A DNA stretch of 64,000 nt. Origin: Fontisphaera persica (GTDB taxonomy: Bacteria; Verrucomicrobiota; Verrucomicrobiia; Limisphaerales; Fontisphaeraceae). Position numbers and translations under genes: made by a program. The notes under the pieces are model-generated. The model was not told where the DNA came from. It was given only the letters and a program-made list of their open reading frames with translations, and did no database searches. Each line of letters begins with the position of its first letter. Position 1 is the stretch's first letter. Where the stretch lies: NCBI RefSeq assembly GCF_024832785.1, contig NZ_CP116615.1, positions 682,001 to 746,000 of the forward strand, written 5' to 3'. Positions 1 to 64,000 of the stretch are shown here, piece after piece.

Positions 1-60
1 ATCCCTGGCATCAACCTTCGCCGACGAGGCTGCATCCACTTGAAGCTGCCCTACGCATAA
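1..60 (+). CDS. Possible 3' end of an upstream gene (partial)
   Basis: Frame 1 is open from the window edge and ends in TAA at 58-60, giving 19 residues that finish in KLPYA. The next gene starts six bases later, which would suit a tandem arrangement. There is too little sequence to name a product, and a 19-codon open stretch can occur by chance. Confidence 0.3.
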   Translation: MPGINLRRRGCIHLKLPYA

Positions 61-65
61 CCACC

Positions 66-701
66 ATGTCTGCTATCAGCGAAACCATCGTGCGGGAATA
101 CTTTGAACTGCACGGATTTTTTATTCACCAGGAGCGCAAGGCGGTCAGCCCTGTGCGGCGTGAAGACGAGGACATTGACTTTGTGGTTTGGAACCCGCAA
201 GCCCAGCCTTCTGCGGCTCATTTGCCCTTTGTTTTGCGCTCGCGCCACTTGCGGCATATTACCCGGGCCGTGGTGGTGGTCCGGGGCTGGCACACGGAGG
301 CCTTTACGGCGGCTTTTCTCAACGCCGTCCCCGAAATGCTGCGGTTTTTGCAACCGGACAGTCTGGAACGATTGGAGCGTGTTTATCCCGGCCCGGAACC
401 GTTGCTTAAACTGCTCGTGGCGCCGGAGCTGCCGGTGCAGGAGACGGCCCGCCAGCAAAGCATCGAGTTTCTCAAGAGCAAAGGTCTGGACGGCGTTCTG
501 CTTTTTCGCGATGTGCTGGCTGATTTGGTGGACAGCGTGGAGGCCAACCGCAATTACCAGAAGAGCGACCTTTTGCAGGTCATTCGCATCCTCAAAAAGT
601 ATGGATTTCTGCGCGGCCCGCAGTTGGAGCTGTTCAATACCCGCCGTTCCCGCAGTGCGGGAGCACGCAAATCACGGCCTGACCCTGGTGCGCAGGAATA
701 G
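66..701 (+). CDS. Conserved hypothetical protein, 211 aa
   Basis: I do not recognise a named family. The protein is soluble: no signal peptide or membrane segment. It opens with a short helix (ETIVREYFELHGFFIHQERK), has a strand-rich core containing RAVVVVRGWHTE, and ends in a helical part with IRILKKYGFLRGPQLELF before an Arg/Ser-rich tail. The overall look is of a small nuclease-like or regulatory alpha/beta protein, but I see no catalytic motif. The start is the first ATG in the frame and has no clear Shine-Dalgarno. The last 30 bases overlap the end of the convergent exported-protein gene, so the last residues (after about 195) may be the least constrained part. Confidence 0.6.
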   Translation: MSAISETIVREYFELHGFFIHQERKAVSPVRREDEDIDFVVWNPQAQPSAAHLPFVLRSRHLRHITRAVVVVRGWHTEAFTAAFLNAVPEMLRFLQPDSLERLERVYPGPEPLLKLLVAPELPVQETARQQSIEFLKSKGLDGVLLFRDVLADLVDSVEANRNYQKSDLLQVIRILKKYGFLRGPQLELFNTRRSRSAGARKSRPDPGAQE

Positions 702-3200
702 CCAGCCGTTGGTCATGGGCATGGTGAAATTCACCTGGCTTCCGCTGTTCGAGTAGGTGGCCAGCGTCGTCCAGTTCGAGAGATTCAGGGACCCCTGAAT
801 ATCGTAAGTGAATCCCGGGGTGGTATTGAAAACCAGTTGGATGGAGTTTTGTCCCGCCTTTTGCGGCGGCGGAATCATGGGGGCCGTAACCACGGTCAAC
901 GTGGCCGGCGTGCTGGTGACTGTGGCTGTAGCATTGCTGATGGTTACGAAATAAGTGCCGGCATGAGCCGGTTGCACATTGGACAGCACCAGCGAGTTAT
1001 TGGTGTGGCCCGCCAAAATCGCGCTGTTAAACCACCACTGGTAGGCCAGCGGAGCATCGCCCGTGGCGTTGACGTTGAAGGTGGCTGTGCTCCCTTGCAA
1101 CACCGTCTGATTCTGCGGCGGCTGGACGATGGACGGAGGATTGGCCGTGAAAAACACCCCCGGCGAGGGAGGCGCGCCGAACCAGCTTGTTTCGTCATTG
1201 GCGTAAAGCGGCGCAATGCGATGCAGGGCATTGCCGCCGCCGTCCACAAAGTTGGTGGGCCAGGGCGCCTGGTCCTCATAACGCACTTTTTCCACGAGTA
1301 ACTGCGGTACATAGCCGGCATCTGGATGCGGCGGACGCTGGGCGAAATCAGGTCGAATCAGTTCAATCAACATCGTGCTGTTGGCCAGCTTGCCGCCGTA
1401 GGGCCCGTAGATGCGATTAAAATTGGTGGGGATGTTGTATTTGGCCTTGAAGATGGCCAGTTGCACGGTGTTGGTGACCGGATCGAAATTAACCACCAAT
1501 AAACTGCTGCGCGCCGGCAATACCACCCCCGTGGGAAAGGTAAATTCAATGCCGCCATTCAAACGCCAGCGGTTGGTGGCTTCGGTGGGGGTGAATAAGG
1601 GCACATTAGTGGAGGCCAAATTCGTCAGCTCAATATACTCATTGAGCGAATCATCCAACTGATTGGTGCCTTGGATGATGTCAGGGGGATGATACATGAT
1701 TTCACTGATGATGATGGGCCCCACCAAGGGATAAGGGTTGGTCTCCCCGCGGCCCGTGAGAAAGACCGACATCATCTCGGGTGGGTCATTGGCCGTGACG
1801 GACGTGCCGAGGGATAAATGCGACATGGGCACAAAGTCCGTTTTGCCATCGCTCTTCACATGCCGTCCCAAAGAGACCCCGTTGGCCGTGGCTTCAAAGG
1901 CCTTGCTCAGCCGGAAACCGGTTAACGGCCCGCCCCGGTTGGTGGCGCTGCACAACACCACTTGATCGCCGCGGGCTGAATTCAGGGTGAAGCTGGGCGC
2001 GATGCCGGTGCCATCTGGATTAAAATCCCTCTCGTACACCACCAGGAAGCCATTGGGAGGCACCACAGTGTTGGTGGGAAACTGGTATTTACGCGGGTTA
2101 TCTTCGCTGTTGCTGAGATAAAAGTGGTCCAGGCGATAAGGCTCGGAGGTTAAATTGAAAAACTCAATGGCATCCACCAGGGGCGGGTCTGTGTGGGCGA
2201 GCACCTCATTGATCACGATGTTCGTTATGAGCTGGAAATTGCTTTTGCCAGGGGTGCTGCGATTCACAACGAAACTCACTACATTGTTGGTGTTGCCATC
2301 CGGCATAAGCCCGTCGGAGACATTTTCCGGCTGCCGCTCCCGCACAATGACGCGATGAATGGCCTCCTGGGCCGGCGCACCCACATATGGCAGTAAAATC
2401 AACACATCGCCCACGTCACCGCCGAGCCGAAAATCGCATTCGTTGGCTGGCGCACGGGTGCCGCCATTGTCATTGGCCCAGAAAAGCTGGAAGCCGTTGG
2501 AGCTGATAAACGAAAGGGGGGGGATGACCTTTTGCTTGGCAGCCCCGCCATTATCCTGAATCACCAGCCCTTCCATGTTGACCGGAGGATTGGTGGCGGG
2601 ATTAAAAATTTCAAACCAGTCATCCGTGACCGGCGTGTTGGCCAGCCATTCATTGAATAACAAGGCACGCGGTGTGCCCAGGGGAATGGGGGCGGCATTG
2701 TCGGCCCCCGGGGTAGGCATGGTCAAACGCCAGGCCCCGCTGCCATCAGGCCAGCGGCTGATGGACAAGTCCTCAATTTGAAAGCCAAACCGCACGTAAT
2801 CCACCAGCGTGGGGGCATTGGTGGGACCACGATAAAGTCCAACTTCATCCGTGGCCTTTTTCAAATCGAAGCCTGTGTACAGCCCGGGGCCGTTGGTGAT
2901 TTTATTGCACCAAACCACCAGGAACTCAAAGGGTTGAATGACCGTGCCTGGCGGAAAGGCGTACTTAAAACGCTCCGTAAGATTGGTGTTGTTCGTGAGA
3001 TACCAGTCCGTCAGGCTCACAGCATTGGGGGTGGGGTTGTACAATTCGACATAACTCTTGGGATAGCCCTCCCCGTTGCGCACAGCCGCATTGTTATCCG
3101 CCAACACCTCGTTAATCACAATTTGTGCCGGGGAACTTACGGGAAGAACCATTGTCAACGCGGTGGCGCTCAGCCACCCCATCCACTTAAGCAACGTCAT
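672..3200 (-). CDS. Exported lamin-tail-domain / Ig-like protein, 842 aa
   Basis: A probable signal peptide covers residues 1-25 (hydrophobic core, cleavage near SPAQ). Four LTD-type units follow, recognised by INEVLADN, LLFNEWLANT, IVINEVLAHTDPP and IIISEIMYHPPD. An Ig-like domain lies at about 680-770 (YQWWFN ... AGTYFVTISN). The last 70 residues form the C-terminal module shared with the other giant proteins here, ending LFLRTRVRP. LTD domains in bacterial secreted proteins are thought to mediate binding; no enzymatic residues are visible. Units 3 and 4 closely match the end of the giant gene at 9582-25218 (shared FGRHV-SD and MYHPPD motifs), so the two are paralogous. The gene starts after an AT-rich leader without a good ribosome site. 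It converges with the small gene at 66-701. Confidence 0.85.
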   Translation of the reverse strand: MTLLKWMGWLSATALTMVLPVSSPAQIVINEVLADNNAAVRNGEGYPKSYVELYNPTPNAVSLTDWYLTNNTNLTERFKYAFPPGTVIQPFEFLVVWCNKITNGPGLYTGFDLKKATDEVGLYRGPTNAPTLVDYVRFGFQIEDLSISRWPDGSGAWRLTMPTPGADNAAPIPLGTPRALLFNEWLANTPVTDDWFEIFNPATNPPVNMEGLVIQDNGGAAKQKVIPPLSFISSNGFQLFWANDNGGTRAPANECDFRLGGDVGDVLILLPYVGAPAQEAIHRVIVRERQPENVSDGLMPDGNTNNVVSFVVNRSTPGKSNFQLITNIVINEVLAHTDPPLVDAIEFFNLTSEPYRLDHFYLSNSEDNPRKYQFPTNTVVPPNGFLVVYERDFNPDGTGIAPSFTLNSARGDQVVLCSATNRGGPLTGFRLSKAFEATANGVSLGRHVKSDGKTDFVPMSHLSLGTSVTANDPPEMMSVFLTGRGETNPYPLVGPIIISEIMYHPPDIIQGTNQLDDSLNEYIELTNLASTNVPLFTPTEATNRWRLNGGIEFTFPTGVVLPARSSLLVVNFDPVTNTVQLAIFKAKYNIPTNFNRIYGPYGGKLANSTMLIELIRPDFAQRPPHPDAGYVPQLLVEKVRYEDQAPWPTNFVDGGGNALHRIAPLYANDETSWFGAPPSPGVFFTANPPSIVQPPQNQTVLQGSTATFNVNATGDAPLAYQWWFNSAILAGHTNNSLVLSNVQPAHAGTYFVTISNATATVTSTPATLTVVTAPMIPPPQKAGQNSIQLVFNTTPGFTYDIQGSLNLSNWTTLATYSNSGSQVNFTMPMTNGWLFLRTRVRP

Positions 3201-3314
3201 ATATTCTGCTTAAAGTTACATCAAAGCGCTCTTTTTCTCAATTTCGTTTCCATTTGGCAACGGCATTTTGCATGCCGTGTAGCTCAAAAATGGGCGCTTG
3301 GCCAACGGGGCGGG

Positions 3315-3353
3315 CGAAAAAAGAAATGCCTGCGCCTGAGGCAGGCGCAGGCA
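3315..3353 (-). terminator. Rho-independent terminator downstream of the DUF772 gene
   Basis: A perfect 12-bp inverted repeat (3327-3338 with 3342-3353) surrounds a 3-nt loop. On the minus strand it is followed by TTTCTTTTTT (3326-3317). It lies 25 bp past the stop of the minus-strand gene ending at 3379 and before the next minus-strand gene starts at 3200, so it should separate the two transcripts. Confidence 0.75.
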
Positions 3354-3378
3354 CATGCGTGCTGGCCAAAACGAAGGC

Positions 3379-3954
3379 TTATTCGTCCGAAAGTAGGGTG
3401 TCAGCCAGAATGGCTAGGCGCACCCGTTTGGCGGCTTCCGCCTGGAAATCCGGGCGCGGTGGAATCATCCACCGGTCCAGCGAAGCGCTAGTGTAATTGC
3501 CCGTTTCCGGCGGTGGATTACGCCGTTCAGGGGGATACTGGCTTTCCCAAACCTTTTCCAACAGGGAGGCGAGGCAATTCTGAACCACGCCTTTATATTG
3601 CCGCCGAAACAGCCGCAATACATTCCAATCTGGCCGGTTGCCGGCGCAGATGTATTTCAGCGCCCGGTCATGTGGAATGGCCAGCTCGATATCGCGTGAG
3701 CCGGTCAGCCCCCGGGCATACGCGCAGGTCAGGAGCGTCAACAGCATCGGTGCCTGGTATGCTCCAAAGGCCGTTTTGAACTGGGTCTGCTTGAACTCCG
3801 GCTTGACCTGGTCTATGGCTTCCAACGTCATGCGTACCAGCGTCAGCGACCCCACCCATTCCGTCACGTCTCTGGGCATCGCCACCGGCTTGCGGGTCAG
3901 CGCCGCTTCGCCCCCATTACCCTCGGGCCATTCCTTGTGATTCGCGGCGTCCAT
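3379..3954 (-). CDS. Stand-alone DUF772 / transposase N-terminal-domain protein, 191 aa
   Basis: The central part (FGAYQAPMLLTLLTCAYARG, then SRDIELA, then GNRPDWNVLRLFRR) matches the DUF772 helical domain that begins IS5/IS1182-type transposases (InsH N-terminal). The DDE nuclease domain that should follow is absent; instead there is a short tail with RRNPPPETGNYTSASLDRW. The frame is open and intact. An ATG at 3954 is preceded by AGGAG (3964-3960) five bases upstream, so I prefer it to the in-frame ATG at 4020. A strong terminator follows. No inverted repeats or target duplications are visible, so this looks like a retained or domesticated DNA-binding domain rather than a live element; a decayed transposase is the alternative. 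Confidence 0.7.
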   Translation of the reverse strand: MDAANHKEWPEGNGGEAALTRKPVAMPRDVTEWVGSLTLVRMTLEAIDQVKPEFKQTQFKTAFGAYQAPMLLTLLTCAYARGLTGSRDIELAIPHDRALKYICAGNRPDWNVLRLFRRQYKGVVQNCLASLLEKVWESQYPPERRNPPPETGNYTSASLDRWMIPPRPDFQAEAAKRVRLAILADTLLSDE

Positions 3955-4217
3955 ATTAACTCCTTTCTCCGATTCTCGTTGCTTCGTTCCCCAATTTCCC
4001 ATGTCTTTCATTTCATTCATTCATGCTTAAACTACCCCACCCTTGTTACGGAAGCATGGCGTGGAAGTTAAATGTAGAAGGGCATTTGAACTGTTCTAAG
4101 TAACTCGGAAAGAAGCGGTTATCCTGCCCCCACTCCCGTTAAACTGAGAGCGGGGCAGGGGAGGGCCACCCCCGGGCGACCGGCGGGCTAAACCGTGTTA
4201 AGGCCGACCTGGTGAAC

Positions 4218-7200
4218 TCAAGGGCTTAATTTCAGGCGGTAAAACCGGCGGGGCCGGTCGGCGGCCTGCTGGTCTTCAAATACAATTCGCCCTTGGGGAT
4301 TGGTGAAACTTGCGGCTCGTGTCCATTGCCGCAAATCCTCAGAAGTTTCAATGTCGAGGCTCGTGCCCGCAGGGACATCAAACGCCAGTCGCAAGACGCC
4401 ATTGGACCATTGCAAAGACTCCGGTGGCAGGCTTAACCCATGCACGATAACGGTGGCCACCTGGCTGGTCACGGCTGCCACCGCATTGGAGACCACCACG
4501 TAATATTCTCCCGCATGAGCCATTTGCAGCGGCGCTAGCACCAGTTCAGCGTTGGTGGCCAGCGGCAGGGGCGCGCCGTTGTGCCACCATTGGTAACCTA
4601 GGTCAGTACCGGTGGCCGTCACTAATAAGGACAAAGAGCCGCCCACCCAACCTTCGCCGCTTTGTGGATGGTCCCAAATCTCCGGGGGAATCCTCACCGT
4701 GACGCGGGCGATGCGGCTGGTGACCACCCCGATGGCGTTGCTAATCACCACCCGGTAGTTGCCCGCTTGGAATGATGTGACGTTGGCCAATTCCAGCGTT
4801 GGGCCGGTGAAGGCTGGCAGGCGCAAATTGCCTTGATACCACTGGTAACTCAATGGCGCCATGCCGCTGGCCACCACGGACAATTGAACTCGTCCCAGGT
4901 AATCCACCTCCACGTCCGCCGGCTCCTGCAAAATCACCGGCGGGTCATTCGGGTAAAGCACCTCCGCGTAGAGGGCCATGCCAAAGACCACATCCGAACT
5001 TGTTGCGCTTTGCTGATGCACCTCCACCGCCATGACATTAGCTGCGCCAAAAAACACTCCGTTGGTATCCAGCGTCACCACCTCATAAACACCCTCCGGG
5101 GCAGTGGCATTGGCAAAAGTGCTGGCATTGACCGTGCCTTGATTCATCCGGATGCGCGCCTTCTCCAGCCCGTTAAGGTAAATGACCGCGCCGTCATCTA
5201 CCAGATTGGAGGAGATTAAACGCACCCCACGCGCCCCTTGCACGGCGGGCAGGTTGAAGGTGGTGCGGAAATAATAAGTCGTGATGGCCCCACCGCCGGG
5301 CGTGGTCAGGCTCAAGAGCGTGTTGATGGGTGCTATCGCCGGGTTGTCCTCTACGGCCAACAGCCCGCGGCCTTGCGGCCAGGTGGCGTCACTGTAAGCA
5401 GTGCCGCGCCAGGTCGTGCCTAAATCCTGGCCTTGCTGGTGGTAACGCCAGAGGTTGGTGATGCCGAACACCAGCAACCGATTGGTGAGGGTGCCCCGGT
5501 CAATGGTCAACCGGGCCGGTCCACCCACTGCCATGCCAAAGGCATTCGAGACCACCACGGTGTAATCCCCCTGGTGTTGGTAGCCGGCATTGGTAATCAC
5601 CAGCAGTCTATCCGTGGCTCCGACCAGATTGGTGCCATTCAGCCGCCATTGATAGCTCAGTGGTTCCCCTCCATAGGAAGAAACGCTAAAACGCGCTTCG
5701 GCTCCCAAAACAACCTCCACATCCGCAGGATGCTGGAGGATTTCCGGTGGGGCGTTGGTGGCGTCAACAAATAATAATTCGGCATCAGCAAAGCCCGCGG
5801 TTTCGCCATATTCCGGGCGAAACTGTGAACCCGATTCGTGGTGAAAATACCAGCGCCGGCGGGAAATGGACACGGTGAAATTGCCCATGTCACCCAAATT
5901 TTCAAAATTATTGACCACCGACGTTTGCCAGTCGGAAACACGGGTGCGGTTGATGGAGGAACGGCCCGTGTTCCAATCCACCGAGCAATACACCATGTAA
6001 GGCGCTTCATCATAATATTCCACCACTCCCCATGCCGCCCAGGTTTCAGAGCCATAAATGTAAAACTGGGCTGTATCGGGAGCCGGGCCGTAGGGAGTGA
6101 CACGGCCGCTGGGTAGTTCAATGTCATAGTATATGCGCGTGGTGGAGTCATAGAGACCCACGCGGTTGAAACCCGAACAAACCAGGCTTCCATAGGTGTT
6201 TGTAATGGCACGTGATAATTCGATGGTGCGCCCGGTCTGAGTCAGATTGGTGCCATGCAGCTCCACCAGGTGGGTGATGCGCTGGTTGCTGCTGTAGTCA
6301 ATGAGCCGCGTGCCCTGAGCGAAAGAATAGACGGTTTCCGTACGCAGGTTGCAGACCAGCCCGTAATAAGGAGAGGAACCCACCGTGGAGGCTTGGGTCA
6401 AGTCGCCGGCCAGCCAACGACCGGTGCGGCTATCGCCGGTTACAAAAACATGACTGCGCGAGACCGCGATGCCACCGCAATCGTCGCCCGTCAGCGATTC
6501 ATGGTCCACCGTTTTGCTGTTGTTGGTGAGCAGATTGACGATACGGAAGGTGTTCGGCAGCAATTGGACAAATCGCACCTGCGCCATCCGGCTGGTGGCG
6601 GCTCCGTAAAGATTGGTAATCACCACGTGGTAGAGGCCAAGGTTTCCTGACTGGATGGAACTGAGTTTCAACGTGTCATTCGTGGCCGCGAGAATGGCCT
6701 CGCCGTTGTAATACCATTGATAGGCAAATGGCGGGGTGCCTACGACTGCCACCTGCAACGCGCCGTCATTTCCGGGAAGAGTACTCAAGTCCGCTGGCTG
6801 CAAGCTAATCATGGGTGGGGATAACACTGTGACCATGGCCGTGCGGCTGGTGACGGCGCCAAAATAATTGCTAACCACAGCGTAATACCCGCCCTGGTAA
6901 TTCAAGTTAACATTGGGCAACGTTAAAACTGGATTGGTATAACCTATCCATTCGCCTTGGAAGTACCAATTGTAAAACAAGGGAGCATCTCCTTCCGCCT
7001 CCACGCGCAGTTCCAGTGTATTACCGGCCAGCACGGTTACATTGGTAGGGTGGGTGGTAATGCGTGGTACATTTCCCACCACCACATTGGCCACGCCGCT
7101 GGTGGCGCTGCCGTAGGGATTGGCAACGACCACGTAATAATCCCCCAGCGACTGGCTTTGCACATTGGTGATGACCAGCCGGTTGGTGTTGGCCGCCAGC

Positions 7201-9476
7201 GGCTGCCCGTTATGAAACCATTGATAACTCCGGGGCAACGCCCCGGCATCGGAAACCGCCAGCACTGCGGTTCCTCCCGTTTGCAAATATTGGGACGCCG
7301 GCGAGGCAATGATAAAGGGTGGAGCTTGAAGGCTTCTCTCAACGCTGACCGCCGCATATCCCAGTATCTCGCCGCCATTGGGACGAAATTGGGAACCAGC
7401 CTCATGGTGAAAATACCAGCGATTGCGGGAAAGGGAGAGCGTGATGCTGGCCATGTCGCCCAAATTATAGAAGTTTTGCAGCACTACCGTTTGCAGTCCA
7501 AGCTGTCCGGGAGCGGCTCCCGGCCCCACAGTGCTCCGCACGATGTTGCGGGTGTCCCGCACATACACCAAGTGCAAGGCATTGCTGAAACATTCCGCCA
7601 CTCCCCAGATGGCCCAACTTTCAGAGCCGGAATATTGTGGAAAACTCAGGACCCCCAGGTCGGTGACGGTGCCATCCGGCAACGAAATATGGTAAAGCCT
7701 GCTGCTGGTCCATAAAACAAAACGCCCGCTGCCACTGAAAACGCCGGAATTCCAGGTTTGAATCGTAATGGGCTGGCTCAGCGCCACTCGGCGTCCTGTC
7801 CAAAGTCCGGTGTTGCCATCCAATTCCAGTAAACCGTCCACACGGGTCAAATTGTAGTGCTGGAATTGATTGGTTCCCTCAGCCAGCGAATAGATTTTTT
7901 CCGTGCGCAAATCAGCCACCAGGCCATCCAGGACGACATTCATCCGTGCGCCCCCGCCGAGCGTGCCTGCATCGTAATGCGCCGTGTAGTTGTCGCCGGT
8001 AATAAAGACGCGATTGCTGGACACCACCAATCCGCCGCGGTCATCCCCCGTCAAGTTGTTATGGTCAATGGCCACCACGTTATTGGTGCTGAAGCTCAAA
8101 ATGCGAAAGATATCGGTATCTGGTTGAGCCACCGTCAACCACGCGACGGTGCTGGTGGCCACGCCCGCCGGATTGCTCACTTCCGCCCAGACGCGCCAGC
8201 CATTTTGGAAGGTGGTAACGTCCTCAAAAACCAATTGGGGGCCGGAGGCAAAAGGCCAAAGGGTCCCATTGACAAACCATCGGTAACTCAGCGGTGGGCT
8301 GCCAGATGCTTCCACTTCAAACACCACCGTTTCGCCTTCGCTCGCTGTGCGATGGGACGGCTGACGCAGGATGACCGGAGGGCGGGCGCCGGTGTGAATG
8401 ACCACATCGTCCAAAGCCCATTGGGCAAATCCCACACCGCCATGCGCCGGCTGGTACCAGCGGAATTGGGTGTTGGTGGAAATGGCTGCCGGCGGTAGGG
8501 GAATTTCCAAAAAAGTCCAGTTGGTCAGCAAGGCATTGGTGAACACCTCCAAGACATTCCATTCTCCGTTGCCCACGCGGTATTCCAGTTGCACGGCCTC
8601 TTCGGGCAAAAGGGTTTCTCCCCATTCTTCGCGCCCCCCGGCCGCATAACGCAGATAAAAAGCCACTCTTGCTTCATCCAACAGAGAAAGCGGCCGGCTC
8701 ACCAAGTATCGTTCATCGTCACCCCCAAACCACAAGCTGTTCACGCCAGAAACCGCGCCTGCATAATTGGTCACCAGCACGTCCACCCCCAGAGCGCCGG
8801 CAAAGGCGACCCACGCCCCCGGTTCCACGTCTGGTTCAAAGTCATCCATGAAACCGGGGTCAGGCACGATGACCTGAAAACTCCGGGTGACCCCCGTGGT
8901 TTCGCCCCAATTATCTGTGGCCTCCACCCGCAAGGTATGGGGACCCAGGCTGAGATTGGTCAGGATGATATCGTAGGGGGGCAGGGTCAACAGCCCCAGC
9001 AGGGCATCGTCCAAATACACCGCGAGATTGGTGATGCTGCCGTCGGCATCCGATGCTGCAAGGCTCACAACTAGAGGGGTGCCCAAAGCCACCAACTCAC
9101 CTTCTCGCGGCCGTGCCACGGTTAATTCCGGCTGGGCATTCACGACAATTTCCACAGTGGGTGACCAGACACTGACCTGGTTGTTGTCCGTCGCCAGTGC
9201 GCGCAACAGGTTGGTGCCGGCAGGGGGATTGGTCCAAAGCAGGGTAAAAGGCGCGTTGGTGGATGTGCCCACATACGTTTTACCGCGGTAATAGTCCACG
9301 CGCACGACCATGCCCTCGGCGTCGAAGTATTGCACCGTCACCGGCAGGGGCAGTGAGGGGTGCGCGATGAATTGCCCGTTGGTGGGCGAGGTGATGTTAA
9401 CCCAAAAAGGCTCCTGGGCCATTGCCATCATTCCCAGGCAAAGCCACAAGGCGCCCAACCGCCAGCCATTCTTCAT
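4218..9476 (-). CDS. Exported multi-Ig-domain protein with a duplicated unknown module, 1752 aa
   Basis: A signal peptide spans residues 1-20 (LWLCLGMMAMAQ). Next come two Big_9-like domains with 'VEATDN/ALATDN' motifs (about 25-210), a jelly-roll-like region with FMDDFEPD (about 215-365), then at least seven Ig-like domains marked by PLSYQWY and YYVVVSN. Between them lie two copies of a module of about 255 residues (about 457-710 and 977-1235). The copies share LTGDD-GG, VF-TGD and RWYFHHE-GSQFRP, and I cannot assign the module to a known family. A jelly-roll unit with DDGAVIYLNG lies near 1400-1510. The C-terminal module ends RRFYRLKLSP. The role is probably surface or secreted binding. The frame is uninterrupted over 5.3 kb and there is no clear Shine-Dalgarno. 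Confidence 0.85.
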   Translation of the reverse strand: MKNGWRLGALWLCLGMMAMAQEPFWVNITSPTNGQFIAHPSLPLPVTVQYFDAEGMVVRVDYYRGKTYVGTSTNAPFTLLWTNPPAGTNLLRALATDNNQVSVWSPTVEIVVNAQPELTVARPREGELVALGTPLVVSLAASDADGSITNLAVYLDDALLGLLTLPPYDIILTNLSLGPHTLRVEATDNWGETTGVTRSFQVIVPDPGFMDDFEPDVEPGAWVAFAGALGVDVLVTNYAGAVSGVNSLWFGGDDERYLVSRPLSLLDEARVAFYLRYAAGGREEWGETLLPEEAVQLEYRVGNGEWNVLEVFTNALLTNWTFLEIPLPPAAISTNTQFRWYQPAHGGVGFAQWALDDVVIHTGARPPVILRQPSHRTASEGETVVFEVEASGSPPLSYRWFVNGTLWPFASGPQLVFEDVTTFQNGWRVWAEVSNPAGVATSTVAWLTVAQPDTDIFRILSFSTNNVVAIDHNNLTGDDRGGLVVSSNRVFITGDNYTAHYDAGTLGGGARMNVVLDGLVADLRTEKIYSLAEGTNQFQHYNLTRVDGLLELDGNTGLWTGRRVALSQPITIQTWNSGVFSGSGRFVLWTSSRLYHISLPDGTVTDLGVLSFPQYSGSESWAIWGVAECFSNALHLVYVRDTRNIVRSTVGPGAAPGQLGLQTVVLQNFYNLGDMASITLSLSRNRWYFHHEAGSQFRPNGGEILGYAAVSVERSLQAPPFIIASPASQYLQTGGTAVLAVSDAGALPRSYQWFHNGQPLAANTNRLVITNVQSQSLGDYYVVVANPYGSATSGVANVVVGNVPRITTHPTNVTVLAGNTLELRVEAEGDAPLFYNWYFQGEWIGYTNPVLTLPNVNLNYQGGYYAVVSNYFGAVTSRTAMVTVLSPPMISLQPADLSTLPGNDGALQVAVVGTPPFAYQWYYNGEAILAATNDTLKLSSIQSGNLGLYHVVITNLYGAATSRMAQVRFVQLLPNTFRIVNLLTNNSKTVDHESLTGDDCGGIAVSRSHVFVTGDSRTGRWLAGDLTQASTVGSSPYYGLVCNLRTETVYSFAQGTRLIDYSSNQRITHLVELHGTNLTQTGRTIELSRAITNTYGSLVCSGFNRVGLYDSTTRIYYDIELPSGRVTPYGPAPDTAQFYIYGSETWAAWGVVEYYDEAPYMVYCSVDWNTGRSSINRTRVSDWQTSVVNNFENLGDMGNFTVSISRRRWYFHHESGSQFRPEYGETAGFADAELLFVDATNAPPEILQHPADVEVVLGAEARFSVSSYGGEPLSYQWRLNGTNLVGATDRLLVITNAGYQHQGDYTVVVSNAFGMAVGGPARLTIDRGTLTNRLLVFGITNLWRYHQQGQDLGTTWRGTAYSDATWPQGRGLLAVEDNPAIAPINTLLSLTTPGGGAITTYYFRTTFNLPAVQGARGVRLISSNLVDDGAVIYLNGLEKARIRMNQGTVNASTFANATAPEGVYEVVTLDTNGVFFGAANVMAVEVHQQSATSSDVVFGMALYAEVLYPNDPPVILQEPADVEVDYLGRVQLSVVASGMAPLSYQWYQGNLRLPAFTGPTLELANVTSFQAGNYRVVISNAIGVVTSRIARVTVRIPPEIWDHPQSGEGWVGGSLSLLVTATGTDLGYQWWHNGAPLPLATNAELVLAPLQMAHAGEYYVVVSNAVAAVTSQVATVIVHGLSLPPESLQWSNGVLRLAFDVPAGTSLDIETSEDLRQWTRAASFTNPQGRIVFEDQQAADRPRRFYRLKLSP

Positions 9477-9523
9477 AAGATTATTTCTATTATTGGACGT
9501 TGCCCCAATGGGTTTGCTCCAGG

Positions 9524-9583
9524 AAAAAAGGCCTATCCAGCCCCTGTTGGGCTTAACTCATAGTCTGCTTGTTCGGGCCTTTT
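9524..9583 (-). terminator. Possible terminator after the giant gene
   Basis: Outer arms AAAAGGCC (9526-9533) and GGCCTTTT (9576-9583) enclose a smaller hairpin AGCCC/GGGCT. On the minus strand the structure ends in TTTTTT. It overlaps the stop codon of the gene ending at 9582 and lies upstream of the next minus gene (start 9476). The wide loop makes it a moderate call. Confidence 0.4.
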
Positions 9584-12500
9584 AAGGCAAGAGCATTATC
9601 CGGTAATAACGCTGCGGACGCGTCGGCGACAGCACATCCGGCACCATGGCTGGCCCGCCATTGCCGGTGACCAGCCCGCCCGGCAAATCCAGCCAGACGG
9701 GGTCCGTCAGGCGGTCTTTGTATTGCACTTGATATTGCCGGCCGGCCTGCGTCTGCCAGCGAATCTGGATGTTGCTGCCGCTTTGCGTCAATTGCGCCCG
9801 GCGGTCTTCCACCGTCACAGTGAAAGTCTGAGTGGCGCTTAGGCTGGGCACCCCGTTATCGCGCACAATTATCGTGATGGGATAAACCCCCATCGCCAGG
9901 GGAGTCCAGGTGAACACCCCCGTCACCGGATGAACCGCAGCGCCGGCTGGCGCGCCTGCGCCTAATTCAAAGGTCAGGGTCTGCGCCGGCACGTCAGCAT
10001 CCGTGGCCGCATTCGTGAACACAAGGGTTTGACCCAGCGCCACCGTGCGGTTGGGAATGGCGGCCAGCACTGGCGGCGTGTTCAGCGCCACAGCATTGGT
10101 TTGCAGGAAATTCACTGGCGCGGCAACCCAGTTGGCGGGGTCATTGCCGAAGAGGGCCACCGCCACCCGCTGCAGGGAATAACCTGTGCCGTCCGCGGCG
10201 GCCGGCCACGGTGCCCGGTCATAATACCGCACCCGGTCCACTTCCACATACGGGACCAGGCCGGCGTCCGGGCTGGGCGGCTGTTCAGGGGTATCGGGCT
10301 GTTTCAATTCAATGCTTTCATCGCTATTATCCAATTTGCCCCGATAGGGGCCCACGATGGGCATGTTGGTGGAGAGACGGTAAGTGGTCCGGAAATTGGC
10401 CAGCAGCTCCGGTTGCAGAACCGGATCAAAACTCACCACCAGCACTGAGCCGCCCGGCGGCAAACTAAATCCTTGCGGAAACTCGAAGTCCACCGCATCG
10501 CGCAACCGCCAGGTGTTGGTGGGGTACAAAGGATCATACAACGGCACCGTGCCGGTGGTGCGGTTGTAGAGCTCGATAAATTCATGAATGACGTTGTCAT
10601 TGGTGTCCAGATCGGGCGGATGATACATGATTTGCCGGATGACCACCGGGCTGATGGCTGGGTAGGCGTTGCTCGCGCCGTTGCCCGTGCGGAATTCAGT
10701 GACGGAATTAGGCTCGTCCACCCCAAAAGTTCTCCGGCTCATCGCCACGAATTCCGAGCGATTGTCGCTGGTCACATGGCGTCCGAAGCTGGTTCCGCTG
10801 AAGCTGGGGCCAAACTTCACGCTGGTGCGGTAGCCGGTCAGTGTGCCATTGGTGGTGGCGGCTGACAGATAAACCTCATCGCCCTCAGCCGAGCTGAGCG
10901 CAAACGCCTGGCGGTTGTCCTGCGGATTGTCGTTGAATTGGTACTCGTAAAACACCTTGAATCCGCGCGGCGGAATCACGGTGCCCGGCGGGATTTGATA
11001 TTTCGCCAGTGTGCCCTTGCTGTCGCTCAGGAACCAACCGCCAATATCCACTGGTTGATCGGTGACATTGTGCACTTCAATGGCGTCTTCGAGCGGCGGG
11101 TCGCTATGTGCCATAACTTCGTTGATGACGATGTTGGTCAAAGGACGATAATTCGACTCGCCGGGCGACGGTGTGTCGGGGAAGAACACGATGTTCGTGC
11201 TGCCATCGGGGAATCGTCCCTCACTCACGCCCGGCTGCGAGACCGGATAATTCCAACTGACCGAATCAATGTAACCATTGGAGGTCGCCAGACCGAGGGA
11301 TTCACGAGTGGCATCCAAACGGAAGCGCACATGATTTGCTCCGGCGGCTGGGTTGTTGTCCGCAATTAATTTCAAGTAGGCATTGGTGCCACCGCCAATG
11401 AAAGACAGCGGCGGGATGGGGGATTTGGTGGGATTCAACAAATCATCCGTTACAAACAGTCCCCCCAGCGCCACCGGCAGGCTGCCCGGATTGTAAATCT
11501 CAAACCAGTCATCCCGGCCATCCCGGTCATTGGGCATCCATTCGTTGAGGCGGAGCAGGGAGGGATTCCCCAACGGCATCGCAATATTGGCCCCCCGTGG
11601 GGTGGGAGCCGTCAACACAAAGGCCCCCAGGCCGTCCGGCACGCGCCCGATGGAAAAGTCAGTGGTTTGTATGCCATACACCGCCGAGGAAAGCAGCGTC
11701 AGCGTGTCATCGTATAAATAAACGCCACCGCCTTCAGCTTTCAGGCCAAAGCCCGTGTTCATCACGCTGGTCCCATTGGTGCTGGATGGTTGCTGCCCAT
11801 CAAATAGCACCACCAGATAGCTGCGAGGGCCCAAAACCGTGCCGGCGGGGAAGGTCCAACGGGCCGGGTTGGCGGTATTATCGCTTAAGCTCATGCCGGC
11901 CAGATTCACCGGCTGGTCTCCCGGGTTGTACAACTCCACCCAGTCGCTGGCCACACCCACGACGTTGGTGTAATTTTCGCCCAGGGCAAAGACTTCGTTG
12001 ATCACCACGGAGCCGCCCGTGATATTGGTGGTAGTCCGGGTGAGCGTCAAATTCATGGCCATGGCCATATCAGTGCTGCCCGAGGCCTGATGCACCTCCA
12101 CGGCCAGCACGTTGGTGCCTGACACCAAACCCGTCAGCGGCAGCAGCACCGGCCCGACTAACGGCGCATTGCCACTGACACTGGAGGAGGCGTTGTTACT
12201 ATAAGTGATGGTTCCGGCAGGCATGTTGTACCGCAGGATTTCCGTGCCATTCAAATACACCACCGCGCCGTCATCAATGTAGTGCGACAACGCCAGTTGG
12301 AAGCCGTTCGTTTCGCCGGTGTAAACAAACCGGGTGCGGAAGTACACCGTTGTTTGCCCCAATTCATTTAAGACGGTGCCAGTGGGAATGGGATAATTGC
12401 CACTTAGCGATTTGCCAAACAGCCCCGGCCCGCTGGGCCAGGCGCCATCATTGTATCCGACGTTGCGCCATGTGGTGCCCAAATCCGTTCCATCAGCCTG

Positions 12501-14018
12501 ATAACGCCATGTGCTGGTGAAGTCCACCAAGAGGATGTTGGTGGTCACAATGTTGGTGCTGCCTCCCGTGAAGGGGTTGCCTGCTCCAGGGGTGGGCTGG
12601 TTGAACACATAAATACTGGGCGAGCCGTTGGGACTGCGGCCTTGCGAGGCATCAGGCGCTAGGAAGTCATAATAGACCGTGTCAATCACCCGCAAATCCG
12701 GCCCCAGCAAGGCCAAATCGCCATGTTCGGAAGCCAGACGGAAGTTCAAATGATCCGGCCCGCGCTCAGGTTCGCCAGTGGCCTGAAACACGGTAAAGTT
12801 GCGTGGTCCGATGAAACTTAACGGCGCAATCACGTGACGGGTGGGCCAGCCATCCAGCTTGTCGGTCAAGTACAAGCCGCCCAAAGACACCGGTACGGTT
12901 TGCGGGTTGAACAATTCCACAAAATCATTGAAGGCACTGAACTGCGAGGCTGCCAGCCATTCGTTGATGCGCAATTGGGTGGGATCGCCCAATTCCACCG
13001 GTATATTGGCGTTGCCCAAAGTTGGCTGGCACAACGTCCAGCTTCCATCTGGCAGACGGCCAATGGAATAGTCAGTGGCTTGCGGGCCATACTCCACAGC
13101 ATCCAACAGCGCTCCGCCCCGATGCGCCGCGTCATACAGATACAACCCGCCGCCCTCTCTGCGCAAATTGAAGTCCAGATAGTACCCGGGCTGTCCCTCA
13201 TCATTGGCCGCGATGGCAATCAAATACTGGTTCGGTCCCAAAATGGTTCCGGCCGGGAATTCGTATTTATCCGGCGCAGCCGGGTCATCGGTCAGGCGCA
13301 AGCCAGATAAATCCACCGGCGACGAACCATAATTGTAAAGCTCCACCGCATCCGGGGTGCGCTCATTGAATTCAAACGACCGCCGGTTGCTGGCCAGCAC
13401 CTCATTCAACCGCACCGGCAACCGGCTGCCGTCCACCACCCAACTCACCCGGGTCACCACCGCATCCTCCCCAAACACCGGGTCATCCTGCCACCAGCCG
13501 GCGTCATTCTTCCCTGCCACCTCCACCACGTGCGCCCCATCCGGCAGCCCGCTCAACACAATCGGTGTGCCAATCGGGGTCTCCCCGCTCCACGGGCCCC
13601 CGTCCAACCGCCACCGGTAATGCGTGTAACCCGCCCCCGCCGGATACGCCCCCACCGGCATCCCGTTCCCCGTCACATTAAAGCCCACCCGCAACACCGC
13701 CCCACGCTCCGGCGTCACCCCCTCCGGCACCCCCGCCACCTCCACCCCCCATCGCCCCGTCGCCCCACGCCCCCGCGCCGGACTGCCCGCCCGCAACCCC
13801 AGCCACTCCCACATCACCTGCGCCCCCGCCCAGTTCGTAAACGCCGTCTCCCCACCCCCGGCACCCGCCGCAACTGCGGGTCCACCCCACATTCCCCCTC
13901 CCGGCCCCGTCCAGCTCCCGCCCCCACCTGCCACAGCACATTGTTGGTCCACGTCACCACCGCATTGGTCACCCCCCGCACCAGCCGCTCCGCCGTGTGC
14001 ACCACGTTGTTCTCCCAA
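9582..14018 (-). CDS. C-terminal part of giant exported LTD protein (frame-shifted from upstream part)
   Basis: This is the downstream reading frame of the gene that starts at 25218. The first 45 or so residues of the open frame (Gly/Ala-rich) are not real coding sequence in this frame; sense resumes at ETAFTNWAGAQ near 13,848. Contents in order: an Ig-like domain (HYRWRLDGGPW), two LTDs (LNEVLASN, INEWLAAS), a jelly-roll unit (DDGAVVYLNGTEILRYNMP), four more LTDs (INEVFALG, LNEWMPND, INEVMAHSDPP, RQIMYHPPD), a cadherin-like domain (ATDADVP ... VRDNGVPSL), and the shared C-terminal module ending RYYRIMLLP. There is no start codon context, signal peptide or ribosome site at 14018, which supports it being a continuation and not a separate gene. 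LTDs 5-6 are close paralogues of those in the gene at 672-3200. Confidence 0.75.
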   Translation of the reverse strand: MGEQRGAHGGAAGAGGDQCGGDVDQQCAVAGGGGSWTGPGGGMWGGPAVAAGAGGGETAFTNWAGAQVMWEWLGLRAGSPARGRGATGRWGVEVAGVPEGVTPERGAVLRVGFNVTGNGMPVGAYPAGAGYTHYRWRLDGGPWSGETPIGTPIVLSGLPDGAHVVEVAGKNDAGWWQDDPVFGEDAVVTRVSWVVDGSRLPVRLNEVLASNRRSFEFNERTPDAVELYNYGSSPVDLSGLRLTDDPAAPDKYEFPAGTILGPNQYLIAIAANDEGQPGYYLDFNLRREGGGLYLYDAAHRGGALLDAVEYGPQATDYSIGRLPDGSWTLCQPTLGNANIPVELGDPTQLRINEWLAASQFSAFNDFVELFNPQTVPVSLGGLYLTDKLDGWPTRHVIAPLSFIGPRNFTVFQATGEPERGPDHLNFRLASEHGDLALLGPDLRVIDTVYYDFLAPDASQGRSPNGSPSIYVFNQPTPGAGNPFTGGSTNIVTTNILLVDFTSTWRYQADGTDLGTTWRNVGYNDGAWPSGPGLFGKSLSGNYPIPTGTVLNELGQTTVYFRTRFVYTGETNGFQLALSHYIDDGAVVYLNGTEILRYNMPAGTITYSNNASSSVSGNAPLVGPVLLPLTGLVSGTNVLAVEVHQASGSTDMAMAMNLTLTRTTTNITGGSVVINEVFALGENYTNVVGVASDWVELYNPGDQPVNLAGMSLSDNTANPARWTFPAGTVLGPRSYLVVLFDGQQPSSTNGTSVMNTGFGLKAEGGGVYLYDDTLTLLSSAVYGIQTTDFSIGRVPDGLGAFVLTAPTPRGANIAMPLGNPSLLRLNEWMPNDRDGRDDWFEIYNPGSLPVALGGLFVTDDLLNPTKSPIPPLSFIGGGTNAYLKLIADNNPAAGANHVRFRLDATRESLGLATSNGYIDSVSWNYPVSQPGVSEGRFPDGSTNIVFFPDTPSPGESNYRPLTNIVINEVMAHSDPPLEDAIEVHNVTDQPVDIGGWFLSDSKGTLAKYQIPPGTVIPPRGFKVFYEYQFNDNPQDNRQAFALSSAEGDEVYLSAATTNGTLTGYRTSVKFGPSFSGTSFGRHVTSDNRSEFVAMSRRTFGVDEPNSVTEFRTGNGASNAYPAISPVVIRQIMYHPPDLDTNDNVIHEFIELYNRTTGTVPLYDPLYPTNTWRLRDAVDFEFPQGFSLPPGGSVLVVSFDPVLQPELLANFRTTYRLSTNMPIVGPYRGKLDNSDESIELKQPDTPEQPPSPDAGLVPYVEVDRVRYYDRAPWPAAADGTGYSLQRVAVALFGNDPANWVAAPVNFLQTNAVALNTPPVLAAIPNRTVALGQTLVFTNAATDADVPAQTLTFELGAGAPAGAAVHPVTGVFTWTPLAMGVYPITIIVRDNGVPSLSATQTFTVTVEDRRAQLTQSGSNIQIRWQTQAGRQYQVQYKDRLTDPVWLDLPGGLVTGNGGPAMVPDVLSPTRPQRYYRIMLLP

Positions 14019-14930
14019 TACATCCCCGCCCCTCCGCCGTCCCCTCGTCCGCCAATATCGCCACCGCCGTCACCCCATCCACACTCCCCACCCCGTTCTG
14101 CCACACCACCGTGTTCCCCCGTAACACGTAGAAATTCCCCTCCTTCGCGTTGGCCACATGGTCCAAATCGTAAAACAAATTGTTCACCGCCGTAATCCGC
14201 GACCGCTGCCCCCCGTTCTGACCCCCGCTGATCGCACTGCCGCTGTCCGGCGTGCTCCCCGCCCGCCGCGCCCGCACAAACACGTTCCCCTCCACCCACG
14301 CATCCGTCCCGTCCAAATCCAGCAAATCATCGTCGCTCCCCAGGAACACGTTGTTCAACAACACCAGCACCGGCCCCGGCCGCTGGCCCCCCGTAAAGTC
14401 CAGCGCGTCATTGTACCCGCTCACCTTCCCCCAGAAGTTCCGCCGGAATATCCCCCGCCCCCCCGCCTTGATGCCCCCCGTCCCGTGCGTCGGCTCCACA
14501 GCGCCCGTCGGCGCCGGAAACTCGCAGTTCTGCACCACAAACGACGCCCGCGTCAGCTCCAAATACTGCCGCGCGGTATTCCCAAACCGCACATTGTCCA
14601 GCCACACCGTCCCGTCGGTCACCGTAATGGCCGTGCTGTTGTTGTGCTCTATCATCACATGCACCAGCCGCGACTCCGGCGAATTGGCCGACCCGTTGAC
14701 CGTAATCCCCCCCCACGTCGTGCTCGCCCCCGGCGCCCGGGTGAACCGTATCGGCGCCGCCGCCGTCCCCTCCGCCAGCAACCGCCCCCCGTTGGCCACC
14801 ACCAGATTGACCCCGCTACCCAGATACACCGTCGTCCCCGCCTGAATGGTCAAAGTGGCCCCGCTGCCCACCGTCAGCGTCCCCGTCACGTTGTACGGCC
14901 CATTGGCCGCCAGCCACGTCGTGTCCGTGC
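13390..14930 (-). other. G-rich, C-poor coding-strand patch 1
   Basis: The coding (minus) strand turns strongly G-rich here. In plus-strand bases 14,221-14,340 I count 61 C and 22 G by hand. Codons end almost always in G on the coding strand. The patch covers the beta-helix domain and the junction of the two broken frames of the giant gene. On both sides codon use returns to the mixed C/G-ending pattern. The same state recurs at 29.8-32.9 kb and 39.4-40.3 kb. Boundaries are judged by eye to within about 50 bp. Confidence 0.7.
13850..14027 (-). other. Cluster of five apparent single-G losses joining two frames
   Basis: Adding one G (coding strand) to each of five G-runs, at about 14024-14027, 13921-13925, 13894-13898, 13885-13888 and 13850-13853, gives one continuous frame from the upstream part into the downstream part. 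The restored protein reads sensibly: GMYWENNVVH, then NNVLWQVGGGSW, GGNVGVDPQLRRVPGVG, ETAFTNWAGA. That is the usual end of a parallel beta-helix domain. The five shifts run through all three frames in the expected order. Either the sequence is under-called in G-runs or the gene is truly damaged; the first is more likely. Confidence 0.75.
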
Positions 14931-17900
14931 TGATGGTGCCGGAGACGGGCACGGTGTCGCCGCGGTCGTAGAAGAAAACCAGGTTGGTGCTGGCGAAGAC
15001 CACATTGTTACTGTTGACCGTTTCAATCCGCACCAAATTATAGCCTGGATTGAGCGTCAAGTTGGCGTTCCATTGGCCGGTCCAGGCCGTCCAGCTTACG
15101 GGGATGCCTTGCACACGGACCTGGCGCGTGTGAATCATGTTACCTACTCCGCGCAGATTGATGTTGGGCGTGGTGGCGACATACACACCATTGTTGAAGG
15201 CGAAGGAGCTGAGGTTGGTGACCACCAAATTCAGGTTGATTTGGGATAGCACGCTGGCCACCCGCTGAGCCGACCAGTTCTTCATCCGCGCCACTGTGGT
15301 GCCGATATTTAACGGCCCCAACACCTGGTCGTAAGTGGCGAAGATTTCATTGGTGGCAAAAATGGTGGTGGCGTATTCGTACAACGCGCCAAAATAGAGC
15401 GGTGCAAATTCCTGGTGTCGCAGGAACCGGTTATTGAAAGCGATGGCGCCGCTGGTTTCCACGGCCCGCCAGATGGAAATGGTGGGCTGCTGGCGCGAGC
15501 CGTCGCCCTCGCCAAAGTTGGTGTCGCCGTCGTGCGGCATGATTACGGCACGCCGGTCCTTCGTGCCTAGGTAAATTGTAGCGTCATCCGGGGCGCCGTC
15601 GCTGCCGATGGAGGTTTCCCCGAAGCCAATAAGGCTCATAACCGCGAAGTGCCGCACCCATTCATCCACATGGATGACTTCGCGCACGGCGGCAGCCCAT
15701 TGAGCATCGGGGGTGTTGTTAATCGCCCAGAGCATGTTATACAAATCACTCCAGTCATTCACCCGCTGGTTGGAGGCCTTGGAATAATTGTACCCGCCGG
15801 TGGTGTAGCTGGTGTAATTGGTGCCACGATAGAGCAAATCGGCCACGCGCATGAGGCGGTACATATTGCCGTCGGCGTTGTCCGGATAATGATTCTCGGC
15901 CCAATCGCTGTTTAACTCCTCCAGGTGGAGGTAATAGGGGAACGGCTGATTATTGCCGGGCCCGCCAATCGCGGAACCAATCATGTTGACCAATTCCACG
16001 CCGTTGAGCTTGAGCCGCACCAGGTTGCCTTCCTCGCAGGGCAGGCCGGCTTTGCGGAACATGATGCTGCCCATGTACTGCGAATGCACATATTTGCAGT
16101 TCAAATTGAAGGCTCGCTGGTTTCGCCACAGATTGTCGGTGGGGATGTTGATGCGGTAATTCTGCATACCCCCCGGGTTGCAGGTACTGCAGCGGGAGGA
16201 ATTGCCGCGGTTGCGGACGCCGCACAGGTACCGTACAGCAGTCCCGGAGCTGTCAGAAGCAATGAAGGTGGTGTTCATTTCCGCATTGATGCGGTAGGTG
16301 GCATTGTCCACCTGCCAGATGTTTTGAATTTCCTGGCGTTCCGCACCGGTCATAATCAAGCGATACTGCGGCTGCGGATAGACGGCGCTGTCATTGTCCA
16401 CCTGGTATAATGCATTGGCCACTTGGCCCATCGAAGAGCCATCCAGCTCATACGCCGGTCCGGGCCAGGTGCGGGTGTTGTTGGCCGCATCGCGGGCCTC
16501 CACGTAAAACTCCACAATGGTCAGATTGGTCTGAGGCGGCACCTGCCCGCTGTAAACGCGGTCGCCCGCAACCCAATCGCCGCCCTGTCCATCGTCACGC
16601 ATGGGGACGGTAGTAAAATTGCCCGGTGTGGTGGAGGAGGCATTCCGCCAATAGAGGGTTACGGTTAATCCGCTGGTTTGCTCATCCAGAATCAACGCCG
16701 AAATGCGCACGGTGTTGGTGGCAGTGGGCATCGCCGGGGAATGCTCCACACCAATAATGAGCGGCGCTGAGTTCTGGACCGCCACGGAGTTGGCAGCCCC
16801 CGGTGTGCCGCCAGTGACAGTGCTGGCCTGCCAGTTCTGGCCGTATTGGCTGGGTAGATTCGTGTTTATCAATTCCAGGCTGGAACCCCAGCCATCGGCA
16901 GTCGTGTACCATTCCCATCCGCGATGTCCATTTTGGTAAGTTACACTTCCCCGGCGCCGGATGGCCCAATCGCCTTCGCTGGCATAAGGCACCAGGTCCA
17001 CGCGGGCGCCCCACGCTGTTTCCAATTCCACATCTTCACCGTTGTTGCTCAACTGGCCTTGCCAGTTGCCAATGACGTTGGTGACGTTGGGGTAGAGTTG
17101 GCGGAAGCGGTTGGTGTCGCTAGCCACCACCCAATACCCATAAGCGGGCAAGGTCATCGGCGGGAAGGTAAAGTCCACGCCGCGATTAAACCGCCAGCCT
17201 GTAATATTAATGGGGGCAGGAGTAAGGTTGCGAATTTCCAACCATTCTTCATCGGTGCGGAAGGAGGGCGTATTGTACATGATTTCGCTGATGACCACCT
17301 TGCCCGCATAATTGGCCTCAGGCTCGTAAGTGTAAGTCCATCCGCCGCCGGTGAAGCGATTGGGCGGGCTGGCGAGGTCCCGAATCACATGGCCGGGCGC
17401 CCACGTGACCTGCACCAATCCTGTCAGAGGGGATGGCACATTGAACATATACGGCCCGGCGCCCGCGCCGTTCACGCTGTTGGCGGGCAGCCCGTTCACC
17501 AACAAGGCGCTGGCTTCCACGCCCTGCACCGGCTCGCTGAAGGTCACGGATATTTCCCGCAGGCTCACCACCACCGCGCCCGGAATGGGGCTGACCGAGG
17601 TGATGACCGGAGGCGTGGTGTCCACTGTGTAATACTGCCACCGGGCGGAGGGCGCAGTGCCATCGAACAAATTAGGCGAGCTGGCGGTGTCGGCAATGCC
17701 GTGGCTGGCCACCCAGGAGAAACGAATGATGGAAGCATTCACCGGCGCAAAGGTGAACACATAATTGCTGCCGCCGCCGCTGACCGACAACGCCGGTGTT
17801 CCGTTAATCAGCAGGTCCCGCGCATCCACGCCAGTCACGTTTTCGCTGAAAGTCACCGTAACCTGGTTCAAATTGGACACCGTACTGCCCAGTGCAGGTT

Positions 17901-20900
17901 GTACCTGCGCCACAAACGGGGCGGTGCGGTCAATTAACTGTACCTGCCACGAAGCGCCCGGCCGGCGCTGGTCAAACGCATTGGGCGGATTATCCAGGTC
18001 CGTAATGCCGTGGTTTTGCGCCCAGCCGAATTGTACCGTGCCATAGGCCGGTTGGGGGAAGGTGAAGGTGTACACCGAGCCGCCCCCGCTGACGCCAGTG
18101 GCCGAATTGCCGTTGACCAAAAAGTCGGCCGCATCCACACCTGTGACTGCTTTGCTGAACTTCACGGTGACCGAGGTCAACTGCGTGACCGTTTGAGAAC
18201 CATCCGGCGTTTTGTTCACCACCACCGGCGCATTAGGATTGAGCAAATTATAAATAAACCGCGCCGAGGAAGCTGAACCATCGAAGAAGAGCGGCGGCAC
18301 GGACAAATCGCGAATGCCGTTGCCGGCGGCCCAATTCACCAGCACACTGCCGTAAGGCGGCTGCGGGAAGGTGAAGGTATAGATGTTATTGCTGCCGCTC
18401 AACCCGGTGGCCGGTTGTCCGTTGACCAGCAAATCCGCCGCATCCACGCCGGTCACCGGCTTGCTGAAAGTTATGACCAGATTGCTCAGCGCAAAGACAT
18501 CCCCCGACGCCGGCACTGCTCCGATAATAACCGGTGGCAGATTGGCCGGACTGCCACTAATTTCCGCGGAAAGCTCGGCGTTCAGGGCAAAATCCGAACT
18601 GGTGGCATTTACATTGAAGCCGTGAATGGCCAGCACGTTGGTGCCCCGCACCAGATAGGTGGAGGGCGCAGGATTGCTTAACGGGTAGCTGTAGTAATCA
18701 GGCCCGCCCCCCGGTAATTCCGTGGCATTGGCCGTCGCAAAGCTATTGTAAAAAACGGGGTTGCCCGCGCTACCCATGTTAAACCGGGCCACCTCCACGC
18801 CGTTAATCCACGCCACGTACCCATCGTCCACCGCCACGCGCAACAGCAAATTCGTGACGAATGCCGGCTCTTCGATGACAAACGTCTTGCGCAGGTAAAG
18901 GCTGGAATAGGCATTGTTGTTCATGGCCGGAATGAGGGTTCCGCTCAAGGGATCACCGTAATAGAAATAGGTAATCCCGGTGGGCCACGCCGCGGCGTTG
19001 TAGGTCGGTAACCGCCAGGCTTCAATGGGATTGGAAACTTCGTTGGTGCCCAGCCGGTACGACCATACACTGTTGCTGGCAATCAAGATGACCCGCGGCG
19101 GTTGCAGGGTGTAATTCCAAGTGGCCCCTGCGCCGTTGGCGTCGAAGGGATTGCCCACCAGGTCCGTGATGCCATGATTGGCCGCCCACCGCACGTTCAC
19201 CGTGCCGTAAGCCGGCGAGCTGATGTAGAAAATGTAGGTGTTGTTACTCCCGCTTAGACTGAAAGCAGGCACATTATTGACCAATAAATCCGCTGCGTCC
19301 ACGTTGAGCACGGGTTCACTGAAGGTCACTTGCACAAAGAACAGATTGGAAACCACCGCATCGGCCGGCGGCGTTTGGCTGGTCACCACCGGCGGGGTGG
19401 TCTCAACCACCGTGTAACTCCAGGACGCCCCCGGCGCGGTGTGGTCAAAGGGCATCGGCGGAATACCCACATCGCGAATGCCGTGATTAGCGGCCCAAGT
19501 CACATTCACCGTGCCGAGATTGACCTGCGGGAAGCGAAACACGTAATTGCTGCCACTGCCCACCACGTTGGTGGCGGGCACTCCGTTGAGCAACAAATCG
19601 CCCGCGTCCACGTTAACCACCGCTTCGCTAAACACCACGGTGATTTGTGACAGGACCCCCACCGAACTGCCGCGCGCCGGCACGACTTCAGCAATTTCCG
19701 GTGGTGCCTGATACTCCAGATTGATTTGCCAGTTGGCACTGGGCCGGAAAGTCTCAAAAACATTGGCCGGCTGGCTGGCGTCGGCAATGTTGGCATTCAA
19801 GTCCCATGTTACTGGCACAGCGCCATACGGCGGTTGTGGGAACGTGAACAAATAGCCCCCATTCGTGGCGGTTACGGTGAGGGCCGGTTCGTAGTTAACT
19901 AGAAGGTCCTCTGCGTCCACCCCCGTTACCGGGCGATCAAACCGCACCCAAATATTCGTCAATTCGTTGGTGGTGCTGTTGGGGGCGGGGATGCGTTCCG
20001 CAATCGCCGGGGCGTTGGAGTTGTAATAAATAAAAGACCAGGCATGAGCAGCGCGATTGAAAGGATTGCCTTTGATATCCGTGATGCCGTTGGTCACTGA
20101 CCAAATCACCGTGTGGTAACCATAGCTCAGTGCCGGGAGATTGAAGACGTAGATGTTGGAGGCCAGCGCCGTCAAACCCACCGCCGGGCGCAAGTCCACC
20201 AGCACATCCGCCGCATCCACCCCCACCACCGGCTCGCTAAATTGAACGGTAATGGTGGAGGCCACCGGTGTTTCCTGTCCCGGTGCCGGTGAGCGGCTGA
20301 TGAGGACCGGCGGCACACCATCCAGAATGGTATAACTCCAGGTGTTTCCCGGAGCTGTGCCGTCCAGCCCCAGCGAAGGCACTCCCAAATCGCGAATCCC
20401 ATGCCCGCTGGCCCACGTGAACTGAGCCGTGCCCACGGGGGGCTGGGCGAAGGTAAACCGGTACGTTGTGCCCGAGCCTTCCACGGCCGACACCGGTTCG
20501 CCGTTGAGAAGCAAATCGCTGGCGTCCACACCCACGACTTCCTCGCTGAACTCTACCACCACCTCGGTCAAATTGGTCAGGGCGGTGGGCGTCGGCGTCA
20601 CCCGGGCTACCACGGGCGGCTCCTGGAAAACAAACGTCACCGCCCAGTTGGCCAGCGGGTCCGTGCTGTCAAACACATCCTGGGGTGAACCTGCCGCCAT
20701 AATGTTGGCATTGGCGGCCCAGGAAAACTGCACTTGGCCATAGGCTGGACGGGCAAAGGTGAATACATAATTGCTTTCGCTGCCACTTGCCGCCGTGGCC
20801 GGCGTTCCGTTGATTAGAAAATCAGCGGCGTCCACCCCCGTCACGCTGCGGCTGAAGGTCACGCTGGCATTGGTAAGGCTTACAACCAGGCTCTCCGGTG

Positions 20901-23900
20901 CCGGGCTGCGCTGCGTGATGACTGGCGCGTTGGGATTCATCAAGCGATAGCTCCAAACCGCCCCGGGTGCTGTGGCGTCAAAGGGCGCGTTGTTCAAGTC
21001 CATGATTCCATGGTTGACGGCCCAGGTGATGTTCACCGCGCCATAGGCGGGCTGGGCCACTTGGAAATGGTACGTGTCGCCGCTGCCGCTAACACTGACA
21101 GCGGGTGAGCCATTCACCAACAAATCAGCGGCGTTCACCCCCGTTACGGCGCGGGAAAAGGTGACGATAATGTTTGTGAGCGCATACACCCGGCCGGGTG
21201 GAGGAGTGACCTGCACCACCCGTGGCGCCAGCAAACCCGGGTCCAAGGCTTCCGCCCCCAGGTAAACATCCAACAGGAAGTCTGAGCTGGTGGCCAGCGC
21301 GCTGTTGAGGGCGTGAATGGCCAGCACGTTGGTGCCCGCGACCAGCGCCGACCAGTTGGTGATATTAATGGCGGTGTACTCCGTCACCGTGCCCACCCCG
21401 CTCGAAGCCAGCGCACTGTAGGCCAGTTCGCCGGTGGATACATTATACCGGGCCACCTCCACGCCATTGAGCCAGGCCACGAAACCGTCATCCACCTTGT
21501 GATAAAGCACCAGATTGGTCACGGCCAGGGGCGTGGTGATGACGAAAGGATGACGCAGGTAAATCGTCGCGTAATTGCTTTGCATGTCCGTCAATGCCGT
21601 GTTGCCGGTGTACAAAGGCGCTTGGGTATCATAAAAGAACGGCGCCGGCGCCACCTCCCAGGCGGTGTCATTAAATGCAATTTCCCGCCACGCATTGGTG
21701 GGGAGGGACGCTTCATTCGTTCCGCGCAACCAGCGATATACCGCATTGGAAGCCACCAAAATGACCGGCTGCCCGCGCATTGTGTAATTCCAGCGGTTGG
21801 TGGCGGCGGCCGCGTTCATGGGATTGCCGCCCACGTCGGTAATGCCGTGATTGGTCGCCCACGTGATGTTCACCGTGCCGTACCAGGGCTGTCCAAAAGT
21901 GAAGGTGTACTGATTGCCGGAGCCGCTCAAACCATAGGCCGGCACGCCGTTCACCAGAAAGTCACTGGCATCCACGCCCACCACCGGCTCGCTGAAGGTC
22001 ACCGTCACACTCGTCAAATTGGTCACGGTGCTGTTGGCGGCCGGCGCCTGGCCCACCACTCCCGGGGGGACACCGTCCACCACCTCATACGTCCAGGTAG
22101 CGCCCGGCGCTGTGGCGTCAAACGCGCGCGGCGGGAATCCCAAATCCTGAATGCCATGATTTACGGCCCAGCTTATTTGCGCCGTGCCAATGGCCGGTTG
22201 CGCCATGGTAAAGGTGTAATTGCTTCCGGACCCACTGACCGCGGTGGCTGGCACGCCATTGACCAGCAAGTCCGAGGCATTGACGCCCGTCACCGGCTCG
22301 CTGAATCGCACGTTGATGCTGGTCAAGTTGGTCACCCGGCTGCCGGGCGCCGGGCTGACCAGACCCAGGAGCACCACCGGGTCATCCGTGTTTACCGGCG
22401 GCGGGTTTACGGTGACCGTCACCACCGCCGAGGTGGCCCGGCCCCCGCTCACATCATACGCCACTGCCGTCAATCGGTTGGTGGCCCAGGTGGCGTTGGT
22501 CCACACAATGCTGTAGGGGGAAGTGGCGTCTTCGCCCACCAGCGCGCCATCCGCAAAAAAGGCCACTCGCGCAAGGGCCAGCGTGCCGGTGGCGGTGGCC
22601 GACAGCGTGAGATTGGTGGGGCCTTGATATACCGAGTTGTTCGCCGGTGCGGTCATGGTCACGGACAAAGGCGGCCCGGCCTCCTCCAAACGGAAGGCGT
22701 TGATGCTGTAACCATAAGGCCCGTCCGTAGGAGTTCCCCCCGGCAAGGTTCCCGTGTATTGCTCGCAAACCACGGCAAAGCTGCCATTGGTGCCGGGTAC
22801 AATATCATCCCATCCCACCACTTCGCCAGCCGTGTTGAAGCCGGAATTATAGACGGCTTCGTTCGCCGCCAAATTGGGAAGCTGTGCTCGAGTTAGGACG
22901 CCTGCAGTGTGCGCAGACCGGAATGCCCGCGCACCCGTCAGCCGCACCAGCGTCCAGCGATTGGTGTAAGCAGCATTTCCGCGCACCGATGTGCTGCGGA
23001 AGGAATACAGTGCTGCCGGGGATAACCCGGCAAAAGTATTAACCACCTGGCCTCCCACACTGCCTCGCAGCAAGATGGCCGCGTAAGGCTCACCTTGAAA
23101 ATCCACATAGCCATTGAACAGATTGTAAGCCGGGGTCTCCGGCAGCGGCACTCCCATGGTACCTGCCGGCTCCACCCCGGCGTTGGCGGTGGCCGTCATG
23201 GTGGCTGCCAGGCGTTCACCGGTGAAAACATTAGTCAGCGGCCCCGCATTCGCGCCAAACACATTGTAGGTGGAAACGTTGGGCCCCGTGCCGGCACCCG
23301 CTGCATGGTCATTATAAGCTGTCCAATGAGGCCAGGCATTATACACGCTGACCTGAGCCACCATGGATGTTGCCGTATAACCCATCGCGTCTCGGGCAAC
23401 CGCAAAAAAGCTGTGGGTGCCCAGGGCCACGTTCGTCAGCGTCAACCCCCACTCGTTTCCTTCAGCCACGCCTTCGCCCACCCGGATGCCATTTTGGAAA
23501 AAGCTCACCGTCAGCGGACTGCCCAGGGAATGCGAGGCCACAGCCCGCAACGGAATGATGGCTGGGGTGAGGTAATAGCTGTTGGTCAGGGGAGAGGTTA
23601 GAGCCACGGTGGTGATGCCGGCATTGTATTCGGCCACCATTTCAAAATTAAACGACAAATCCGAGCTGGTCAGGCTGCTTTGGTGCATTTCCACGGCCAA
23701 TACATTCGTTCCTTCCACCAGGGCCGTGGGCGGGAGGTTGGTGACGTTCCAATTGGCCCCATCATCCGGTGCCGCGACAAGCGCCAGGGTGCTGTATAAA
23801 ACCGGGTTGCCCTCCATGTTATCCAGGTACAAACGCTGCCCGTTAAGCCACACCACGGCTCCATCATCCCTCTTCAGGTAGCAAATCAGGTTGGTGATCA

Positions 23901-25218
23901 TGGCCACATTCGTGGCCACGAAACTTTGCCGGAAATAAATCGTGGAATACCGCGCAGAGGAAGGGCCGCCGTCAATGACGGTGACCTCGTCGCCATCTCC
24001 AAATCCAAGCTCGGCGGGACCCGCCGCCCACGCTGCATCGTTGTAAGCCGGCTCTTTCCATTCCATGCCCAAATCTTGCCCCAGATTGTGGTATTTCCAC
24101 ACGGTGCCGGCGCGTAACAAATACGCAAAGGCCTTGATGTACACCGTCACCACGGCCGAAGTGTAGGCATTGCCCTGGCTGTCGCGGGCCACCACGCGCA
24201 GGTCATGTCCTCCCGGAGTGAAAGTGGTCCAATGGATGCTGGCCGGGGCGGTGGCCGCCTGGCCAATCAGATTGGTCCCGCTGAAAAATTGCATGGAAGT
24301 GATGGAGTTCATCGAAAAGGCATCCGCGGAAATCACAATGTTGCTCGTAATCCCAAAGAACGTTCCCATTGCCGGACTGGTGATTACGGCGCCCGGTTCC
24401 ACCACCTCGATATTGACCACGGGTGAAAAAGTGGCGTCGCCCCGGTTGTCTTCTACCCGCGTGTACAGCCGATAGCGGCCTGCCGTGACATTGGAGACTG
24501 TCAACTGATAGGGCGGCGCAGTTATGGTGCCTGCCAGATTAGTTGCGGTATCCGTTGCCAGGTAAAACTCGACCCGGCTGACCGAGCCTGTGTACCAGCG
24601 GACTTGCGCGGTCATGGTCAAGGTGGCGGGAGCAGTTAATTTGGTCCCCTCTCCCGGGGCTGTCAGCCACGAAATGGGCAGGAAATTGCCATTCAACAAG
24701 AATGGTCCAAAATTCGTGGCACGTTGCGACCCCAAGGTGTACCGATGGCTGCCCAACTGAATTTGATAGACTGCCCCTGATACCGCATTAAAAGTCACCC
24801 GGCTTTGCAGTGTGCCAGAGGCATCGTTATTACCACCGATTAAAATTTCTTCAACGATCCCACTCGACCATGTCGCATTGGTAAAAACCCCCAGAATGGT
24901 GTTGAACGAACTTCCAAAGGTGTCCATGCGGAACAACCCATTTGTTGGGGCCGTCCACTCATACCACATGGTTCTGATGATGGTACCGGCGTAGCCGTTG
25001 GGCTCCCCTGTTTCCCTTCCCTCAACGGCACTGGTATTGTTACCACTGATGGTCCACGCAAATCCGCTGAGGGGGACTCGATTGGTGAATAAATCATTCG
25101 GTGGCGCTTGGCCGAGAAGGAGAGAGGCCTGCGTTAAACCCATGCCCACCACTACGGATAAAAACATCCCCCGGATATGGCTCCCCACCATATCACTCAA
25201 CATATTGCGCTTCAACAT
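13969..25218 (-). CDS. N-terminal part of giant exported protein: 13 SbsA-like repeats, CotH, beta-helix
   Basis: With the downstream part this gene would encode about 5,213 residues. The signal peptide is within residues 1-36 (basic start, hydrophobic core, then LLLGQAPP). Order of domains: PPC-like (about 37-190); Big_9-like domains; a jelly-roll unit (about 370-530, DDGAVVWLNGQRLY); further Ig-like units; thirteen diverged SbsA/Big_5-like repeats of about 100 residues (about 950-2630, each with FSEPV-GVDA-DLLVNG) interrupted by two more jelly-roll units; an LTD (about 2637-2810, VISEIMYNTPSF); a CotH-type kinase-fold domain (about 2937-3330, with IMPHDGDTNFG as the likely metal-binding Asp motif); and a parallel beta-helix (from about 3420). 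The frame loses sense after GTAEGRG near 14,027, so its final 16 or so residues are out of frame. CotH family proteins are atypical kinases; the activity here is inferred. It is probably anchored or released at the cell surface. Confidence 0.85.
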   Translation of the reverse strand: MLKRNMLSDMVGSHIRGMFLSVVVGMGLTQASLLLGQAPPNDLFTNRVPLSGFAWTISGNNTSAVEGRETGEPNGYAGTIIRTMWYEWTAPTNGLFRMDTFGSSFNTILGVFTNATWSSGIVEEILIGGNNDASGTLQSRVTFNAVSGAVYQIQLGSHRYTLGSQRATNFGPFLLNGNFLPISWLTAPGEGTKLTAPATLTMTAQVRWYTGSVSRVEFYLATDTATNLAGTITAPPYQLTVSNVTAGRYRLYTRVEDNRGDATFSPVVNIEVVEPGAVITSPAMGTFFGITSNIVISADAFSMNSITSMQFFSGTNLIGQAATAPASIHWTTFTPGGHDLRVVARDSQGNAYTSAVVTVYIKAFAYLLRAGTVWKYHNLGQDLGMEWKEPAYNDAAWAAGPAELGFGDGDEVTVIDGGPSSARYSTIYFRQSFVATNVAMITNLICYLKRDDGAVVWLNGQRLYLDNMEGNPVLYSTLALVAAPDDGANWNVTNLPPTALVEGTNVLAVEMHQSSLTSSDLSFNFEMVAEYNAGITTVALTSPLTNSYYLTPAIIPLRAVASHSLGSPLTVSFFQNGIRVGEGVAEGNEWGLTLTNVALGTHSFFAVARDAMGYTATSMVAQVSVYNAWPHWTAYNDHAAGAGTGPNVSTYNVFGANAGPLTNVFTGERLAATMTATANAGVEPAGTMGVPLPETPAYNLFNGYVDFQGEPYAAILLRGSVGGQVVNTFAGLSPAALYSFRSTSVRGNAAYTNRWTLVRLTGARAFRSAHTAGVLTRAQLPNLAANEAVYNSGFNTAGEVVGWDDIVPGTNGSFAVVCEQYTGTLPGGTPTDGPYGYSINAFRLEEAGPPLSVTMTAPANNSVYQGPTNLTLSATATGTLALARVAFFADGALVGEDATSPYSIVWTNATWATNRLTAVAYDVSGGRATSAVVTVTVNPPPVNTDDPVVLLGLVSPAPGSRVTNLTSINVRFSEPVTGVNASDLLVNGVPATAVSGSGSNYTFTMAQPAIGTAQISWAVNHGIQDLGFPPRAFDATAPGATWTYEVVDGVPPGVVGQAPAANSTVTNLTSVTVTFSEPVVGVDASDFLVNGVPAYGLSGSGNQYTFTFGQPWYGTVNITWATNHGITDVGGNPMNAAAATNRWNYTMRGQPVILVASNAVYRWLRGTNEASLPTNAWREIAFNDTAWEVAPAPFFYDTQAPLYTGNTALTDMQSNYATIYLRHPFVITTPLAVTNLVLYHKVDDGFVAWLNGVEVARYNVSTGELAYSALASSGVGTVTEYTAINITNWSALVAGTNVLAIHALNSALATSSDFLLDVYLGAEALDPGLLAPRVVQVTPPPGRVYALTNIIVTFSRAVTGVNAADLLVNGSPAVSVSGSGDTYHFQVAQPAYGAVNITWAVNHGIMDLNNAPFDATAPGAVWSYRLMNPNAPVITQRSPAPESLVVSLTNASVTFSRSVTGVDAADFLINGTPATAASGSESNYVFTFARPAYGQVQFSWAANANIMAAGSPQDVFDSTDPLANWAVTFVFQEPPVVARVTPTPTALTNLTEVVVEFSEEVVGVDASDLLLNGEPVSAVEGSGTTYRFTFAQPPVGTAQFTWASGHGIRDLGVPSLGLDGTAPGNTWSYTILDGVPPVLISRSPAPGQETPVASTITVQFSEPVVGVDAADVLVDLRPAVGLTALASNIYVFNLPALSYGYHTVIWSVTNGITDIKGNPFNRAAHAWSFIYYNSNAPAIAERIPAPNSTTNELTNIWVRFDRPVTGVDAEDLLVNYEPALTVTATNGGYLFTFPQPPYGAVPVTWDLNANIADASQPANVFETFRPSANWQINLEYQAPPEIAEVVPARGSSVGVLSQITVVFSEAVVNVDAGDLLLNGVPATNVVGSGSNYVFRFPQVNLGTVNVTWAANHGIRDVGIPPMPFDHTAPGASWSYTVVETTPPVVTSQTPPADAVVSNLFFVQVTFSEPVLNVDAADLLVNNVPAFSLSGSNNTYIFYISSPAYGTVNVRWAANHGITDLVGNPFDANGAGATWNYTLQPPRVILIASNSVWSYRLGTNEVSNPIEAWRLPTYNAAAWPTGITYFYYGDPLSGTLIPAMNNNAYSSLYLRKTFVIEEPAFVTNLLLRVAVDDGYVAWINGVEVARFNMGSAGNPVFYNSFATANATELPGGGPDYYSYPLSNPAPSTYLVRGTNVLAIHGFNVNATSSDFALNAELSAEISGSPANLPPVIIGAVPASGDVFALSNLVITFSKPVTGVDAADLLVNGQPATGLSGSNNIYTFTFPQPPYGSVLVNWAAGNGIRDLSVPPLFFDGSASSARFIYNLLNPNAPVVVNKTPDGSQTVTQLTSVTVKFSKAVTGVDAADFLVNGNSATGVSGGGSVYTFTFPQPAYGTVQFGWAQNHGITDLDNPPNAFDQRRPGASWQVQLIDRTAPFVAQVQPALGSTVSNLNQVTVTFSENVTGVDARDLLINGTPALSVSGGGSNYVFTFAPVNASIIRFSWVASHGIADTASSPNLFDGTAPSARWQYYTVDTTPPVITSVSPIPGAVVVSLREISVTFSEPVQGVEASALLVNGLPANSVNGAGAGPYMFNVPSPLTGLVQVTWAPGHVIRDLASPPNRFTGGGWTYTYEPEANYAGKVVISEIMYNTPSFRTDEEWLEIRNLTPAPINITGWRFNRGVDFTFPPMTLPAYGYWVVASDTNRFRQLYPNVTNVIGNWQGQLSNNGEDVELETAWGARVDLVPYASEGDWAIRRRGSVTYQNGHRGWEWYTTADGWGSSLELINTNLPSQYGQNWQASTVTGGTPGAANSVAVQNSAPLIIGVEHSPAMPTATNTVRISALILDEQTSGLTVTLYWRNASSTTPGNFTTVPMRDDGQGGDWVAGDRVYSGQVPPQTNLTIVEFYVEARDAANNTRTWPGPAYELDGSSMGQVANALYQVDNDSAVYPQPQYRLIMTGAERQEIQNIWQVDNATYRINAEMNTTFIASDSSGTAVRYLCGVRNRGNSSRCSTCNPGGMQNYRINIPTDNLWRNQRAFNLNCKYVHSQYMGSIMFRKAGLPCEEGNLVRLKLNGVELVNMIGSAIGGPGNNQPFPYYLHLEELNSDWAENHYPDNADGNMYRLMRVADLLYRGTNYTSYTTGGYNYSKASNQRVNDWSDLYNMLWAINNTPDAQWAAAVREVIHVDEWVRHFAVMSLIGFGETSIGSDGAPDDATIYLGTKDRRAVIMPHDGDTNFGEGDGSRQQPTISIWRAVETSGAIAFNNRFLRHQEFAPLYFGALYEYATTIFATNEIFATYDQVLGPLNIGTTVARMKNWSAQRVASVLSQINLNLVVTNLSSFAFNNGVYVATTPNINLRGVGNMIHTRQVRVQGIPVSWTAWTGQWNANLTLNPGYNLVRIETVNSNNVVFASTNLVFFYDRGDTVPVSGTISTDTTWLAANGPYNVTGTLTVGSGATLTIQAGTTVYLGSGVNLVVANGGRLLAEGTAAAPIRFTRAPGASTTWGGITVNGSANSPESRLVHVMIEHNNSTAITVTDGTVWLDNVRFGNTARQYLELTRASFVVQNCEFPAPTGAVEPTHGTGGIKAGGRGIFRRNFWGKVSGYNDALDFTGGQRPGPVLVLLNNVFLGSDDDLLDLDGTDAWVEGNVFVRARRAGSTPDSGSAISGGQNGGQRSRITAVNNLFYDLDHVANAKEGNFYVLRGNTVVWQNGVGSVDGVTAVAILADEGTAEGRGCIGRTTWCTRRSGWCGG
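17320..22370 (-). repeat. Thirteen coding repeats of about 300 bp (SbsA/Big_5-like)
   Basis: Thirteen diverged copies of an SbsA-Ig-like unit run through the giant gene. Each copy has a conserved beta-strand pattern: an SPAPGS-like start, TNLTSVTVTFSEPVVGVDA, LLVNG-PA, Y-FTF-QP-YG-V-ITWA-NHGI-D, and ends WSY or WTY. Two jelly-roll units are inserted after copies 2 and 9. Copies differ at many positions, so the array is old, but nucleotide similarity is still enough to allow recombination and assembly collapse. Confidence 0.85.
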
Positions 25219-25277
25219 ATTACGACTTGTTTCAATCCCACTGCCACCTAAAAAGCCACAGGCTTATCTAACAACAA

Positions 25278-25306
25278 CAGCCGTTTGCTTATTCCACAAA
25301 CGGCTG
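25278..25306 (-). promoter_or_regulatory. Hairpin in the leader of the giant gene
   Basis: CAGCCGTTTG (25278-25287) pairs perfectly with CAAACGGCTG (25297-25306) around a 9-nt loop. On the minus strand it is followed by TTGTTGTT, a weak U-rich run, 60 bp before the start codon at 25218. It could act as an attenuator or a terminator for a transcript coming from the right, or be a leader structure with no role. Confidence 0.4.
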
Positions 25307-25861
25307 CCTCTTACCATTTCCAACTTGGCCACACACCCTATCTTGCTGCCCCAATTCATGCTCGTTTCCTTGCATGCCGGGCGTCCGAGCGTTGATAGGT
25401 TGACTTTTTCAAACAATAATTCAAGCAAGTTTCGGGCCTTTTTCTCAGTTTAGCGTCATTTTGCGGCTTTTTCTGTGTCAGGAGTTAGACGGTAGTCATC
25501 AAGGAATGCTTTGCCTCGCTTGAGGCTTGATTTAATTTGTTGATTGGCAGTAACTTCCAAATATATTAAAGTTATCTTCATCCCCCACTAAACGGCCCAC
25601 GATTCAGATTGTGGATGGGGTTAAGGAGTTGGCCGTGTTTATTTTCACGCGCTCTGTGGGCAATTCAAACACCTTTCGATAACGGAATTACCACCCAATC
25701 AGCCCTCACACCTCGCGGAAAGATTTTAACTTGGCGGAGGCTTGCAGGAGGGGACGTAGTCAGGTGTAATGTGACTCAATTTGGGGTGCGAGTCATGTTT
25801 CGTCCTCCCAACAAGTCCAGGGAAAAACCTGAAATCATCCCCTGCTTGGCATAAAACACCG

Positions 25862-25879
25862 GGCGATAACGTTATCGCC
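25862..25879. promoter_or_regulatory. 18-bp perfect palindrome, possible operator
   Basis: GGCGATAACGTTATCGCC reads the same on both strands with a central CG, the layout of LacI/GalR-family operators. It lies about 460 bp before hdrC and about 640 bp from the giant gene start, next to the AT-rich stretch. No regulator gene is nearby, so the binding protein is unknown. Confidence 0.4.
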
Positions 25880-26318
25880 AATCCCTGTTTTACCAGTTTT
25901 CAAGGGATAGTTATGTAAATATAAGATATGTTTATATAAATCAGAAAATGGAATATGCGCTTCTTCATGCCCTATTGCAATGTGAATAATAAATACTTCA
26001 TGCTGAATAAAACAGCCGACATCCGTATAATAAAAAATTCATAAATTATTGTAAATGAGTGTGTTACATACAATATTAGAAAAATTGGATTAAACTATTA
26101 ATCTAATAATTCGTCCGAAACTGTTTAACATATAATATTATAAGTCATATAAATAAACAAAAAGCGCTTAAAACATAACAAAATATGTGAAGCGATTTTA
26201 TGGACTTTAGTTATTTTTATTCTTAACAGGCATCGAGGGATTTGTGGGCAATGGCCCTTGAGTGGATGCCTTTAGGCGTGACCGAATGGCGCCGCGTAGA
26301 GAACGCAGGCAATGCCTT

Positions 26319-26969
26319 ATGGAACTGCAACGCACCATCAAATATGAAGCCGACCGGGTGAAAGGATTCGGGCGCGAAATTATGAGCGTCCCCGGTTGCG
26401 AGCAATTGGAAAGCTGCATCCAATGCGGCACTTGCTCCGGCGTTTGTCCGCTGAGCATCTACATGGACTTTTCCCCGCGCCAGATTATGGCCATGACGCG
26501 CTCGGACTTCAAAAAAGAGGTGCTCAGCAGCTACACCATCTGGCTTTGCGCTTCCTGCTACGATTGCACGGTGGAGTGCCCGCGCAAAATCCGCATCACC
26601 GACATCATGTACGAGCTGAAGCAGCGCGCCATCCGGGAAGGCTACGCGCCCAAGGGCTTCGCCACCCCCGCTTTGGCGCGCAGCTTCTATCACATGGTCC
26701 ACGAAAACGGGCGTGTGACCGAAAGCTCCCTGGTCATCAAGATGCTGCTCAAAAGCGGATTGTCCAACGCCCTTAAAACCGGCCTTGGCATGTGGCGCCT
26801 GGGATTGAACCTCATCAAGACCGGCCGTTTCTCGCTGAAGCAGGAGACCATCCGGCGCAAGGATGAGCTGGCCCAGATGATGCGTATTGCCGACCAGTCG
26901 GACATTGACCGCCTCAACGGCAACGGGGCCTCTGCCACCAGCGAAAAAGGCGCCCACGCCCAACATTGA
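26319..26969 (+). CDS. hdrC: Heterodisulfide reductase subunit C-like iron-sulfur protein
   Basis: A small cytoplasmic electron carrier with two [4Fe-4S] motifs, CIQCGTCSGVCP and CASCYDCTVECP, in the spacing typical of HdrC (family length about 180-230; here 216). In HdrABC it passes electrons from HdrA to HdrB. The frame is open from 26262, but the protein resembles the family only from MELQRTIKYEADR, so I take ATG 26319; an AGG about ten bases upstream is a weak ribosome site. The C-terminal tail after about residue 190 is Ala/Asn/Gly-rich and probably disordered. It is the first gene of a six-gene plus-strand operon, 11 bases before the preferred hdrB start. The HdrC/HdrB pair also occurs in bacteria that do not make methane, so the acceptor need not be CoM-S-S-CoB. 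Confidence 0.9.
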   Translation: MELQRTIKYEADRVKGFGREIMSVPGCEQLESCIQCGTCSGVCPLSIYMDFSPRQIMAMTRSDFKKEVLSSYTIWLCASCYDCTVECPRKIRITDIMYELKQRAIREGYAPKGFATPALARSFYHMVHENGRVTESSLVIKMLLKSGLSNALKTGLGMWRLGLNLIKTGRFSLKQETIRRKDELAQMMRIADQSDIDRLNGNGASATSEKGAHAQH

Positions 26970-26980
26970 CGCAACGCCCT

Positions 26981-27880
26981 ATGAAATTCTCCTATTTCCC
27001 AGGCTGTTCACTGAAAGGCACCGGCAAGGCGTATGAGGAATCCCTCCTGCCGGTCCTCCAGGCTTTGGATATTCAACTGGAGGAATTGGACGATTGGAAT
27101 TGCTGCGGCGCCACGGCCTACATGGCGGTGGATGAAGCCAAGGCCTGCATCCTGGCTTCCCGCAACCTCGCCATCGCCGAAAAAATGGGGCATCAGGAGC
27201 TGATGGCCCCTTGCAGTGCCTGCTACCTGGTGCTGAACAAAACCAAGAAATACCTCAAGGAATCGCCGGCGGTCCATAGAGTGGTGCAAAAGGCCCTCGG
27301 CAGCGCGGGCCTCACCTATTCCGGCAACGTGCCCATCCGCCATCCATTGGATATTTTGGTCAACACCATCGGTCTGGACGCCATTAAAAAGCGGGTTAAA
27401 CGCCCCTTGAAGGGGCTGAAAGTCGCCCCCTATTACGGTTGCCAGATTGTCCGGCCTTACGCCACTTTCGATTCGGCGGAAAACCCCACCACCATGGACC
27501 GCCTGCTCGAAGCCTTGGGCGCCAGCGTGGTGCGGTTTCCACTCAAGACGCGCTGCTGCGGCGCCAGCCTCACCGGCACACTGCCGGAACCCGGCCTGCT
27601 ATGCTCCTACATCATCCTCAAGGAAGCCCTCAAGCGCGGCGCGGACGTCATTGCCACCGTTTGCCCGTTGTGCCAGTTCAACCTGGATGGCTACCATGAC
27701 AAAATCGCCGCCAAATGGGAGCCGGTGCGCATTCCGACCGTCTATTTTTCGCAGCTTATGGGATTGGCCTTCGGCATCCCTGCGGAGCAATTGGGATTGC
27801 ATCGTTGTATTGTTCCCATGAAGCCATTGCCTGAACTCCCTGCGGCCGCCGCACCTAAAGCCCCGGCAGTGGCTGCCTGA
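26981..27880 (+). CDS. hdrB: Heterodisulfide reductase subunit B-like protein
   Basis: It carries two CCG cysteine-rich domains, the hallmark of HdrB. The first has PGC, WNCCGA and APCSAC; the second has YYGCQ, TRCCGA and CPLC. In methanogens these bind two non-cubane [4Fe-4S] clusters that reduce the heterodisulfide; all the cysteines of both CCG motifs are visible here. Length is 299 residues, normal for the family. The frame can also start at TTG 26966, but ATG 26981 begins right at the conserved MKFSYFPGC, so it is preferred. The Ala/Pro-rich C-terminus (after about 285) is an extension. It follows hdrC by 11 bases and precedes hdrA by 19, so the genes are co-transcribed. The natural substrate in this organism is unknown. 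Confidence 0.9.
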   Translation: MKFSYFPGCSLKGTGKAYEESLLPVLQALDIQLEELDDWNCCGATAYMAVDEAKACILASRNLAIAEKMGHQELMAPCSACYLVLNKTKKYLKESPAVHRVVQKALGSAGLTYSGNVPIRHPLDILVNTIGLDAIKKRVKRPLKGLKVAPYYGCQIVRPYATFDSAENPTTMDRLLEALGASVVRFPLKTRCCGASLTGTLPEPGLLCSYIILKEALKRGADVIATVCPLCQFNLDGYHDKIAAKWEPVRIPTVYFSQLMGLAFGIPAEQLGLHRCIVPMKPLPELPAAAAPKAPAVAA

Positions 27881-27899
27881 ACCTTTCAGCTTTCAGACC

Positions 27900-29912
27900 A
27901 TGGAAAGGCCTATGAACCACGGCAAGAACAACGGTGAGGAAATACGAATCGGCTTTTATGTCTGCCACTGCGGCCACAACATCGCCAGCATGGTGGATTG
28001 CGCGGAGGTGGCCAAATACGTTGAGCAACTGCCCCATGTGGTCCTTTCCCGCGATTACAAGTACATGTGCTCCGACCCCGGCCAGGAGCTGATTGCCCAG
28101 GACATCAAGGAGCACAACCTCAATCGCATCGTGGTGGCCTCCTGCTCACCGCTGCTGCATGAGCATACCTTCCGCACCGCCGTCGAGCGCGGCGGCATCA
28201 ACCCCTTCTATTTTCACATGGTCAACATCCGCGAGCATAACTCGTGGGTGCACACCGACCGCGCTGCCGCCACTCTCAAGGCCAAGGCGTTGGCGCGCGC
28301 AGCCATCAAGCGCGTGGCCCACCATCGCGCCCTCGAGACCAAACGCGTGCCCATTCACCCCGACGTGCTGGTGGTGGGCGGCGGCATTGCCGGCATTCAC
28401 GCGGCCATGACCCTCGCCAACGCCGGTAAAAAAGTCTATCTGGTGGAGCGCGAGCCGACCATTGGCGGCCACATGGCCAAGTTTGACAAGACCTTTCCCA
28501 CGCTGGACTGCGCGGCCTGCATTCTGACCCCGAAGATGTCACAGGTGGGAGCGCATCCGAACATCAAACTGATGACCTATTCCGAGGTGACGAAGGTGGA
28601 TGGTTATGTGGGGAATTACACCGTAACCATCAAACACAAGCCGCGCTACGTCATTGAAGACCTGTGCATCGGCTGCCAGGATTGCATCCCGGCTTGCGTG
28701 TACAAAGAACCCAAGTTTCCGGACGAGTTCAATGAGAACCTGGGCAAGCGCAAGCCCATCTACATCCCCTTCCCGCAAGCCACGCCGCAGGTGGTCATTA
28801 TTGACCCTGACACATGCCTGAACCTGAAAACCGGCAAGTGCAAAAAGACTTGCGTGGAGGCCTGCGGCGATAAAAAGGCGATTGATTTCAAGCAGCAGGA
28901 GACTTTTGAAGACATCAAAGTGGGCACGATTATCGTGGCTACCGGCTTCAAGACCTTCGACGCCACTAAAATGCCGCAATACGGCTACGGCATCCACAAG
29001 AACGTCTATACCGCCCTGGAAGTCGAGCGCCTGGTGAATGCCTCCGGCCCCACCGGCGGCGAAATCATCCTCCGTGATGGCACGCATCCCAAGTCCATCG
29101 GCATCATTCACTGTGTGGGTAGCCGCGACGAACGCCACAATCGCTGGTGCTCGCGAGTTTGTTGCATGTACTCCCTCAAACTGGCGCATCTGCTCAAAGA
29201 GCACACCGGTGCTGAGGTGTATAATTTTTACATAGACATGCGCACCGCCGGGAAAAACTACGACGAATTTTACGGCAAGCTCCTTGATGAAGGCGTGCAC
29301 TTCATCCGCGGGCGCGTGGGTGAAGTGACCGACTGGGCGTTTACCCCCGAGGAAGAAGGGCACTTGGTTATCCGGGTCGAAGACACGCTGGCGGGATATG
29401 TGCGCCGCATCCCGGTGGACATGGTGGTGCTGGCCACCGGCCTCGAACCCCAGGAGGACGCGCAGGAGGTCCGCCGCCTGTTCAACATGAGCTGTGGCGG
29501 CGAGGGATTCTTCCTCGAGCGTCATCCCAAGCTGGCGCCGGTCAACACCTTCACCGACGGCATTTTCCTGGCCGGTTGCTGCCAGGGGCCAAAAGACATC
29601 CCCGACTCGGTGGCCCAGGCGGGCGCCGCCGCCGCCGAAGCGCTGGTGTTGGTGGATAAAGGTTACGTGGAGCAGGAGCCGAATACCGCTTTTGTTATTG
29701 AGAACGAATGCAGCGGCTGCAAATCGTGCGTGCCGTTGTGTCCCTACACCGCCATTGCCTTTGATGGCTCCAAACAAAAAGCCTACATCAACGAGGCGTT
29801 GTGCAAGGGGTGTGGGACGTGTGTGGGGGCGTGTCCGTCGGGTTCGATAGTGCAGAATTTGTTTGAGGACGCGGAGGTGTTTAGCGAGATAGAGGGGGTG
29901 TTGGCGGAGTGA
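27900..29912 (+). CDS. hdrA: Heterodisulfide reductase subunit A-like flavoprotein (electron bifurcating)
   Basis: The 670-residue length is typical of bifurcating HdrA. An N-terminal domain includes FYVCHCGHNI and VVASCSPLLHEHTF. The FAD Rossmann motif GGGIAGIHAA lies near residue 160, followed by the conserved TLDCAACILTPKM cysteines. An inserted ferredoxin-like part has CIGCQDCIPAC (about 255) and CKKTCVEAC (about 310); RVCCMYSLK follows. Two C-terminal [4Fe-4S] motifs, CSGCKSCVPLCP and CKGCGTCVGACP, lie at about 603 and 634. The FAD is where electron pairs from the hydrogenase are split between ferredoxin and HdrBC. An alternative start at ATG 27912 has GGAAAGG just upstream. Codon use changes abruptly at about 29,798: the first C-terminal cluster motif uses TGC/GGC, the next one TGT/GGG. 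Confidence 0.93.
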   Translation: MERPMNHGKNNGEEIRIGFYVCHCGHNIASMVDCAEVAKYVEQLPHVVLSRDYKYMCSDPGQELIAQDIKEHNLNRIVVASCSPLLHEHTFRTAVERGGINPFYFHMVNIREHNSWVHTDRAAATLKAKALARAAIKRVAHHRALETKRVPIHPDVLVVGGGIAGIHAAMTLANAGKKVYLVEREPTIGGHMAKFDKTFPTLDCAACILTPKMSQVGAHPNIKLMTYSEVTKVDGYVGNYTVTIKHKPRYVIEDLCIGCQDCIPACVYKEPKFPDEFNENLGKRKPIYIPFPQATPQVVIIDPDTCLNLKTGKCKKTCVEACGDKKAIDFKQQETFEDIKVGTIIVATGFKTFDATKMPQYGYGIHKNVYTALEVERLVNASGPTGGEIILRDGTHPKSIGIIHCVGSRDERHNRWCSRVCCMYSLKLAHLLKEHTGAEVYNFYIDMRTAGKNYDEFYGKLLDEGVHFIRGRVGEVTDWAFTPEEEGHLVIRVEDTLAGYVRRIPVDMVVLATGLEPQEDAQEVRRLFNMSCGGEGFFLERHPKLAPVNTFTDGIFLAGCCQGPKDIPDSVAQAGAAAAEALVLVDKGYVEQEPNTAFVIENECSGCKSCVPLCPYTAIAFDGSKQKAYINEALCKGCGTCVGACPSGSIVQNLFEDAEVFSEIEGVLAE

Positions 29913-29913
29913 G

Positions 29914-29920
29914 GGAGGAG
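29914..29920 (+). promoter_or_regulatory. Ribosome binding site deciding the mvhD start
   Basis: GGAGGAG lies nine bases before ATG 29930, supporting that start over the GTG at 29909, which overlaps the hdrA stop. Confidence 0.7.
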
Positions 29921-29929
29921 AACGAGCAT

Positions 29930-30466
29930 ATGAACGCGAGTGAGAACAAGGTGCCGGCGGGCTGGAGTCCGCGGATAGTGGCGTTTTTTTGCAACTGGTG
30001 CACGTACACGGCGGCGGATTTGGCGGGGGTGTCGCGGTTGAAGTATGCGCCGAACGTGCGGGTGATTCGGTTGATGTGCAGCGGGCGGGTGGATCCGCAG
30101 TTTATTTTGGAGGCGTTTGCGCGGGGGGCGGACGGGGTGTTGGTGGGGGGGTGTCATCCCAATGACTGTCATTATGTGGAGGGGAACTACAAGATGTTGC
30201 GGCGGGCGCGGTTGTTGCGGCGGATGTTGGCGGGGATGGGGATAGAGGAGGCGCGGTTTCGGCTGGAGTGGATTTCGGCGGCGGAGGGGGAGAAGGTGAA
30301 GGTGGTGGTGAACGAGATGGTGGAGCAGATTCGGGCGTTGGGGCCGTTGGGCTTGCCGGGGCGGTGGGCGGAGTGGGATCGGGAGGTGGCGGGGTTGGCG
30401 GAGCGGGTGGCGGCGGTGGAGGCGGCGGGGGTGGGAGAGAAAGAAAGCGAGGTGGCACATGGCTAA
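29930..30466 (+). CDS. mvhD: Hydrogenase/Hdr linker subunit MvhD, [2Fe-2S] protein
   Basis: MvhD carries electrons from the MvhAG hydrogenase to HdrA. The 178-residue protein shows the family cysteines in FFCNWCTYTAADLAG, RLMCSGRVDP, and VGGCHPNDCHY, followed by the helical part GNYKMLRRARLL. The C-terminal third (VAGLAERVAAVEAAGVGEKE) is a longer helical tail than in archaeal MvhD (about 135-140 residues). Start ATG 29930 follows a strong GGAGGAG. It overlaps mvhG by eight bases, suggesting translational coupling. The whole gene lies in the G-rich patch, so its codon use differs sharply from the first 95 percent of hdrA even though the two proteins must bind each other. Confidence 0.9.
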   Translation: MNASENKVPAGWSPRIVAFFCNWCTYTAADLAGVSRLKYAPNVRVIRLMCSGRVDPQFILEAFARGADGVLVGGCHPNDCHYVEGNYKMLRRARLLRRMLAGMGIEEARFRLEWISAAEGEKVKVVVNEMVEQIRALGPLGLPGRWAEWDREVAGLAERVAAVEAAGVGEKESEVAHG

Positions 30467-31424
30467 GCCGAAGGTAGCATTTTACTGGTGTGCGTCGTGC
30501 GGGGGATGTGAGGAGACGGTGGTGGACTTGGCGGAGGACATTTTGGGGTTGGTGGAGAAGGTGGAGATAGTGTTGTGGCCGGTGGCGATGGACTTCAAGT
30601 ACCGGGACGTGGAGGCGCTGCCGGAGGGGGGGATTGTGGCCACCTTTCTCAATGGGGCGATTCGTTCGACGGAGCAGGCGGAGTTGGCGCGGTTGTTGCG
30701 GCGGAAGAGCCGGTATATGATTGCGTACGGGTCGTGTGCGCACATGGGGGGAGTGCCTGGGCTGGCCAATTTGTACGGGCGGGAGGAGCTATTGCGGTTC
30801 AACTATGAGGGGAGTCCGTCGGTGGTGAACGAGGGGAAGGTGCGGCCGCGGGTGGAGCATGAGGAGGGGGGGCACCGGTTGCATTTGCCGGAGCTGCATG
30901 CGGGGGTGCGGGCGTTGGATCAGGTGGTGGAGGTGGACTATTATGTGCCGGGGTGTCCGCCGACGCCGTTGGTGACGAAGGCGGCGGTGGGGGCGTTGTT
31001 GGAGGGGCGGTTGCCGGAGCGGGGGTCGGTGTTGGCGCCGGACGTGGCGTTGTGCAGCGAGTGTCCGCGGCGGGAGAGCAAGCCGGTGGACCTGGCGTTG
31101 GGAGAGCTGGTGCGGCCGCATCAGCGGGTGTTGGATGGGACGAAGTGTTTTTTGGCGCAGGGGGTGGTGTGTATGGGGCCGGCGACGCGGGCGGGGTGTG
31201 GGGGGCAGTGCATGGGGGGGAACATGCCGTGCACGGGGTGTTTTGGGCCGACGTCGCGGGTGCGGGATCAGGGGGCGAAGATGCTGTCGAGTTTGTGTTC
31301 GAATTTGGGGCCGAAGGACGAGGCGGGGGTGGATGCGGTGCTGGGGGGGATGCCGGATCCGGTGGGGACGTTGTATCGGTATGGGCTGGCCAAGAGCCTG
31401 TTGCGGCGGAAGGTGGGGGTGTGA
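30459..31424 (+). CDS. mvhG: Group 3-type [NiFe]-hydrogenase small subunit
   Basis: The small subunit holds the iron-sulfur chain that leads electrons away from the Ni-Fe site. The proximal-cluster cysteines are seen in WCASCGGCEE, YGSCAHMGG and YVPGCPPTP. The C-terminal part has CSECPRRES, then VVCMGPATRAGCGGQC and MPCTGCFGP for further clusters. There is no twin-arginine signal, so the enzyme is cytoplasmic, as expected for group 3 enzymes. The 321-residue length is normal. ATG 30459 is preceded by GAGGTGG, and the gene overlaps mvhD. The whole gene is in the G-rich patch. Pairing with mvhD and hdrABC points to group 3c, not the F420-reducing (frhG) or bidirectional NAD-linked types. Confidence 0.9.
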   Translation: MAKPKVAFYWCASCGGCEETVVDLAEDILGLVEKVEIVLWPVAMDFKYRDVEALPEGGIVATFLNGAIRSTEQAELARLLRRKSRYMIAYGSCAHMGGVPGLANLYGREELLRFNYEGSPSVVNEGKVRPRVEHEEGGHRLHLPELHAGVRALDQVVEVDYYVPGCPPTPLVTKAAVGALLEGRLPERGSVLAPDVALCSECPRRESKPVDLALGELVRPHQRVLDGTKCFLAQGVVCMGPATRAGCGGQCMGGNMPCTGCFGPTSRVRDQGAKMLSSLCSNLGPKDEAGVDAVLGGMPDPVGTLYRYGLAKSLLRRKVGV

Positions 31425-31448
31425 GCGGGAAGGACGTGGAGAGGCAAT

Positions 31449-32981
31449 ATGAACGAAGCAGCCAAACAAGCATTTAACGCGGGGAACCTGGCGGCCAACG
31501 CGGCGGTGGGGGCGGCGCGGCGGCGGCGGGTGAGCATAGATCCGATCACGCGGTTGGAGGGGCACGGGAAGATTGAGATTTTTTTGGACGAGGGTGGGGG
31601 GGTGGAGCGGGCGTATTTTCAGGTGCCGGAGCTGCGGGGTTTTGAGGTGTTTGCGGTGGGGCGGCCGGCGGAGGAGATGCCGCAGATAACCAGTCGGATT
31701 TGCGGGGTGTGTCCGACGGCGCATCACATGGCGGCGACGAAGTGTTTGGACAGTTTGTATGGGGTGGAGCCGCCGGCGGCGGGGCGGAAGATACGGGAGC
31801 TGGTGTATCACACGTTCATGTTGGAGGATCATGCGCTGCATGTGTATGTGCTGGGGGGGCCGGATTTCATTGTGGGGCCGGAGGCGCCGGCGGCGGAGCG
31901 GAACATTGTGGGGGTGATAGGGAAGGTGGGGGTGGAGGTGGGGAAGCGGGTGATAGCGATGCGGCGGCGGCTGCGGGAGTTGATAGCGTATTTTGGGGGG
32001 AAGGTGGTGCATCCGGTTTTGGGGCTGCCGGGGGGGGTGTCGAAGGGGCTGGCGAAGGAGGATTTACCGCGGTTTCAGGCGCTGGCGCAGGAGGGTTTGG
32101 AGTTTGCGCAATTTACGCTGGGGGTGTTCAAGGATTTGGTGTTGAAGAATCCGGAGTATGTGAAGCTGATAACGGGGGAGGCGTACACGCATCAGACGTG
32201 TTATCTGGGGATGGTGGACGGGCAGAACAAGGTGAACTTTTACGATGGGCAGTTGCGGGTGGTGGACGTGGGGGGGAAGGAGCTGATGAAGTTTGCGGGG
32301 GCGAAGTACCTGGACTATGTGGCGGAGCATGTGGAGCCGTGGAGCTACATGAAGTTCACGTATTTGAAGCCGCTGGGGTGGCGGGGTTTTGTGGAGGGGG
32401 CGGGGACGAGTGTGTATTCGGTGGCGCCGCTGGCGCGGTTGAATGCGAGCGAGGGGTTTACGACGCCGCTGGCGCAGCGGGCGTATGACGAGTATTTCAC
32501 GGTGTTGGGGGGCAAGCCGGTGCATCACACTTTGGCCAATCACTATGCGCGGGTGGTGGAGATGGTGTATGCGGCGGAGCGGATGGTGGAGTTGTTGAAT
32601 GACCCGGAGATTACCAGTCCGGAGGTGCGGGTGATACCGACGCGGACGCCGGTGGAAGGGGTGGGGGTGGTGGAGGCGCCGCGGGGGACGCTGATTCATC
32701 ACTATCGGACGGACGAGCGCGGGGTGATAACGATGGCGAACCTGATTGTGGCGACGGCGCACAATGCGACGCGGATAGCGATGAGCGTGGACCGGGCGGC
32801 CAAGGGGCTGATACGGGAGGGGAAGGTGACGGAGGGGTTGTTGAACAAGGTGGAGATGGCGTTTCGGGCGTATGACCCGTGTTTGGGGTGCGCGACACAC
32901 AGCCTGCCGGGCCACCTGCCACTGGAGGCGCGGGTCTATAACCACCGCGGCGAACTGGTGGACCTCGTCCGCAGGGATTAG
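31449..32981 (+). CDS. mvhA: Group 3c-type [NiFe]-hydrogenase large subunit
   Basis: This is the catalytic subunit for H2 oxidation. The N-terminal motif ITRLEGHGKIEIF is followed by the first Ni-Fe ligand motif RICGVCPTAHH (about residues 82-92). The second, DPCLGCATH, is near residue 480. About 25 residues follow the last His, consistent with an extension that is removed by a maturation protease. The first 25 residues before the conserved core form an Ala-rich lead. A ribosome site (GGAGAGG) precedes ATG 31449. It is the last gene of the operon and is followed by a strong terminator. No hypA-F or protease gene is present in the window, so maturation must be encoded elsewhere. G-rich codon use stops within the last 30 codons. 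Confidence 0.92.
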   Translation: MNEAAKQAFNAGNLAANAAVGAARRRRVSIDPITRLEGHGKIEIFLDEGGGVERAYFQVPELRGFEVFAVGRPAEEMPQITSRICGVCPTAHHMAATKCLDSLYGVEPPAAGRKIRELVYHTFMLEDHALHVYVLGGPDFIVGPEAPAAERNIVGVIGKVGVEVGKRVIAMRRRLRELIAYFGGKVVHPVLGLPGGVSKGLAKEDLPRFQALAQEGLEFAQFTLGVFKDLVLKNPEYVKLITGEAYTHQTCYLGMVDGQNKVNFYDGQLRVVDVGGKELMKFAGAKYLDYVAEHVEPWSYMKFTYLKPLGWRGFVEGAGTSVYSVAPLARLNASEGFTTPLAQRAYDEYFTVLGGKPVHHTLANHYARVVEMVYAAERMVELLNDPEITSPEVRVIPTRTPVEGVGVVEAPRGTLIHHYRTDERGVITMANLIVATAHNATRIAMSVDRAAKGLIREGKVTEGLLNKVEMAFRAYDPCLGCATHSLPGHLPLEARVYNHRGELVDLVRRD

Positions 32982-33010
32982 CCAGGATAGATTGTCCCAT
33001 GCGAGTTGAG

Positions 33011-33044
33011 CAATTGCCTGCGTCACGCAGGCAATTGTTGTTTT
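33011..33044 (+). terminator. Rho-independent terminator of the hdr-mvh operon
   Basis: A perfect 12-bp stem (33011-33022 with 33026-33037) closes a 3-nt loop TCA and is followed by TTGTTTT. It lies 30 bp after the mvhA stop at 32981. Confidence 0.9.
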
Positions 33045-33113
33045 GGGGGGGGGAAGGGCGGGCAACTCAAGCTGTCCGTTGCGAGCATGAAGCGGGTTTG
33101 CTAAGCTCCCCTC

Positions 33114-33674
33114 ATGCGTGTGGCTTTCAAAGAATGGGCGATTGTTACAGATGCGCTGCTGCGCGGGGAGCAGATTATTATTTTGCGCAAGGGCGGCATT
33201 GCCGAGGGGCGCGGGGGATTCCGGCCCGAACACGAGCAGTTCTGGCTTTTCCCCACCCAATTCCACCAACAGCGCGAGTCGGTGATTCCCTCGGCCCAGG
33301 CGCGTTTTGATGAATTGAGCGCCGCATGGCCGCCAGCGAATCGCGTGCGCATTGAAGGTTTTGCCGTGTTGACCGGCTGGCGGCGGTTGGAGTCGCTGGA
33401 AGACGCCCGCAAGCTCGCCGGTCAGCATGTCTGGCGTGATGAAGTGATTGCCAGTCGTTACGAGTGGGGCCGGGAGGCCGGGATTTATGTGCTGATGGTG
33501 CGCGTGAGCCGCCTGCCAGCGCCGGTGGAACTGCCTTTGTCCCCGGCTTATGCTGGCTGCAAGTCATGGATTGAACTGGAGCAGGATGTTGAGATGGAGG
33601 GCGCGCAACCGGTTCTCAGTGATGCTGAATTTGCGGCCCGCGTCCAACGCCTGCACACCGCGCTGCAAAGTTAA
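33114..33674 (+). CDS. DUF1802 family protein
   Basis: The 186-residue sequence has the DUF1802 pattern: FKEWAIVTDALLRGEQIIIL, then LRKGGIAEGRGGF, HEQFWLFPTQFHQQ, and WRRLESLEDARKLAGQHVW. Members are found in bacteria including cyanobacteria; the function is unknown. It is soluble with no signal peptide or metal motif. It starts 70 bp after the terminator of the hydrogenase operon and ends eight bases before the preferred maf start, so it probably shares a transcript with maf. Confidence 0.85.
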   Translation: MRVAFKEWAIVTDALLRGEQIIILRKGGIAEGRGGFRPEHEQFWLFPTQFHQQRESVIPSAQARFDELSAAWPPANRVRIEGFAVLTGWRRLESLEDARKLAGQHVWRDEVIASRYEWGREAGIYVLMVRVSRLPAPVELPLSPAYAGCKSWIELEQDVEMEGAQPVLSDAEFAARVQRLHTALQS

Positions 33675-33681
33675 TCCTGAC

Positions 33682-34266
33682 ATGGCCCGCCCCCTCATTC
33701 TGGCTTCGGCATCCCCGCGCCGGGTGGCCTTGTTAAAAGAGTCAGGTTGGGAGTTTGAGGTCATTCCTTCGCAAGCGCCGGAGGTGGGGCATGATTTTTT
33801 GACTCCGCGCGAAGTATGCCTCTACAACGCCTGGAAAAAATGCCGGGCAGTAGCCCGCCGCCGCCCGGAGGCGGTGGTGCTGGGGGCGGATACCGAAGTT
33901 TGCCTGGGAGCGAAAATATTTGGAAAGCCCGCCAGTCGCGTGGAGGCGGAGGCGTTTTTGGCTGAGCTGCAAGGCAGGGTGCATGAAGTCATCACTGGCG
34001 TGTGCCTGTTGCACTGGGGCAGCCATCGCCAATTTTTAGGGGCCGAAGTCACCCGGGTGCATTTCAAGCCGTTAACCCGGGCGGAGATTGCGGCTTATTT
34101 GGACCTGATTCAGCCGCTGGACAAAGCAGGGGCCTACGCCATTCAGGAGCATGGCGAGCGCATCATCGAGCGCATTGAAGGCTCCTATTCCAATGTGGTG
34201 GGGCTGCCGCTGGAGCTGGTGCAGGCCGCCCTGGGAGACTTTGCCGATTTGCTCAAACAGAGCTGA
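33682..34266 (+). CDS. maf: Maf-like nucleoside triphosphate pyrophosphatase
   Basis: Maf proteins hydrolyse dTTP/UTP or modified nucleotides to the monophosphate and have been linked to septum control. Visible motifs are LILASASPRR at the start, LGADTEV (catalytic Asp), KIFGKP, and the closing KAGAYAIQEHG with GSYSNVVGLPLELV. Length is 194 residues, normal for Maf. The frame is open from 33550 inside the DUF1802 gene, but family similarity begins at ATG 33682. The 3' end overlaps the convergent M20 peptidase gene by 14 bases. Confidence 0.92.
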   Translation: MARPLILASASPRRVALLKESGWEFEVIPSQAPEVGHDFLTPREVCLYNAWKKCRAVARRRPEAVVLGADTEVCLGAKIFGKPASRVEAEAFLAELQGRVHEVITGVCLLHWGSHRQFLGAEVTRVHFKPLTRAEIAAYLDLIQPLDKAGAYAIQEHGERIIERIEGSYSNVVGLPLELVQAALGDFADLLKQS

Positions 34267-35638
34267 CCGCCGCCAGTTCTGGCCACAGCAGGGCGCTCAT
34301 CACCATGCCCTTGGTGAAACATTCGAGGTCAAATTTCTCATTGGGCGCATGGGGATTGTCATCGGGCAGCGCCAGCCCCAGCAGCAGGGTGTCGGCCCCC
34401 AGAATGCTCTTGAACTCATTGACAATGGGGATGGAGCCGCCTTCCCGCAGCAGCACAGGTTTGCGGCCGAAGGCGCCTTGCAAGGCGCGCAGGGCGGCTT
34501 GCGCCAGCGGATGGTCTGGCGGGAAAAGGTAGGGTTTGCCACTGTGGCCGGTGGTGATTTCCATGCGGACAGCCGGCGGGCAAAGCTTGCGCAAATACCG
34601 GACCAGCAGGCGGAGAATCCGGTCCGGGTCCTGGTGGGGTACCAGCCGCAGCGTGATTTTGGCCGAGGCTGAGGCGGGTACAATCGTTTTGCTGCCTTCG
34701 CCCTGGTAGCCGCTGGTGAGGCCGTTGATTTCAAGCGTGGGGCGCGCGCCGCGCTGCTCATTCGGGGTGTAACCCTTTTCGCCAAACAGCTCCGGCACAC
34801 CGAGGAATTTGCGATATTGCTCCCGGTTGAACGGCACCCGGGCCATTTGTTTGCGCTCGGCCGGGGTGAGGGGGCGCACTTCGTCATAAAAACCGGGAAT
34901 CGCCACCCGGCCCCGGCCATCATGTAATTGGGCCAGGATTTGGCACAGTGCCGTGGCGGGATTCAGCACTGAGCCGCCGTAAATGCCGGAATGCAAATCC
35001 CTGGAGGGGCCGGTGATTTTAACTTCCACGGCCGCAATACCCCGCAAGCCGCAAGTGAGGGCCGGATGGCGTTTGTCGGGCATGCCGGTATCAGAAACCA
35101 CGAAGGCCTTGGCCTGCAGCCGCCGGTGATGGCGTTTGAGAAAACCAGGCAGGTTTTCGCTGCCGACTTCCTCCTCGCCTTCAATCAGGAAGGTGATATC
35201 GCAGGGCAGGGGAGTGCCGGTTTGGAGGTAGGCTTCAATGGCTTTCAAATGCGCAAAGTGCTGGCCTTTATTGTCGCTGGCGCCGCGCCCGTACAAGGAA
35301 GCGCCGGCCACCAAAGGCTGAAAGGGCGGCGTGCGCCACAAATCAAAAGGCTCGGCGGGTTGCACATCGTAGTGCCCGTAAACCACAAAGTGCGGGCGTG
35401 AATGGTGCGCCGCGCGGGAGCGAGGGGTGCGGGCGAGGACCACCGGATGGCCGGGGGTGGGGCAGACCTGCGCCTCCAGCCCAAGGCGCTGGCAATGTTG
35501 GGCCAGCCAGTCGGCGCAGCGGCGCATGTCCTTGCGATGCTGCCGTTGCGCGGAAACGCTGGGAAAACGTACGTAATCGCACAATTCCTCGATGAATCGG
35601 CTCCGATTTTTCGACAAATATTCCAGGACTTTTTTCAT
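34253..35638 (-). CDS. M20 family metallopeptidase (dipeptidase)
   Basis: This cytoplasmic two-zinc peptidase has 461 residues, typical for M20A dipeptidases of the CNDP-like type. Metal and catalytic residues are visible: VYGHYDVQP (His, catalytic Asp), GASDNKGQ (bridging Asp), EGEEEVGSEN (general base Glu and ligand Glu), VSDTGMPD (Asp), and near the end DNPHAPNEKF (His). The dimerisation domain lies between, with SRDLHSGIYGG. There is no signal peptide. It is the last of a minus-strand run (der, aldo/keto reductase, this gene) with 31 bp to the previous gene. It might act on dipeptides or similar acyl amino acids; the substrate cannot be read from sequence. Confidence 0.9.
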   Translation of the reverse strand: MKKVLEYLSKNRSRFIEELCDYVRFPSVSAQRQHRKDMRRCADWLAQHCQRLGLEAQVCPTPGHPVVLARTPRSRAAHHSRPHFVVYGHYDVQPAEPFDLWRTPPFQPLVAGASLYGRGASDNKGQHFAHLKAIEAYLQTGTPLPCDITFLIEGEEEVGSENLPGFLKRHHRRLQAKAFVVSDTGMPDKRHPALTCGLRGIAAVEVKITGPSRDLHSGIYGGSVLNPATALCQILAQLHDGRGRVAIPGFYDEVRPLTPAERKQMARVPFNREQYRKFLGVPELFGEKGYTPNEQRGARPTLEINGLTSGYQGEGSKTIVPASASAKITLRLVPHQDPDRILRLLVRYLRKLCPPAVRMEITTGHSGKPYLFPPDHPLAQAALRALQGAFGRKPVLLREGGSIPIVNEFKSILGADTLLLGLALPDDNPHAPNEKFDLECFTKGMVMSALLWPELAAVSSV

Positions 35639-35669
35639 GCAAAAACAGGTGGCGAAACGGGCTGAATCA

Positions 35670-36866
35670 TTACGACTGGCTCAACCGTTTGACAGGCGCC
35701 TCGAAAAGCATCTCATGCGCTTCCCGCAGGATGCCCGGGATGCGGTCCGCAAACGGGCTGCGGGCCAGGGCCGCCCGCCAGTCGAACTCGTCCATGCGGG
35801 CGGCATTTTCACCAGGGAACCAATGGTCGGCCTGTCCCAGCAGGTTGTAGCGCATTTTGGCCCAGTCCACCAAATCCAGGGACTTGGCATAAGTCCACAG
35901 CCGGAGGATTTCCAAAACATTGATTTGGCCGGGGGCCGCCACGTATTCCGGCAGGCCTTCATGCCAGCGCTGGCACCAATCCTCGCCCAGCACACGGCGC
36001 ATTTCCGCCCGCAATTTTTCTTCAATGGGCCGCACCACTTCCGATGCCTGGTCATACCAGGCGAGGGCTTGGACGTGTTCATCAAAATCCTGCGGGCGCG
36101 CCACCCCACAGCTCAAGGTGTGCACCTCCGGGCGCGCCAGACAGAACAAGTCGTTGAACTGCATGGGGGTCAACGGCTGGCAGAGCTGTCGCATTTTGGC
36201 GCTGGGCGTGTATAACTTGCCCCCTTTGTCATTGGGGCTGATGATGAAAACGCCCATGTCCAGCTTGCGGGCGGCTACGATGCCGGGCCAGGTCAATTCA
36301 TTGACGAAATACCAATGCAGGTTGACGTAATCAAAACCCCCGCTTTGGACCGCTTCAAGAATGATGTCCGGTGTGGCATGGGTGGAAAACCCGACAAAGC
36401 GGCAGCGCCCCTGCTGCTGCAGGCGGCGGGCGGCGTCCAGGCAGCCGCCGGGTTTGAGGCTCCATTCCAGAAATTGCCGGTTGTTGATGCCGTGCAGCGC
36501 CAGCAGGTCCACGTAATCCAGCCGCAGATAATTCAGGGAACGGTCAAACGTGCGCAGAAATTCCTCGGCCGTGGCGGCGGGCGGCACCTTCGTTTGCACG
36601 ATAATTTTTTCGCGGGGCAGGGAGGGGAGGATGCGGCCCAGTTGCATTTCTGAAGTGCCATAGCCGCGGGCGGTCTCGATGTGGTTGATGCCCAGCTCCA
36701 GTGCGCGGTGGATGCACGCTTCCAAGTTGGCCTGGTTGTCAGCGGGAATTTCCTCCGGGGCCACATCCTGCCATTTGTGCTGGTAGCGCATGCCACCGCA
36801 GGAAATCACGGGCATCTGCAATTCTGTTTTGCCAAATCGGCGATATCGCATTCGAGGCAAAGCCAT
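35670..36866 (-). CDS. Aldo/keto reductase family protein with Asp-to-Glu change
   Basis: The barrel begins with [20 protein letters not shown]. The active-site region reads [14 protein letters not shown], where the usual catalytic Asp of the 'DTA' motif is Glu. The other tetrad members are present: Tyr in GYG, Lys in VQTKVPP, and His in LLALHGINN. The cofactor-binding end ([15 protein letters not shown]) is recognisable. The 398-residue length includes a C-terminal helical extension with [12 protein letters not shown] and a hydrophobic-rich helical end; the four-cysteine ferredoxin motif seen in some long aldo/keto reductases is not present. The Glu form may be a family feature or change the chemistry. 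It lies 31 bp before the M20 gene and 58 bp after der. Confidence 0.85.
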
Positions 36867-36924
36867 GGGTACGTTATGCCAAAGGAGACGGCGAGCCGCA
36901 ATGCTTCTTCGCGGCGGGGACTTT

Positions 36925-38382
36925 TTAATGACGGCGCCGTGGGCGGGAGCGGGGCGATTTTTCGGTGCGTTTGGGCGGCACGCTGCGGGGGCGGGGTTTG
37001 GCGCGCAAAATCAGCGGGCAACCCTCGTAGCCGAAAGCTTTGCGCAACTCACCCGCCAGGTACTTTTTATAGGGGTCTGAAAGCAGCTCGTCCCGGTTCA
37101 CAAAAAGCACAAAGGTGGGCGGGGCCTCCTCCACCTGGGTGGCATAGAAAAACTTGAGATGATGGCCCAGATTGCTGATGGGTTGTTTCCGCTCGACTGC
37201 CGCGGCGAGGACGCGGTTGAGCACGGCGGTGGGCACCCGCTGGCGCCACTGGGCGGCCACGTAGCGAATGGCCTCCAGCAACCGCTCCAGGTGAAAACCT
37301 GATACCGCAGACGTAAAAATCACCGGCGCGTAATCCAGGAAAAACATGCGTTCCTGAACCCATGCGGCAAATTCATCCAGGCGCGAGGGGGTCTGGCCGG
37401 GCCGATGCTCACGCCGGGCTTCCTTGATGCGGTCCTGGAAAAGGTCCCATTTGTTGACCACCAGGACACACGCACGCTGATGCTCGGTAATCAGGTCGGC
37501 AATCTTCTTGTCCTGTTCGGTGATGCCCGCCTCGGCGTCCAGCACCAGCACCGCGATGTCGCAACGGGCAATGCTCGCTTCCGCGCGGTCCACACTGAAA
37601 AACTCCACCGAATCTTCCAGCCGCCGCTTTTTACGGATGCCAGCGGTGTCAATTAGAATGCAGGGTTGCCGCACTCCGTCCGTCTCAATGGCAAAGGGCA
37701 CATCCACCGCATCGCGGGTGGTGCCGGGGACGGGACTGACAATGACTCGCTCGCTGCGGGTGAGCGCGTTAATGAGGGAGGATTTGCCAACATTAGGCCG
37801 TCCGACGATGGCAATTTTTAACGGCTCCTCTTTGGGGAGAGCCGCCGCTGGCGCGGGGGGAGGCAGGACGCCCAGCGCCTCCAATTTTTGCATGGCCAAC
37901 TGCATTAGGGCGGAAATGCCCCGGCCATGGAGCGCGGAAACCGCCACCAGGTCGTCAAACCCCAGGGCGCTGAACTCAACACTGGCGGTCTCATAACCCT
38001 GATGGTCAGCCTTGTTGGCCACCACAATGACCGGCTTGCGGGCTTCCCGCAGGCGGGCGGCCACTTCCTGGTCCAGGGGCATCAATCCGGCTTGGGCGTC
38101 CACGACCAGCAACACCACATGGGCAGAATCAATGGCCAGTTGCACTTGCTGCAAGGCGGCCTGGACGATGATGTCGTCCGCTTTTTCGCCACGCAACAGA
38201 CCAATGCCACCGGTGTCCACCAAGGTGAAAGGACGTCCCTTCCATTCGGCTTCGGCGGTGACCCGGTCGCGAGTGACGCCCGGCTGGTCATGGACAATGG
38301 CGATGCGCCGCCCGGCTAGGCGGTTGAACAGGGCACTTTTGCCGACATTGGGCCGGCCTACGATGGCAATGACTGCCGACAT
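36925..38382 (-). CDS. der: Ribosome biogenesis GTPase Der (EngA)
   Basis: Tandem GTPase domains and a C-terminal KH-like domain identify Der, needed for 50S assembly. The first G domain has [20 protein letters not shown] and NKADHQG; the second has [22 protein letters not shown] and NKWDLF. The KH-like part and a basic tail rich in Arg, Lys and Pro end the protein. The frame is open upstream to 38574, inside the giant gene's end, but the family start is [12 protein letters not shown] at 38382 (an alternative ATG is 38394). Length 485 residues is normal. Confidence 0.95.
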
Positions 38383-38468
38383 CGGCTCCAGCATGACCAG
38401 ACGCCGTCCAGGCGAAAAGGAAAAACGTTCCGGGGCCAGGCCTGGCGGCCTTGCCTGGGTCTGCGGTT

Positions 38469-39905
38469 CTAATAAACCTTCACGCGATAATAACGCTGGC
38501 CACCGGCCGGAGGATACACTTGCATTTCGAGATGGTTTTCTGTGGCCGTGACCGGCGCGCCCACCGGCTGCCAATGAGGAGCCGAGAGAGAATCGGAAGC
38601 TTCCAACTGGTACCTTTTACCCGTAATTGCGGACCATCTCAAGGTCAGCGAGCCACTGTGCGCGTCCCATGTCGAGTCGTGGAATTGCGGCGGCGCGTGC
38701 ACGATGATGGTAAAGCAATTTGTGGCGGTCAGGTTGGGGGTGCCGTCATCCCGCACACGGATGCAGAGGTCATACACACCGGCTTGAGAGGGCAGGGGCT
38801 GCCAGCGGAGCTGGCCGGCAGGCGACAGGGCAAGCCCCAGCGGCGCATTCACGGGAGGCAGGAAGGTCAGCGTTTGCGGCGGCCAATCCAAGTCAAAGGC
38901 CGTTAAATCCAACGCCAGTTCCTGTCCAGCAATCAGTTCCTGGGGTGGCACATCTTCGATGATGGGACGGCGGTTGTCACCAGGCAGTGCGGCGTTTGGC
39001 GCGCCGGGGGTTGGTTCGGTGAGCCCATAAATGCCCGTTTCCCCATCAGGATATCGGCCGCTGCTTAAATTGGGCGGTTGGAGGCCAAATTCCACTGCGT
39101 CCACTCTCGTGCCGTCCGGCGCAAAAAGGCCGATGGCTTCACCATTGCGATTCAAGGCAAAGTTCACGTGCAGGTTGGTGCCCCCCACAACATTTTGTCC
39201 AGATTCATTATCCGCCCAGACCACGAGGTAACCTTGAGGTGGAATCACCCACCCGTTGGGGATGCGAAACTGGAGCGGATTATTCAAGTTGTCCGTCAGA
39301 AAATAACCGCTTAAATCCACCGAGGTATCACCCGCGTTGTACAATTCAAACCAATCCTCAAAGTTGCCATCGGCAGGGTCTGCCACGGCAGAACGATTGT
39401 CCGCCATCCATTCGTTGATGAACACCGGCACCGGCGCAAGCGCCGGGTTGTTCGTCGTCCCCGGCGTCGGATAATGAAACACCCGCCGGTACACCGGCTG
39501 GCCGTCCGGATAATTCCCATAACTCTGCCCCGCCCTCAATCCCCGGTAGTTCAGATAATCCAACACCGCCAGCCCACCCCCCATCGGCATCACCAGCGCC
39601 ACCGACCCCGTCCCCACACCCAACCGGAAATCCGCCTGCCAATTCGTTCCCCCGCCAGCCTCGCCTCCACAGCTCACCACCCGATACTCCCCAGCCCCCA
39701 ACACCGTCCCCGCCGGAAACGCCCACTGCCCCAGGTTCGTGTACTGGTTGGCCAAATACCACCCCGTCAAATCCACCCCCTGGCTCCCCCATTGTACAAC
39801 TCCACCCACCCCACCCTCCGCCCCCACCGCCACCTCGTTCAACCACACCTCCGGCAACCCCGGCAACCCCACACCCCTCCGCCCCCACCCCCGGCGACCG
39901 CGCAT
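38469..39905 (-). CDS. C-terminal part of second giant LTD/CotH protein (frame-shifted from upstream part)
   Basis: This is the continuation of the gene that starts at 46443. The first 45 or so residues are partly out of frame; sense begins at LPEVWLNEV and again at GVDLTGWYLANQ. It holds an LTD with AFPAGTVLGAGEYRVV, a second LTD with VFINEWMADNRSAVADPADG and NFEDWFELYNAG, then a cadherin-like domain (LTAFDLDWPPQTLTF, VRDDGTPNLTA) and the shared C-terminal module ending QRYYRVKVY. There is no signal peptide or ribosome site at 39905. It ends 86 bp before der. Confidence 0.75.
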   Translation of the reverse strand: MRGRRGWGRRGVGLPGLPEVWLNEVAVGAEGGVGGVVQWGSQGVDLTGWYLANQYTNLGQWAFPAGTVLGAGEYRVVSCGGEAGGGTNWQADFRLGVGTGSVALVMPMGGGLAVLDYLNYRGLRAGQSYGNYPDGQPVYRRVFHYPTPGTTNNPALAPVPVFINEWMADNRSAVADPADGNFEDWFELYNAGDTSVDLSGYFLTDNLNNPLQFRIPNGWVIPPQGYLVVWADNESGQNVVGGTNLHVNFALNRNGEAIGLFAPDGTRVDAVEFGLQPPNLSSGRYPDGETGIYGLTEPTPGAPNAALPGDNRRPIIEDVPPQELIAGQELALDLTAFDLDWPPQTLTFLPPVNAPLGLALSPAGQLRWQPLPSQAGVYDLCIRVRDDGTPNLTATNCFTIIVHAPPQFHDSTWDAHSGSLTLRWSAITGKRYQLEASDSLSAPHWQPVGAPVTATENHLEMQVYPPAGGQRYYRVKVY

Positions 39906-42900
39906 ACACCGGCGCGTGCACCACCACGTTCGAGTTCACAAACGCCGTCACATACACCTGCAAACTCGTCACCGTCGCACTCGGCAAATACCAGTAGCTC
40001 ACCGTGTACACCGTCGCCGTCTTCAATACCAGCGGCTGCGACAACGACTGCCCCACCGTCTGCGCCCGCCCCGTCGCCACCAGCCGCAAACTGTACTGCC
40101 CGCTCCGGCTCACACTCCCCTCCCGCACCGTCGGCTGCACCATCGTCCCCTTCACCCACGTCCCCTCCAGCGGCGCCTCAAAATCCCCGTTCACCACGTA
40201 GTTCGTCCCCCCGCCCACCACCGCCCCCTCCTCCACGCGCAAATCATCCAGCAATACCTCCCCCGCATTCGAAAACCGAAAATACAAGTTGGTCAAATTA
40301 AAGGTCAGCACGTTGCTCACCGTAAACGACTTGAATTGCCAGGTGGCATGGTTGGCCCAGTTGATGACACGGCGAATGTCCTGGCGCGCATCGCGCAATT
40401 GAATGGCGCTGTTTTGCTGGTCGGCGGGCCAGGGAGGATTGGCTTCGTAGCGCATTTGAGCGACGATTTCCTCCTGGTTATTGCCCATGGGGCGCAGGAG
40501 CGTCAGCGTTTCGCCATCGGTCTGCAAATTGCCGGAGTTCTGGTCAAACACGATATGGCTGGCCCCATAGGCGGCCCCGTAAGCTTCTCGGTTTTTGGCC
40601 AGTATCAGGTATTGCCCTGGCAAAATGGCGCTGCCCGGGGGGAAGGTGTATCCCAGCCCGTTGATGCGCCAGCCGCTGAGGTCGAAAGTGTGATTGGCCG
40701 TGCGATTGTGCAATTCAAGATATTGCGCTTCAGGCTCGGCGGGATGATACATGATTTCGGAAAAGACGACGCTGCCTTTGGCCGGCGGCACTGGGTTGGT
40801 GAAGACGGCCGTGATTGCTTGCGGTGTGCCAATCGTATTCCCGGCGGCATCCAACGCCGCAATCACCCAATGATTGGTGGGCTGAGCGCCCGGGACGTTC
40901 AAGGTCCAATTGGTGACAGAAGTCCAGACAGGTTTCCATGCCACACCATTGATGGTAAGGGTCGTAACTTCAATGGGGGCCTTGCCAGTCAGGGTGAAGT
41001 AATTGGTGGAGCGCACCAAATAATTGGTGGCCACTTCAAAAGGTGCTGAGACTGCGGCCAGTTGCCCAAGGAGGAATCCTCGTCTCTGAGCGTACCACTG
41101 TTTAACCGCGCCGGGGTCGGTCAGGGATTGTCCGTCACATAAAGTTATGCCATTGGCGAGGAGGGAGCGGTATTTGGCATCCATCAGCGGCTCGGCGATT
41201 TCCGGGCGCATGGGGCCGTCCACTGTTCGTTTGACGGCGCGGAAATAAGCGCGGCGGAAGGGGGGGTGATTGTACATGCGCGTGACGGTCGGGTCCTCCG
41301 AGTCGAATAGCGGGCCAGTCAACGCGGTGAATCCGCCCGGGCCGCGGGGCGAAACCAGCATCAGCCAGTCAAGGTCGAAAGGATAAATTACCCACGCCCC
41401 GCCGCCGTGCGGACGGAACATGTACATGTTTTTGCCAATGTTATGCCCCCAACTGTCAAAATTGTTGATGATGTGCTCAAAGGCAAAGACCCCCATCCAT
41501 TGCTCCACATCCACCAGCCGCTCCGTGAGTGTCGTATAAGGTTCGGGGGTGGCGGCATTCAAAGCATCCACCAGATTCATTAATGGCGAATAATCGAGGG
41601 CGGAGTCGTAGCTGCGCTTCAACCAAGTCCAGCGATAGCGTTCAATTTTCTTCTGGCCACCGGATTGATAGACCTCCAGGCGGGGCATGGGGTCGGCAAC
41701 CCGTGTGCCGCTGTCGTTGAATTCAAAGGCGCGGTCAATTTTATAAAAATCGCCCTTGGGTTGTTCGGGCGACCATTGTTCGAGGTACTCCCCGGCGGGC
41801 TGGAGCACAGCCTCGAAGACTCCACCCCGCTGCATGTCGGAAACGCCATGCACATAAAGCCGGATGAAATGGCGATGACTGAAGGGCAAATCCATGCCCT
41901 CGGCCATGGCATAAGCCATTTGCTCCTGAATGGCCGTGGTCTCGCCCCCGTGACCACCGGGCCAGTCCAGGACCAAATCCCGCGAACCGAACAATCGGTC
42001 ATCCGCGGGGAAGGCGAGGCTGTAACCGCAGCGGTTGCCGGAGGGGGTGTTAAAACCGGGGGCAATGTAAGGGCTGCCGGCAAATTGAGCCTCGGCCTCA
42101 TAGATGACCCGTTCGTTGTTCAGCACGAAAGTCACGGGATTGGGGGAATTATCGAGCTTGTGGCGGGCTGACCAGTTGGTAAAAGTGGCTTGCGTCATCC
42201 AAATCCGATAAATGGGGAAGGTGCCCGGCGGGGTAGGCTCGCCAAAACGCACCACACATTCGCGCCCGGGGGCGTTGGCGGGAAAGCGGCTGGTGGCCGG
42301 AGTGGCATGGGCATCGGTGGCCGTCAGGTAAAACGCCACCACCGCGCCATTGGCTTGCCCGGGAATTAGCGCTGAGAACAATCCATCGCCGGCGGTTTCA
42401 TCGCCCGACTGTCCGTTGTCGCGCAGGGTTAAAGTAGTGTAGTTGGTGGCCGGGTCCACCCGATAATGAAGCTGAAAAACGGCCACACCGTCCGGGTCAT
42501 GCACACGGGCTGTGACGCGCACCGCCTGTTGCGCGGCTGGGACAATGGGATAGTGCGTGACCGAATGAATCGCAGGCGGGGCATTGGGCGTGTAACGGCT
42601 GTTGGGCAGCCCTGGCGTGCCTAAATTGGCCGGCAATTCCAGCCGTGCGGCGGCTTCCAGCCAGTTGCCGCGCAGGCGCAGGAGCATTTCGGGATGCCCG
42701 CGCAACCAGCGCACTTTGGCCTGCAAGGTGGCGGCGGCGCCGGTGGCCAGCGCTGAAGAAAGGCTGGCGCGCAAGCGATTGATTTGATTATCGCCACGGT
42801 CCACGGCGCGAATCAGGAAACCGCCGCTGTTGTTGACGCCCAACGCGGGAGCCCAATAGGACAGGGAAAGCGCGCCTTCGGCCACCCATCCGGAGGCGCT

Positions 42901-45900
42901 GCTGTTAAACTGGCCATTGGGCAAAACGTTCTGGCCGGAGGCATTCAACACCACGACATCATCCACCACATATTCGCCGGCGCCCAAGGGCAAGATTTGC
43001 AAAGAATCCGGCGTTACGTTGCCCAAATCAAGAATGCCGGTGCGGGAAATGGTCGTCCACGGGGCTTTCGCCGATTCGTCACTATCAGCCCAATTGGAGG
43101 CCAGGCGGTTATCGCTGCGCGGGTCCATCAGTTCCAGACTGCTGCCTCCCCGGTCGCTCCAGCGGCCCCAGCGCCCACCATTATGGTAGGTCACTTCGTC
43201 CACCACCACGTATGCCTGCGGCGTGGAGCGTGGGTCGGTGATAATTTGCGCAGAGGTTGGCGGTGCCAGCCGGGGGCCGGCAACCTGGTTGGTCAGCAGA
43301 CTGCCCTCAAACATGGCCAGCGCCAGCCGCTCGCCCGCGGCAGCCAGGGAGCCCTGGAAATTACCAAAAGTGTTGGAGGCGTTGAGCTGCGGGTACTTCG
43401 CCAGCAAGTTTGTGACGTTTTTAGCAATCACCACGTAACCGTTGGGAGGCAGGTGGGTCTGAGGGGGGAATTGGAATTCAATACCGTCCACGAAAGCCCA
43501 GCCGCCAATATTCAGCGTGTTGGTGCCTTTATTGTAGAGTTCGATATATTGGTCATCGTCATCGCCACTGATGGGAGCGTACATGATTTCATTGATGACC
43601 ACATCGCGGATAAGGATGGGCGCATTGGCGCGGCCAGGGGTTTGCGCGGTCAGTTCCTGCCATTCCGGCGCGCCATCAGGATAACGCCCATAGGCCGTTT
43701 CAGTGGCCTGGGGCGGGTACCGCACGGCATCCAACACCCGCCCATCCGGATGCCGCAAGAACAGCGTGCCACCGCCGCCACTTAGACCGAAGCCCAATTC
43801 AAATTGGGAAAAATGAAGCCAGCCCCGCCCGGGAATGATGGTGTCCGGGGGCAGGGTAAAACGGTTGGTGCCGGTGGCATCCGCAATCGTGCAGCCCGCC
43901 AGGTTGAGCGGTGTGCTGGAGCGGTTGAATAATTCTACATAGTCCCGGCCAATCACCCCGGCGGAATGCGCCATGAACTCGTTGAGGACCACCGCCCGCA
44001 ACGGTTCCGGCGTGACCGGGTCCCAGCTCCCCGGAGACCCTCCGAGCTGGTCACTGGCGGCCCAAGCCAAGGGCGAGTTTTCGCCATACGATGGGCGGGC
44101 CAACACCAGAGAATGCCCCGCGCCATCCGCCGCGACCGGCCAGGGCGGTTCGTCATCATAAGTCACCTCCAGCATGACCGCGCCGGTTCGATGCCGCAAA
44201 CGAAGGGTGCCATTGTTGTTGGGCAGGTTGTTGGTGAAAGGCCCAAGGACTTGCGTCAAGCCATAAGCCTGTTGTATGGCCTGCGGCGAGCGAGCCACCA
44301 CCAGAAAACCGCCGCCCGGTATCACCGTGCCAGCAGGGAAGGTGTAATCAATATCGCCGCTCAGCCTCCAGCCGCTCAAATCCTCCGGCTCGCCCCGGGT
44401 ATTGGCAATTTCCACAAACTCCAGCGAATTGGTGATGGTGGGATGAGGAGCGGGGCGGTACATGATTTCCGAGATGACCAGCCCCGTGCGGCGGCTGGAG
44501 GGTCCCATGCTTTCGCGCTCGGGCGACAGCGGCACCGTGAGATAAGAGGTTACGTCGGAAAAGTCCTGGAAATCCGCTGCCGCCCATTGTTGCGCCGCAT
44601 GGCTGGACACGGCCAACCCTACCCACAGGATGGAAGGCAAGTCCAAAGTGGCGCTGCCCAGAAGCATCCACCGTTCGCCATCCACGCTTACGTAACCAGA
44701 GAGGCGGTTTTCCTCTCTTTGCAGCCGCAGCCAGGTGGAGGGATAATTCACGGGAAATCGTCCCTGGGTTTGGGCTTGACCATCTTGTTGGGTGATAAAG
44801 AAACAACCCGCGACAGACCGCGTGGCAAAGACCGCCGCGTAGTTTTGGGAGGTTTCCTCGGAAACGCGTGCCATCAATCCCGCCCGCGCCCACAAATCAT
44901 TGGCTTCCAGGCGGCTGATGCGCACGCGCACGTCAAAGTCGCCGCTGCGCTGGGTGCCGGCAAAATGCCCGCCTTCCTGGGTAATTTGGTTGCCGGCATG
45001 GCCGCCTGTCAGGCGATACCCGCCTGGAATCCATTCCACATACCCGGGGGGTGAGGAACCCTCCACGTCCATCGGCGCCAGCCCCACTGCCACAAAATTG
45101 GTCACCATTGGATGCGGCAGTGCATTGTTGGCTGCGGCGCGGTCCCGCAAATTGTTCATGGTGAGGATGTAGCCCATGCCCTCCGTCATGGTATCGGTGT
45201 GCAACAGCACTTGGGCGCCGTCTTCGGATAATTCCGCGCTTTGAATGGCCACCGTTTCGGCCTGAGTGGTCACCAGTGAATAATTGAAAAGGTAGGTGGC
45301 GCTGGCCTCGCTCAAGGGTTCAGAAAAAACCAGCCGCACCCCGTTTAATCCATGCGGGTACACCCGGAGCAGAGCAGGGGGGGTGGTGTCGGGAATCACC
45401 TGCACGGTGGCCACGCGGCTGGTGACGCTGTAGGACACGTTGCTGGCCACGTTGGCCACCACCACATAATACTCCGCTCCGTTGTCCGCCAGGGGCACAC
45501 TAGGCAGGGTGAGGGTGGGTTGAGTGGCATTGGGAATAAGTTGCCCATTTTTATACCAACGATAAGTCAGCGGCGGGAAGCCGGAGGCCTGAACTTGCAA
45601 GGTGGCGGACTGCAATTCGTTGACCACCACATCCTGCGGCTGATGGGTGATGCTGACGGGTAATTGAATCGCAGGGAACGCATCCGGGTTCACCAAAATC
45701 GAAGGCAGCCCGGCGGCTTTAATCAGGATGTAATCCACCTCAAACTCGGCCAGTCCGCCGGAGCTGCTGGCGGTGATGCCGGCATAACCACTGCGGGCGG
45801 CGCGGGCCGGAATGTAATCCCAGGTTAATTGCCAGTTGGCCGGCTCCGGTTCTGAGCCATCGGCGCGCCAGAAGCGCGCAAAAACATCCGTCGTCCCCCC

Positions 45901-46443
45901 TTGCGCATTGGGTTCCTGCCGCAGGCGCACCCAATACCAGGTGTTGAGGTTGAAGGCGCCGGTGTAACCCGGCCCCCAGGCCCGCAAATCATCCAGCAGC
46001 GAAACGTGGCGGCCGGTTTGCCCCTCGCCTGTGTGGTCACGAAACAGGAAATTAACCCCGCCTGCCTGGCTGGGGGCGGTCGGCTCAATGCCCACGGCCA
46101 CCCCACAACGGACGGCGTCTCCGGTGCCCAGGTTGAGCAGGCGGATGCGCGCCAAAACTTCCTGCGGGTTGCCACTGGCCCCCGCGGCCGCATAATAAAG
46201 ATGGTTGGGATCCCCAGAAGCCGAAAAGACCCGCAACACCCCATTGCTGGCAAAATAGACTGAGGCGCCTTGCACTTGCCATGCGGGAGCCAGGGTGGTC
46301 CCGCGAAAATCATCCTGGTAGCCGTTGACTTGGGTGCCAATTTCCACGGGGCGGTGGTTTTGCCCCCAGAGCGGCGCGGCCAAAATATAAAGCAGCCCCG
46401 TTAAAACGAGGCAGGCTCGCCATGGATGCTGTGGACGCAACAT
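39358..46443 (-). CDS. N-terminal part of second giant exported LTD/CotH protein
   Basis: ATG 46443 is preceded by GAGGGAAGGA and begins a clear signal peptide (MLRPQHPWRACLVL, then LLYILAAPLWGQ). Domains in order: a jelly-roll/LamG-like region (DDFRGTTLAPAWQV); an Ig-like domain (YRWYKNGQLI); a Big_5-like unit (VRLVFSEPLSEAS); a DUF1349-like unit (AGLMARVSEETSQNYAAVF); three LTDs (VISEIMYRPAPHP, VLNEFMAHSAG, VINEIMYAPISG); a CotH kinase-fold domain with QEQMAYAMAEGMDLPFSHRH and VIYPFDLDWLML; a fourth LTD (VFSEIMYHPAEPE); and a carbohydrate-binding-like unit (VNGDFEAPLEGTWV). Real coding in this frame ends near 39,886; beyond that the residues are Gly-rich nonsense. Joined to the downstream part it would encode about 2,659 residues. 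Confidence 0.85.
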   Translation of the reverse strand: MLRPQHPWRACLVLTGLLYILAAPLWGQNHRPVEIGTQVNGYQDDFRGTTLAPAWQVQGASVYFASNGVLRVFSASGDPNHLYYAAAGASGNPQEVLARIRLLNLGTGDAVRCGVAVGIEPTAPSQAGGVNFLFRDHTGEGQTGRHVSLLDDLRAWGPGYTGAFNLNTWYWVRLRQEPNAQGGTTDVFARFWRADGSEPEPANWQLTWDYIPARAARSGYAGITASSSGGLAEFEVDYILIKAAGLPSILVNPDAFPAIQLPVSITHQPQDVVVNELQSATLQVQASGFPPLTYRWYKNGQLIPNATQPTLTLPSVPLADNGAEYYVVVANVASNVSYSVTSRVATVQVIPDTTPPALLRVYPHGLNGVRLVFSEPLSEASATYLFNYSLVTTQAETVAIQSAELSEDGAQVLLHTDTMTEGMGYILTMNNLRDRAAANNALPHPMVTNFVAVGLAPMDVEGSSPPGYVEWIPGGYRLTGGHAGNQITQEGGHFAGTQRSGDFDVRVRISRLEANDLWARAGLMARVSEETSQNYAAVFATRSVAGCFFITQQDGQAQTQGRFPVNYPSTWLRLQREENRLSGYVSVDGERWMLLGSATLDLPSILWVGLAVSSHAAQQWAAADFQDFSDVTSYLTVPLSPERESMGPSSRRTGLVISEIMYRPAPHPTITNSLEFVEIANTRGEPEDLSGWRLSGDIDYTFPAGTVIPGGGFLVVARSPQAIQQAYGLTQVLGPFTNNLPNNNGTLRLRHRTGAVMLEVTYDDEPPWPVAADGAGHSLVLARPSYGENSPLAWAASDQLGGSPGSWDPVTPEPLRAVVLNEFMAHSAGVIGRDYVELFNRSSTPLNLAGCTIADATGTNRFTLPPDTIIPGRGWLHFSQFELGFGLSGGGGTLFLRHPDGRVLDAVRYPPQATETAYGRYPDGAPEWQELTAQTPGRANAPILIRDVVINEIMYAPISGDDDDQYIELYNKGTNTLNIGGWAFVDGIEFQFPPQTHLPPNGYVVIAKNVTNLLAKYPQLNASNTFGNFQGSLAAAGERLALAMFEGSLLTNQVAGPRLAPPTSAQIITDPRSTPQAYVVVDEVTYHNGGRWGRWSDRGGSSLELMDPRSDNRLASNWADSDESAKAPWTTISRTGILDLGNVTPDSLQILPLGAGEYVVDDVVVLNASGQNVLPNGQFNSSASGWVAEGALSLSYWAPALGVNNSGGFLIRAVDRGDNQINRLRASLSSALATGAAATLQAKVRWLRGHPEMLLRLRGNWLEAAARLELPANLGTPGLPNSRYTPNAPPAIHSVTHYPIVPAAQQAVRVTARVHDPDGVAVFQLHYRVDPATNYTTLTLRDNGQSGDETAGDGLFSALIPGQANGAVVAFYLTATDAHATPATSRFPANAPGRECVVRFGEPTPPGTFPIYRIWMTQATFTNWSARHKLDNSPNPVTFVLNNERVIYEAEAQFAGSPYIAPGFNTPSGNRCGYSLAFPADDRLFGSRDLVLDWPGGHGGETTAIQEQMAYAMAEGMDLPFSHRHFIRLYVHGVSDMQRGGVFEAVLQPAGEYLEQWSPEQPKGDFYKIDRAFEFNDSGTRVADPMPRLEVYQSGGQKKIERYRWTWLKRSYDSALDYSPLMNLVDALNAATPEPYTTLTERLVDVEQWMGVFAFEHIINNFDSWGHNIGKNMYMFRPHGGGAWVIYPFDLDWLMLVSPRGPGGFTALTGPLFDSEDPTVTRMYNHPPFRRAYFRAVKRTVDGPMRPEIAEPLMDAKYRSLLANGITLCDGQSLTDPGAVKQWYAQRRGFLLGQLAAVSAPFEVATNYLVRSTNYFTLTGKAPIEVTTLTINGVAWKPVWTSVTNWTLNVPGAQPTNHWVIAALDAAGNTIGTPQAITAVFTNPVPPAKGSVVFSEIMYHPAEPEAQYLELHNRTANHTFDLSGWRINGLGYTFPPGSAILPGQYLILAKNREAYGAAYGASHIVFDQNSGNLQTDGETLTLLRPMGNNQEEIVAQMRYEANPPWPADQQNSAIQLRDARQDIRRVINWANHATWQFKSFTVSNVLTFNLTNLYFRFSNAGEVLLDDLRVEEGAVVGGGTNYVVNGDFEAPLEGTWVKGTMVQPTVREGSVSRSGQYSLRLVATGRAQTVGQSLSQPLVLKTATVYTVSYWYLPSATVTSLQVYVTAFVNSNVVVHAPVYARSPGVGAEGCGVAGVAGGVVERGGGGGGGWGGWSCTMGEPGGGFDGVVFGQPVHEPGAVGVSGGDGVGGWGVSGGELWRRGWRGNELAGGFPVGCGDGVGGAGDADGGWAGGVGLSELPGIEGGAELWELSGRPAGVPAGVSLSDAGDDEQPGACAGAGVHQRMDGGQSFCRGRPCRWQL
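39430..40290 (-). other. G-rich, C-poor coding-strand patch 3
   Basis: The coding (minus) strand is G-rich here: plus-strand bases 40,021-40,080 contain 29 C and 13 G by hand count. It covers the carbohydrate-binding-like unit and the following LTD of the second giant gene. On the coding strand the codons end in G. Edges are judged by eye. Confidence 0.65.
39786..39886 (-). other. Second cluster of five apparent single-G losses
   Basis: Adding one G (coding strand) at five G-runs (about 39882-39886, 39874-39877, 39821-39825, 39809-39812, 39786-39790) restores YARSPGVGGGGGVGLPGLPE, then VWLNEVAVGGGG, WGWVELYNGGSQGVDLTG. WVELYN is the expected LTD core and is absent from the frame as given. 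The net shift matches the change between the two large frames. Confidence 0.75.
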
Positions 46444-46627
46444 CTTCCTTCCCTCACTCTGCCATAAATCAAACTTAAAATCCACCACTTTGCGGCCATG
46501 AACGCCATTTTATTGAGCCATTTTCTCGCCATATCTCAATCGCAGCAGCAACCTAAGCCGGGGGCGGCCCGGGCCAGGCTTCATTTTGCAGTTTTCATTT
46601 TCCCGGGGCGCGTCAAATATATTTGCC

Positions 46628-49297
46628 ATGCAATACTTATTCACCTGTGGACGACGCGGACATTTCTTATGGGTGTTGCTGTTGTCCTTGGGATGGGGGC
46701 GCGCGGCGGATTTGGAACAGTCGCTTTTCCCCTTTGTTTTGCCATGGGACGATGCATCACCCGGCATCACCGACTTGAGCGACACACTGGTCAAACCCGC
46801 CGGGAAAAATGGGCCCGTCACGGTGAGCCGGGACGGCCATTTTCAGGTGGGCGGGCAGCGGATACGCTTCCTGGGAGTGAACATGTGTTTTGGCGCCACC
46901 GTGCCCCAGAAACCCCATGCCGAAATTGTGGCCCGGCGCCTGGCCAAGTTTGGCATCAACGTGGTTCGTTTTCACCACATGGACACGGCGGATTATCCCC
47001 GGGGCATCATCAATGGCAAAGGCGCCCATTCCGGGGATATCCATCCTGAGGCACTGGACCGTTTGCAATACTTCATTGCCCAGCTCAAAGACCACGGCAT
47101 CTATGCCAACCTTAACTTATTGGTGGGCCGGCGGTTTCGGGGCGCCGATGGCCTTCCGGCTGAAATTGAAAAATTGGATTGGAAAGACCGTCATCTTATA
47201 GGTTTTTGGGATGAGAAACACCTGGCGCTGCAAAAGGAGTACGCGCGGGCGCTGCTAACCACTGTTAATCCCTACACCAAACTCTCGTTTGCCGAAGATC
47301 CGGCGGTGGCGTTCATCGAGATTAACAATGAACAGGGGCTCATCCACGGCTGGCTGGGCGGCGAGATAGACCGGATGCCCGCCGTTTTTCAGGAGTCCCT
47401 GCGCCAGCGATGGAATGCGTGGCTGCGGGAAAAGTATGTCACCACGCCCCGGTTGCGGCTGGCCTGGAGCGCAGGTGAGTCAGCCTTGGGGCCTGAGATG
47501 CTGGCCAACGGGCAGTTCAGGGACGGCTTGCAACAATGGAATCGTGAACAGCACACGCCGGCCCGCATGTCCGTCGCCCTGATCAAAGACGTTCCCAATG
47601 GAATGGCTGGCGGCGCGCAGGCCGTCCGCTTGACGGTGGAACAGGTGGGCAGGGAAACCTGGCATTTGCAGTTCAATCAGGCGGGTCTGCGCCTGGAAAA
47701 AGACCAGCCTTATACCCTGGTTTTTTGGGCGCGCAGTGACGTCCTGCACATGCTTTCAGTGGTTGCCTCTCAGGCGCATGAGCCATGGAATAACCTCGGT
47801 TTGAGTGCGTCGGCATCATTGACGCCGACCTGGTCCCGGTTTGAATTTGTATTTCGAGCGTCCCAAAGTGATACCAATGCGCGCATCACCCTCAGCGGCT
47901 TTGGCGCGGCAGGGGCCGTGACTGACCTGGCCGGTTTTTCCTTGCGACCCGGGGGTGTCCTGGGGCTGCGCGAGGGCGAGGCGCTTGAAACGGCGACATT
48001 TGCCTATTTCGACCGCAAATCCATTGGCCAGCGCACGCCGGCCGCTTACCGAGACTGGATGCAGTTCTTGTATGACACCGAAGACCAATACTGGCAGGCG
48101 ATGTACCGGTATTTGAAGCACGATCTTAAAGTCCGTGGGCTGGTCACAGGGACCATCGTGGGGTGCAGTCCGGCCACCATTCAGGCCAAAATGGACTGGG
48201 TGGACACGCATGCCTACTGGCAGCATCCCCAATTCCCCGTGCGTCCGTGGGACGCAGAGGAGTGGATCGTTCCTAACCGCACCATGGTGAACGAGCGCGG
48301 CGGCACGCTGCCGGGGCTGGCGCTCAAACGCGCCGTGGGCAAACCACATGCCTGCACGGAGTACAATCATCCCGCCCCCAACACCTACAATAGCGAGGGC
48401 TTTCTGCTGCTGGCAGCGTATGCCGCCCTGCAGGATTGGGATGCGATTTATGCCTTCGCCTGGTCTCATAGTAACAGCGAAAACTGGAACAGCCAGCGCA
48501 TCGGCAGTTTCTTCGACATTGACCAGCACCCCACCAAACTGGTCACGCTGGTGGCCGCCCACGCCTTCTTTACCCGCGGCGACATTGCGCCCGCGAAATC
48601 CTTGGTGGTGGCCGATTTGCCGCCGGCCCGCGATGTCGAGCTGCTGATGAATGCCCGCTCCTGGAGCCTGGTGGACGCGGCCACGGCAGGCCTCCCCCGC
48701 GAGGCCAGTCTGGTACATCGTGTGGCGTTTAACCCGGACGGCCGGCGTGTCGTGGGCGCCTTGGCGCCCAACCAGGTGAAATTAATCGAAAACCGGTACC
48801 CCTCCGATACGGGCGAGTTGTTATGGGATTTGCGCGATAAACAGCGCGGGGTGGTCACCCTCAACAGCCCCCGCAGCAAGGCCGTGATTGGTTACGGTGG
48901 CGGCCAGACGTTTGCCCTGCGCGAGGTTACCATCGCCCCGGGGGCAGGTCTGCAAAACGGATGGTGTGCCATCACGGTGACAGCCGCCGAGCGAAGCCCC
49001 GCTCCGCGCCGGTGGCTGGTGACGGCCACCGGGCTGGCGCAGAACACCGGCATGGTGTGGAAAAACGCGGAGAAATCCAGCGTGGGCCGCCAATGGGGCA
49101 AAGCGCCGTCCCTGGTGGAGGGCATCCCGGCGCGTCTGATTTTTGCGCAGCCCGCAGCCCGGACCGCAGCCTGGGCGTTGGATGGCCGCGGCCAGCGTGC
49201 CAAAGAATTACCCGTGCGCGCTGATGCGCAGGGCCAGGCCGTTATTGAACTCGGGCCGCAATGGCAAACCTTGTGGTACGAAGTCGGGCCTCGTTGA
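46628..49297 (+). CDS. Exported clan-A-type glycoside hydrolase with carbohydrate-binding insert
   Basis: A (beta/alpha)8 glycosidase of the GH5/GH39-like clan A type with 889 residues from ATG 46628 (an in-frame ATG at 46586 precedes the basic start and hydrophobic stretch RGHFLWVLLLSLGWG). The barrel begins at FLGVNMCFG and NVVRFHHMD. The acid/base Glu is in FIEINNEQG and the likely nucleophile Glu in HACTEYNHPAP. Between barrel parts lies a CBM_4_9-like insert (MLANGQFRDGLQQWN ... RFEFVFRASQ). The C-terminal third is beta-rich without a catalytic motif. The substrate cannot be read; neighbours include an acetyl-xylan-esterase-like hydrolase, so an acetylated plant or algal polysaccharide is plausible. 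It is divergent from the giant gene at 46443. Confidence 0.8.
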   Translation: MQYLFTCGRRGHFLWVLLLSLGWGRAADLEQSLFPFVLPWDDASPGITDLSDTLVKPAGKNGPVTVSRDGHFQVGGQRIRFLGVNMCFGATVPQKPHAEIVARRLAKFGINVVRFHHMDTADYPRGIINGKGAHSGDIHPEALDRLQYFIAQLKDHGIYANLNLLVGRRFRGADGLPAEIEKLDWKDRHLIGFWDEKHLALQKEYARALLTTVNPYTKLSFAEDPAVAFIEINNEQGLIHGWLGGEIDRMPAVFQESLRQRWNAWLREKYVTTPRLRLAWSAGESALGPEMLANGQFRDGLQQWNREQHTPARMSVALIKDVPNGMAGGAQAVRLTVEQVGRETWHLQFNQAGLRLEKDQPYTLVFWARSDVLHMLSVVASQAHEPWNNLGLSASASLTPTWSRFEFVFRASQSDTNARITLSGFGAAGAVTDLAGFSLRPGGVLGLREGEALETATFAYFDRKSIGQRTPAAYRDWMQFLYDTEDQYWQAMYRYLKHDLKVRGLVTGTIVGCSPATIQAKMDWVDTHAYWQHPQFPVRPWDAEEWIVPNRTMVNERGGTLPGLALKRAVGKPHACTEYNHPAPNTYNSEGFLLLAAYAALQDWDAIYAFAWSHSNSENWNSQRIGSFFDIDQHPTKLVTLVAAHAFFTRGDIAPAKSLVVADLPPARDVELLMNARSWSLVDAATAGLPREASLVHRVAFNPDGRRVVGALAPNQVKLIENRYPSDTGELLWDLRDKQRGVVTLNSPRSKAVIGYGGGQTFALREVTIAPGAGLQNGWCAITVTAAERSPAPRRWLVTATGLAQNTGMVWKNAEKSSVGRQWGKAPSLVEGIPARLIFAQPAARTAAWALDGRGQRAKELPVRADAQGQAVIELGPQWQTLWYEVGPR

Positions 49298-49304
49298 ACA
49301 AAGT

Positions 49305-49844
49305 ATGACGGCCGCGCGTTTGCCCTTATTTGTGCATTGTCCCCGTTGCGGGGCGGCGGGACTGACTCAACCGGAGCCGGACGCCTATGCCTGCGGCCAG
49401 TGTGGCTTCCATTATCACACCAATCCGGCGGTGGGAGTGGGTGGTTTGGTGGTGGATAATCAAGGCCGCCTCCTTTTGCTGCGCCGCGCCAATGACCCCG
49501 GCAGGGGAAAATACGGGTTGCCGGGCGGCTTTGTGAATCCGGGCGAAAGCGCGGAAGAAGCCTTGGTCCGGGAAACGCGGGAAGAAACCGGCCTGGAGAT
49601 TCAAGACCTGCGCTTTGTGTGCACTGCCCCCAACGTTTATCCTTATCGGGGCGTGACCTACCACGTGCTGGACATCTTTTTTGCCGCCCGTGCCGCAGCC
49701 CATTCTCAGGCGGCTGCGCGCGCGGAAGTGGACAGCCTGGTATGGTTGCACCCCCACGAGCTGAACTTGGAGGACATCGCTTTTCTCTCGGTGCGCCGGG
49801 CCGTATCACTGTTTCGTGACCCCTCAACCTTCCCAAGGCAATGA
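49305..49844 (+). CDS. Nudix hydrolase with N-terminal zinc ribbon
   Basis: A 179-residue protein. A four-cysteine zinc ribbon (CPRCGAAG ... CGQCGFHYHTNP) leads into a Nudix fold with box GGFVNPGESAEEALVRETRE followed by ETGLEI, matching GX5EX7REUXEEXGU. This layout is seen in NADH-pyrophosphatase-like and ADP-ribose-type Nudix proteins, but a substrate cannot be chosen. Start ATG 49305 is the first Met of the family-like region, seven bases after the glycoside hydrolase stop. The stop overlaps the next gene's ATG (ATGA). Confidence 0.88.
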   Translation: MTAARLPLFVHCPRCGAAGLTQPEPDAYACGQCGFHYHTNPAVGVGGLVVDNQGRLLLLRRANDPGRGKYGLPGGFVNPGESAEEALVRETREETGLEIQDLRFVCTAPNVYPYRGVTYHVLDIFFAARAAAHSQAAARAEVDSLVWLHPHELNLEDIAFLSVRRAVSLFRDPSTFPRQ

Positions 49845-51937
49845 GACCCATACTTTTTTTATGCTGGCTGATGGCCGTGCCGTGGCTGTGCCACGCGGGC
49901 GCGGGAAATCCGGCAATCGCCTCGTCACCTGCGGCGGCGAATGCGCGCCTGGCGCAATACTTGGAGGCGGAAGTGGCCGCGCTGGAACGCCGCACCGCCC
50001 AACTTTTGCAGGATATTCAACCTTGGGAGCAGGTCAGAAACCGATGGCGTGAACAGGCCGCTGAGATGCTGGGACTGCATCCCCTGCCGCCGCGCACCGA
50101 ATTACAGCCGGTCATCACCGGCACGGCCGAACACCAGGATGTCGTGGTGGAAAAGCTGCACTTTCAATCCCTGCCCCGGCTTTATGTGACGGCCAATTTG
50201 TATCGCCCGCGCCACGTTACCGGCCGGTTGCCTGCCGTGTTATACGTCTGCGGACATGGCCCGGTGATAACCAATCAAATCAGTTACGGCAACAAGGTGA
50301 GTTACCAGCATCACGGGGTCTGGTTTGCCCAACATGGTTACCTTTGCCTGATTTTGGATACCGTCCAATGGGGAGAAATCTTGGGCGTCCATCATGGCAC
50401 TTACCGTCAGGACATGTGGTGGTGGAATGCCCGGGGTTACACGCCAGCAGGTGTAGAAACCTGGAACGGGATGCGGGCGCTGGACTATTTGCTCACGCGC
50501 CCGGAAGTGGATGCCAGCCGACTGGCCGTTACCGGCCGCTCCGGCGGGGGCGCGTACAGTTGGTTCATCGCTGCGCTGGATGACCGGGTAAAGGCCATCG
50601 CGCCGGTGGCCGGAATTACGGACCTGCGCAATCATGTCCTCACGGGATGCGTCGAGGGACACTGCGACTGCATGTTTTGGGTCAACACCCATCGCTGGGA
50701 TTATCCCATGCTGGCGGTCCTGGCGGCTCCCCGGCCCCTGCTGCTTGTCAACACGGACAGCGACAACATCTTTCCCCTCGATGGCGTCATACGCACAGAC
50801 ACCCACTTGCGCCGCGTGTATCAGCAGCTCAAACGCCCAAATGATTATGGCCTGGTGATTGGTCCCGGCCCGCACAAGGACACTCAGAACCTTCAAGTGC
50901 CCGTCTTCCGCTGGTTTAATCAATATCTGAAAGGCGAGGACCCCATCATCCATGTGGGGGCCACCAAACCCTTCACCCCGGCACAACTCAAGGTGTTTGC
51001 CACGTTGCCCGCCGATGCCCTCAACACCAATATTCATGAAGTCTTTGTCCCGGCAGCGACCCCGCCATCAGCCCCGGCAAGCTTGGCGGAGTGGACTTCA
51101 TTGCGCCAGGCATGGCTGGACGCGCTCAAGGAAAAAACTTTTGCCGGCTGGCCGGCCGAGGACACGGTGCGCCTGACCAAGGTGGCCTCCGCCAAAGACG
51201 CGGGATTGCTCTGTGAAATCTATGAAATCAGCCCCCAGCCGCACGTTGTCCTGCGGCTTTACACCCTGCAACGCACCGCCTCCCGCCGTCCTCAGCAAAT
51301 GCGCCTCTGGGTGCGCTCCGGCCCATGGGCTGAACCCCAGTTGGACGCCAATTTGCCTGGGGCCTTGCGTGAAACAAGGGCTGCTTTTTCAAGCCACCAA
51401 AACCCCTCAGCCGCGCCCCCAGCAGGGGAAATTTGGCTGGCCCTTTATCCCCGGGGTACGGGGCAGGACACCTGGAGTGGTGATGCCCGCAAACAAACCC
51501 ACCTGCGGCGGCGCTTCATGCTTTTGGGGCAGACGGTGGACAGCATGAGGGTGTGGGATATTCGTCAGTCAGTCCTTGCATTGAATCAGGTCAAGGCGTG
51601 GAACAAGTTGCCCTTGACCCTTGAAGCGCAAGGCAACATGGCGGTGAACGCTCTCTACGCAACGGCCCATTTGCCGGAAAACCTCGTCAACCGTTCCCTC
51701 AGCCTGATTTTACACGACTTGCCCCGTTCCCATCAGCAGGGTCCGGATTATCTGAATGTGCTGAAAATCCTGGACATTCCCCAGGCGCTGCTCCTGGCCG
51801 CTTCAGCTTGTGAGCAGGTGCGCGTGGATACGCCTGAACCCAGCGCTTTTTCCTGGACTGAAACGGCGGCGCGCAACTTGGGATGGGAAAAACGCCTGCT
51901 GATTCGCAGGGGGGATTCCAGTGCCTTGGCTCGCTGA
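49841..51937 (+). CDS. Exported acetyl-xylan-esterase-like alpha/beta hydrolase
   Basis: A signal peptide covers about residues 1-19 (LFLCWLMAVPWLCHAG). The alpha/beta-hydrolase domain has the nucleophile elbow VTGRSGGGAYSW, an acid site in VNTDSDNIFP, and the likely His in GPGPHKDTQN. Its layout (long lead with NLYRPRHVTG, then core) resembles acetyl xylan esterase (AXE1/CE7-like) or prolyl-oligopeptidase-like hydrolases. The second half (about 400-698) looks like a degenerate hydrolase repeat without a nucleophile Ser motif. It shares an ATGA overlap with the Nudix gene and probably a transcript with the glycoside hydrolase, so it may remove acyl groups from the same polymer. Confidence 0.82.
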   Translation: MRPILFLCWLMAVPWLCHAGAGNPAIASSPAAANARLAQYLEAEVAALERRTAQLLQDIQPWEQVRNRWREQAAEMLGLHPLPPRTELQPVITGTAEHQDVVVEKLHFQSLPRLYVTANLYRPRHVTGRLPAVLYVCGHGPVITNQISYGNKVSYQHHGVWFAQHGYLCLILDTVQWGEILGVHHGTYRQDMWWWNARGYTPAGVETWNGMRALDYLLTRPEVDASRLAVTGRSGGGAYSWFIAALDDRVKAIAPVAGITDLRNHVLTGCVEGHCDCMFWVNTHRWDYPMLAVLAAPRPLLLVNTDSDNIFPLDGVIRTDTHLRRVYQQLKRPNDYGLVIGPGPHKDTQNLQVPVFRWFNQYLKGEDPIIHVGATKPFTPAQLKVFATLPADALNTNIHEVFVPAATPPSAPASLAEWTSLRQAWLDALKEKTFAGWPAEDTVRLTKVASAKDAGLLCEIYEISPQPHVVLRLYTLQRTASRRPQQMRLWVRSGPWAEPQLDANLPGALRETRAAFSSHQNPSAAPPAGEIWLALYPRGTGQDTWSGDARKQTHLRRRFMLLGQTVDSMRVWDIRQSVLALNQVKAWNKLPLTLEAQGNMAVNALYATAHLPENLVNRSLSLILHDLPRSHQQGPDYLNVLKILDIPQALLLAASACEQVRVDTPEPSAFSWTETAARNLGWEKRLLIRRGDSSALAR

Positions 51938-51973
51938 GTTGTGTTAAGTCCCAGGGCCATTATTATTTAGGCG

Positions 51974-52918
51974 ATGATTTTTGTTTCACATGCCAAATTT
52001 TTTGCGGGATGTCTTGGGGCCTTGCTGGCCACCGCCGTGGGGGCGCAAACCATCAATCCCATTCCCCAGCCTTACTCCGTGGCCACCAATGCCATCAATC
52101 CCTCCTTATCGCCGGACGGCCTTCAATTGGCCTATACTGCGCTGCGCCCCGCCGAGCGCATCGAAATTCTTGATTTGAACACCAAAACCAATCGTGTCCT
52201 CATAGAACATGCCCAGATGTCAGTGTGGTCACCCGATGGCCGGTGGATTGCCTATCAACAGGTCCGCACGGTGCCGGGAATATTTTCACCGGGTAGTCTC
52301 ATGCGCGTAGTCGAAACCATGGTGATGGATGAAAGGGGAGGCCGTCCCCGTTTTATCTACCCCGGGAGCCGCCCTCATTGGAGTGCCGACGGGCAACGCT
52401 TGTTTGTCGTGGATGATAACCAAGCGCAAATTGTGGCCTGCCGGGTGGATAAAGCGGAAGACCAGCCGCCCGTGTATTGGACGTTGGACAAAGCGCCATT
52501 AGCTTGGATTTCTCCGGATGGGCGAAGGGTGGCTGTCCTGACCAACGAAAACATGGCCGTGTTTGGACGCGAGAAGCAGGAACTGCAATTCCTGATTCCG
52601 GTGGGGGTGATGCGCCACTTATATGTCGCCTGGGGTCATGACAGCCAATACCTGATTATTGCTCTGGGTTCTCCGGAGCCTGAAGGGGATTCTGCGGGGT
52701 TATGGTGGGTGGATTTGCAGGCGCAGAAGATACATCGGTTGGCCAAAGGGGAGTGGCGGGCCTGCTCTGTGCCGGCCAAGGGCGGGCCATTGGCGTCTGC
52801 CCATCAGTCGCCCAATCTGGCGCGTATCTGGGTTTTCCCCTCAGAATGGCTGGAGGCACGCAAGGCCGGACGCGTTCCCCCGTTTGAACCACCCTCACCC
52901 CCACCCCCCAAAGAGTAA
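51974..52918 (+). CDS. Exported TolB-like beta-propeller protein
   Basis: A signal peptide covers about residues 1-24 (FFAGCLGALLATAVGAQT). The 314-residue body has WD40-like (PD40) blades marked LSPDGLQLAY, WSPDGRWIAY and ISPDGRRVAVL. Such propellers bind partners in the periplasm or outside; TolB itself is longer and has an N-terminal anticodon-like domain that is absent here. It follows the esterase by 36 bp and ends two bases before the convergent gene at 52921. A Pro-rich tail (PSPPPPKE) closes the protein. Confidence 0.8.
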   Translation: MIFVSHAKFFAGCLGALLATAVGAQTINPIPQPYSVATNAINPSLSPDGLQLAYTALRPAERIEILDLNTKTNRVLIEHAQMSVWSPDGRWIAYQQVRTVPGIFSPGSLMRVVETMVMDERGGRPRFIYPGSRPHWSADGQRLFVVDDNQAQIVACRVDKAEDQPPVYWTLDKAPLAWISPDGRRVAVLTNENMAVFGREKQELQFLIPVGVMRHLYVAWGHDSQYLIIALGSPEPEGDSAGLWWVDLQAQKIHRLAKGEWRACSVPAKGGPLASAHQSPNLARIWVFPSEWLEARKAGRVPPFEPPSPPPPKE

Positions 52919-52920
52919 TT

Positions 52921-55827
52921 TCAAGGGGAGCCGGGCGGCAGGATTTCCCGCAGCCGGAAGAATTGCAGCATTTCCATGCCCGGATTGGTGTAGGGGCCGG
53001 AGGTCACCGGGCCGGGCACATTGGTCCAAATCACCGGCGGCTGCAGGTTGGTGGTCATCTGTAACACGAATCCCGAACCGCTCCAATCCAACACCAATTT
53101 TCCCTGACTTAAAGTCGCTCCTAGAAGCGGCGGCTCTGGCGGCGGTTGATAGACGGCGGTGGCGGTGAGGTTGGTTCCGAGACTGAGCATCAGCACGGCT
53201 TGGGTGGAGGCGATTTGGTTGTCCACCAACCAATGCTGGAAGCGTTGCAGACCCGCCAGCAAGGGTGCCGTGAGGGTGATGGAAGTGGCATTGGTGTAAT
53301 GGCGCGTATAGGGAGTCAATGCGCCCGCCAGTTGATTGGTATCTGGCGGTTGTATTTCAATAGCCACCCCTTCATGGGGATTGACCGAGTTAACGGACAC
53401 CGCCCACACCGGCGGCGGGGGCGGGTCTCTAAACACGGCAGTCACGGTGTAATTCGTGTCCATCTCAATGGCCCATTGGCGGTTGGTGGTGACCGGGACT
53501 CCATTCAGCCACCATCCGGCAAATAATTTTTCGCCCACCACGGTCGGCGCCGTAAGCGTGACGATGGCGCCGTTGGTATAGGTCCGTGTCATGGGGGTAT
53601 CCGCGCTGGCCAGTCCTTGAGCATCGGCTGGCTGCACGGTGATGCCCACATCGGCGGGAGGATTCGTGGATTGGATGCTGAGCGTCCAATAAACCACCGG
53701 CGAGGGCGCGACGTACACGGCTTCCAAAACCCGGTTGCTGTTCATGTTCACCGTCACGGTCAAATTGGAGCTGAAGGCCGCGCCGTCCAACCGCCATTCC
53801 TTGAACACCAGCCCGCCCACCGTCTGCGTGGCGGTGAGCGTGGCCGTGGCATTGGGATAATAGAACCGCTCAAAGGGCGTGATGCCGCTGGCCATGCCAT
53901 AATTGTCATTGGTGGCGAGGATGATGGGCACCGGCAGCGAGACATCGGAAGCCACCACGATGAGAGCGTTGGTTTGCAGCACGCTGCGGGTGTAATACAA
54001 AGCCGTGCCGAACACAATGTCGGGACTGGTGGCGGAGTAGTTATGGACCTCCACCGCCAGATGATTCAATCCCTGAACGAGGTTGGTGGCGACCAGATTG
54101 CCGCTCACCGTGAAGAGGGCAGGCGCTTCGGCTGCGGCATCTCCATATTGGGGGTGAACGCCTTGCTGATAAGTGGGCGGCCCGGCTGGAAAGCCATTGG
54201 CCAAAGTGGTGCTGGTAATGACCGCCGGCGCGGCGGGCATCCGCAGCCGGTACAGCTCGGCGCCATTGAGATAGAACACCGCGCCGTCATCAATTAAATT
54301 GGAAAACACCAGCGAAACCCCGGCCGGACTTGTCGGAAATTCAAAGGTGGTGCGGAAATAATACGTGATGGGCAGGGGCGGGCTGGCGGAGGGCACCCCG
54401 GGGCCGCGTGGACTGGGAAGCGGTGTGTTTTTGGGAAACACGTAATCATTGTCTTCCACATACAGCAAACCGGGGCCGGGGCCACCCCAGGAGGAATCAT
54501 TATAGGCCGGTGTTTTCCAGGCGGGGGTGTTGTCCATGCTGTTGGTGTTGTATTTCCAACTCTGGGTGACGGGAAACACCAGCTCCATGGGGGCAGACCC
54601 GCCTCCCACTGGCGGCGGGTTGGTTTGGGTGAGGAAGAAACAAATGGGACTGGCGTACTCGACTTGATTGGAGCGCGAAAGCAACCGGAAATAATTGGTG
54701 CGCCCCGGCGGCAATCCGGTGAGCAATACCGTGTGGTTGGTGGTGGGCGTGGCGATGAAGGGCGAGGCATTGCCCAGCGCCGGTGTTAAACCATATTCCA
54801 CTTGGGTGGTGCCGGCAAAGGGGGTGTCCCATCGCACCATGGCCATGCTGCGACCGGCGGTCACGCGCGAATTTTGCAGCGGCTCAGTGGTGAGGGACTT
54901 GGCATAAAAGCCAATGTTGTGGCCCACCGAGCGCATGGTGGTCTGGCCGCCCGTGGCATAATAGATACTGGGGTCATTGAGAATCACCGGGTCGCCGCAT
55001 TCATTGGCCATGACCATGCAAGTGGACCCGCCCCCATCCAGGTTCATGCCGTTATACGCGCCAAACAGAATCAGCCAGTCGGCCGTCTCATAATCCTTGG
55101 CGCCGTCGCTGTCGGATTGACGGCCGTCAATCACCAGCATGATGACGTAGCGGCGGTCGGCGGAAATGCCAATGGCGGTGCGCGGTTGCACGCGGTGGGT
55201 GGTGTCGTTGTTGTTGATGTAATCCCACCCCACATTCACGCCGTTGACCACCAGCGGATACATCCCCGGAATGGCGGTGTAGAGGCCGTTGGTGTCACTA
55301 AAGGTTTGTGCGCCGTAAGGAATAAAATCGGGCACCATGTTGGTGGTAAAATAAAGCAGCGATTCCGCGTCCACCGAGGAGTCGGCCGGGGAAACCAGCA
55401 CGCCTTGAGAGATGGCCAGGCCGTGAATCCAGGTGGCTGCACCATCGGGGGTGGAATAGGCGGTATTGCCGCCGTAATGCGCGCCATTGATGGCCACGCG
55501 CAATTGGTTTTCCCGCAGAAAATTGCCGGGCCGATGGCTGTACGTTTCCCGCGAATTGGCCAGCCAGTTATTGGTGTTGGGCGGCGTGGTAAAAACGCGC
55601 ACATCGGGGTCCCGCAAATCCACCCGCAAAGCCCGCACCACATGCGGATTGCCGGACCAGCCCGCGGTATTCGTACCTTGTGCCAGTTCGATGCCTTTGA
55701 AAATCGGTTTCCAGGGCGTGTAATAAATTTCCGCCTCCAAAGCAGGGTACCCGCCTGCCCAGAGCAGGACCAGCCCACAAAAGAGGCCGAAGCGGTGGGC
55801 CCTAATCGCCGCTGAATTTGTACTCAT
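52921..55827 (-). CDS. Exported phosphodiester-glycosidase (NAGPA) domain protein with InlB-type repeats
   Basis: A signal peptide spans about residues 1-33 (FGLFCGLVLLWAGGYPALEA). The NAGPA/DUF2233 domain occupies about 38-320, with VAINGAHYGG, PRTAIGIS, LVIDGRQSDSDGA and MNLDGGGSTCMVM. The DGGGS loop is the family signature. A fibronectin-like unit, a jelly-roll unit (DDGAVFYLNGAELYRLRMP), and three Divergent InlB B-repeat-like units (KEWRLDGAAFSSN, LFAGWWLNGVPVTTN, FQHWLVDNQIAS) follow. The C-terminal module ends QFFRLREILP. Known NAGPA-type enzymes cleave phosphodiester-linked sugars; the substrate here is unknown. It is the last gene of a minus-strand unit with two pseudopilins and overlaps the preceding gene by 26 bp. 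Confidence 0.85.
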   Translation of the reverse strand: MSTNSAAIRAHRFGLFCGLVLLWAGGYPALEAEIYYTPWKPIFKGIELAQGTNTAGWSGNPHVVRALRVDLRDPDVRVFTTPPNTNNWLANSRETYSHRPGNFLRENQLRVAINGAHYGGNTAYSTPDGAATWIHGLAISQGVLVSPADSSVDAESLLYFTTNMVPDFIPYGAQTFSDTNGLYTAIPGMYPLVVNGVNVGWDYINNNDTTHRVQPRTAIGISADRRYVIMLVIDGRQSDSDGAKDYETADWLILFGAYNGMNLDGGGSTCMVMANECGDPVILNDPSIYYATGGQTTMRSVGHNIGFYAKSLTTEPLQNSRVTAGRSMAMVRWDTPFAGTTQVEYGLTPALGNASPFIATPTTNHTVLLTGLPPGRTNYFRLLSRSNQVEYASPICFFLTQTNPPPVGGGSAPMELVFPVTQSWKYNTNSMDNTPAWKTPAYNDSSWGGPGPGLLYVEDNDYVFPKNTPLPSPRGPGVPSASPPLPITYYFRTTFEFPTSPAGVSLVFSNLIDDGAVFYLNGAELYRLRMPAAPAVITSTTLANGFPAGPPTYQQGVHPQYGDAAAEAPALFTVSGNLVATNLVQGLNHLAVEVHNYSATSPDIVFGTALYYTRSVLQTNALIVVASDVSLPVPIILATNDNYGMASGITPFERFYYPNATATLTATQTVGGLVFKEWRLDGAAFSSNLTVTVNMNSNRVLEAVYVAPSPVVYWTLSIQSTNPPADVGITVQPADAQGLASADTPMTRTYTNGAIVTLTAPTVVGEKLFAGWWLNGVPVTTNRQWAIEMDTNYTVTAVFRDPPPPPVWAVSVNSVNPHEGVAIEIQPPDTNQLAGALTPYTRHYTNATSITLTAPLLAGLQRFQHWLVDNQIASTQAVLMLSLGTNLTATAVYQPPPEPPLLGATLSQGKLVLDWSGSGFVLQMTTNLQPPVIWTNVPGPVTSGPYTNPGMEMLQFFRLREILPPGSP

Positions 55828-56503
55828 AACCGGGAATGGGGTCGCGGGTGTAGGCGGGATTCATCCCGTCATAATAAATCGGGATGCGTTTGACGTGACC
55901 GTCCACAAAAGCCACCACGCTTTCGGCGTTATTGTAGAAGGGAGCATTGCGCCTGCCGGTGCGGCTCTTATGCCACGAAAGCGGGGCATGCGCCGTCCAT
56001 TCCATCACCAGCAGCGTGCGGTCGGGCTGGCGGATGCTGCCCACCTTGCGCCCGGCGATGTTGGGCAGACCGGGAAGGTTGACCCCGTTGAAAACATAAC
56101 TGTTGTAGGCATGTTTGGCGCTTTCGCAAAACGGCACCGCTTCATCGCTCAGACCTTCGTAGCCCCTATCACTGGGGCAGGCAAAAATCTTGTCCCTGGA
56201 CGGCGGGCTGTTGGGTCGGGTCTCGCCCCGGATTTGTTCCTTGTACCACCACCAGCCGCCGGGCGGTTTGTTGTAGGTCATGGCCGGCAGTGTGTCCTGA
56301 TGGTTGCCCGCATAAAATTTCAAAGCCGCGGCCACTTGTTTCAGATTGGTGTGGCACACCATTTCCCGCGAGCGCTCGCGCAGCCGTGTGCCCAGCGGCC
56401 AAAATAGGCTCAGGAGCAGCAGGACCAGCGCGCAGATGACCAAAACCTCCGTTTGGGTCACCCCCCGGCGACGGTTCGGCGTTGGCGGTGCGACGGGCTT
56501 CAT
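55802..56503 (-). CDS. Type II pseudopilin-like protein (degenerate signal)
   Basis: The start has the prepilin pattern RRRG/VTQTEVLVI: Gly at -1 and Glu at +5 are kept, but the usual Phe at +1 is Val and the motif FTLIEL has become VTQTEVL. A hydrophobic helix follows (ICALVLLLLSLFWPLG), then a DUF1559-like body with LKQVAAALKFYAGNH and the terminal block FVDGHVKRIPIYYDG. Such proteins are abundant in Verrucomicrobiota and Planctomycetota and are processed by a prepilin peptidase. ATG overlaps the stop of the upstream gene (ATGA), and its end overlaps the NAGPA gene, so the unit is translationally coupled. Confidence 0.82.
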   Translation of the reverse strand: MKPVAPPTPNRRRGVTQTEVLVICALVLLLLSLFWPLGTRLRERSREMVCHTNLKQVAAALKFYAGNHQDTLPAMTYNKPPGGWWWYKEQIRGETRPNSPPSRDKIFACPSDRGYEGLSDEAVPFCESAKHAYNSYVFNGVNLPGLPNIAGRKVGSIRQPDRTLLVMEWTAHAPLSWHKSRTGRRNAPFYNNAESVVAFVDGHVKRIPIYYDGMNPAYTRDPIPGYEYKFSGD

Positions 56504-57150
56504 GGCTTGACGGTAGTATCAGCCAGCGTTTCCCTGGTCCATACCGTGTACCAGGCCTCGAACCATTGGCGGGCTGAGGCGTTATGGGTGGGGGCTGGTT
56601 TCTGCCAAGATTGATTGACAATGGCCTTGTGCAAAACCCCCTGAGCGAGCATTTGCCGCAACGGGATTTGTTGCGGCGCGCTGCCGGTGCATAAAGCCAC
56701 CACCCGCCCCGCCTGCCGTGCCGCCAGTTGCATTTGTTCCGGATTCAGCTCTGGCGGCCGCAAAAAAAGCACCACCACATCCCCGGTCTTGGCCCGCCGC
56801 ACGGCATCCAAAAATGCATCCGCCGTCAGACCGGTGGAGCGCAGCGGATCCAATTTAATGAAGTTGGTGATAGCCACGGTTTTGCCAGCGGCACGGATGG
56901 CCGCACAAAAAGCTTCCGCCTGCGCTTGCGCCGCCGGCACATCAAAACTTTGGTAATCGCGCACGAAGAGCAGCACACGGCCCTGGGGGCCGAGCAGAGG
57001 CAGCGTTTCCTCGGCCACCACCTGCCCCAGGGCCCGGTGCGGGCGTGGATCGAAGTCCGGCCGGGGATCGCGAAAGAACCACGCCAGCCATATCAGGGAA
57101 AGTACGATGACGCTGGCGGCGGCGATGTTTATGCCCCGGGAATTGCCCAT
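56500..57150 (-). CDS. Membrane-anchored protein of unknown function
   Basis: I do not recognise a family. From ATG 57150 (216 residues) the protein has one N-terminal membrane segment (INIAAASVIVLSLIWLAWFF) and a periplasmic alpha/beta domain. Strand-helix pairs are seen in GRVLLFVRDYQSFDVP, TVAITNFIKLDPL and GDVVVLFLRPPEL, a Rossmann-like pattern. The frame is open to 57210, inside the neighbouring pseudopilin gene; MGNSRGINIAAAS is the more likely start. It sits between two pseudopilin genes with a short gap on one side and an ATGA overlap on the other, so it may serve the same apparatus or be a partner of the exported glycosidase. Confidence 0.6.
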   Translation of the reverse strand: MGNSRGINIAAASVIVLSLIWLAWFFRDPRPDFDPRPHRALGQVVAEETLPLLGPQGRVLLFVRDYQSFDVPAAQAQAEAFCAAIRAAGKTVAITNFIKLDPLRSTGLTADAFLDAVRRAKTGDVVVLFLRPPELNPEQMQLAARQAGRVVALCTGSAPQQIPLRQMLAQGVLHKAIVNQSWQKPAPTHNASARQWFEAWYTVWTRETLADTTVKP

Positions 57151-57175
57151 GGTGAACTCCCCGGCCTGCGATGCA

Positions 57176-57841
57176 TTAGAACGGCGCCCGCGGACGGGCG
57201 AACACCACATTGGTCACGCCGCTGGCCAGGGCAGTGCTGATTTGCTCCCGCAGACGGTCGGTGCGCATCAGGTGCACGCTGCCGTCACTCAAAAGAATGT
57301 TGCCTTTTTCATTGTGCACGCGCTTGTCCCACGCGGCGTCAATGGAAGTGCCGTAGGCTTCATTCCACATCAAGTCCAGATAGCCTCCCCCGCCGGTGAC
57401 ATTGTGGTCGCCGCTCAATATGCTGTGCGGCTTGGTTTCCTCGGCGCTGGTGCCTACAAAATAACTGACATCCTTGTCGCCCATTAAATAGTCCCAGCGC
57501 GTTTCCGCCACTTTGTCCACATCTTCAGGGCAAACCAGCAGGCGTGTATTGGCTAATTGATTGGAGGCCACGCGGAAATGGTCCACCCACATGTCCGAAT
57601 CCTGGCTCCCGCCGTCAGCCACCTTGAGATGCCAGGGAAACCGTCCGTTGTTGTCCCCGGCCCAAATCCGCCAGCCAATCCCAATTTGGCGCAGGCGGTT
57701 GCTGCAATCAATGCGCTTGGCCCGGTTTTTGGCCTGAGCCAGTGAGGGCAGCAGCAGGGCGGCGAGGATGGCGATGATGGCGATGACCACCAGCAGTTCG
57801 ATGAGCGTAAAAGCAGCGCTCCGCTGCACGCGTTTGGTCAT
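57176..57841 (-). CDS. Type II pseudopilin (DUF1559-type)
   Basis: The canonical prepilin signal is present: short basic lead, then [20 protein letters not shown], with the Glu at +5 and a long hydrophobic helix. The body ([50 protein letters not shown]) matches the H-X9-DG-type proteins typical of this phylum. Start ATG 57841 (the frame is open further upstream to 57952, but the family begins here). It heads the unit of four minus-strand genes; the divergent dehydrogenase starts at 57951. Confidence 0.9.
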
Positions 57842-57950
57842 ACAAATTATTCTCAGACTTACATTAGCCCAAATAATCCCCGCCGTCAATCTCCCCGCCC
57901 AAATGTCACTCGACAAGGTTGCCCGCGTTGCCTTTATCATGCGCCTGCGC

Positions 57951-58982
57951 ATGAAGGCATTATTGCTGACGGATTACCGGCGCCTCGAGGTTGCCGATTT
58001 CCCCGCCCCAACACCCGGGCCGGATGAATTATTGGTGCGGGTGCGGGCGTGCGGCATTTGTGGCAGCGACATCCACGGCTATGACGGCAGCAGTGGCCGG
58101 CGGATTCCACCCCTTATCATGGGGCACGAAGCCGCCGGCGTGGTGGAGGCGGTGGGAGGCGCCGTGAGCCGCTTTCAGCCCGGGGACCGGGTGACCTTTG
58201 ATTCCACCGTGTACTGTGGCCAGTGCGCTTATTGCCGGGCTGGCCAAATTAATTTATGCGACCGCCGCCAGGTGCTGGGCGTGTCCTGCGGCGAATACCG
58301 GCGGCACGGGGCTTTTGCCGAGTACGTGGTGGTGCCGGAGCGGACGGCGGTGGCGTTGCCGGAGGATTTGTCATTCGTCCACGCCGCCCTGGTGGAGCCG
58401 GTGTCCATTGCCGTGCATGCGGTGAACCGCTTGCCCATACGTTTGGGGGACTCGGCCGCAGTGGTGGGCACGGGCATGATTGGCTTGCTGGTGGTGCAGG
58501 CGTTGCGGCTGGCCGGCTGTGGAAAAATTGTGGCGCTGGACGTGGAACCGCGCAAGCTGGCTCTGGCCCGGGAACTGGGAGCCGATGCCGCCCTGGATGC
58601 CCGTGACCCGGAGGCGCCCGCGCAGGTGGCCGCGATGACCGGCGGGCGGGGAGTGGACGTGGCCGTGGAGGCAGTGGGCGCCGCCGCCCCGGTGCAGTTG
58701 GCCATCCGCTGCCTGCGCAAGGGAGGCGCGCTGGGGCTGGTGGGCAACGTTACTCCCAACATTGAGCTGCCCTTGCAGGCCGTGGTGACACGCGAATTGA
58801 CACTATATGGGTCATGCGCCTCGCAAGGCGAGTATCCCGCCTGTCTGGAGCTGTTGCGGCGCGGGGCAATGCGCGTGGAGCCCTTAATCAGCGCCCGCAT
58901 CCCGCTCGAGGCCGCCCCGCAATGGTTTGAACGGCTCTACCAGCGCGAGCCCGGTTTGCTCAAGGTCATTGTGGAACCGTAG
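57951..58982 (+). CDS. Zinc-dependent medium-chain (sugar) alcohol dehydrogenase
   Basis: NAD(P)-linked oxidoreductase of the sorbitol/L-iditol or threonine dehydrogenase type. Catalytic zinc ligands are in [11 protein letters not shown] and MGHEAAGVV; the structural zinc cysteines are in [15 protein letters not shown]. The Rossmann motif is [13 protein letters not shown], with an Asp after the next strand (ALDVEPRKL), suggesting NAD over NADP. Length 343 residues is normal. I start at ATG 57951 ([14 protein letters not shown]); ATG 57939 is possible. The substrate cannot be read from sequence. It converges with the next gene and overlaps it by 17 bases. Confidence 0.92.
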
Positions 58983-60243
58983 GAGGGGCGGGAGCGTTGG
59001 AGGTGGCTGGAACGGCGCTGAGACGTTCCACCCAGTACCCCCCTTGGCGCAGGTATTGCTGGTAGGCAGTCTCGCCCATCATTTCCCGCATGGTCCGCTC
59101 CACTTCCGCGCGCAAGGCCCGGGCGCCCGCCTCGACTTGTTCTGGCGTCAACCCGGGGTGGGTCACCAGTTGCCGGTATTGCTCCTCGGCCGCGCGCTTG
59201 AGGTCATGCACCGTGGAAGCCGTTTGTGCGGGCAGTTTAAGCTGCTGCATCGTTTGGTAAATCTCACGATAAGCCGGGTCCCGCGTGCGCTCGTATTCTC
59301 CGTAGCGGTCGCCCAGCGTGTTTTTTAATTCAATCTCGCGCTGGCGCTCCAGGTTTTGGAGGGCTTCGGGCGTGAGTGCGCCGGCGGCTTGCAGCGTCTT
59401 GAGCTGTTCCTGGTAGCGCTGCTCGATGGCAAACACCTGCCGGTAATTCTCCTCGCTGGCTCCGCTGAAGGCGCTCATCCGCGTTTGCAGCTCCACGCCC
59501 ACAGGCGAGACGCGCATGTCGTATTCCCGCAATTCCTCGGGGGTTAGCAGGGCGCGAATTTCCTGCTCCTGCTGGTTTTGCCAGGTCTCCAGTTGCGCGC
59601 GCAGTTCCGCGGTCAGGGGGCCTTCGTGTTGCAGCGCGAAGTCCTCGCGCAGATCATTGTATTTTTCTTGAATCTGCCGGATGCGCGCCCGCTTGGCTTC
59701 CGGCAGGAAGGCCAGTTGCCGGTCTTGTAACTGAAGATAGGGTGTTTGCCGGGCCATTTCCGCCTGGTAATCCACCCCTAGAAGATTGCGCACCAGCTCG
59801 CGTTTTTCGCGTTCGAGCTGGCGAAGCTGGCGCTGGAATTCACGCGCTTGAGCCGGGCTGACGGCGGCCGTGCCGGCCAGCCAATACTGGTTGGACTTGA
59901 AGTAAGGGTTAATGGCCTGTTGTTTCTGGGCGTAGAGCTTGTTGATGTCGGTGATGATGATGTCGCGAATGGTCTCTTCCGGGCAGCCGATGGCGCGCAG
60001 GTTGGCAATGTAGGTGCGGTAGTCGGGGGACTCCACGACACGCCACACATTGGTGATTAAGCCCGCCAGGTTGGTGGCGGCCAGCCCCGGGCGCACCACC
60101 CCGCGCACCACCACATTGGTGACGGTTTCCTTAACCACCTGCGGCGGTGGCGGCGCGGGTTGTCGCTGCCACAAATAGACCAGCGTCCCCGCCAGCAGGA
60201 CGTTTAGCGCCACCGAAACCATCAAGGGCCACCGGCTGTTCAT
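58966..60243 (-). CDS. Membrane-anchored helical coiled-coil protein, unknown function
   Basis: The 425-residue protein has an N-terminal membrane segment (LMVSVALNVLLAGTLVYLW), a Pro-rich and valine-rich linker, and a long charged helical body with repeated Leu-Thr-Pro starts (LLTPEELREYDMR, LTPEALQNLERQ, LTPEQVEAGARAL). It is likely periplasmic. Its Gln/Glu/Arg-rich helices resemble Spy/CpxP-like or metal-sensor (zinc resistance-like) periplasmic proteins, but I would not assign one. The C-terminus is short and Pro-rich. It stands alone on the minus strand, convergent with the dehydrogenase. Confidence 0.65.
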   Translation of the reverse strand: MNSRWPLMVSVALNVLLAGTLVYLWQRQPAPPPPQVVKETVTNVVVRGVVRPGLAATNLAGLITNVWRVVESPDYRTYIANLRAIGCPEETIRDIIITDINKLYAQKQQAINPYFKSNQYWLAGTAAVSPAQAREFQRQLRQLEREKRELVRNLLGVDYQAEMARQTPYLQLQDRQLAFLPEAKRARIRQIQEKYNDLREDFALQHEGPLTAELRAQLETWQNQQEQEIRALLTPEELREYDMRVSPVGVELQTRMSAFSGASEENYRQVFAIEQRYQEQLKTLQAAGALTPEALQNLERQREIELKNTLGDRYGEYERTRDPAYREIYQTMQQLKLPAQTASTVHDLKRAAEEQYRQLVTHPGLTPEQVEAGARALRAEVERTMREMMGETAYQQYLRQGGYWVERLSAVPATSNAPAPPTVPQ

Positions 60244-60361
60244 GCAGGCAGTTTAGCAGGTCCCTTGATTTTAACAAGAACCCACGGCCCGCGGGAGACC
60301 ACCTTTGTCCTTCAACGTCAAACGGCAACGCGGTCTTTGCGCGTGGACACAGGGCAGGGGA

Positions 60362-60769
60362 TTAGCCAGCGGGGGCCGAAGGCTCACTGGCGGTGGGTTC
60401 AAAATAATCATCCTCGGCAATGTCGGGAATGCCAATCACCAAGACCCGCATGCGTCCGCGCGCCCCATGGACCACCCCCGGCGGAATGTGGACCAGCGAG
60501 CCTTGGGTAACCTGGTGCTCCACGCCGTCCAGAACCACTGCGCCGCTCCCCTCGAGCACGTAGTAAATTTCGGTGGAGCGCAGATGATAATGCGGTTTGG
60601 CTCCGTCAATATCCACCGCATGCGCCCAGGCCGCCGGGCCCAGGGCCGCATCTTCGCGGCTGATGAGGCGGCAGCGCCAGCCGCAGGCGCTGCGTTCGCG
60701 CGGGGCTTCGGCTTCATGCCGTACCAAGGTGGGACGGCCCGGAGCCGGCTTGGGGTGATTGGTTTTCAT
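60362..60769 (-). CDS. Cupin-fold protein
   Basis: A single-domain cupin of 135 residues. Motif 1 reads KPHYHLRSTEIYYVLEGSG (two His and a Glu as likely metal ligands) and motif 2 reads VHIPPGVVHGARG (His). Many such small cupins bind a metal and act as sugar isomerases, dioxygenase-like enzymes or binding proteins; the family is too broad for a firm function. The N-terminal 25 residues are basic and Pro-rich. It has no obvious operon partner; 84 bp separate it from the TPR gene upstream and about 120 bp from the next gene downstream. Confidence 0.82.
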   Translation of the reverse strand: MKTNHPKPAPGRPTLVRHEAEAPRERSACGWRCRLISREDAALGPAAWAHAVDIDGAKPHYHLRSTEIYYVLEGSGAVVLDGVEHQVTQGSLVHIPPGVVHGARGRMRVLVIGIPDIAEDDYFEPTASEPSAPAG

Positions 60770-60853
60770 GGGTAGGCCTTGAGTTATATCCCAGGCGTTG
60801 TCCGCTTGCTCTGGCAGGCGGGCGCTTTGGGTCGGCCAGGGCCGAAAACAGAC

Positions 60854-62461
60854 TTACCAATTTTTGAAAATCCGGTTCTGGTCTGGCGTATAGTCTTCGG
60901 TGGGCGCACGGCGGGCCTGCTCATACTCGCGCTGTTTGTCTTCGTCCTTCACCTGATGGAGCAGCGACCAGAAACTTTCCTGCTGGTCCTGTCGGCGTTG
61001 CTCGCTCTTTTGCTGTTGGTCCGGTTTTTGCGGGTTGCGGGCGGCCAACTGCTGGCGCAGGCGGGCCAGTTCCTGCCGGGCCTGTTCTTCCCCCACGCGT
61101 GCCTGCTCGTTGTTTTCCGGCTGCACTTCCTGGGAGCGCTGGAAACTGGTAGCGGCCTTTTCCATGTGCGCGATGGCGCTTTCGAGCGACTTGGCCTCTT
61201 CCTGGGCGGCCCGTTGGCGCTCCCGTTCGCCGAGTTCATTCAACAAGGCCGGCAATTTTCGCTGCAGGTCGGCGATTTTAGGCGGGGCGGCGGTGTTTTC
61301 CGGATTGATTTCCAGCGCTTCCTGATAGTGGTGCAAAGCGCTGAGCATTTGTTGGGTGGCCTGGGCCAGGTCCCGGTTCTGTTGCCGCTCGCCCTCCTGC
61401 GCCTGCTGGTCGCCACGTTGCATGTGCAGATTTTCCAGAGCTTCTTTCACTTCCTCCGCCCCCTGTTGCGCCATTTCATTATTCCGGTTCAACTCCAGGG
61501 ATTCCTCATATTTTTCCAGCGCCTGCTCGTATTTGTCTATGGCTTCATCGGGATTGCGCTGGCTCATTTGCTGTGCTTCCTGTTGGAGCTGCCGTCCTTC
61601 CATGGCCAGTAATTGCGCCAGCTTTTCCTGGACGCGCTGCTCGCCCTGCGCAGCCTGTTGATTTTGCGGGTCCAGGGATTTGGCCTCCTGAAAATCCGAC
61701 AGCGCCTTGCGCAATTCTTTCATGGCCTGCTGGCGCTCCCAGGAGGGCGGGTGGCTCTTGGCCAAGGTGGCATCCGCGCGTTGTTCCTGGCGTTCGGCCT
61801 TTTGGGTGAACTTCTCCGCCAGCTCTCTTTCGGTGGCCTGCCGCTGTTGCTGGCGCTCCGAATTTTGCGGGTCCAAATGCTCGGCCGTGCGTTGATGGTC
61901 CAGCGCCGCCTGCATGAGCTGAATCTGGTTTTCGAGCCGACTTTGTTTGCGGGCCTCGCGCAACAAATCCGCCGCCAGCCGGGCATGGAGCTGGGCCAGC
62001 CGTAATTCGACCACCTTCAAATTGTGGCGGACGACTTTGTCTTTCGGTTGATTGACGAGGTAAATACGGTAGGACTCGCGGCTTTGCTCCCAAAGCTGCA
62101 GCGTGGTTTGCGGGTCCGTCTGTTCCAGCGGCTCGCCCCGGCGAAAAGACACATTGCCAATTTGCACCCACACCCGGTCCCGCAATTTGGGAGGCAAATC
62201 ACGCGTGGCCAATTCCTGCCAAAGCTGGTCGGCGCGGTCATAGTCTTTGGCTGCATAAGCCGCCACCGCTTCGTTGTATTGCAGCCACGGATCCGTCGGC
62301 CGCTGGCTGCGCAGCTCGCGCAGGACGGCGGCGGCCTGTTCGGGCTGGTTTTCCTTGAGGGCACGGCGGGCGGTACCCAGGTCAGGCGCAGCGGCCTGGG
62401 CCGATGAAATCCATAAACCGCCCAGAACCAATCCCGTTCCGATGATGGTGCGCGCGTTCAT
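60854..62461 (-). CDS. BatC-like TPR protein
   Basis: A signal peptide spans about residues 1-24 (IIGTGLVLGGLWISSAQAA). TPR-type helices follow (LKENQPEQAAAVLRELRSQR, LQYNEAVAAYAAKDYDRAD, QIGNVSFRRGEP), then a long, highly charged Gln/Glu/Arg region with TPR-like repeats (DEAIDKYEQALEKYEESLEL, LHHYQEALEINPEN). It lies directly after batB (12 bp), the place of batC in Bat (Bacteroides aerotolerance) operons, and forms a scaffold with the von Willebrand A proteins. The Gln-rich repeats are likely coiled coil. Much larger than typical BatC (about 250 residues). Confidence 0.75.
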   Translation of the reverse strand: MNARTIIGTGLVLGGLWISSAQAAAPDLGTARRALKENQPEQAAAVLRELRSQRPTDPWLQYNEAVAAYAAKDYDRADQLWQELATRDLPPKLRDRVWVQIGNVSFRRGEPLEQTDPQTTLQLWEQSRESYRIYLVNQPKDKVVRHNLKVVELRLAQLHARLAADLLREARKQSRLENQIQLMQAALDHQRTAEHLDPQNSERQQQRQATERELAEKFTQKAERQEQRADATLAKSHPPSWERQQAMKELRKALSDFQEAKSLDPQNQQAAQGEQRVQEKLAQLLAMEGRQLQQEAQQMSQRNPDEAIDKYEQALEKYEESLELNRNNEMAQQGAEEVKEALENLHMQRGDQQAQEGERQQNRDLAQATQQMLSALHHYQEALEINPENTAAPPKIADLQRKLPALLNELGERERQRAAQEEAKSLESAIAHMEKAATSFQRSQEVQPENNEQARVGEEQARQELARLRQQLAARNPQKPDQQQKSEQRRQDQQESFWSLLHQVKDEDKQREYEQARRAPTEDYTPDQNRIFKNW

Positions 62462-62472
62462 GTGAGACAGAC

Positions 62473-63498
62473 TTAAGTTACCCGGCGCCGTTCATTTAGC
62501 AACCCTTCAATCATCAGCAACAGAATGCCCAGCGCCAGCGGGATTTGATAAACCTCCTGAGGGTCCGTGGATTTGCGGACATGCGTGCCCTTGGGCAATC
62601 GCTTGATGTGTTGTTCGTAAAGCCCCAACAACGCCTTGCCGCGTTCATCCTCCAACCGGGCATACGCTCCCTTGCCCGCCGCGGCCACTTGTTGCAACAC
62701 GCGCTCATTCATCCGGGACACGACTTCGCGGCCAAATTCATTTTTGGCAAACTTGACGGGCTGACCCCACGTGCGTTCGGGAAGGCGTGCCCCCGCCGCG
62801 CTGCCCACGCCGAGCGTAAAGACGGCCACCTTCTGTTGCGCGGCCTTGCGCGCCGCCAGAATGGCATCGCCTTGCAGCTCCTCCCCATCCGAAACCACCA
62901 GAATGGCCTTGCCGGCCTCCTGTTTGGCTTCAAACGATTTAAGCGCCAGCTCAATGGCCGCCGCAATATCCGTTCCGGGTTTGGAAACGGAAGTGGTGGA
63001 CAAGGCCAGCAGTGAGCGCTCAATGGCGCCATGATCCTGGGAAATCGGCGAAATCAAAAAGGCCTCCCCCGCAAAAGCAATGAGTCCCACCCGGTCGCCC
63101 GACGGCTGGCGCAACAATTGCGTCAACGCGCGTTTGGCAGCCGTGAGGCGGTTGGTGCCGGCGGCATCTTCCGCCAGCATGCTGCGGGAAATGTCCAGGG
63201 CAATGAAATAATCAATCCCCGGCAGCTCCACGCGCACCTCGCGGTTGCCCAGCATGGGACGAGCCAGGGCGATAATCAGCAGGGTCAGGCCCCCCAATAG
63301 AAAAACCAGCTTTTGCCGGCGGCGGGTGTAGTTCACCGCCTGGAGCAGGGCCTGCTGCAGCCGCGGCGCCACCACTCGATTCAACAAGGCGCGGCGGCGC
63401 CCGGCGGCCCAGCGCCACAGCCAGATGGCGCCGGGGATGACCACCGGAATCAACAGCAGCCACCACGGCTCGGCAAATCTCAAGGTAGTTTCCGCCAT
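62473..63498 (-). CDS. batB: BatB-like von Willebrand factor A domain protein
   Basis: Membrane protein with a vWA domain between transmembrane segments: WWLLLIPVVIPGAIWLW and LVFLLGGLTLLIIALARP at the N-terminus, and IPLALGILLLMIEGLL near the end. The metal-ion-dependent adhesion site reads ALDISRSM (DxSxS), with supporting SKPGTDIAAAI and VVSDGEELQGD. The 341-residue length is normal for BatA/BatB. It overlaps the upstream vWA gene by 19 bases and is followed 12 bp later by the TPR gene, giving the batA-batB-batC order. Known roles of Bat proteins are stress tolerance linked to MoxR ATPases; a moxR gene, if present, would lie outside the window. Confidence 0.88.
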   Translation of the reverse strand: MAETTLRFAEPWWLLLIPVVIPGAIWLWRWAAGRRRALLNRVVAPRLQQALLQAVNYTRRRQKLVFLLGGLTLLIIALARPMLGNREVRVELPGIDYFIALDISRSMLAEDAAGTNRLTAAKRALTQLLRQPSGDRVGLIAFAGEAFLISPISQDHGAIERSLLALSTTSVSKPGTDIAAAIELALKSFEAKQEAGKAILVVSDGEELQGDAILAARKAAQQKVAVFTLGVGSAAGARLPERTWGQPVKFAKNEFGREVVSRMNERVLQQVAAAGKGAYARLEDERGKALLGLYEQHIKRLPKGTHVRKSTDPQEVYQIPLALGILLLMIEGLLNERRRVT

Positions 63499-64000
63499 AC
63501 CGTATGAGCGAGTAATAATTCGAGCAACAACAGGGCGAGGGCGGCGGCCACCAGCCAGGGCGCCAGCTCGCGATACACCCGCTGCTGGCCCTCTTTGAAG
63601 CTGGCTTTCTCCAGCAGGTCAATTTGCTGATACACACTGCGCAGCCCCGTGAAGTCAGCCACCTGAAACACCTGTCCGCCCGTCAATTTGGCCATCTGCG
63701 CCATCTCGTTGCGCGACAGATTCACCGTGGCCATTTCCTTGAAGTCAATGATTTGAATCACATGCACCCGCACCCCCAGCGGCGCAATGGCGCGGGCCAC
63801 CTCCTCGGGCCGGGGGCCTTGATTTACCTGCTCGGCATCACTTACCAGAATAATCACCTTGGTCTGGTTGGTGGCTGGCAACAAATGTTCCGTGGCAATC
63901 AGCACGCCGGAACCGGGGGCGGTGCCGCGCCCGTTTTTCTCCGTGGCGATGCGTTGAATGAGATAGTCATGGTCCAGCGTGAGCGGGCTGACCAGAAAAG
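63480..64000 (-). CDS. batA: BatA-like von Willebrand A protein (partial, start outside window)
   Basis: The frame is open to the right edge, so the start codon and the MIDAS DxSxS motif lie beyond it. The visible part includes FLVSPLTLDHDYLIQRI, GTAPGSGVLIATE, VIILVSDAEQVNQG (end of the vWA core), GVRVHVIQI, a GGQVFQVADF stretch, and a C-terminal membrane helix (WLVAAALALLLLELLLAH). The order and overlap with batB fit a BatA-type protein. Whether it is called BatA or BatB-like cannot be settled without the N-terminus. Confidence 0.8.
   Translation of the reverse strand, partial: FLVSPLTLDHDYLIQRIATEKNGRGTAPGSGVLIATEHLLPATNQTKVIILVSDAEQVNQGPRPEEVARAIAPLGVRVHVIQIIDFKEMATVNLSRNEMAQMAKLTGGQVFQVADFTGLRSVYQQIDLLEKASFKEGQQRVYRELAPWLVAAALALLLLELLLAHTVWRKLP

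Follow-up and report, generated by a model that had tools for sequence, protein, structure and literature searches.

Plant-type glutaminyl cyclase (PF05096) is a five-bladed propeller, and its size is similar to that of the module described here. The olfactomedin domain (PF02191; myocilin, olfactomedin-1, latrophilin and gliomedin) also forms a propeller of five blades, about 255 residues long, and its hosts are extracellular multidomain proteins. As reported in PMC4488277, Ca2+ is bound by acidic residues of the central cavity in some olfactomedin members, and the melting temperature of olfactomedin-1 rises by about 8 degrees with added Ca2+. The same report describes gliomedin as having no Ca2+ ion and as still very stable, and the ring as closed by a disulfide between the N- and C-termini in some members only. 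According to a second report (PMC4356313), the top pocket of the five-bladed GH43 propeller holds an Asp of blade 1, an Asp of blade 3, and a Glu and Trp residues of blade 4. The Pfam families DUF6923 and DUF4394 have no described function.

The module resembles olfactomedin in length, in its apparent five blades, in its extracellular multidomain hosts and in a near full-length fold match (Z 9.1-12.2). Unlike olfactomedin, it is carried by bacterial hosts, is only 5-10% identical, and has a larger acid set that is spread differently. Where the module has cysteines that occur together, they are C19/C262 and C175/C230 (copy-2 model numbering, in which the protein residue is 968 + the model residue). 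Plant-type glutaminyl cyclases gave Z 11.1-12.1, including the Myxococcus xanthus enzyme 3nok, but the four strong myxococcal cyclase matches were open frames of 303-326 aa, whereas the module sits in larger hosts. Like the GH43, GH62 and GH130 glycosidases and phosphorylases, the module has a predicted acidic top-face pocket, a blade 1 Asp, and a blade 4 Glu and Trp. Unlike GH43, it has no conserved acid on blade 3 and has extra acids on blades 2 and 5. With DUF6923 and DUF4394 the module shares weak Pfam matches; against the DUF6923 profile, a local alignment reached a probability of 35% over 63 columns and the global one 3%.

The host protein and its two copies of the module

Both copies studied here are encoded on the minus strand in the window (the whole 64,000-nucleotide stretch of Fontisphaera persica DNA that was analysed). 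The features of the host protein are as follows.

4218..9476, minus strand: exported multidomain protein of 1752 aa with both modules (open reading frame, Pfam scan, ortholog in genome G397)
9417..9476, minus strand: putative signal peptide at the N-terminus, about aa 1-20 (recognised by eye)
8862..9410, minus strand: two Big_7 Ig-like domains, about aa 23-205 (PF17957, E 6.8e-21; outer limits by eye)
8397..8771, minus strand: Reelin_subrepeat-B-like domain, aa 236-360 (PF21471, E 4.6e-23)
8121..8384, minus strand: Ig domain, about aa 365-452 (Ig_3; limits by eye)
7344..8108, minus strand: module copy 1, about aa 457-711 (alignment, model, fold matches, residue states)
6567..7334, minus strand: three Ig domains between the module copies, about aa 715-970 (Ig_3, I-set and Ig_2; limits by eye)
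5769..6548, minus strand: module copy 2, about aa 977-1236 (alignment, model, fold matches, residue states)
5544..5750, minus strand: Ig domain, aa 1243-1311 (best Ig_3 stretch)
5001..5522, minus strand: second domain without a Pfam match at the E 0.1 cut-off, about aa 1319-1492 (about 170 aa)
4461..4988, minus strand: two Ig domains, about aa 1497-1672 (Pfam scan; limits by eye)
4221..4460, minus strand: C-terminal stretch of about 80 aa ending in RFYRLKLSP, without a Pfam match at E 0.1

The Pfam scan placed PF17957 on two stretches, the better at aa 26-89, and Ig_3 on seven stretches across the protein. The domain at about aa 1319-1492 recurs in the window at 12054-12548 and 53995-54582 (tblastn, with the corresponding stretch of the G397 ortholog as the query). 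PHROG matches of the whole protein had their best stretches on Ig domains. Signals read by eye suggest that this and the other module-bearing proteins are exported and surface-located.

A preliminary description made from the DNA alone had proposed that one exported protein carries the same module twice, with Ig domains between the copies and several short motifs shared. This was borne out. The module is about 257 residues long, the two copies are 44% identical, and three Ig domains lie between them. LTGDD was found at aa 475 and 995, and RWYFHHE at aa 686 and 1208. When copy 2 was searched as a protein against the whole 4.73-Mb single-contig genome, only itself and copy 1 were returned (45% identity); at E 9e-56, their similarity is far above chance.

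A genome of the same genus (G397) has the same gene with both modules in the same gene order. Identity between the host proteins of the two genomes is 77.7% over the whole length; it is 80.8% and 81.5% for the modules, 65.5-75.9% for the three intervening Ig domains, 86.0% for Ig6 and 83.3% for the domain at about aa 1319-1492. Approximate dN/dS values, computed against G397 with dS near saturation, were about 0.085 and 0.065 for modules 1 and 2 and about 0.11 for the whole protein. The Ig domains between the modules reached 0.155, and several other domains lay at 0.081-0.088 (Ig6-7 0.085; the domain at about aa 1319-1492 0.081). The data indicate that the modules are under purifying selection, though not uniquely so within this protein. 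In a quick tree, each copy clustered with its own G397 counterpart, so the duplication is older than the split of the two genomes. The unconstrained tree placed copy 1 and copy 2 apart. Forcing both copies and their counterparts together improved the score by 22 log units, and the AU test did not reject this tree (p-AU 0.82), a result in favour of a duplication within this lineage.

Predicted fold and relation to named families

Structure prediction of each copy, which had been suggested at the outset, gave confident propellers in both cases. The AlphaFold2 model of copy 2 had a pLDDT of 94.8 and a pTM of 0.92 (74 sequences), and that of copy 1 had 94.7 and 0.92, respectively (61 sequences). 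As a prediction, the propeller fold of both copies is secure. DSSP assigned 21 strands to copy 2, which we read as five four-strand blades and one short strand. The inner strands were assigned to residues 31-37, 72-75, 129-134, 179-187 and 231-235, and the last blade (blade 5) is completed by the N-terminal strand 8-14, with the blades assigned from the strand list. Together with the fold matches, this strand list is read as a closed ring of five blades.

After re-alignment of the Foldseek list, the best matches of copy 2 were glutaminyl cyclase 3mbr (Z 12.0, rmsd 4.2, 208 residues aligned), the NHL domain 1q7f (Z 11.6, rmsd 3.9, 207 aligned) and olfactomedin 4wxq (Z 11.5, rmsd 4.0, 217 aligned), with 1q7f tied with the other two. 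The NHL domain is six-bladed. Copy 1 matched olfactomedin 6nax near full length (Z 12.2, rmsd 3.7, 211 aligned), glutaminyl cyclase 3mbr (Z 12.1, rmsd 4.0, 202 aligned) and NHL (Z 10.8). The olfactomedin and glutaminyl cyclase matches were 5-13% identical to the module. GH62 4o8o (Z 9.6, copy 2) and GH130 5a7v (Z 10.4, copy 1) were also among the fold matches. Foldseek alone ranked glutaminyl cyclase 2iwa first for copy 2 (E 8.9e-7, TM 0.43). Among the best 50 matches listed for this copy, olfactomedin was absent and the TM-scores were modest (0.28-0.48 of the query). The propeller half of the earlier suggestion of a propeller-like or lectin-like fold therefore stands on the models and fold matches; a lectin fold as such was set aside, since the top matches were propellers. 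A viral fold library returned propeller-like proteins, none of them a specific match.

The cysteines bear on ring closure. C19 and C262 occurred together in 54 of the 108 copies collected and singly in one, and C175 and C230 together in 50 and singly in one. All four were present in 49 copies, the first pair alone in five and the second pair alone in one. Because the four co-occur in 49 copies, the pairing itself rests on the six one-pair copies. Under the five-blade reading, the two positions of each pair are neighbours. The pairs would tie blade 5 to the closing strand on one side and to blade 4 on the other, and they give ring closure independent support at the sequence level. Both window copies have none of the four cysteines. 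When blades were compared with each other by sequence, the ten pairs showed no internal repeat except blade 3 with blade 4 (P 0.0009).

The preliminary description could name no family for the module, and the Pfam and NCBIfam results agree. Neither copy alone had a match below E 0.1. OCRE (E 0.11) and an NCBIfam regulator model (E 0.19) on copy 2 were taken as chance, as was PF00047 (ig), whose best stretch lay inside copy 2 (1073-1112) and of which no stretch passed alone. In a Pfam scan of the 74 members of the A2 profile, no confident match appeared: DUF6923 matched six members (best E 0.0026) and DUF4394 three (best E 0.0018), in both cases below the gathering scores (27 and 29.6 bits) as judged from the E-values. 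DUF7382, DUF4988, DUF7196, Reprolysin_2, OB_YrrC and Kelch_3 matched one member each (E 0.028-0.08) and were set aside. NCBIfam gave five families with one member each; the best (E 0.0007) was a short sorting-signal model. PF02191, PF05096, and PF04616 (GH43) or any other glycosidase Pfam matched none of the 74 members at E 0.1. A profile search of PDB sequences returned six S-layer chains, presumably of C. difficile. The best (E 0.0071) covered profile positions 10-119, a borderline match of half length that was taken as chance.

Profiles were also compared directly with hhalign. A2 against glutaminyl cyclase gave a probability of 1.0% over 36 columns (four myxococcal sequences, a thin profile with Neff 1.9), and the comparison with GH43 gave 0.3% (eight sequences). 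Local alignment with DUF6923 gave 34.7% (P 4e-4, 63 columns, eight sequences); this match spans a quarter of the module's length, and global alignment gave 3%. DUF4394 sequences were represented by one match in 59 genomes. As the positive control, the Bacteroidota rows of the family were aligned with the remaining rows (100%, E 1e-64). A distant tie to DUF6923 is possible. The module shares its predicted fold class with olfactomedin and glutaminyl cyclase but belongs to neither family by sequence; the most apt description is a new family within a known type of fold. In the open-licence PMC literature, no account of the module was found in the titles and abstract starts among the matches listed. 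A phage or plasmid origin drew no tblastn match at E 0.01 in 50,697 phage and 72,556 plasmid records.

Distribution and hosts of the family

The family comprised 108 near-full-length copies after removal of repeats. Modules under 225 profile positions were left out, as were those under 230 from A2; A3 holds 61 of the 74 A2 members. The 108 rows exclude L001, L002, L004, L058 and L071, which were refetched window copies and were replaced by the two window copies, and among them one G397 module is present as two rows and three further pairs are at least 95% identical. A scan of contigs gave 48 loci from Verrucomicrobiota, Myxococcota/deltaproteobacteria, Planctomycetota, Bacteroidota, one cyanobacterial MAG and one 'Proteobacteria' MAG. 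The module thus occurs in Verrucomicrobiota, where a survey had been suggested, and is not confined to them.

A survey of the window's phylum with the two-row profile A1, which is probably less sensitive than A2, found the module in 2 of 387 genomes, and A2 found it in at least 14 of 293 genomes of the window's order; every survey count includes the centre genome. The phylum of a Myxococcales genome gave at least 8 of 282, and the order of a Flavobacteriales genome 10 of 42. The counts for the window's order and the Myxococcales phylum are lower bounds, as nine candidates per genome were scored in these large surveys; G689 had nine copies in the Myxococcales-phylum survey and 11 in a separate search. 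The survey counts indicate that the module is widespread yet patchy.

Host proteins from 20 of the 48 loci were scanned with Pfam. Stig1 cysteine-rich repeats were found in nine of the 20, and other hosts had Ig, Calx-beta, cadherin, RTX, SprB/Por_Secre_tail, Reelin-like or subtilase domains; in host L036, no Pfam domain was matched. In many myxococcal hosts, the module is C-terminal and the N-terminus carries an apparent lipoprotein signal, and other hosts begin with a plain signal peptide, both as read by eye. Two to eight copies shared one open frame in 17 of the 48 loci (eight in L021), and 31 had a single copy, with some open frames ending at contig borders. In the multi-copy frames, the modules abut or alternate with other domains.

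Conserved acids and the proposed role

In the 74 weighted copies, G134, G182, E185 and R209 were conserved at 100%, followed by R240-W241 and the acids. The strong conservation first claimed for the RWYFHHE-GSQFRP end holds for the RW pair; the GSQFRP end is weaker across the family (S249 80%, F251 80%, P253 7%). Eight acids stand out, most of them in LTGDD, in TGD, as the D before inner strand 2, as the E of GSE-WA and as the D of LGDM. Acids stand at the start of four blades: D30 and D31 in blade 1, D70 in blade 2, E176 in blade 4 and D228 in blade 5. Of the others, D47 is in the B-C loop of blade 1, and E246 and E257 flank the B-C loop of blade 5. Given an up-and-down topology, all eight would lie on one face of the propeller. 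When the conserved charged and Trp residues in loops of the top and bottom faces were compared, the difference was not significant (5/72 vs 0/37, p 0.16).

Copy 1 has all eight acids (aa D478, D479, D495, D517, E619, D674, E692 and E703). Copy 2 has seven (aa D998, D999, D1015, E1144, D1196, E1214 and E1225), with Y1038 at the eighth position. From these residues, both copies look competent, copy 2 with one changed pocket residue (Y for D70).

Counted as D or E, all eight acids were kept in 87 of the 108 copies. One was missing in 13 copies, two in three, three or four in none, and five to seven in five. When the losses were shuffled, rows with at least three missing numbered 0.95 on average, and the observed five were reached in 11 of 10,000 shuffles. 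All five degenerate copies came from genomes of the window's phylum, and all retained G134, G182, E185, R209 and W241. A ninth conserved acid, E185, was thus lost in none of the five and is not linked to the set. Ranked against the loss of D30 among 43 other positions conserved at 80% or more, the seven most closely tied were the other seven acids, the set and the D30 anchor having been chosen after inspection of the alignment. With D30 lost, E176 was missing in 5 of 5 copies against 1 of 103 otherwise (p 5e-8). The corresponding figures were 4/5 against 1/103 for E246, 4/5 against 3/103 for each of D31 and D228, 3/5 against 1/103 for E257, and 3/5 against 2/103 for D47. D70 had the weakest association in the set (4/5 against 16/103, p 4e-3). 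After the acids came W178 (3/5 against 7/103), A179 and G215. Parsimony on the quick tree required four losses for the five degenerate copies. Well-supported branches hold just two independent pairs, too few for a tree-corrected test of joint loss to reach 0.05. In both L008 and L016, one degenerate and one intact copy stand in a single protein; an acid-less copy of L016 spans residues 115-378 of its open frame.

The joint loss of the acids with retention of the fold residues points to one functional site that is not needed for the fold. From the topology and the joint loss, not from distances, we infer a common pocket for all eight acids. The early guess that the RWYFHHE-GSQFRP ends form a binding site is half borne out. 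E246 and E257, which lie on either side of the part after RWYFHHE, do belong to the jointly lost set. W241 and F243 departed in none of the five degenerate copies and H244 in two. The P is not conserved, and most of the acids are elsewhere.

We believe that the module is an autonomous five-bladed propeller serving as a secreted, cation-assisted recognition module with an acidic, probably cation-binding pocket, a reading we hold with a little more than even confidence. The N-terminal strand would close the ring against blade 5. The face with the D-A and B-C loops would hold a pocket of up to eight carboxylates, with W178 nearby; such a carboxylate cluster at one end of the propeller channel suggests cation binding. 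The pocket may bind one or more cations, most likely Ca2+, and the ligand, most likely a glycan or other surface polymer, would be bound through or beside them. Multidomain proteins that are secreted or anchored at the surface would use the module as an exchangeable head for recognition, and they may have an adhesive role. Repeated copies, as in the window protein, would add avidity, an argument weakened by the 31 single-copy loci of 48. That the module repeats in a third of the loci, together with the kinds of domain in its hosts, favours binding over catalysis, and the module is probably a binding device.

The main rival is an enzyme, say a five-bladed glycoside hydrolase or lyase whose acids would serve catalysis and substrate binding; it is unlikely, though it has several points on its side. 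The opening residues D30/D31 of blade 1 and E176 with W178 of blade 4 resemble a glycosidase active site, the GH62 and GH130 structures are among the fold matches, most loci have one copy, and the joint loss of the acids fits dead enzymes and dead binding sites equally. However, blade 3 has no conserved acid, no glycosidase Pfam matched, and the GH43 profile probability was negligible. Arrays of up to eight copies would be unusual for a catalytic domain, and a neighbouring enzyme domain was found in just one host (subtilase), plus a second by eye only.

Less likely again are structural Ca2+ sites that merely stabilise the propeller of a spacer or assembly domain without a ligand of its own. 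As reported in PMC4488277, the central-cavity ion of olfactomedin-1 is stabilising, and the five acid-less copies of our module retain the fold residues. Against this reading, eight carboxylates would exceed the need of one buried ion, and W178 tends to go with the acids. Least probable, indeed very unlikely, is remote membership in a family already described, with DUF6923 as the foremost candidate and DUF4394, olfactomedin and plant-type glutaminyl cyclase as the others: the weak Pfam matches, the local DUF6923 alignment and the best fold matches speak for it, but the Pfam matches fall under the curated cut-offs as judged by E-value, the quarter-length DUF6923 match is what a common propeller blade would give, the cyclase profile scored far below the positive control, and the olfactomedin and cyclase folds share little identity with the module.

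If the recognition reading is right and the pocket is a cation-dependent binding site, the family opens a concrete way into the attachment of Verrucomicrobiota and Myxococcota to polymers or prey, with the natural acid-less copies as ready-made controls. The analysis also gives a predicted fold and a likely working face to an unclassified domain of very large exported proteins, many known from MAGs only. It supplies an annotation profile for the 108 collected copies as well; curated models covered none of the 74 scanned. A fuller version of the recognition reading is doubtful as a whole. It would make the modules a patchy new family of five-bladed propellers whose multi-carboxylate pocket recalls the Ca2+ cavity of olfactomedin, though the sequences show no relationship. 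On the surface proteins of bacteria that prey on others or degrade polymers, they would bind glycans or prey in a Ca2+-dependent way, and neighbouring dead copies would act as scaffolds.

Module copies depleted of site acids

Five copies of the module, a predicted five-bladed propeller, have lost most of the site acids (eight conserved Asp/Glu, placed by topology on one face of the propeller) and retain the fold residues G134, G182, E185, R209 and W241 (copy-2 model numbering). They lie at the following loci:

L008, aa 228-497 (open-frame numbering), degenerate module copy
L016, aa 115-378 (open-frame numbering), degenerate module copy
L003, L065 and L066, degenerate module copies

These five acid-depleted copies are natural dead-site controls.

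Assignment of two module loci

The record of locus L036 is titled 'Proteobacteria bacterium'. Because its module agrees in contig number, coordinates and score with that of G462, a genome listed within the window's own order, L036 is probably a mislabelled MAG. At L115 (genome G816), the module is preceded by an N-terminal stretch that by eye resembles a sulfatase-modifying-factor (FGE) domain. L115 looks like a different kind of module host, with a putative FGE domain.

Neighbouring frames and a second domain

5001-5522, minus strand, second domain, ~170 aa
3379-4020, minus strand, 213-aa ORF
9582-14018, minus strand, large ORF
13969-25218, minus strand, large ORF overlapping the preceding one in another frame

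A Pfam scan of the second domain gave no match at E 0.1. The corresponding stretch of the ortholog in G397, a genome of the same genus, has further matches at window 12054-12548 and 53995-54582.

The 213-aa ORF matched the transposase domain DUF772 with E 0.00016 and 22.1 bits, below the 23.1 cut-off, and its syntenic G397 counterpart is 81% identical. It is perhaps a transposase fragment retained for a different function.

On sequence comparison, a single uninterrupted G397 frame matches both 9585-13850 and 14020-14934. In the window, a break in the reading frame at about 13.85-14.02 kb seems to divide this gene; the break is either real or an assembly error.
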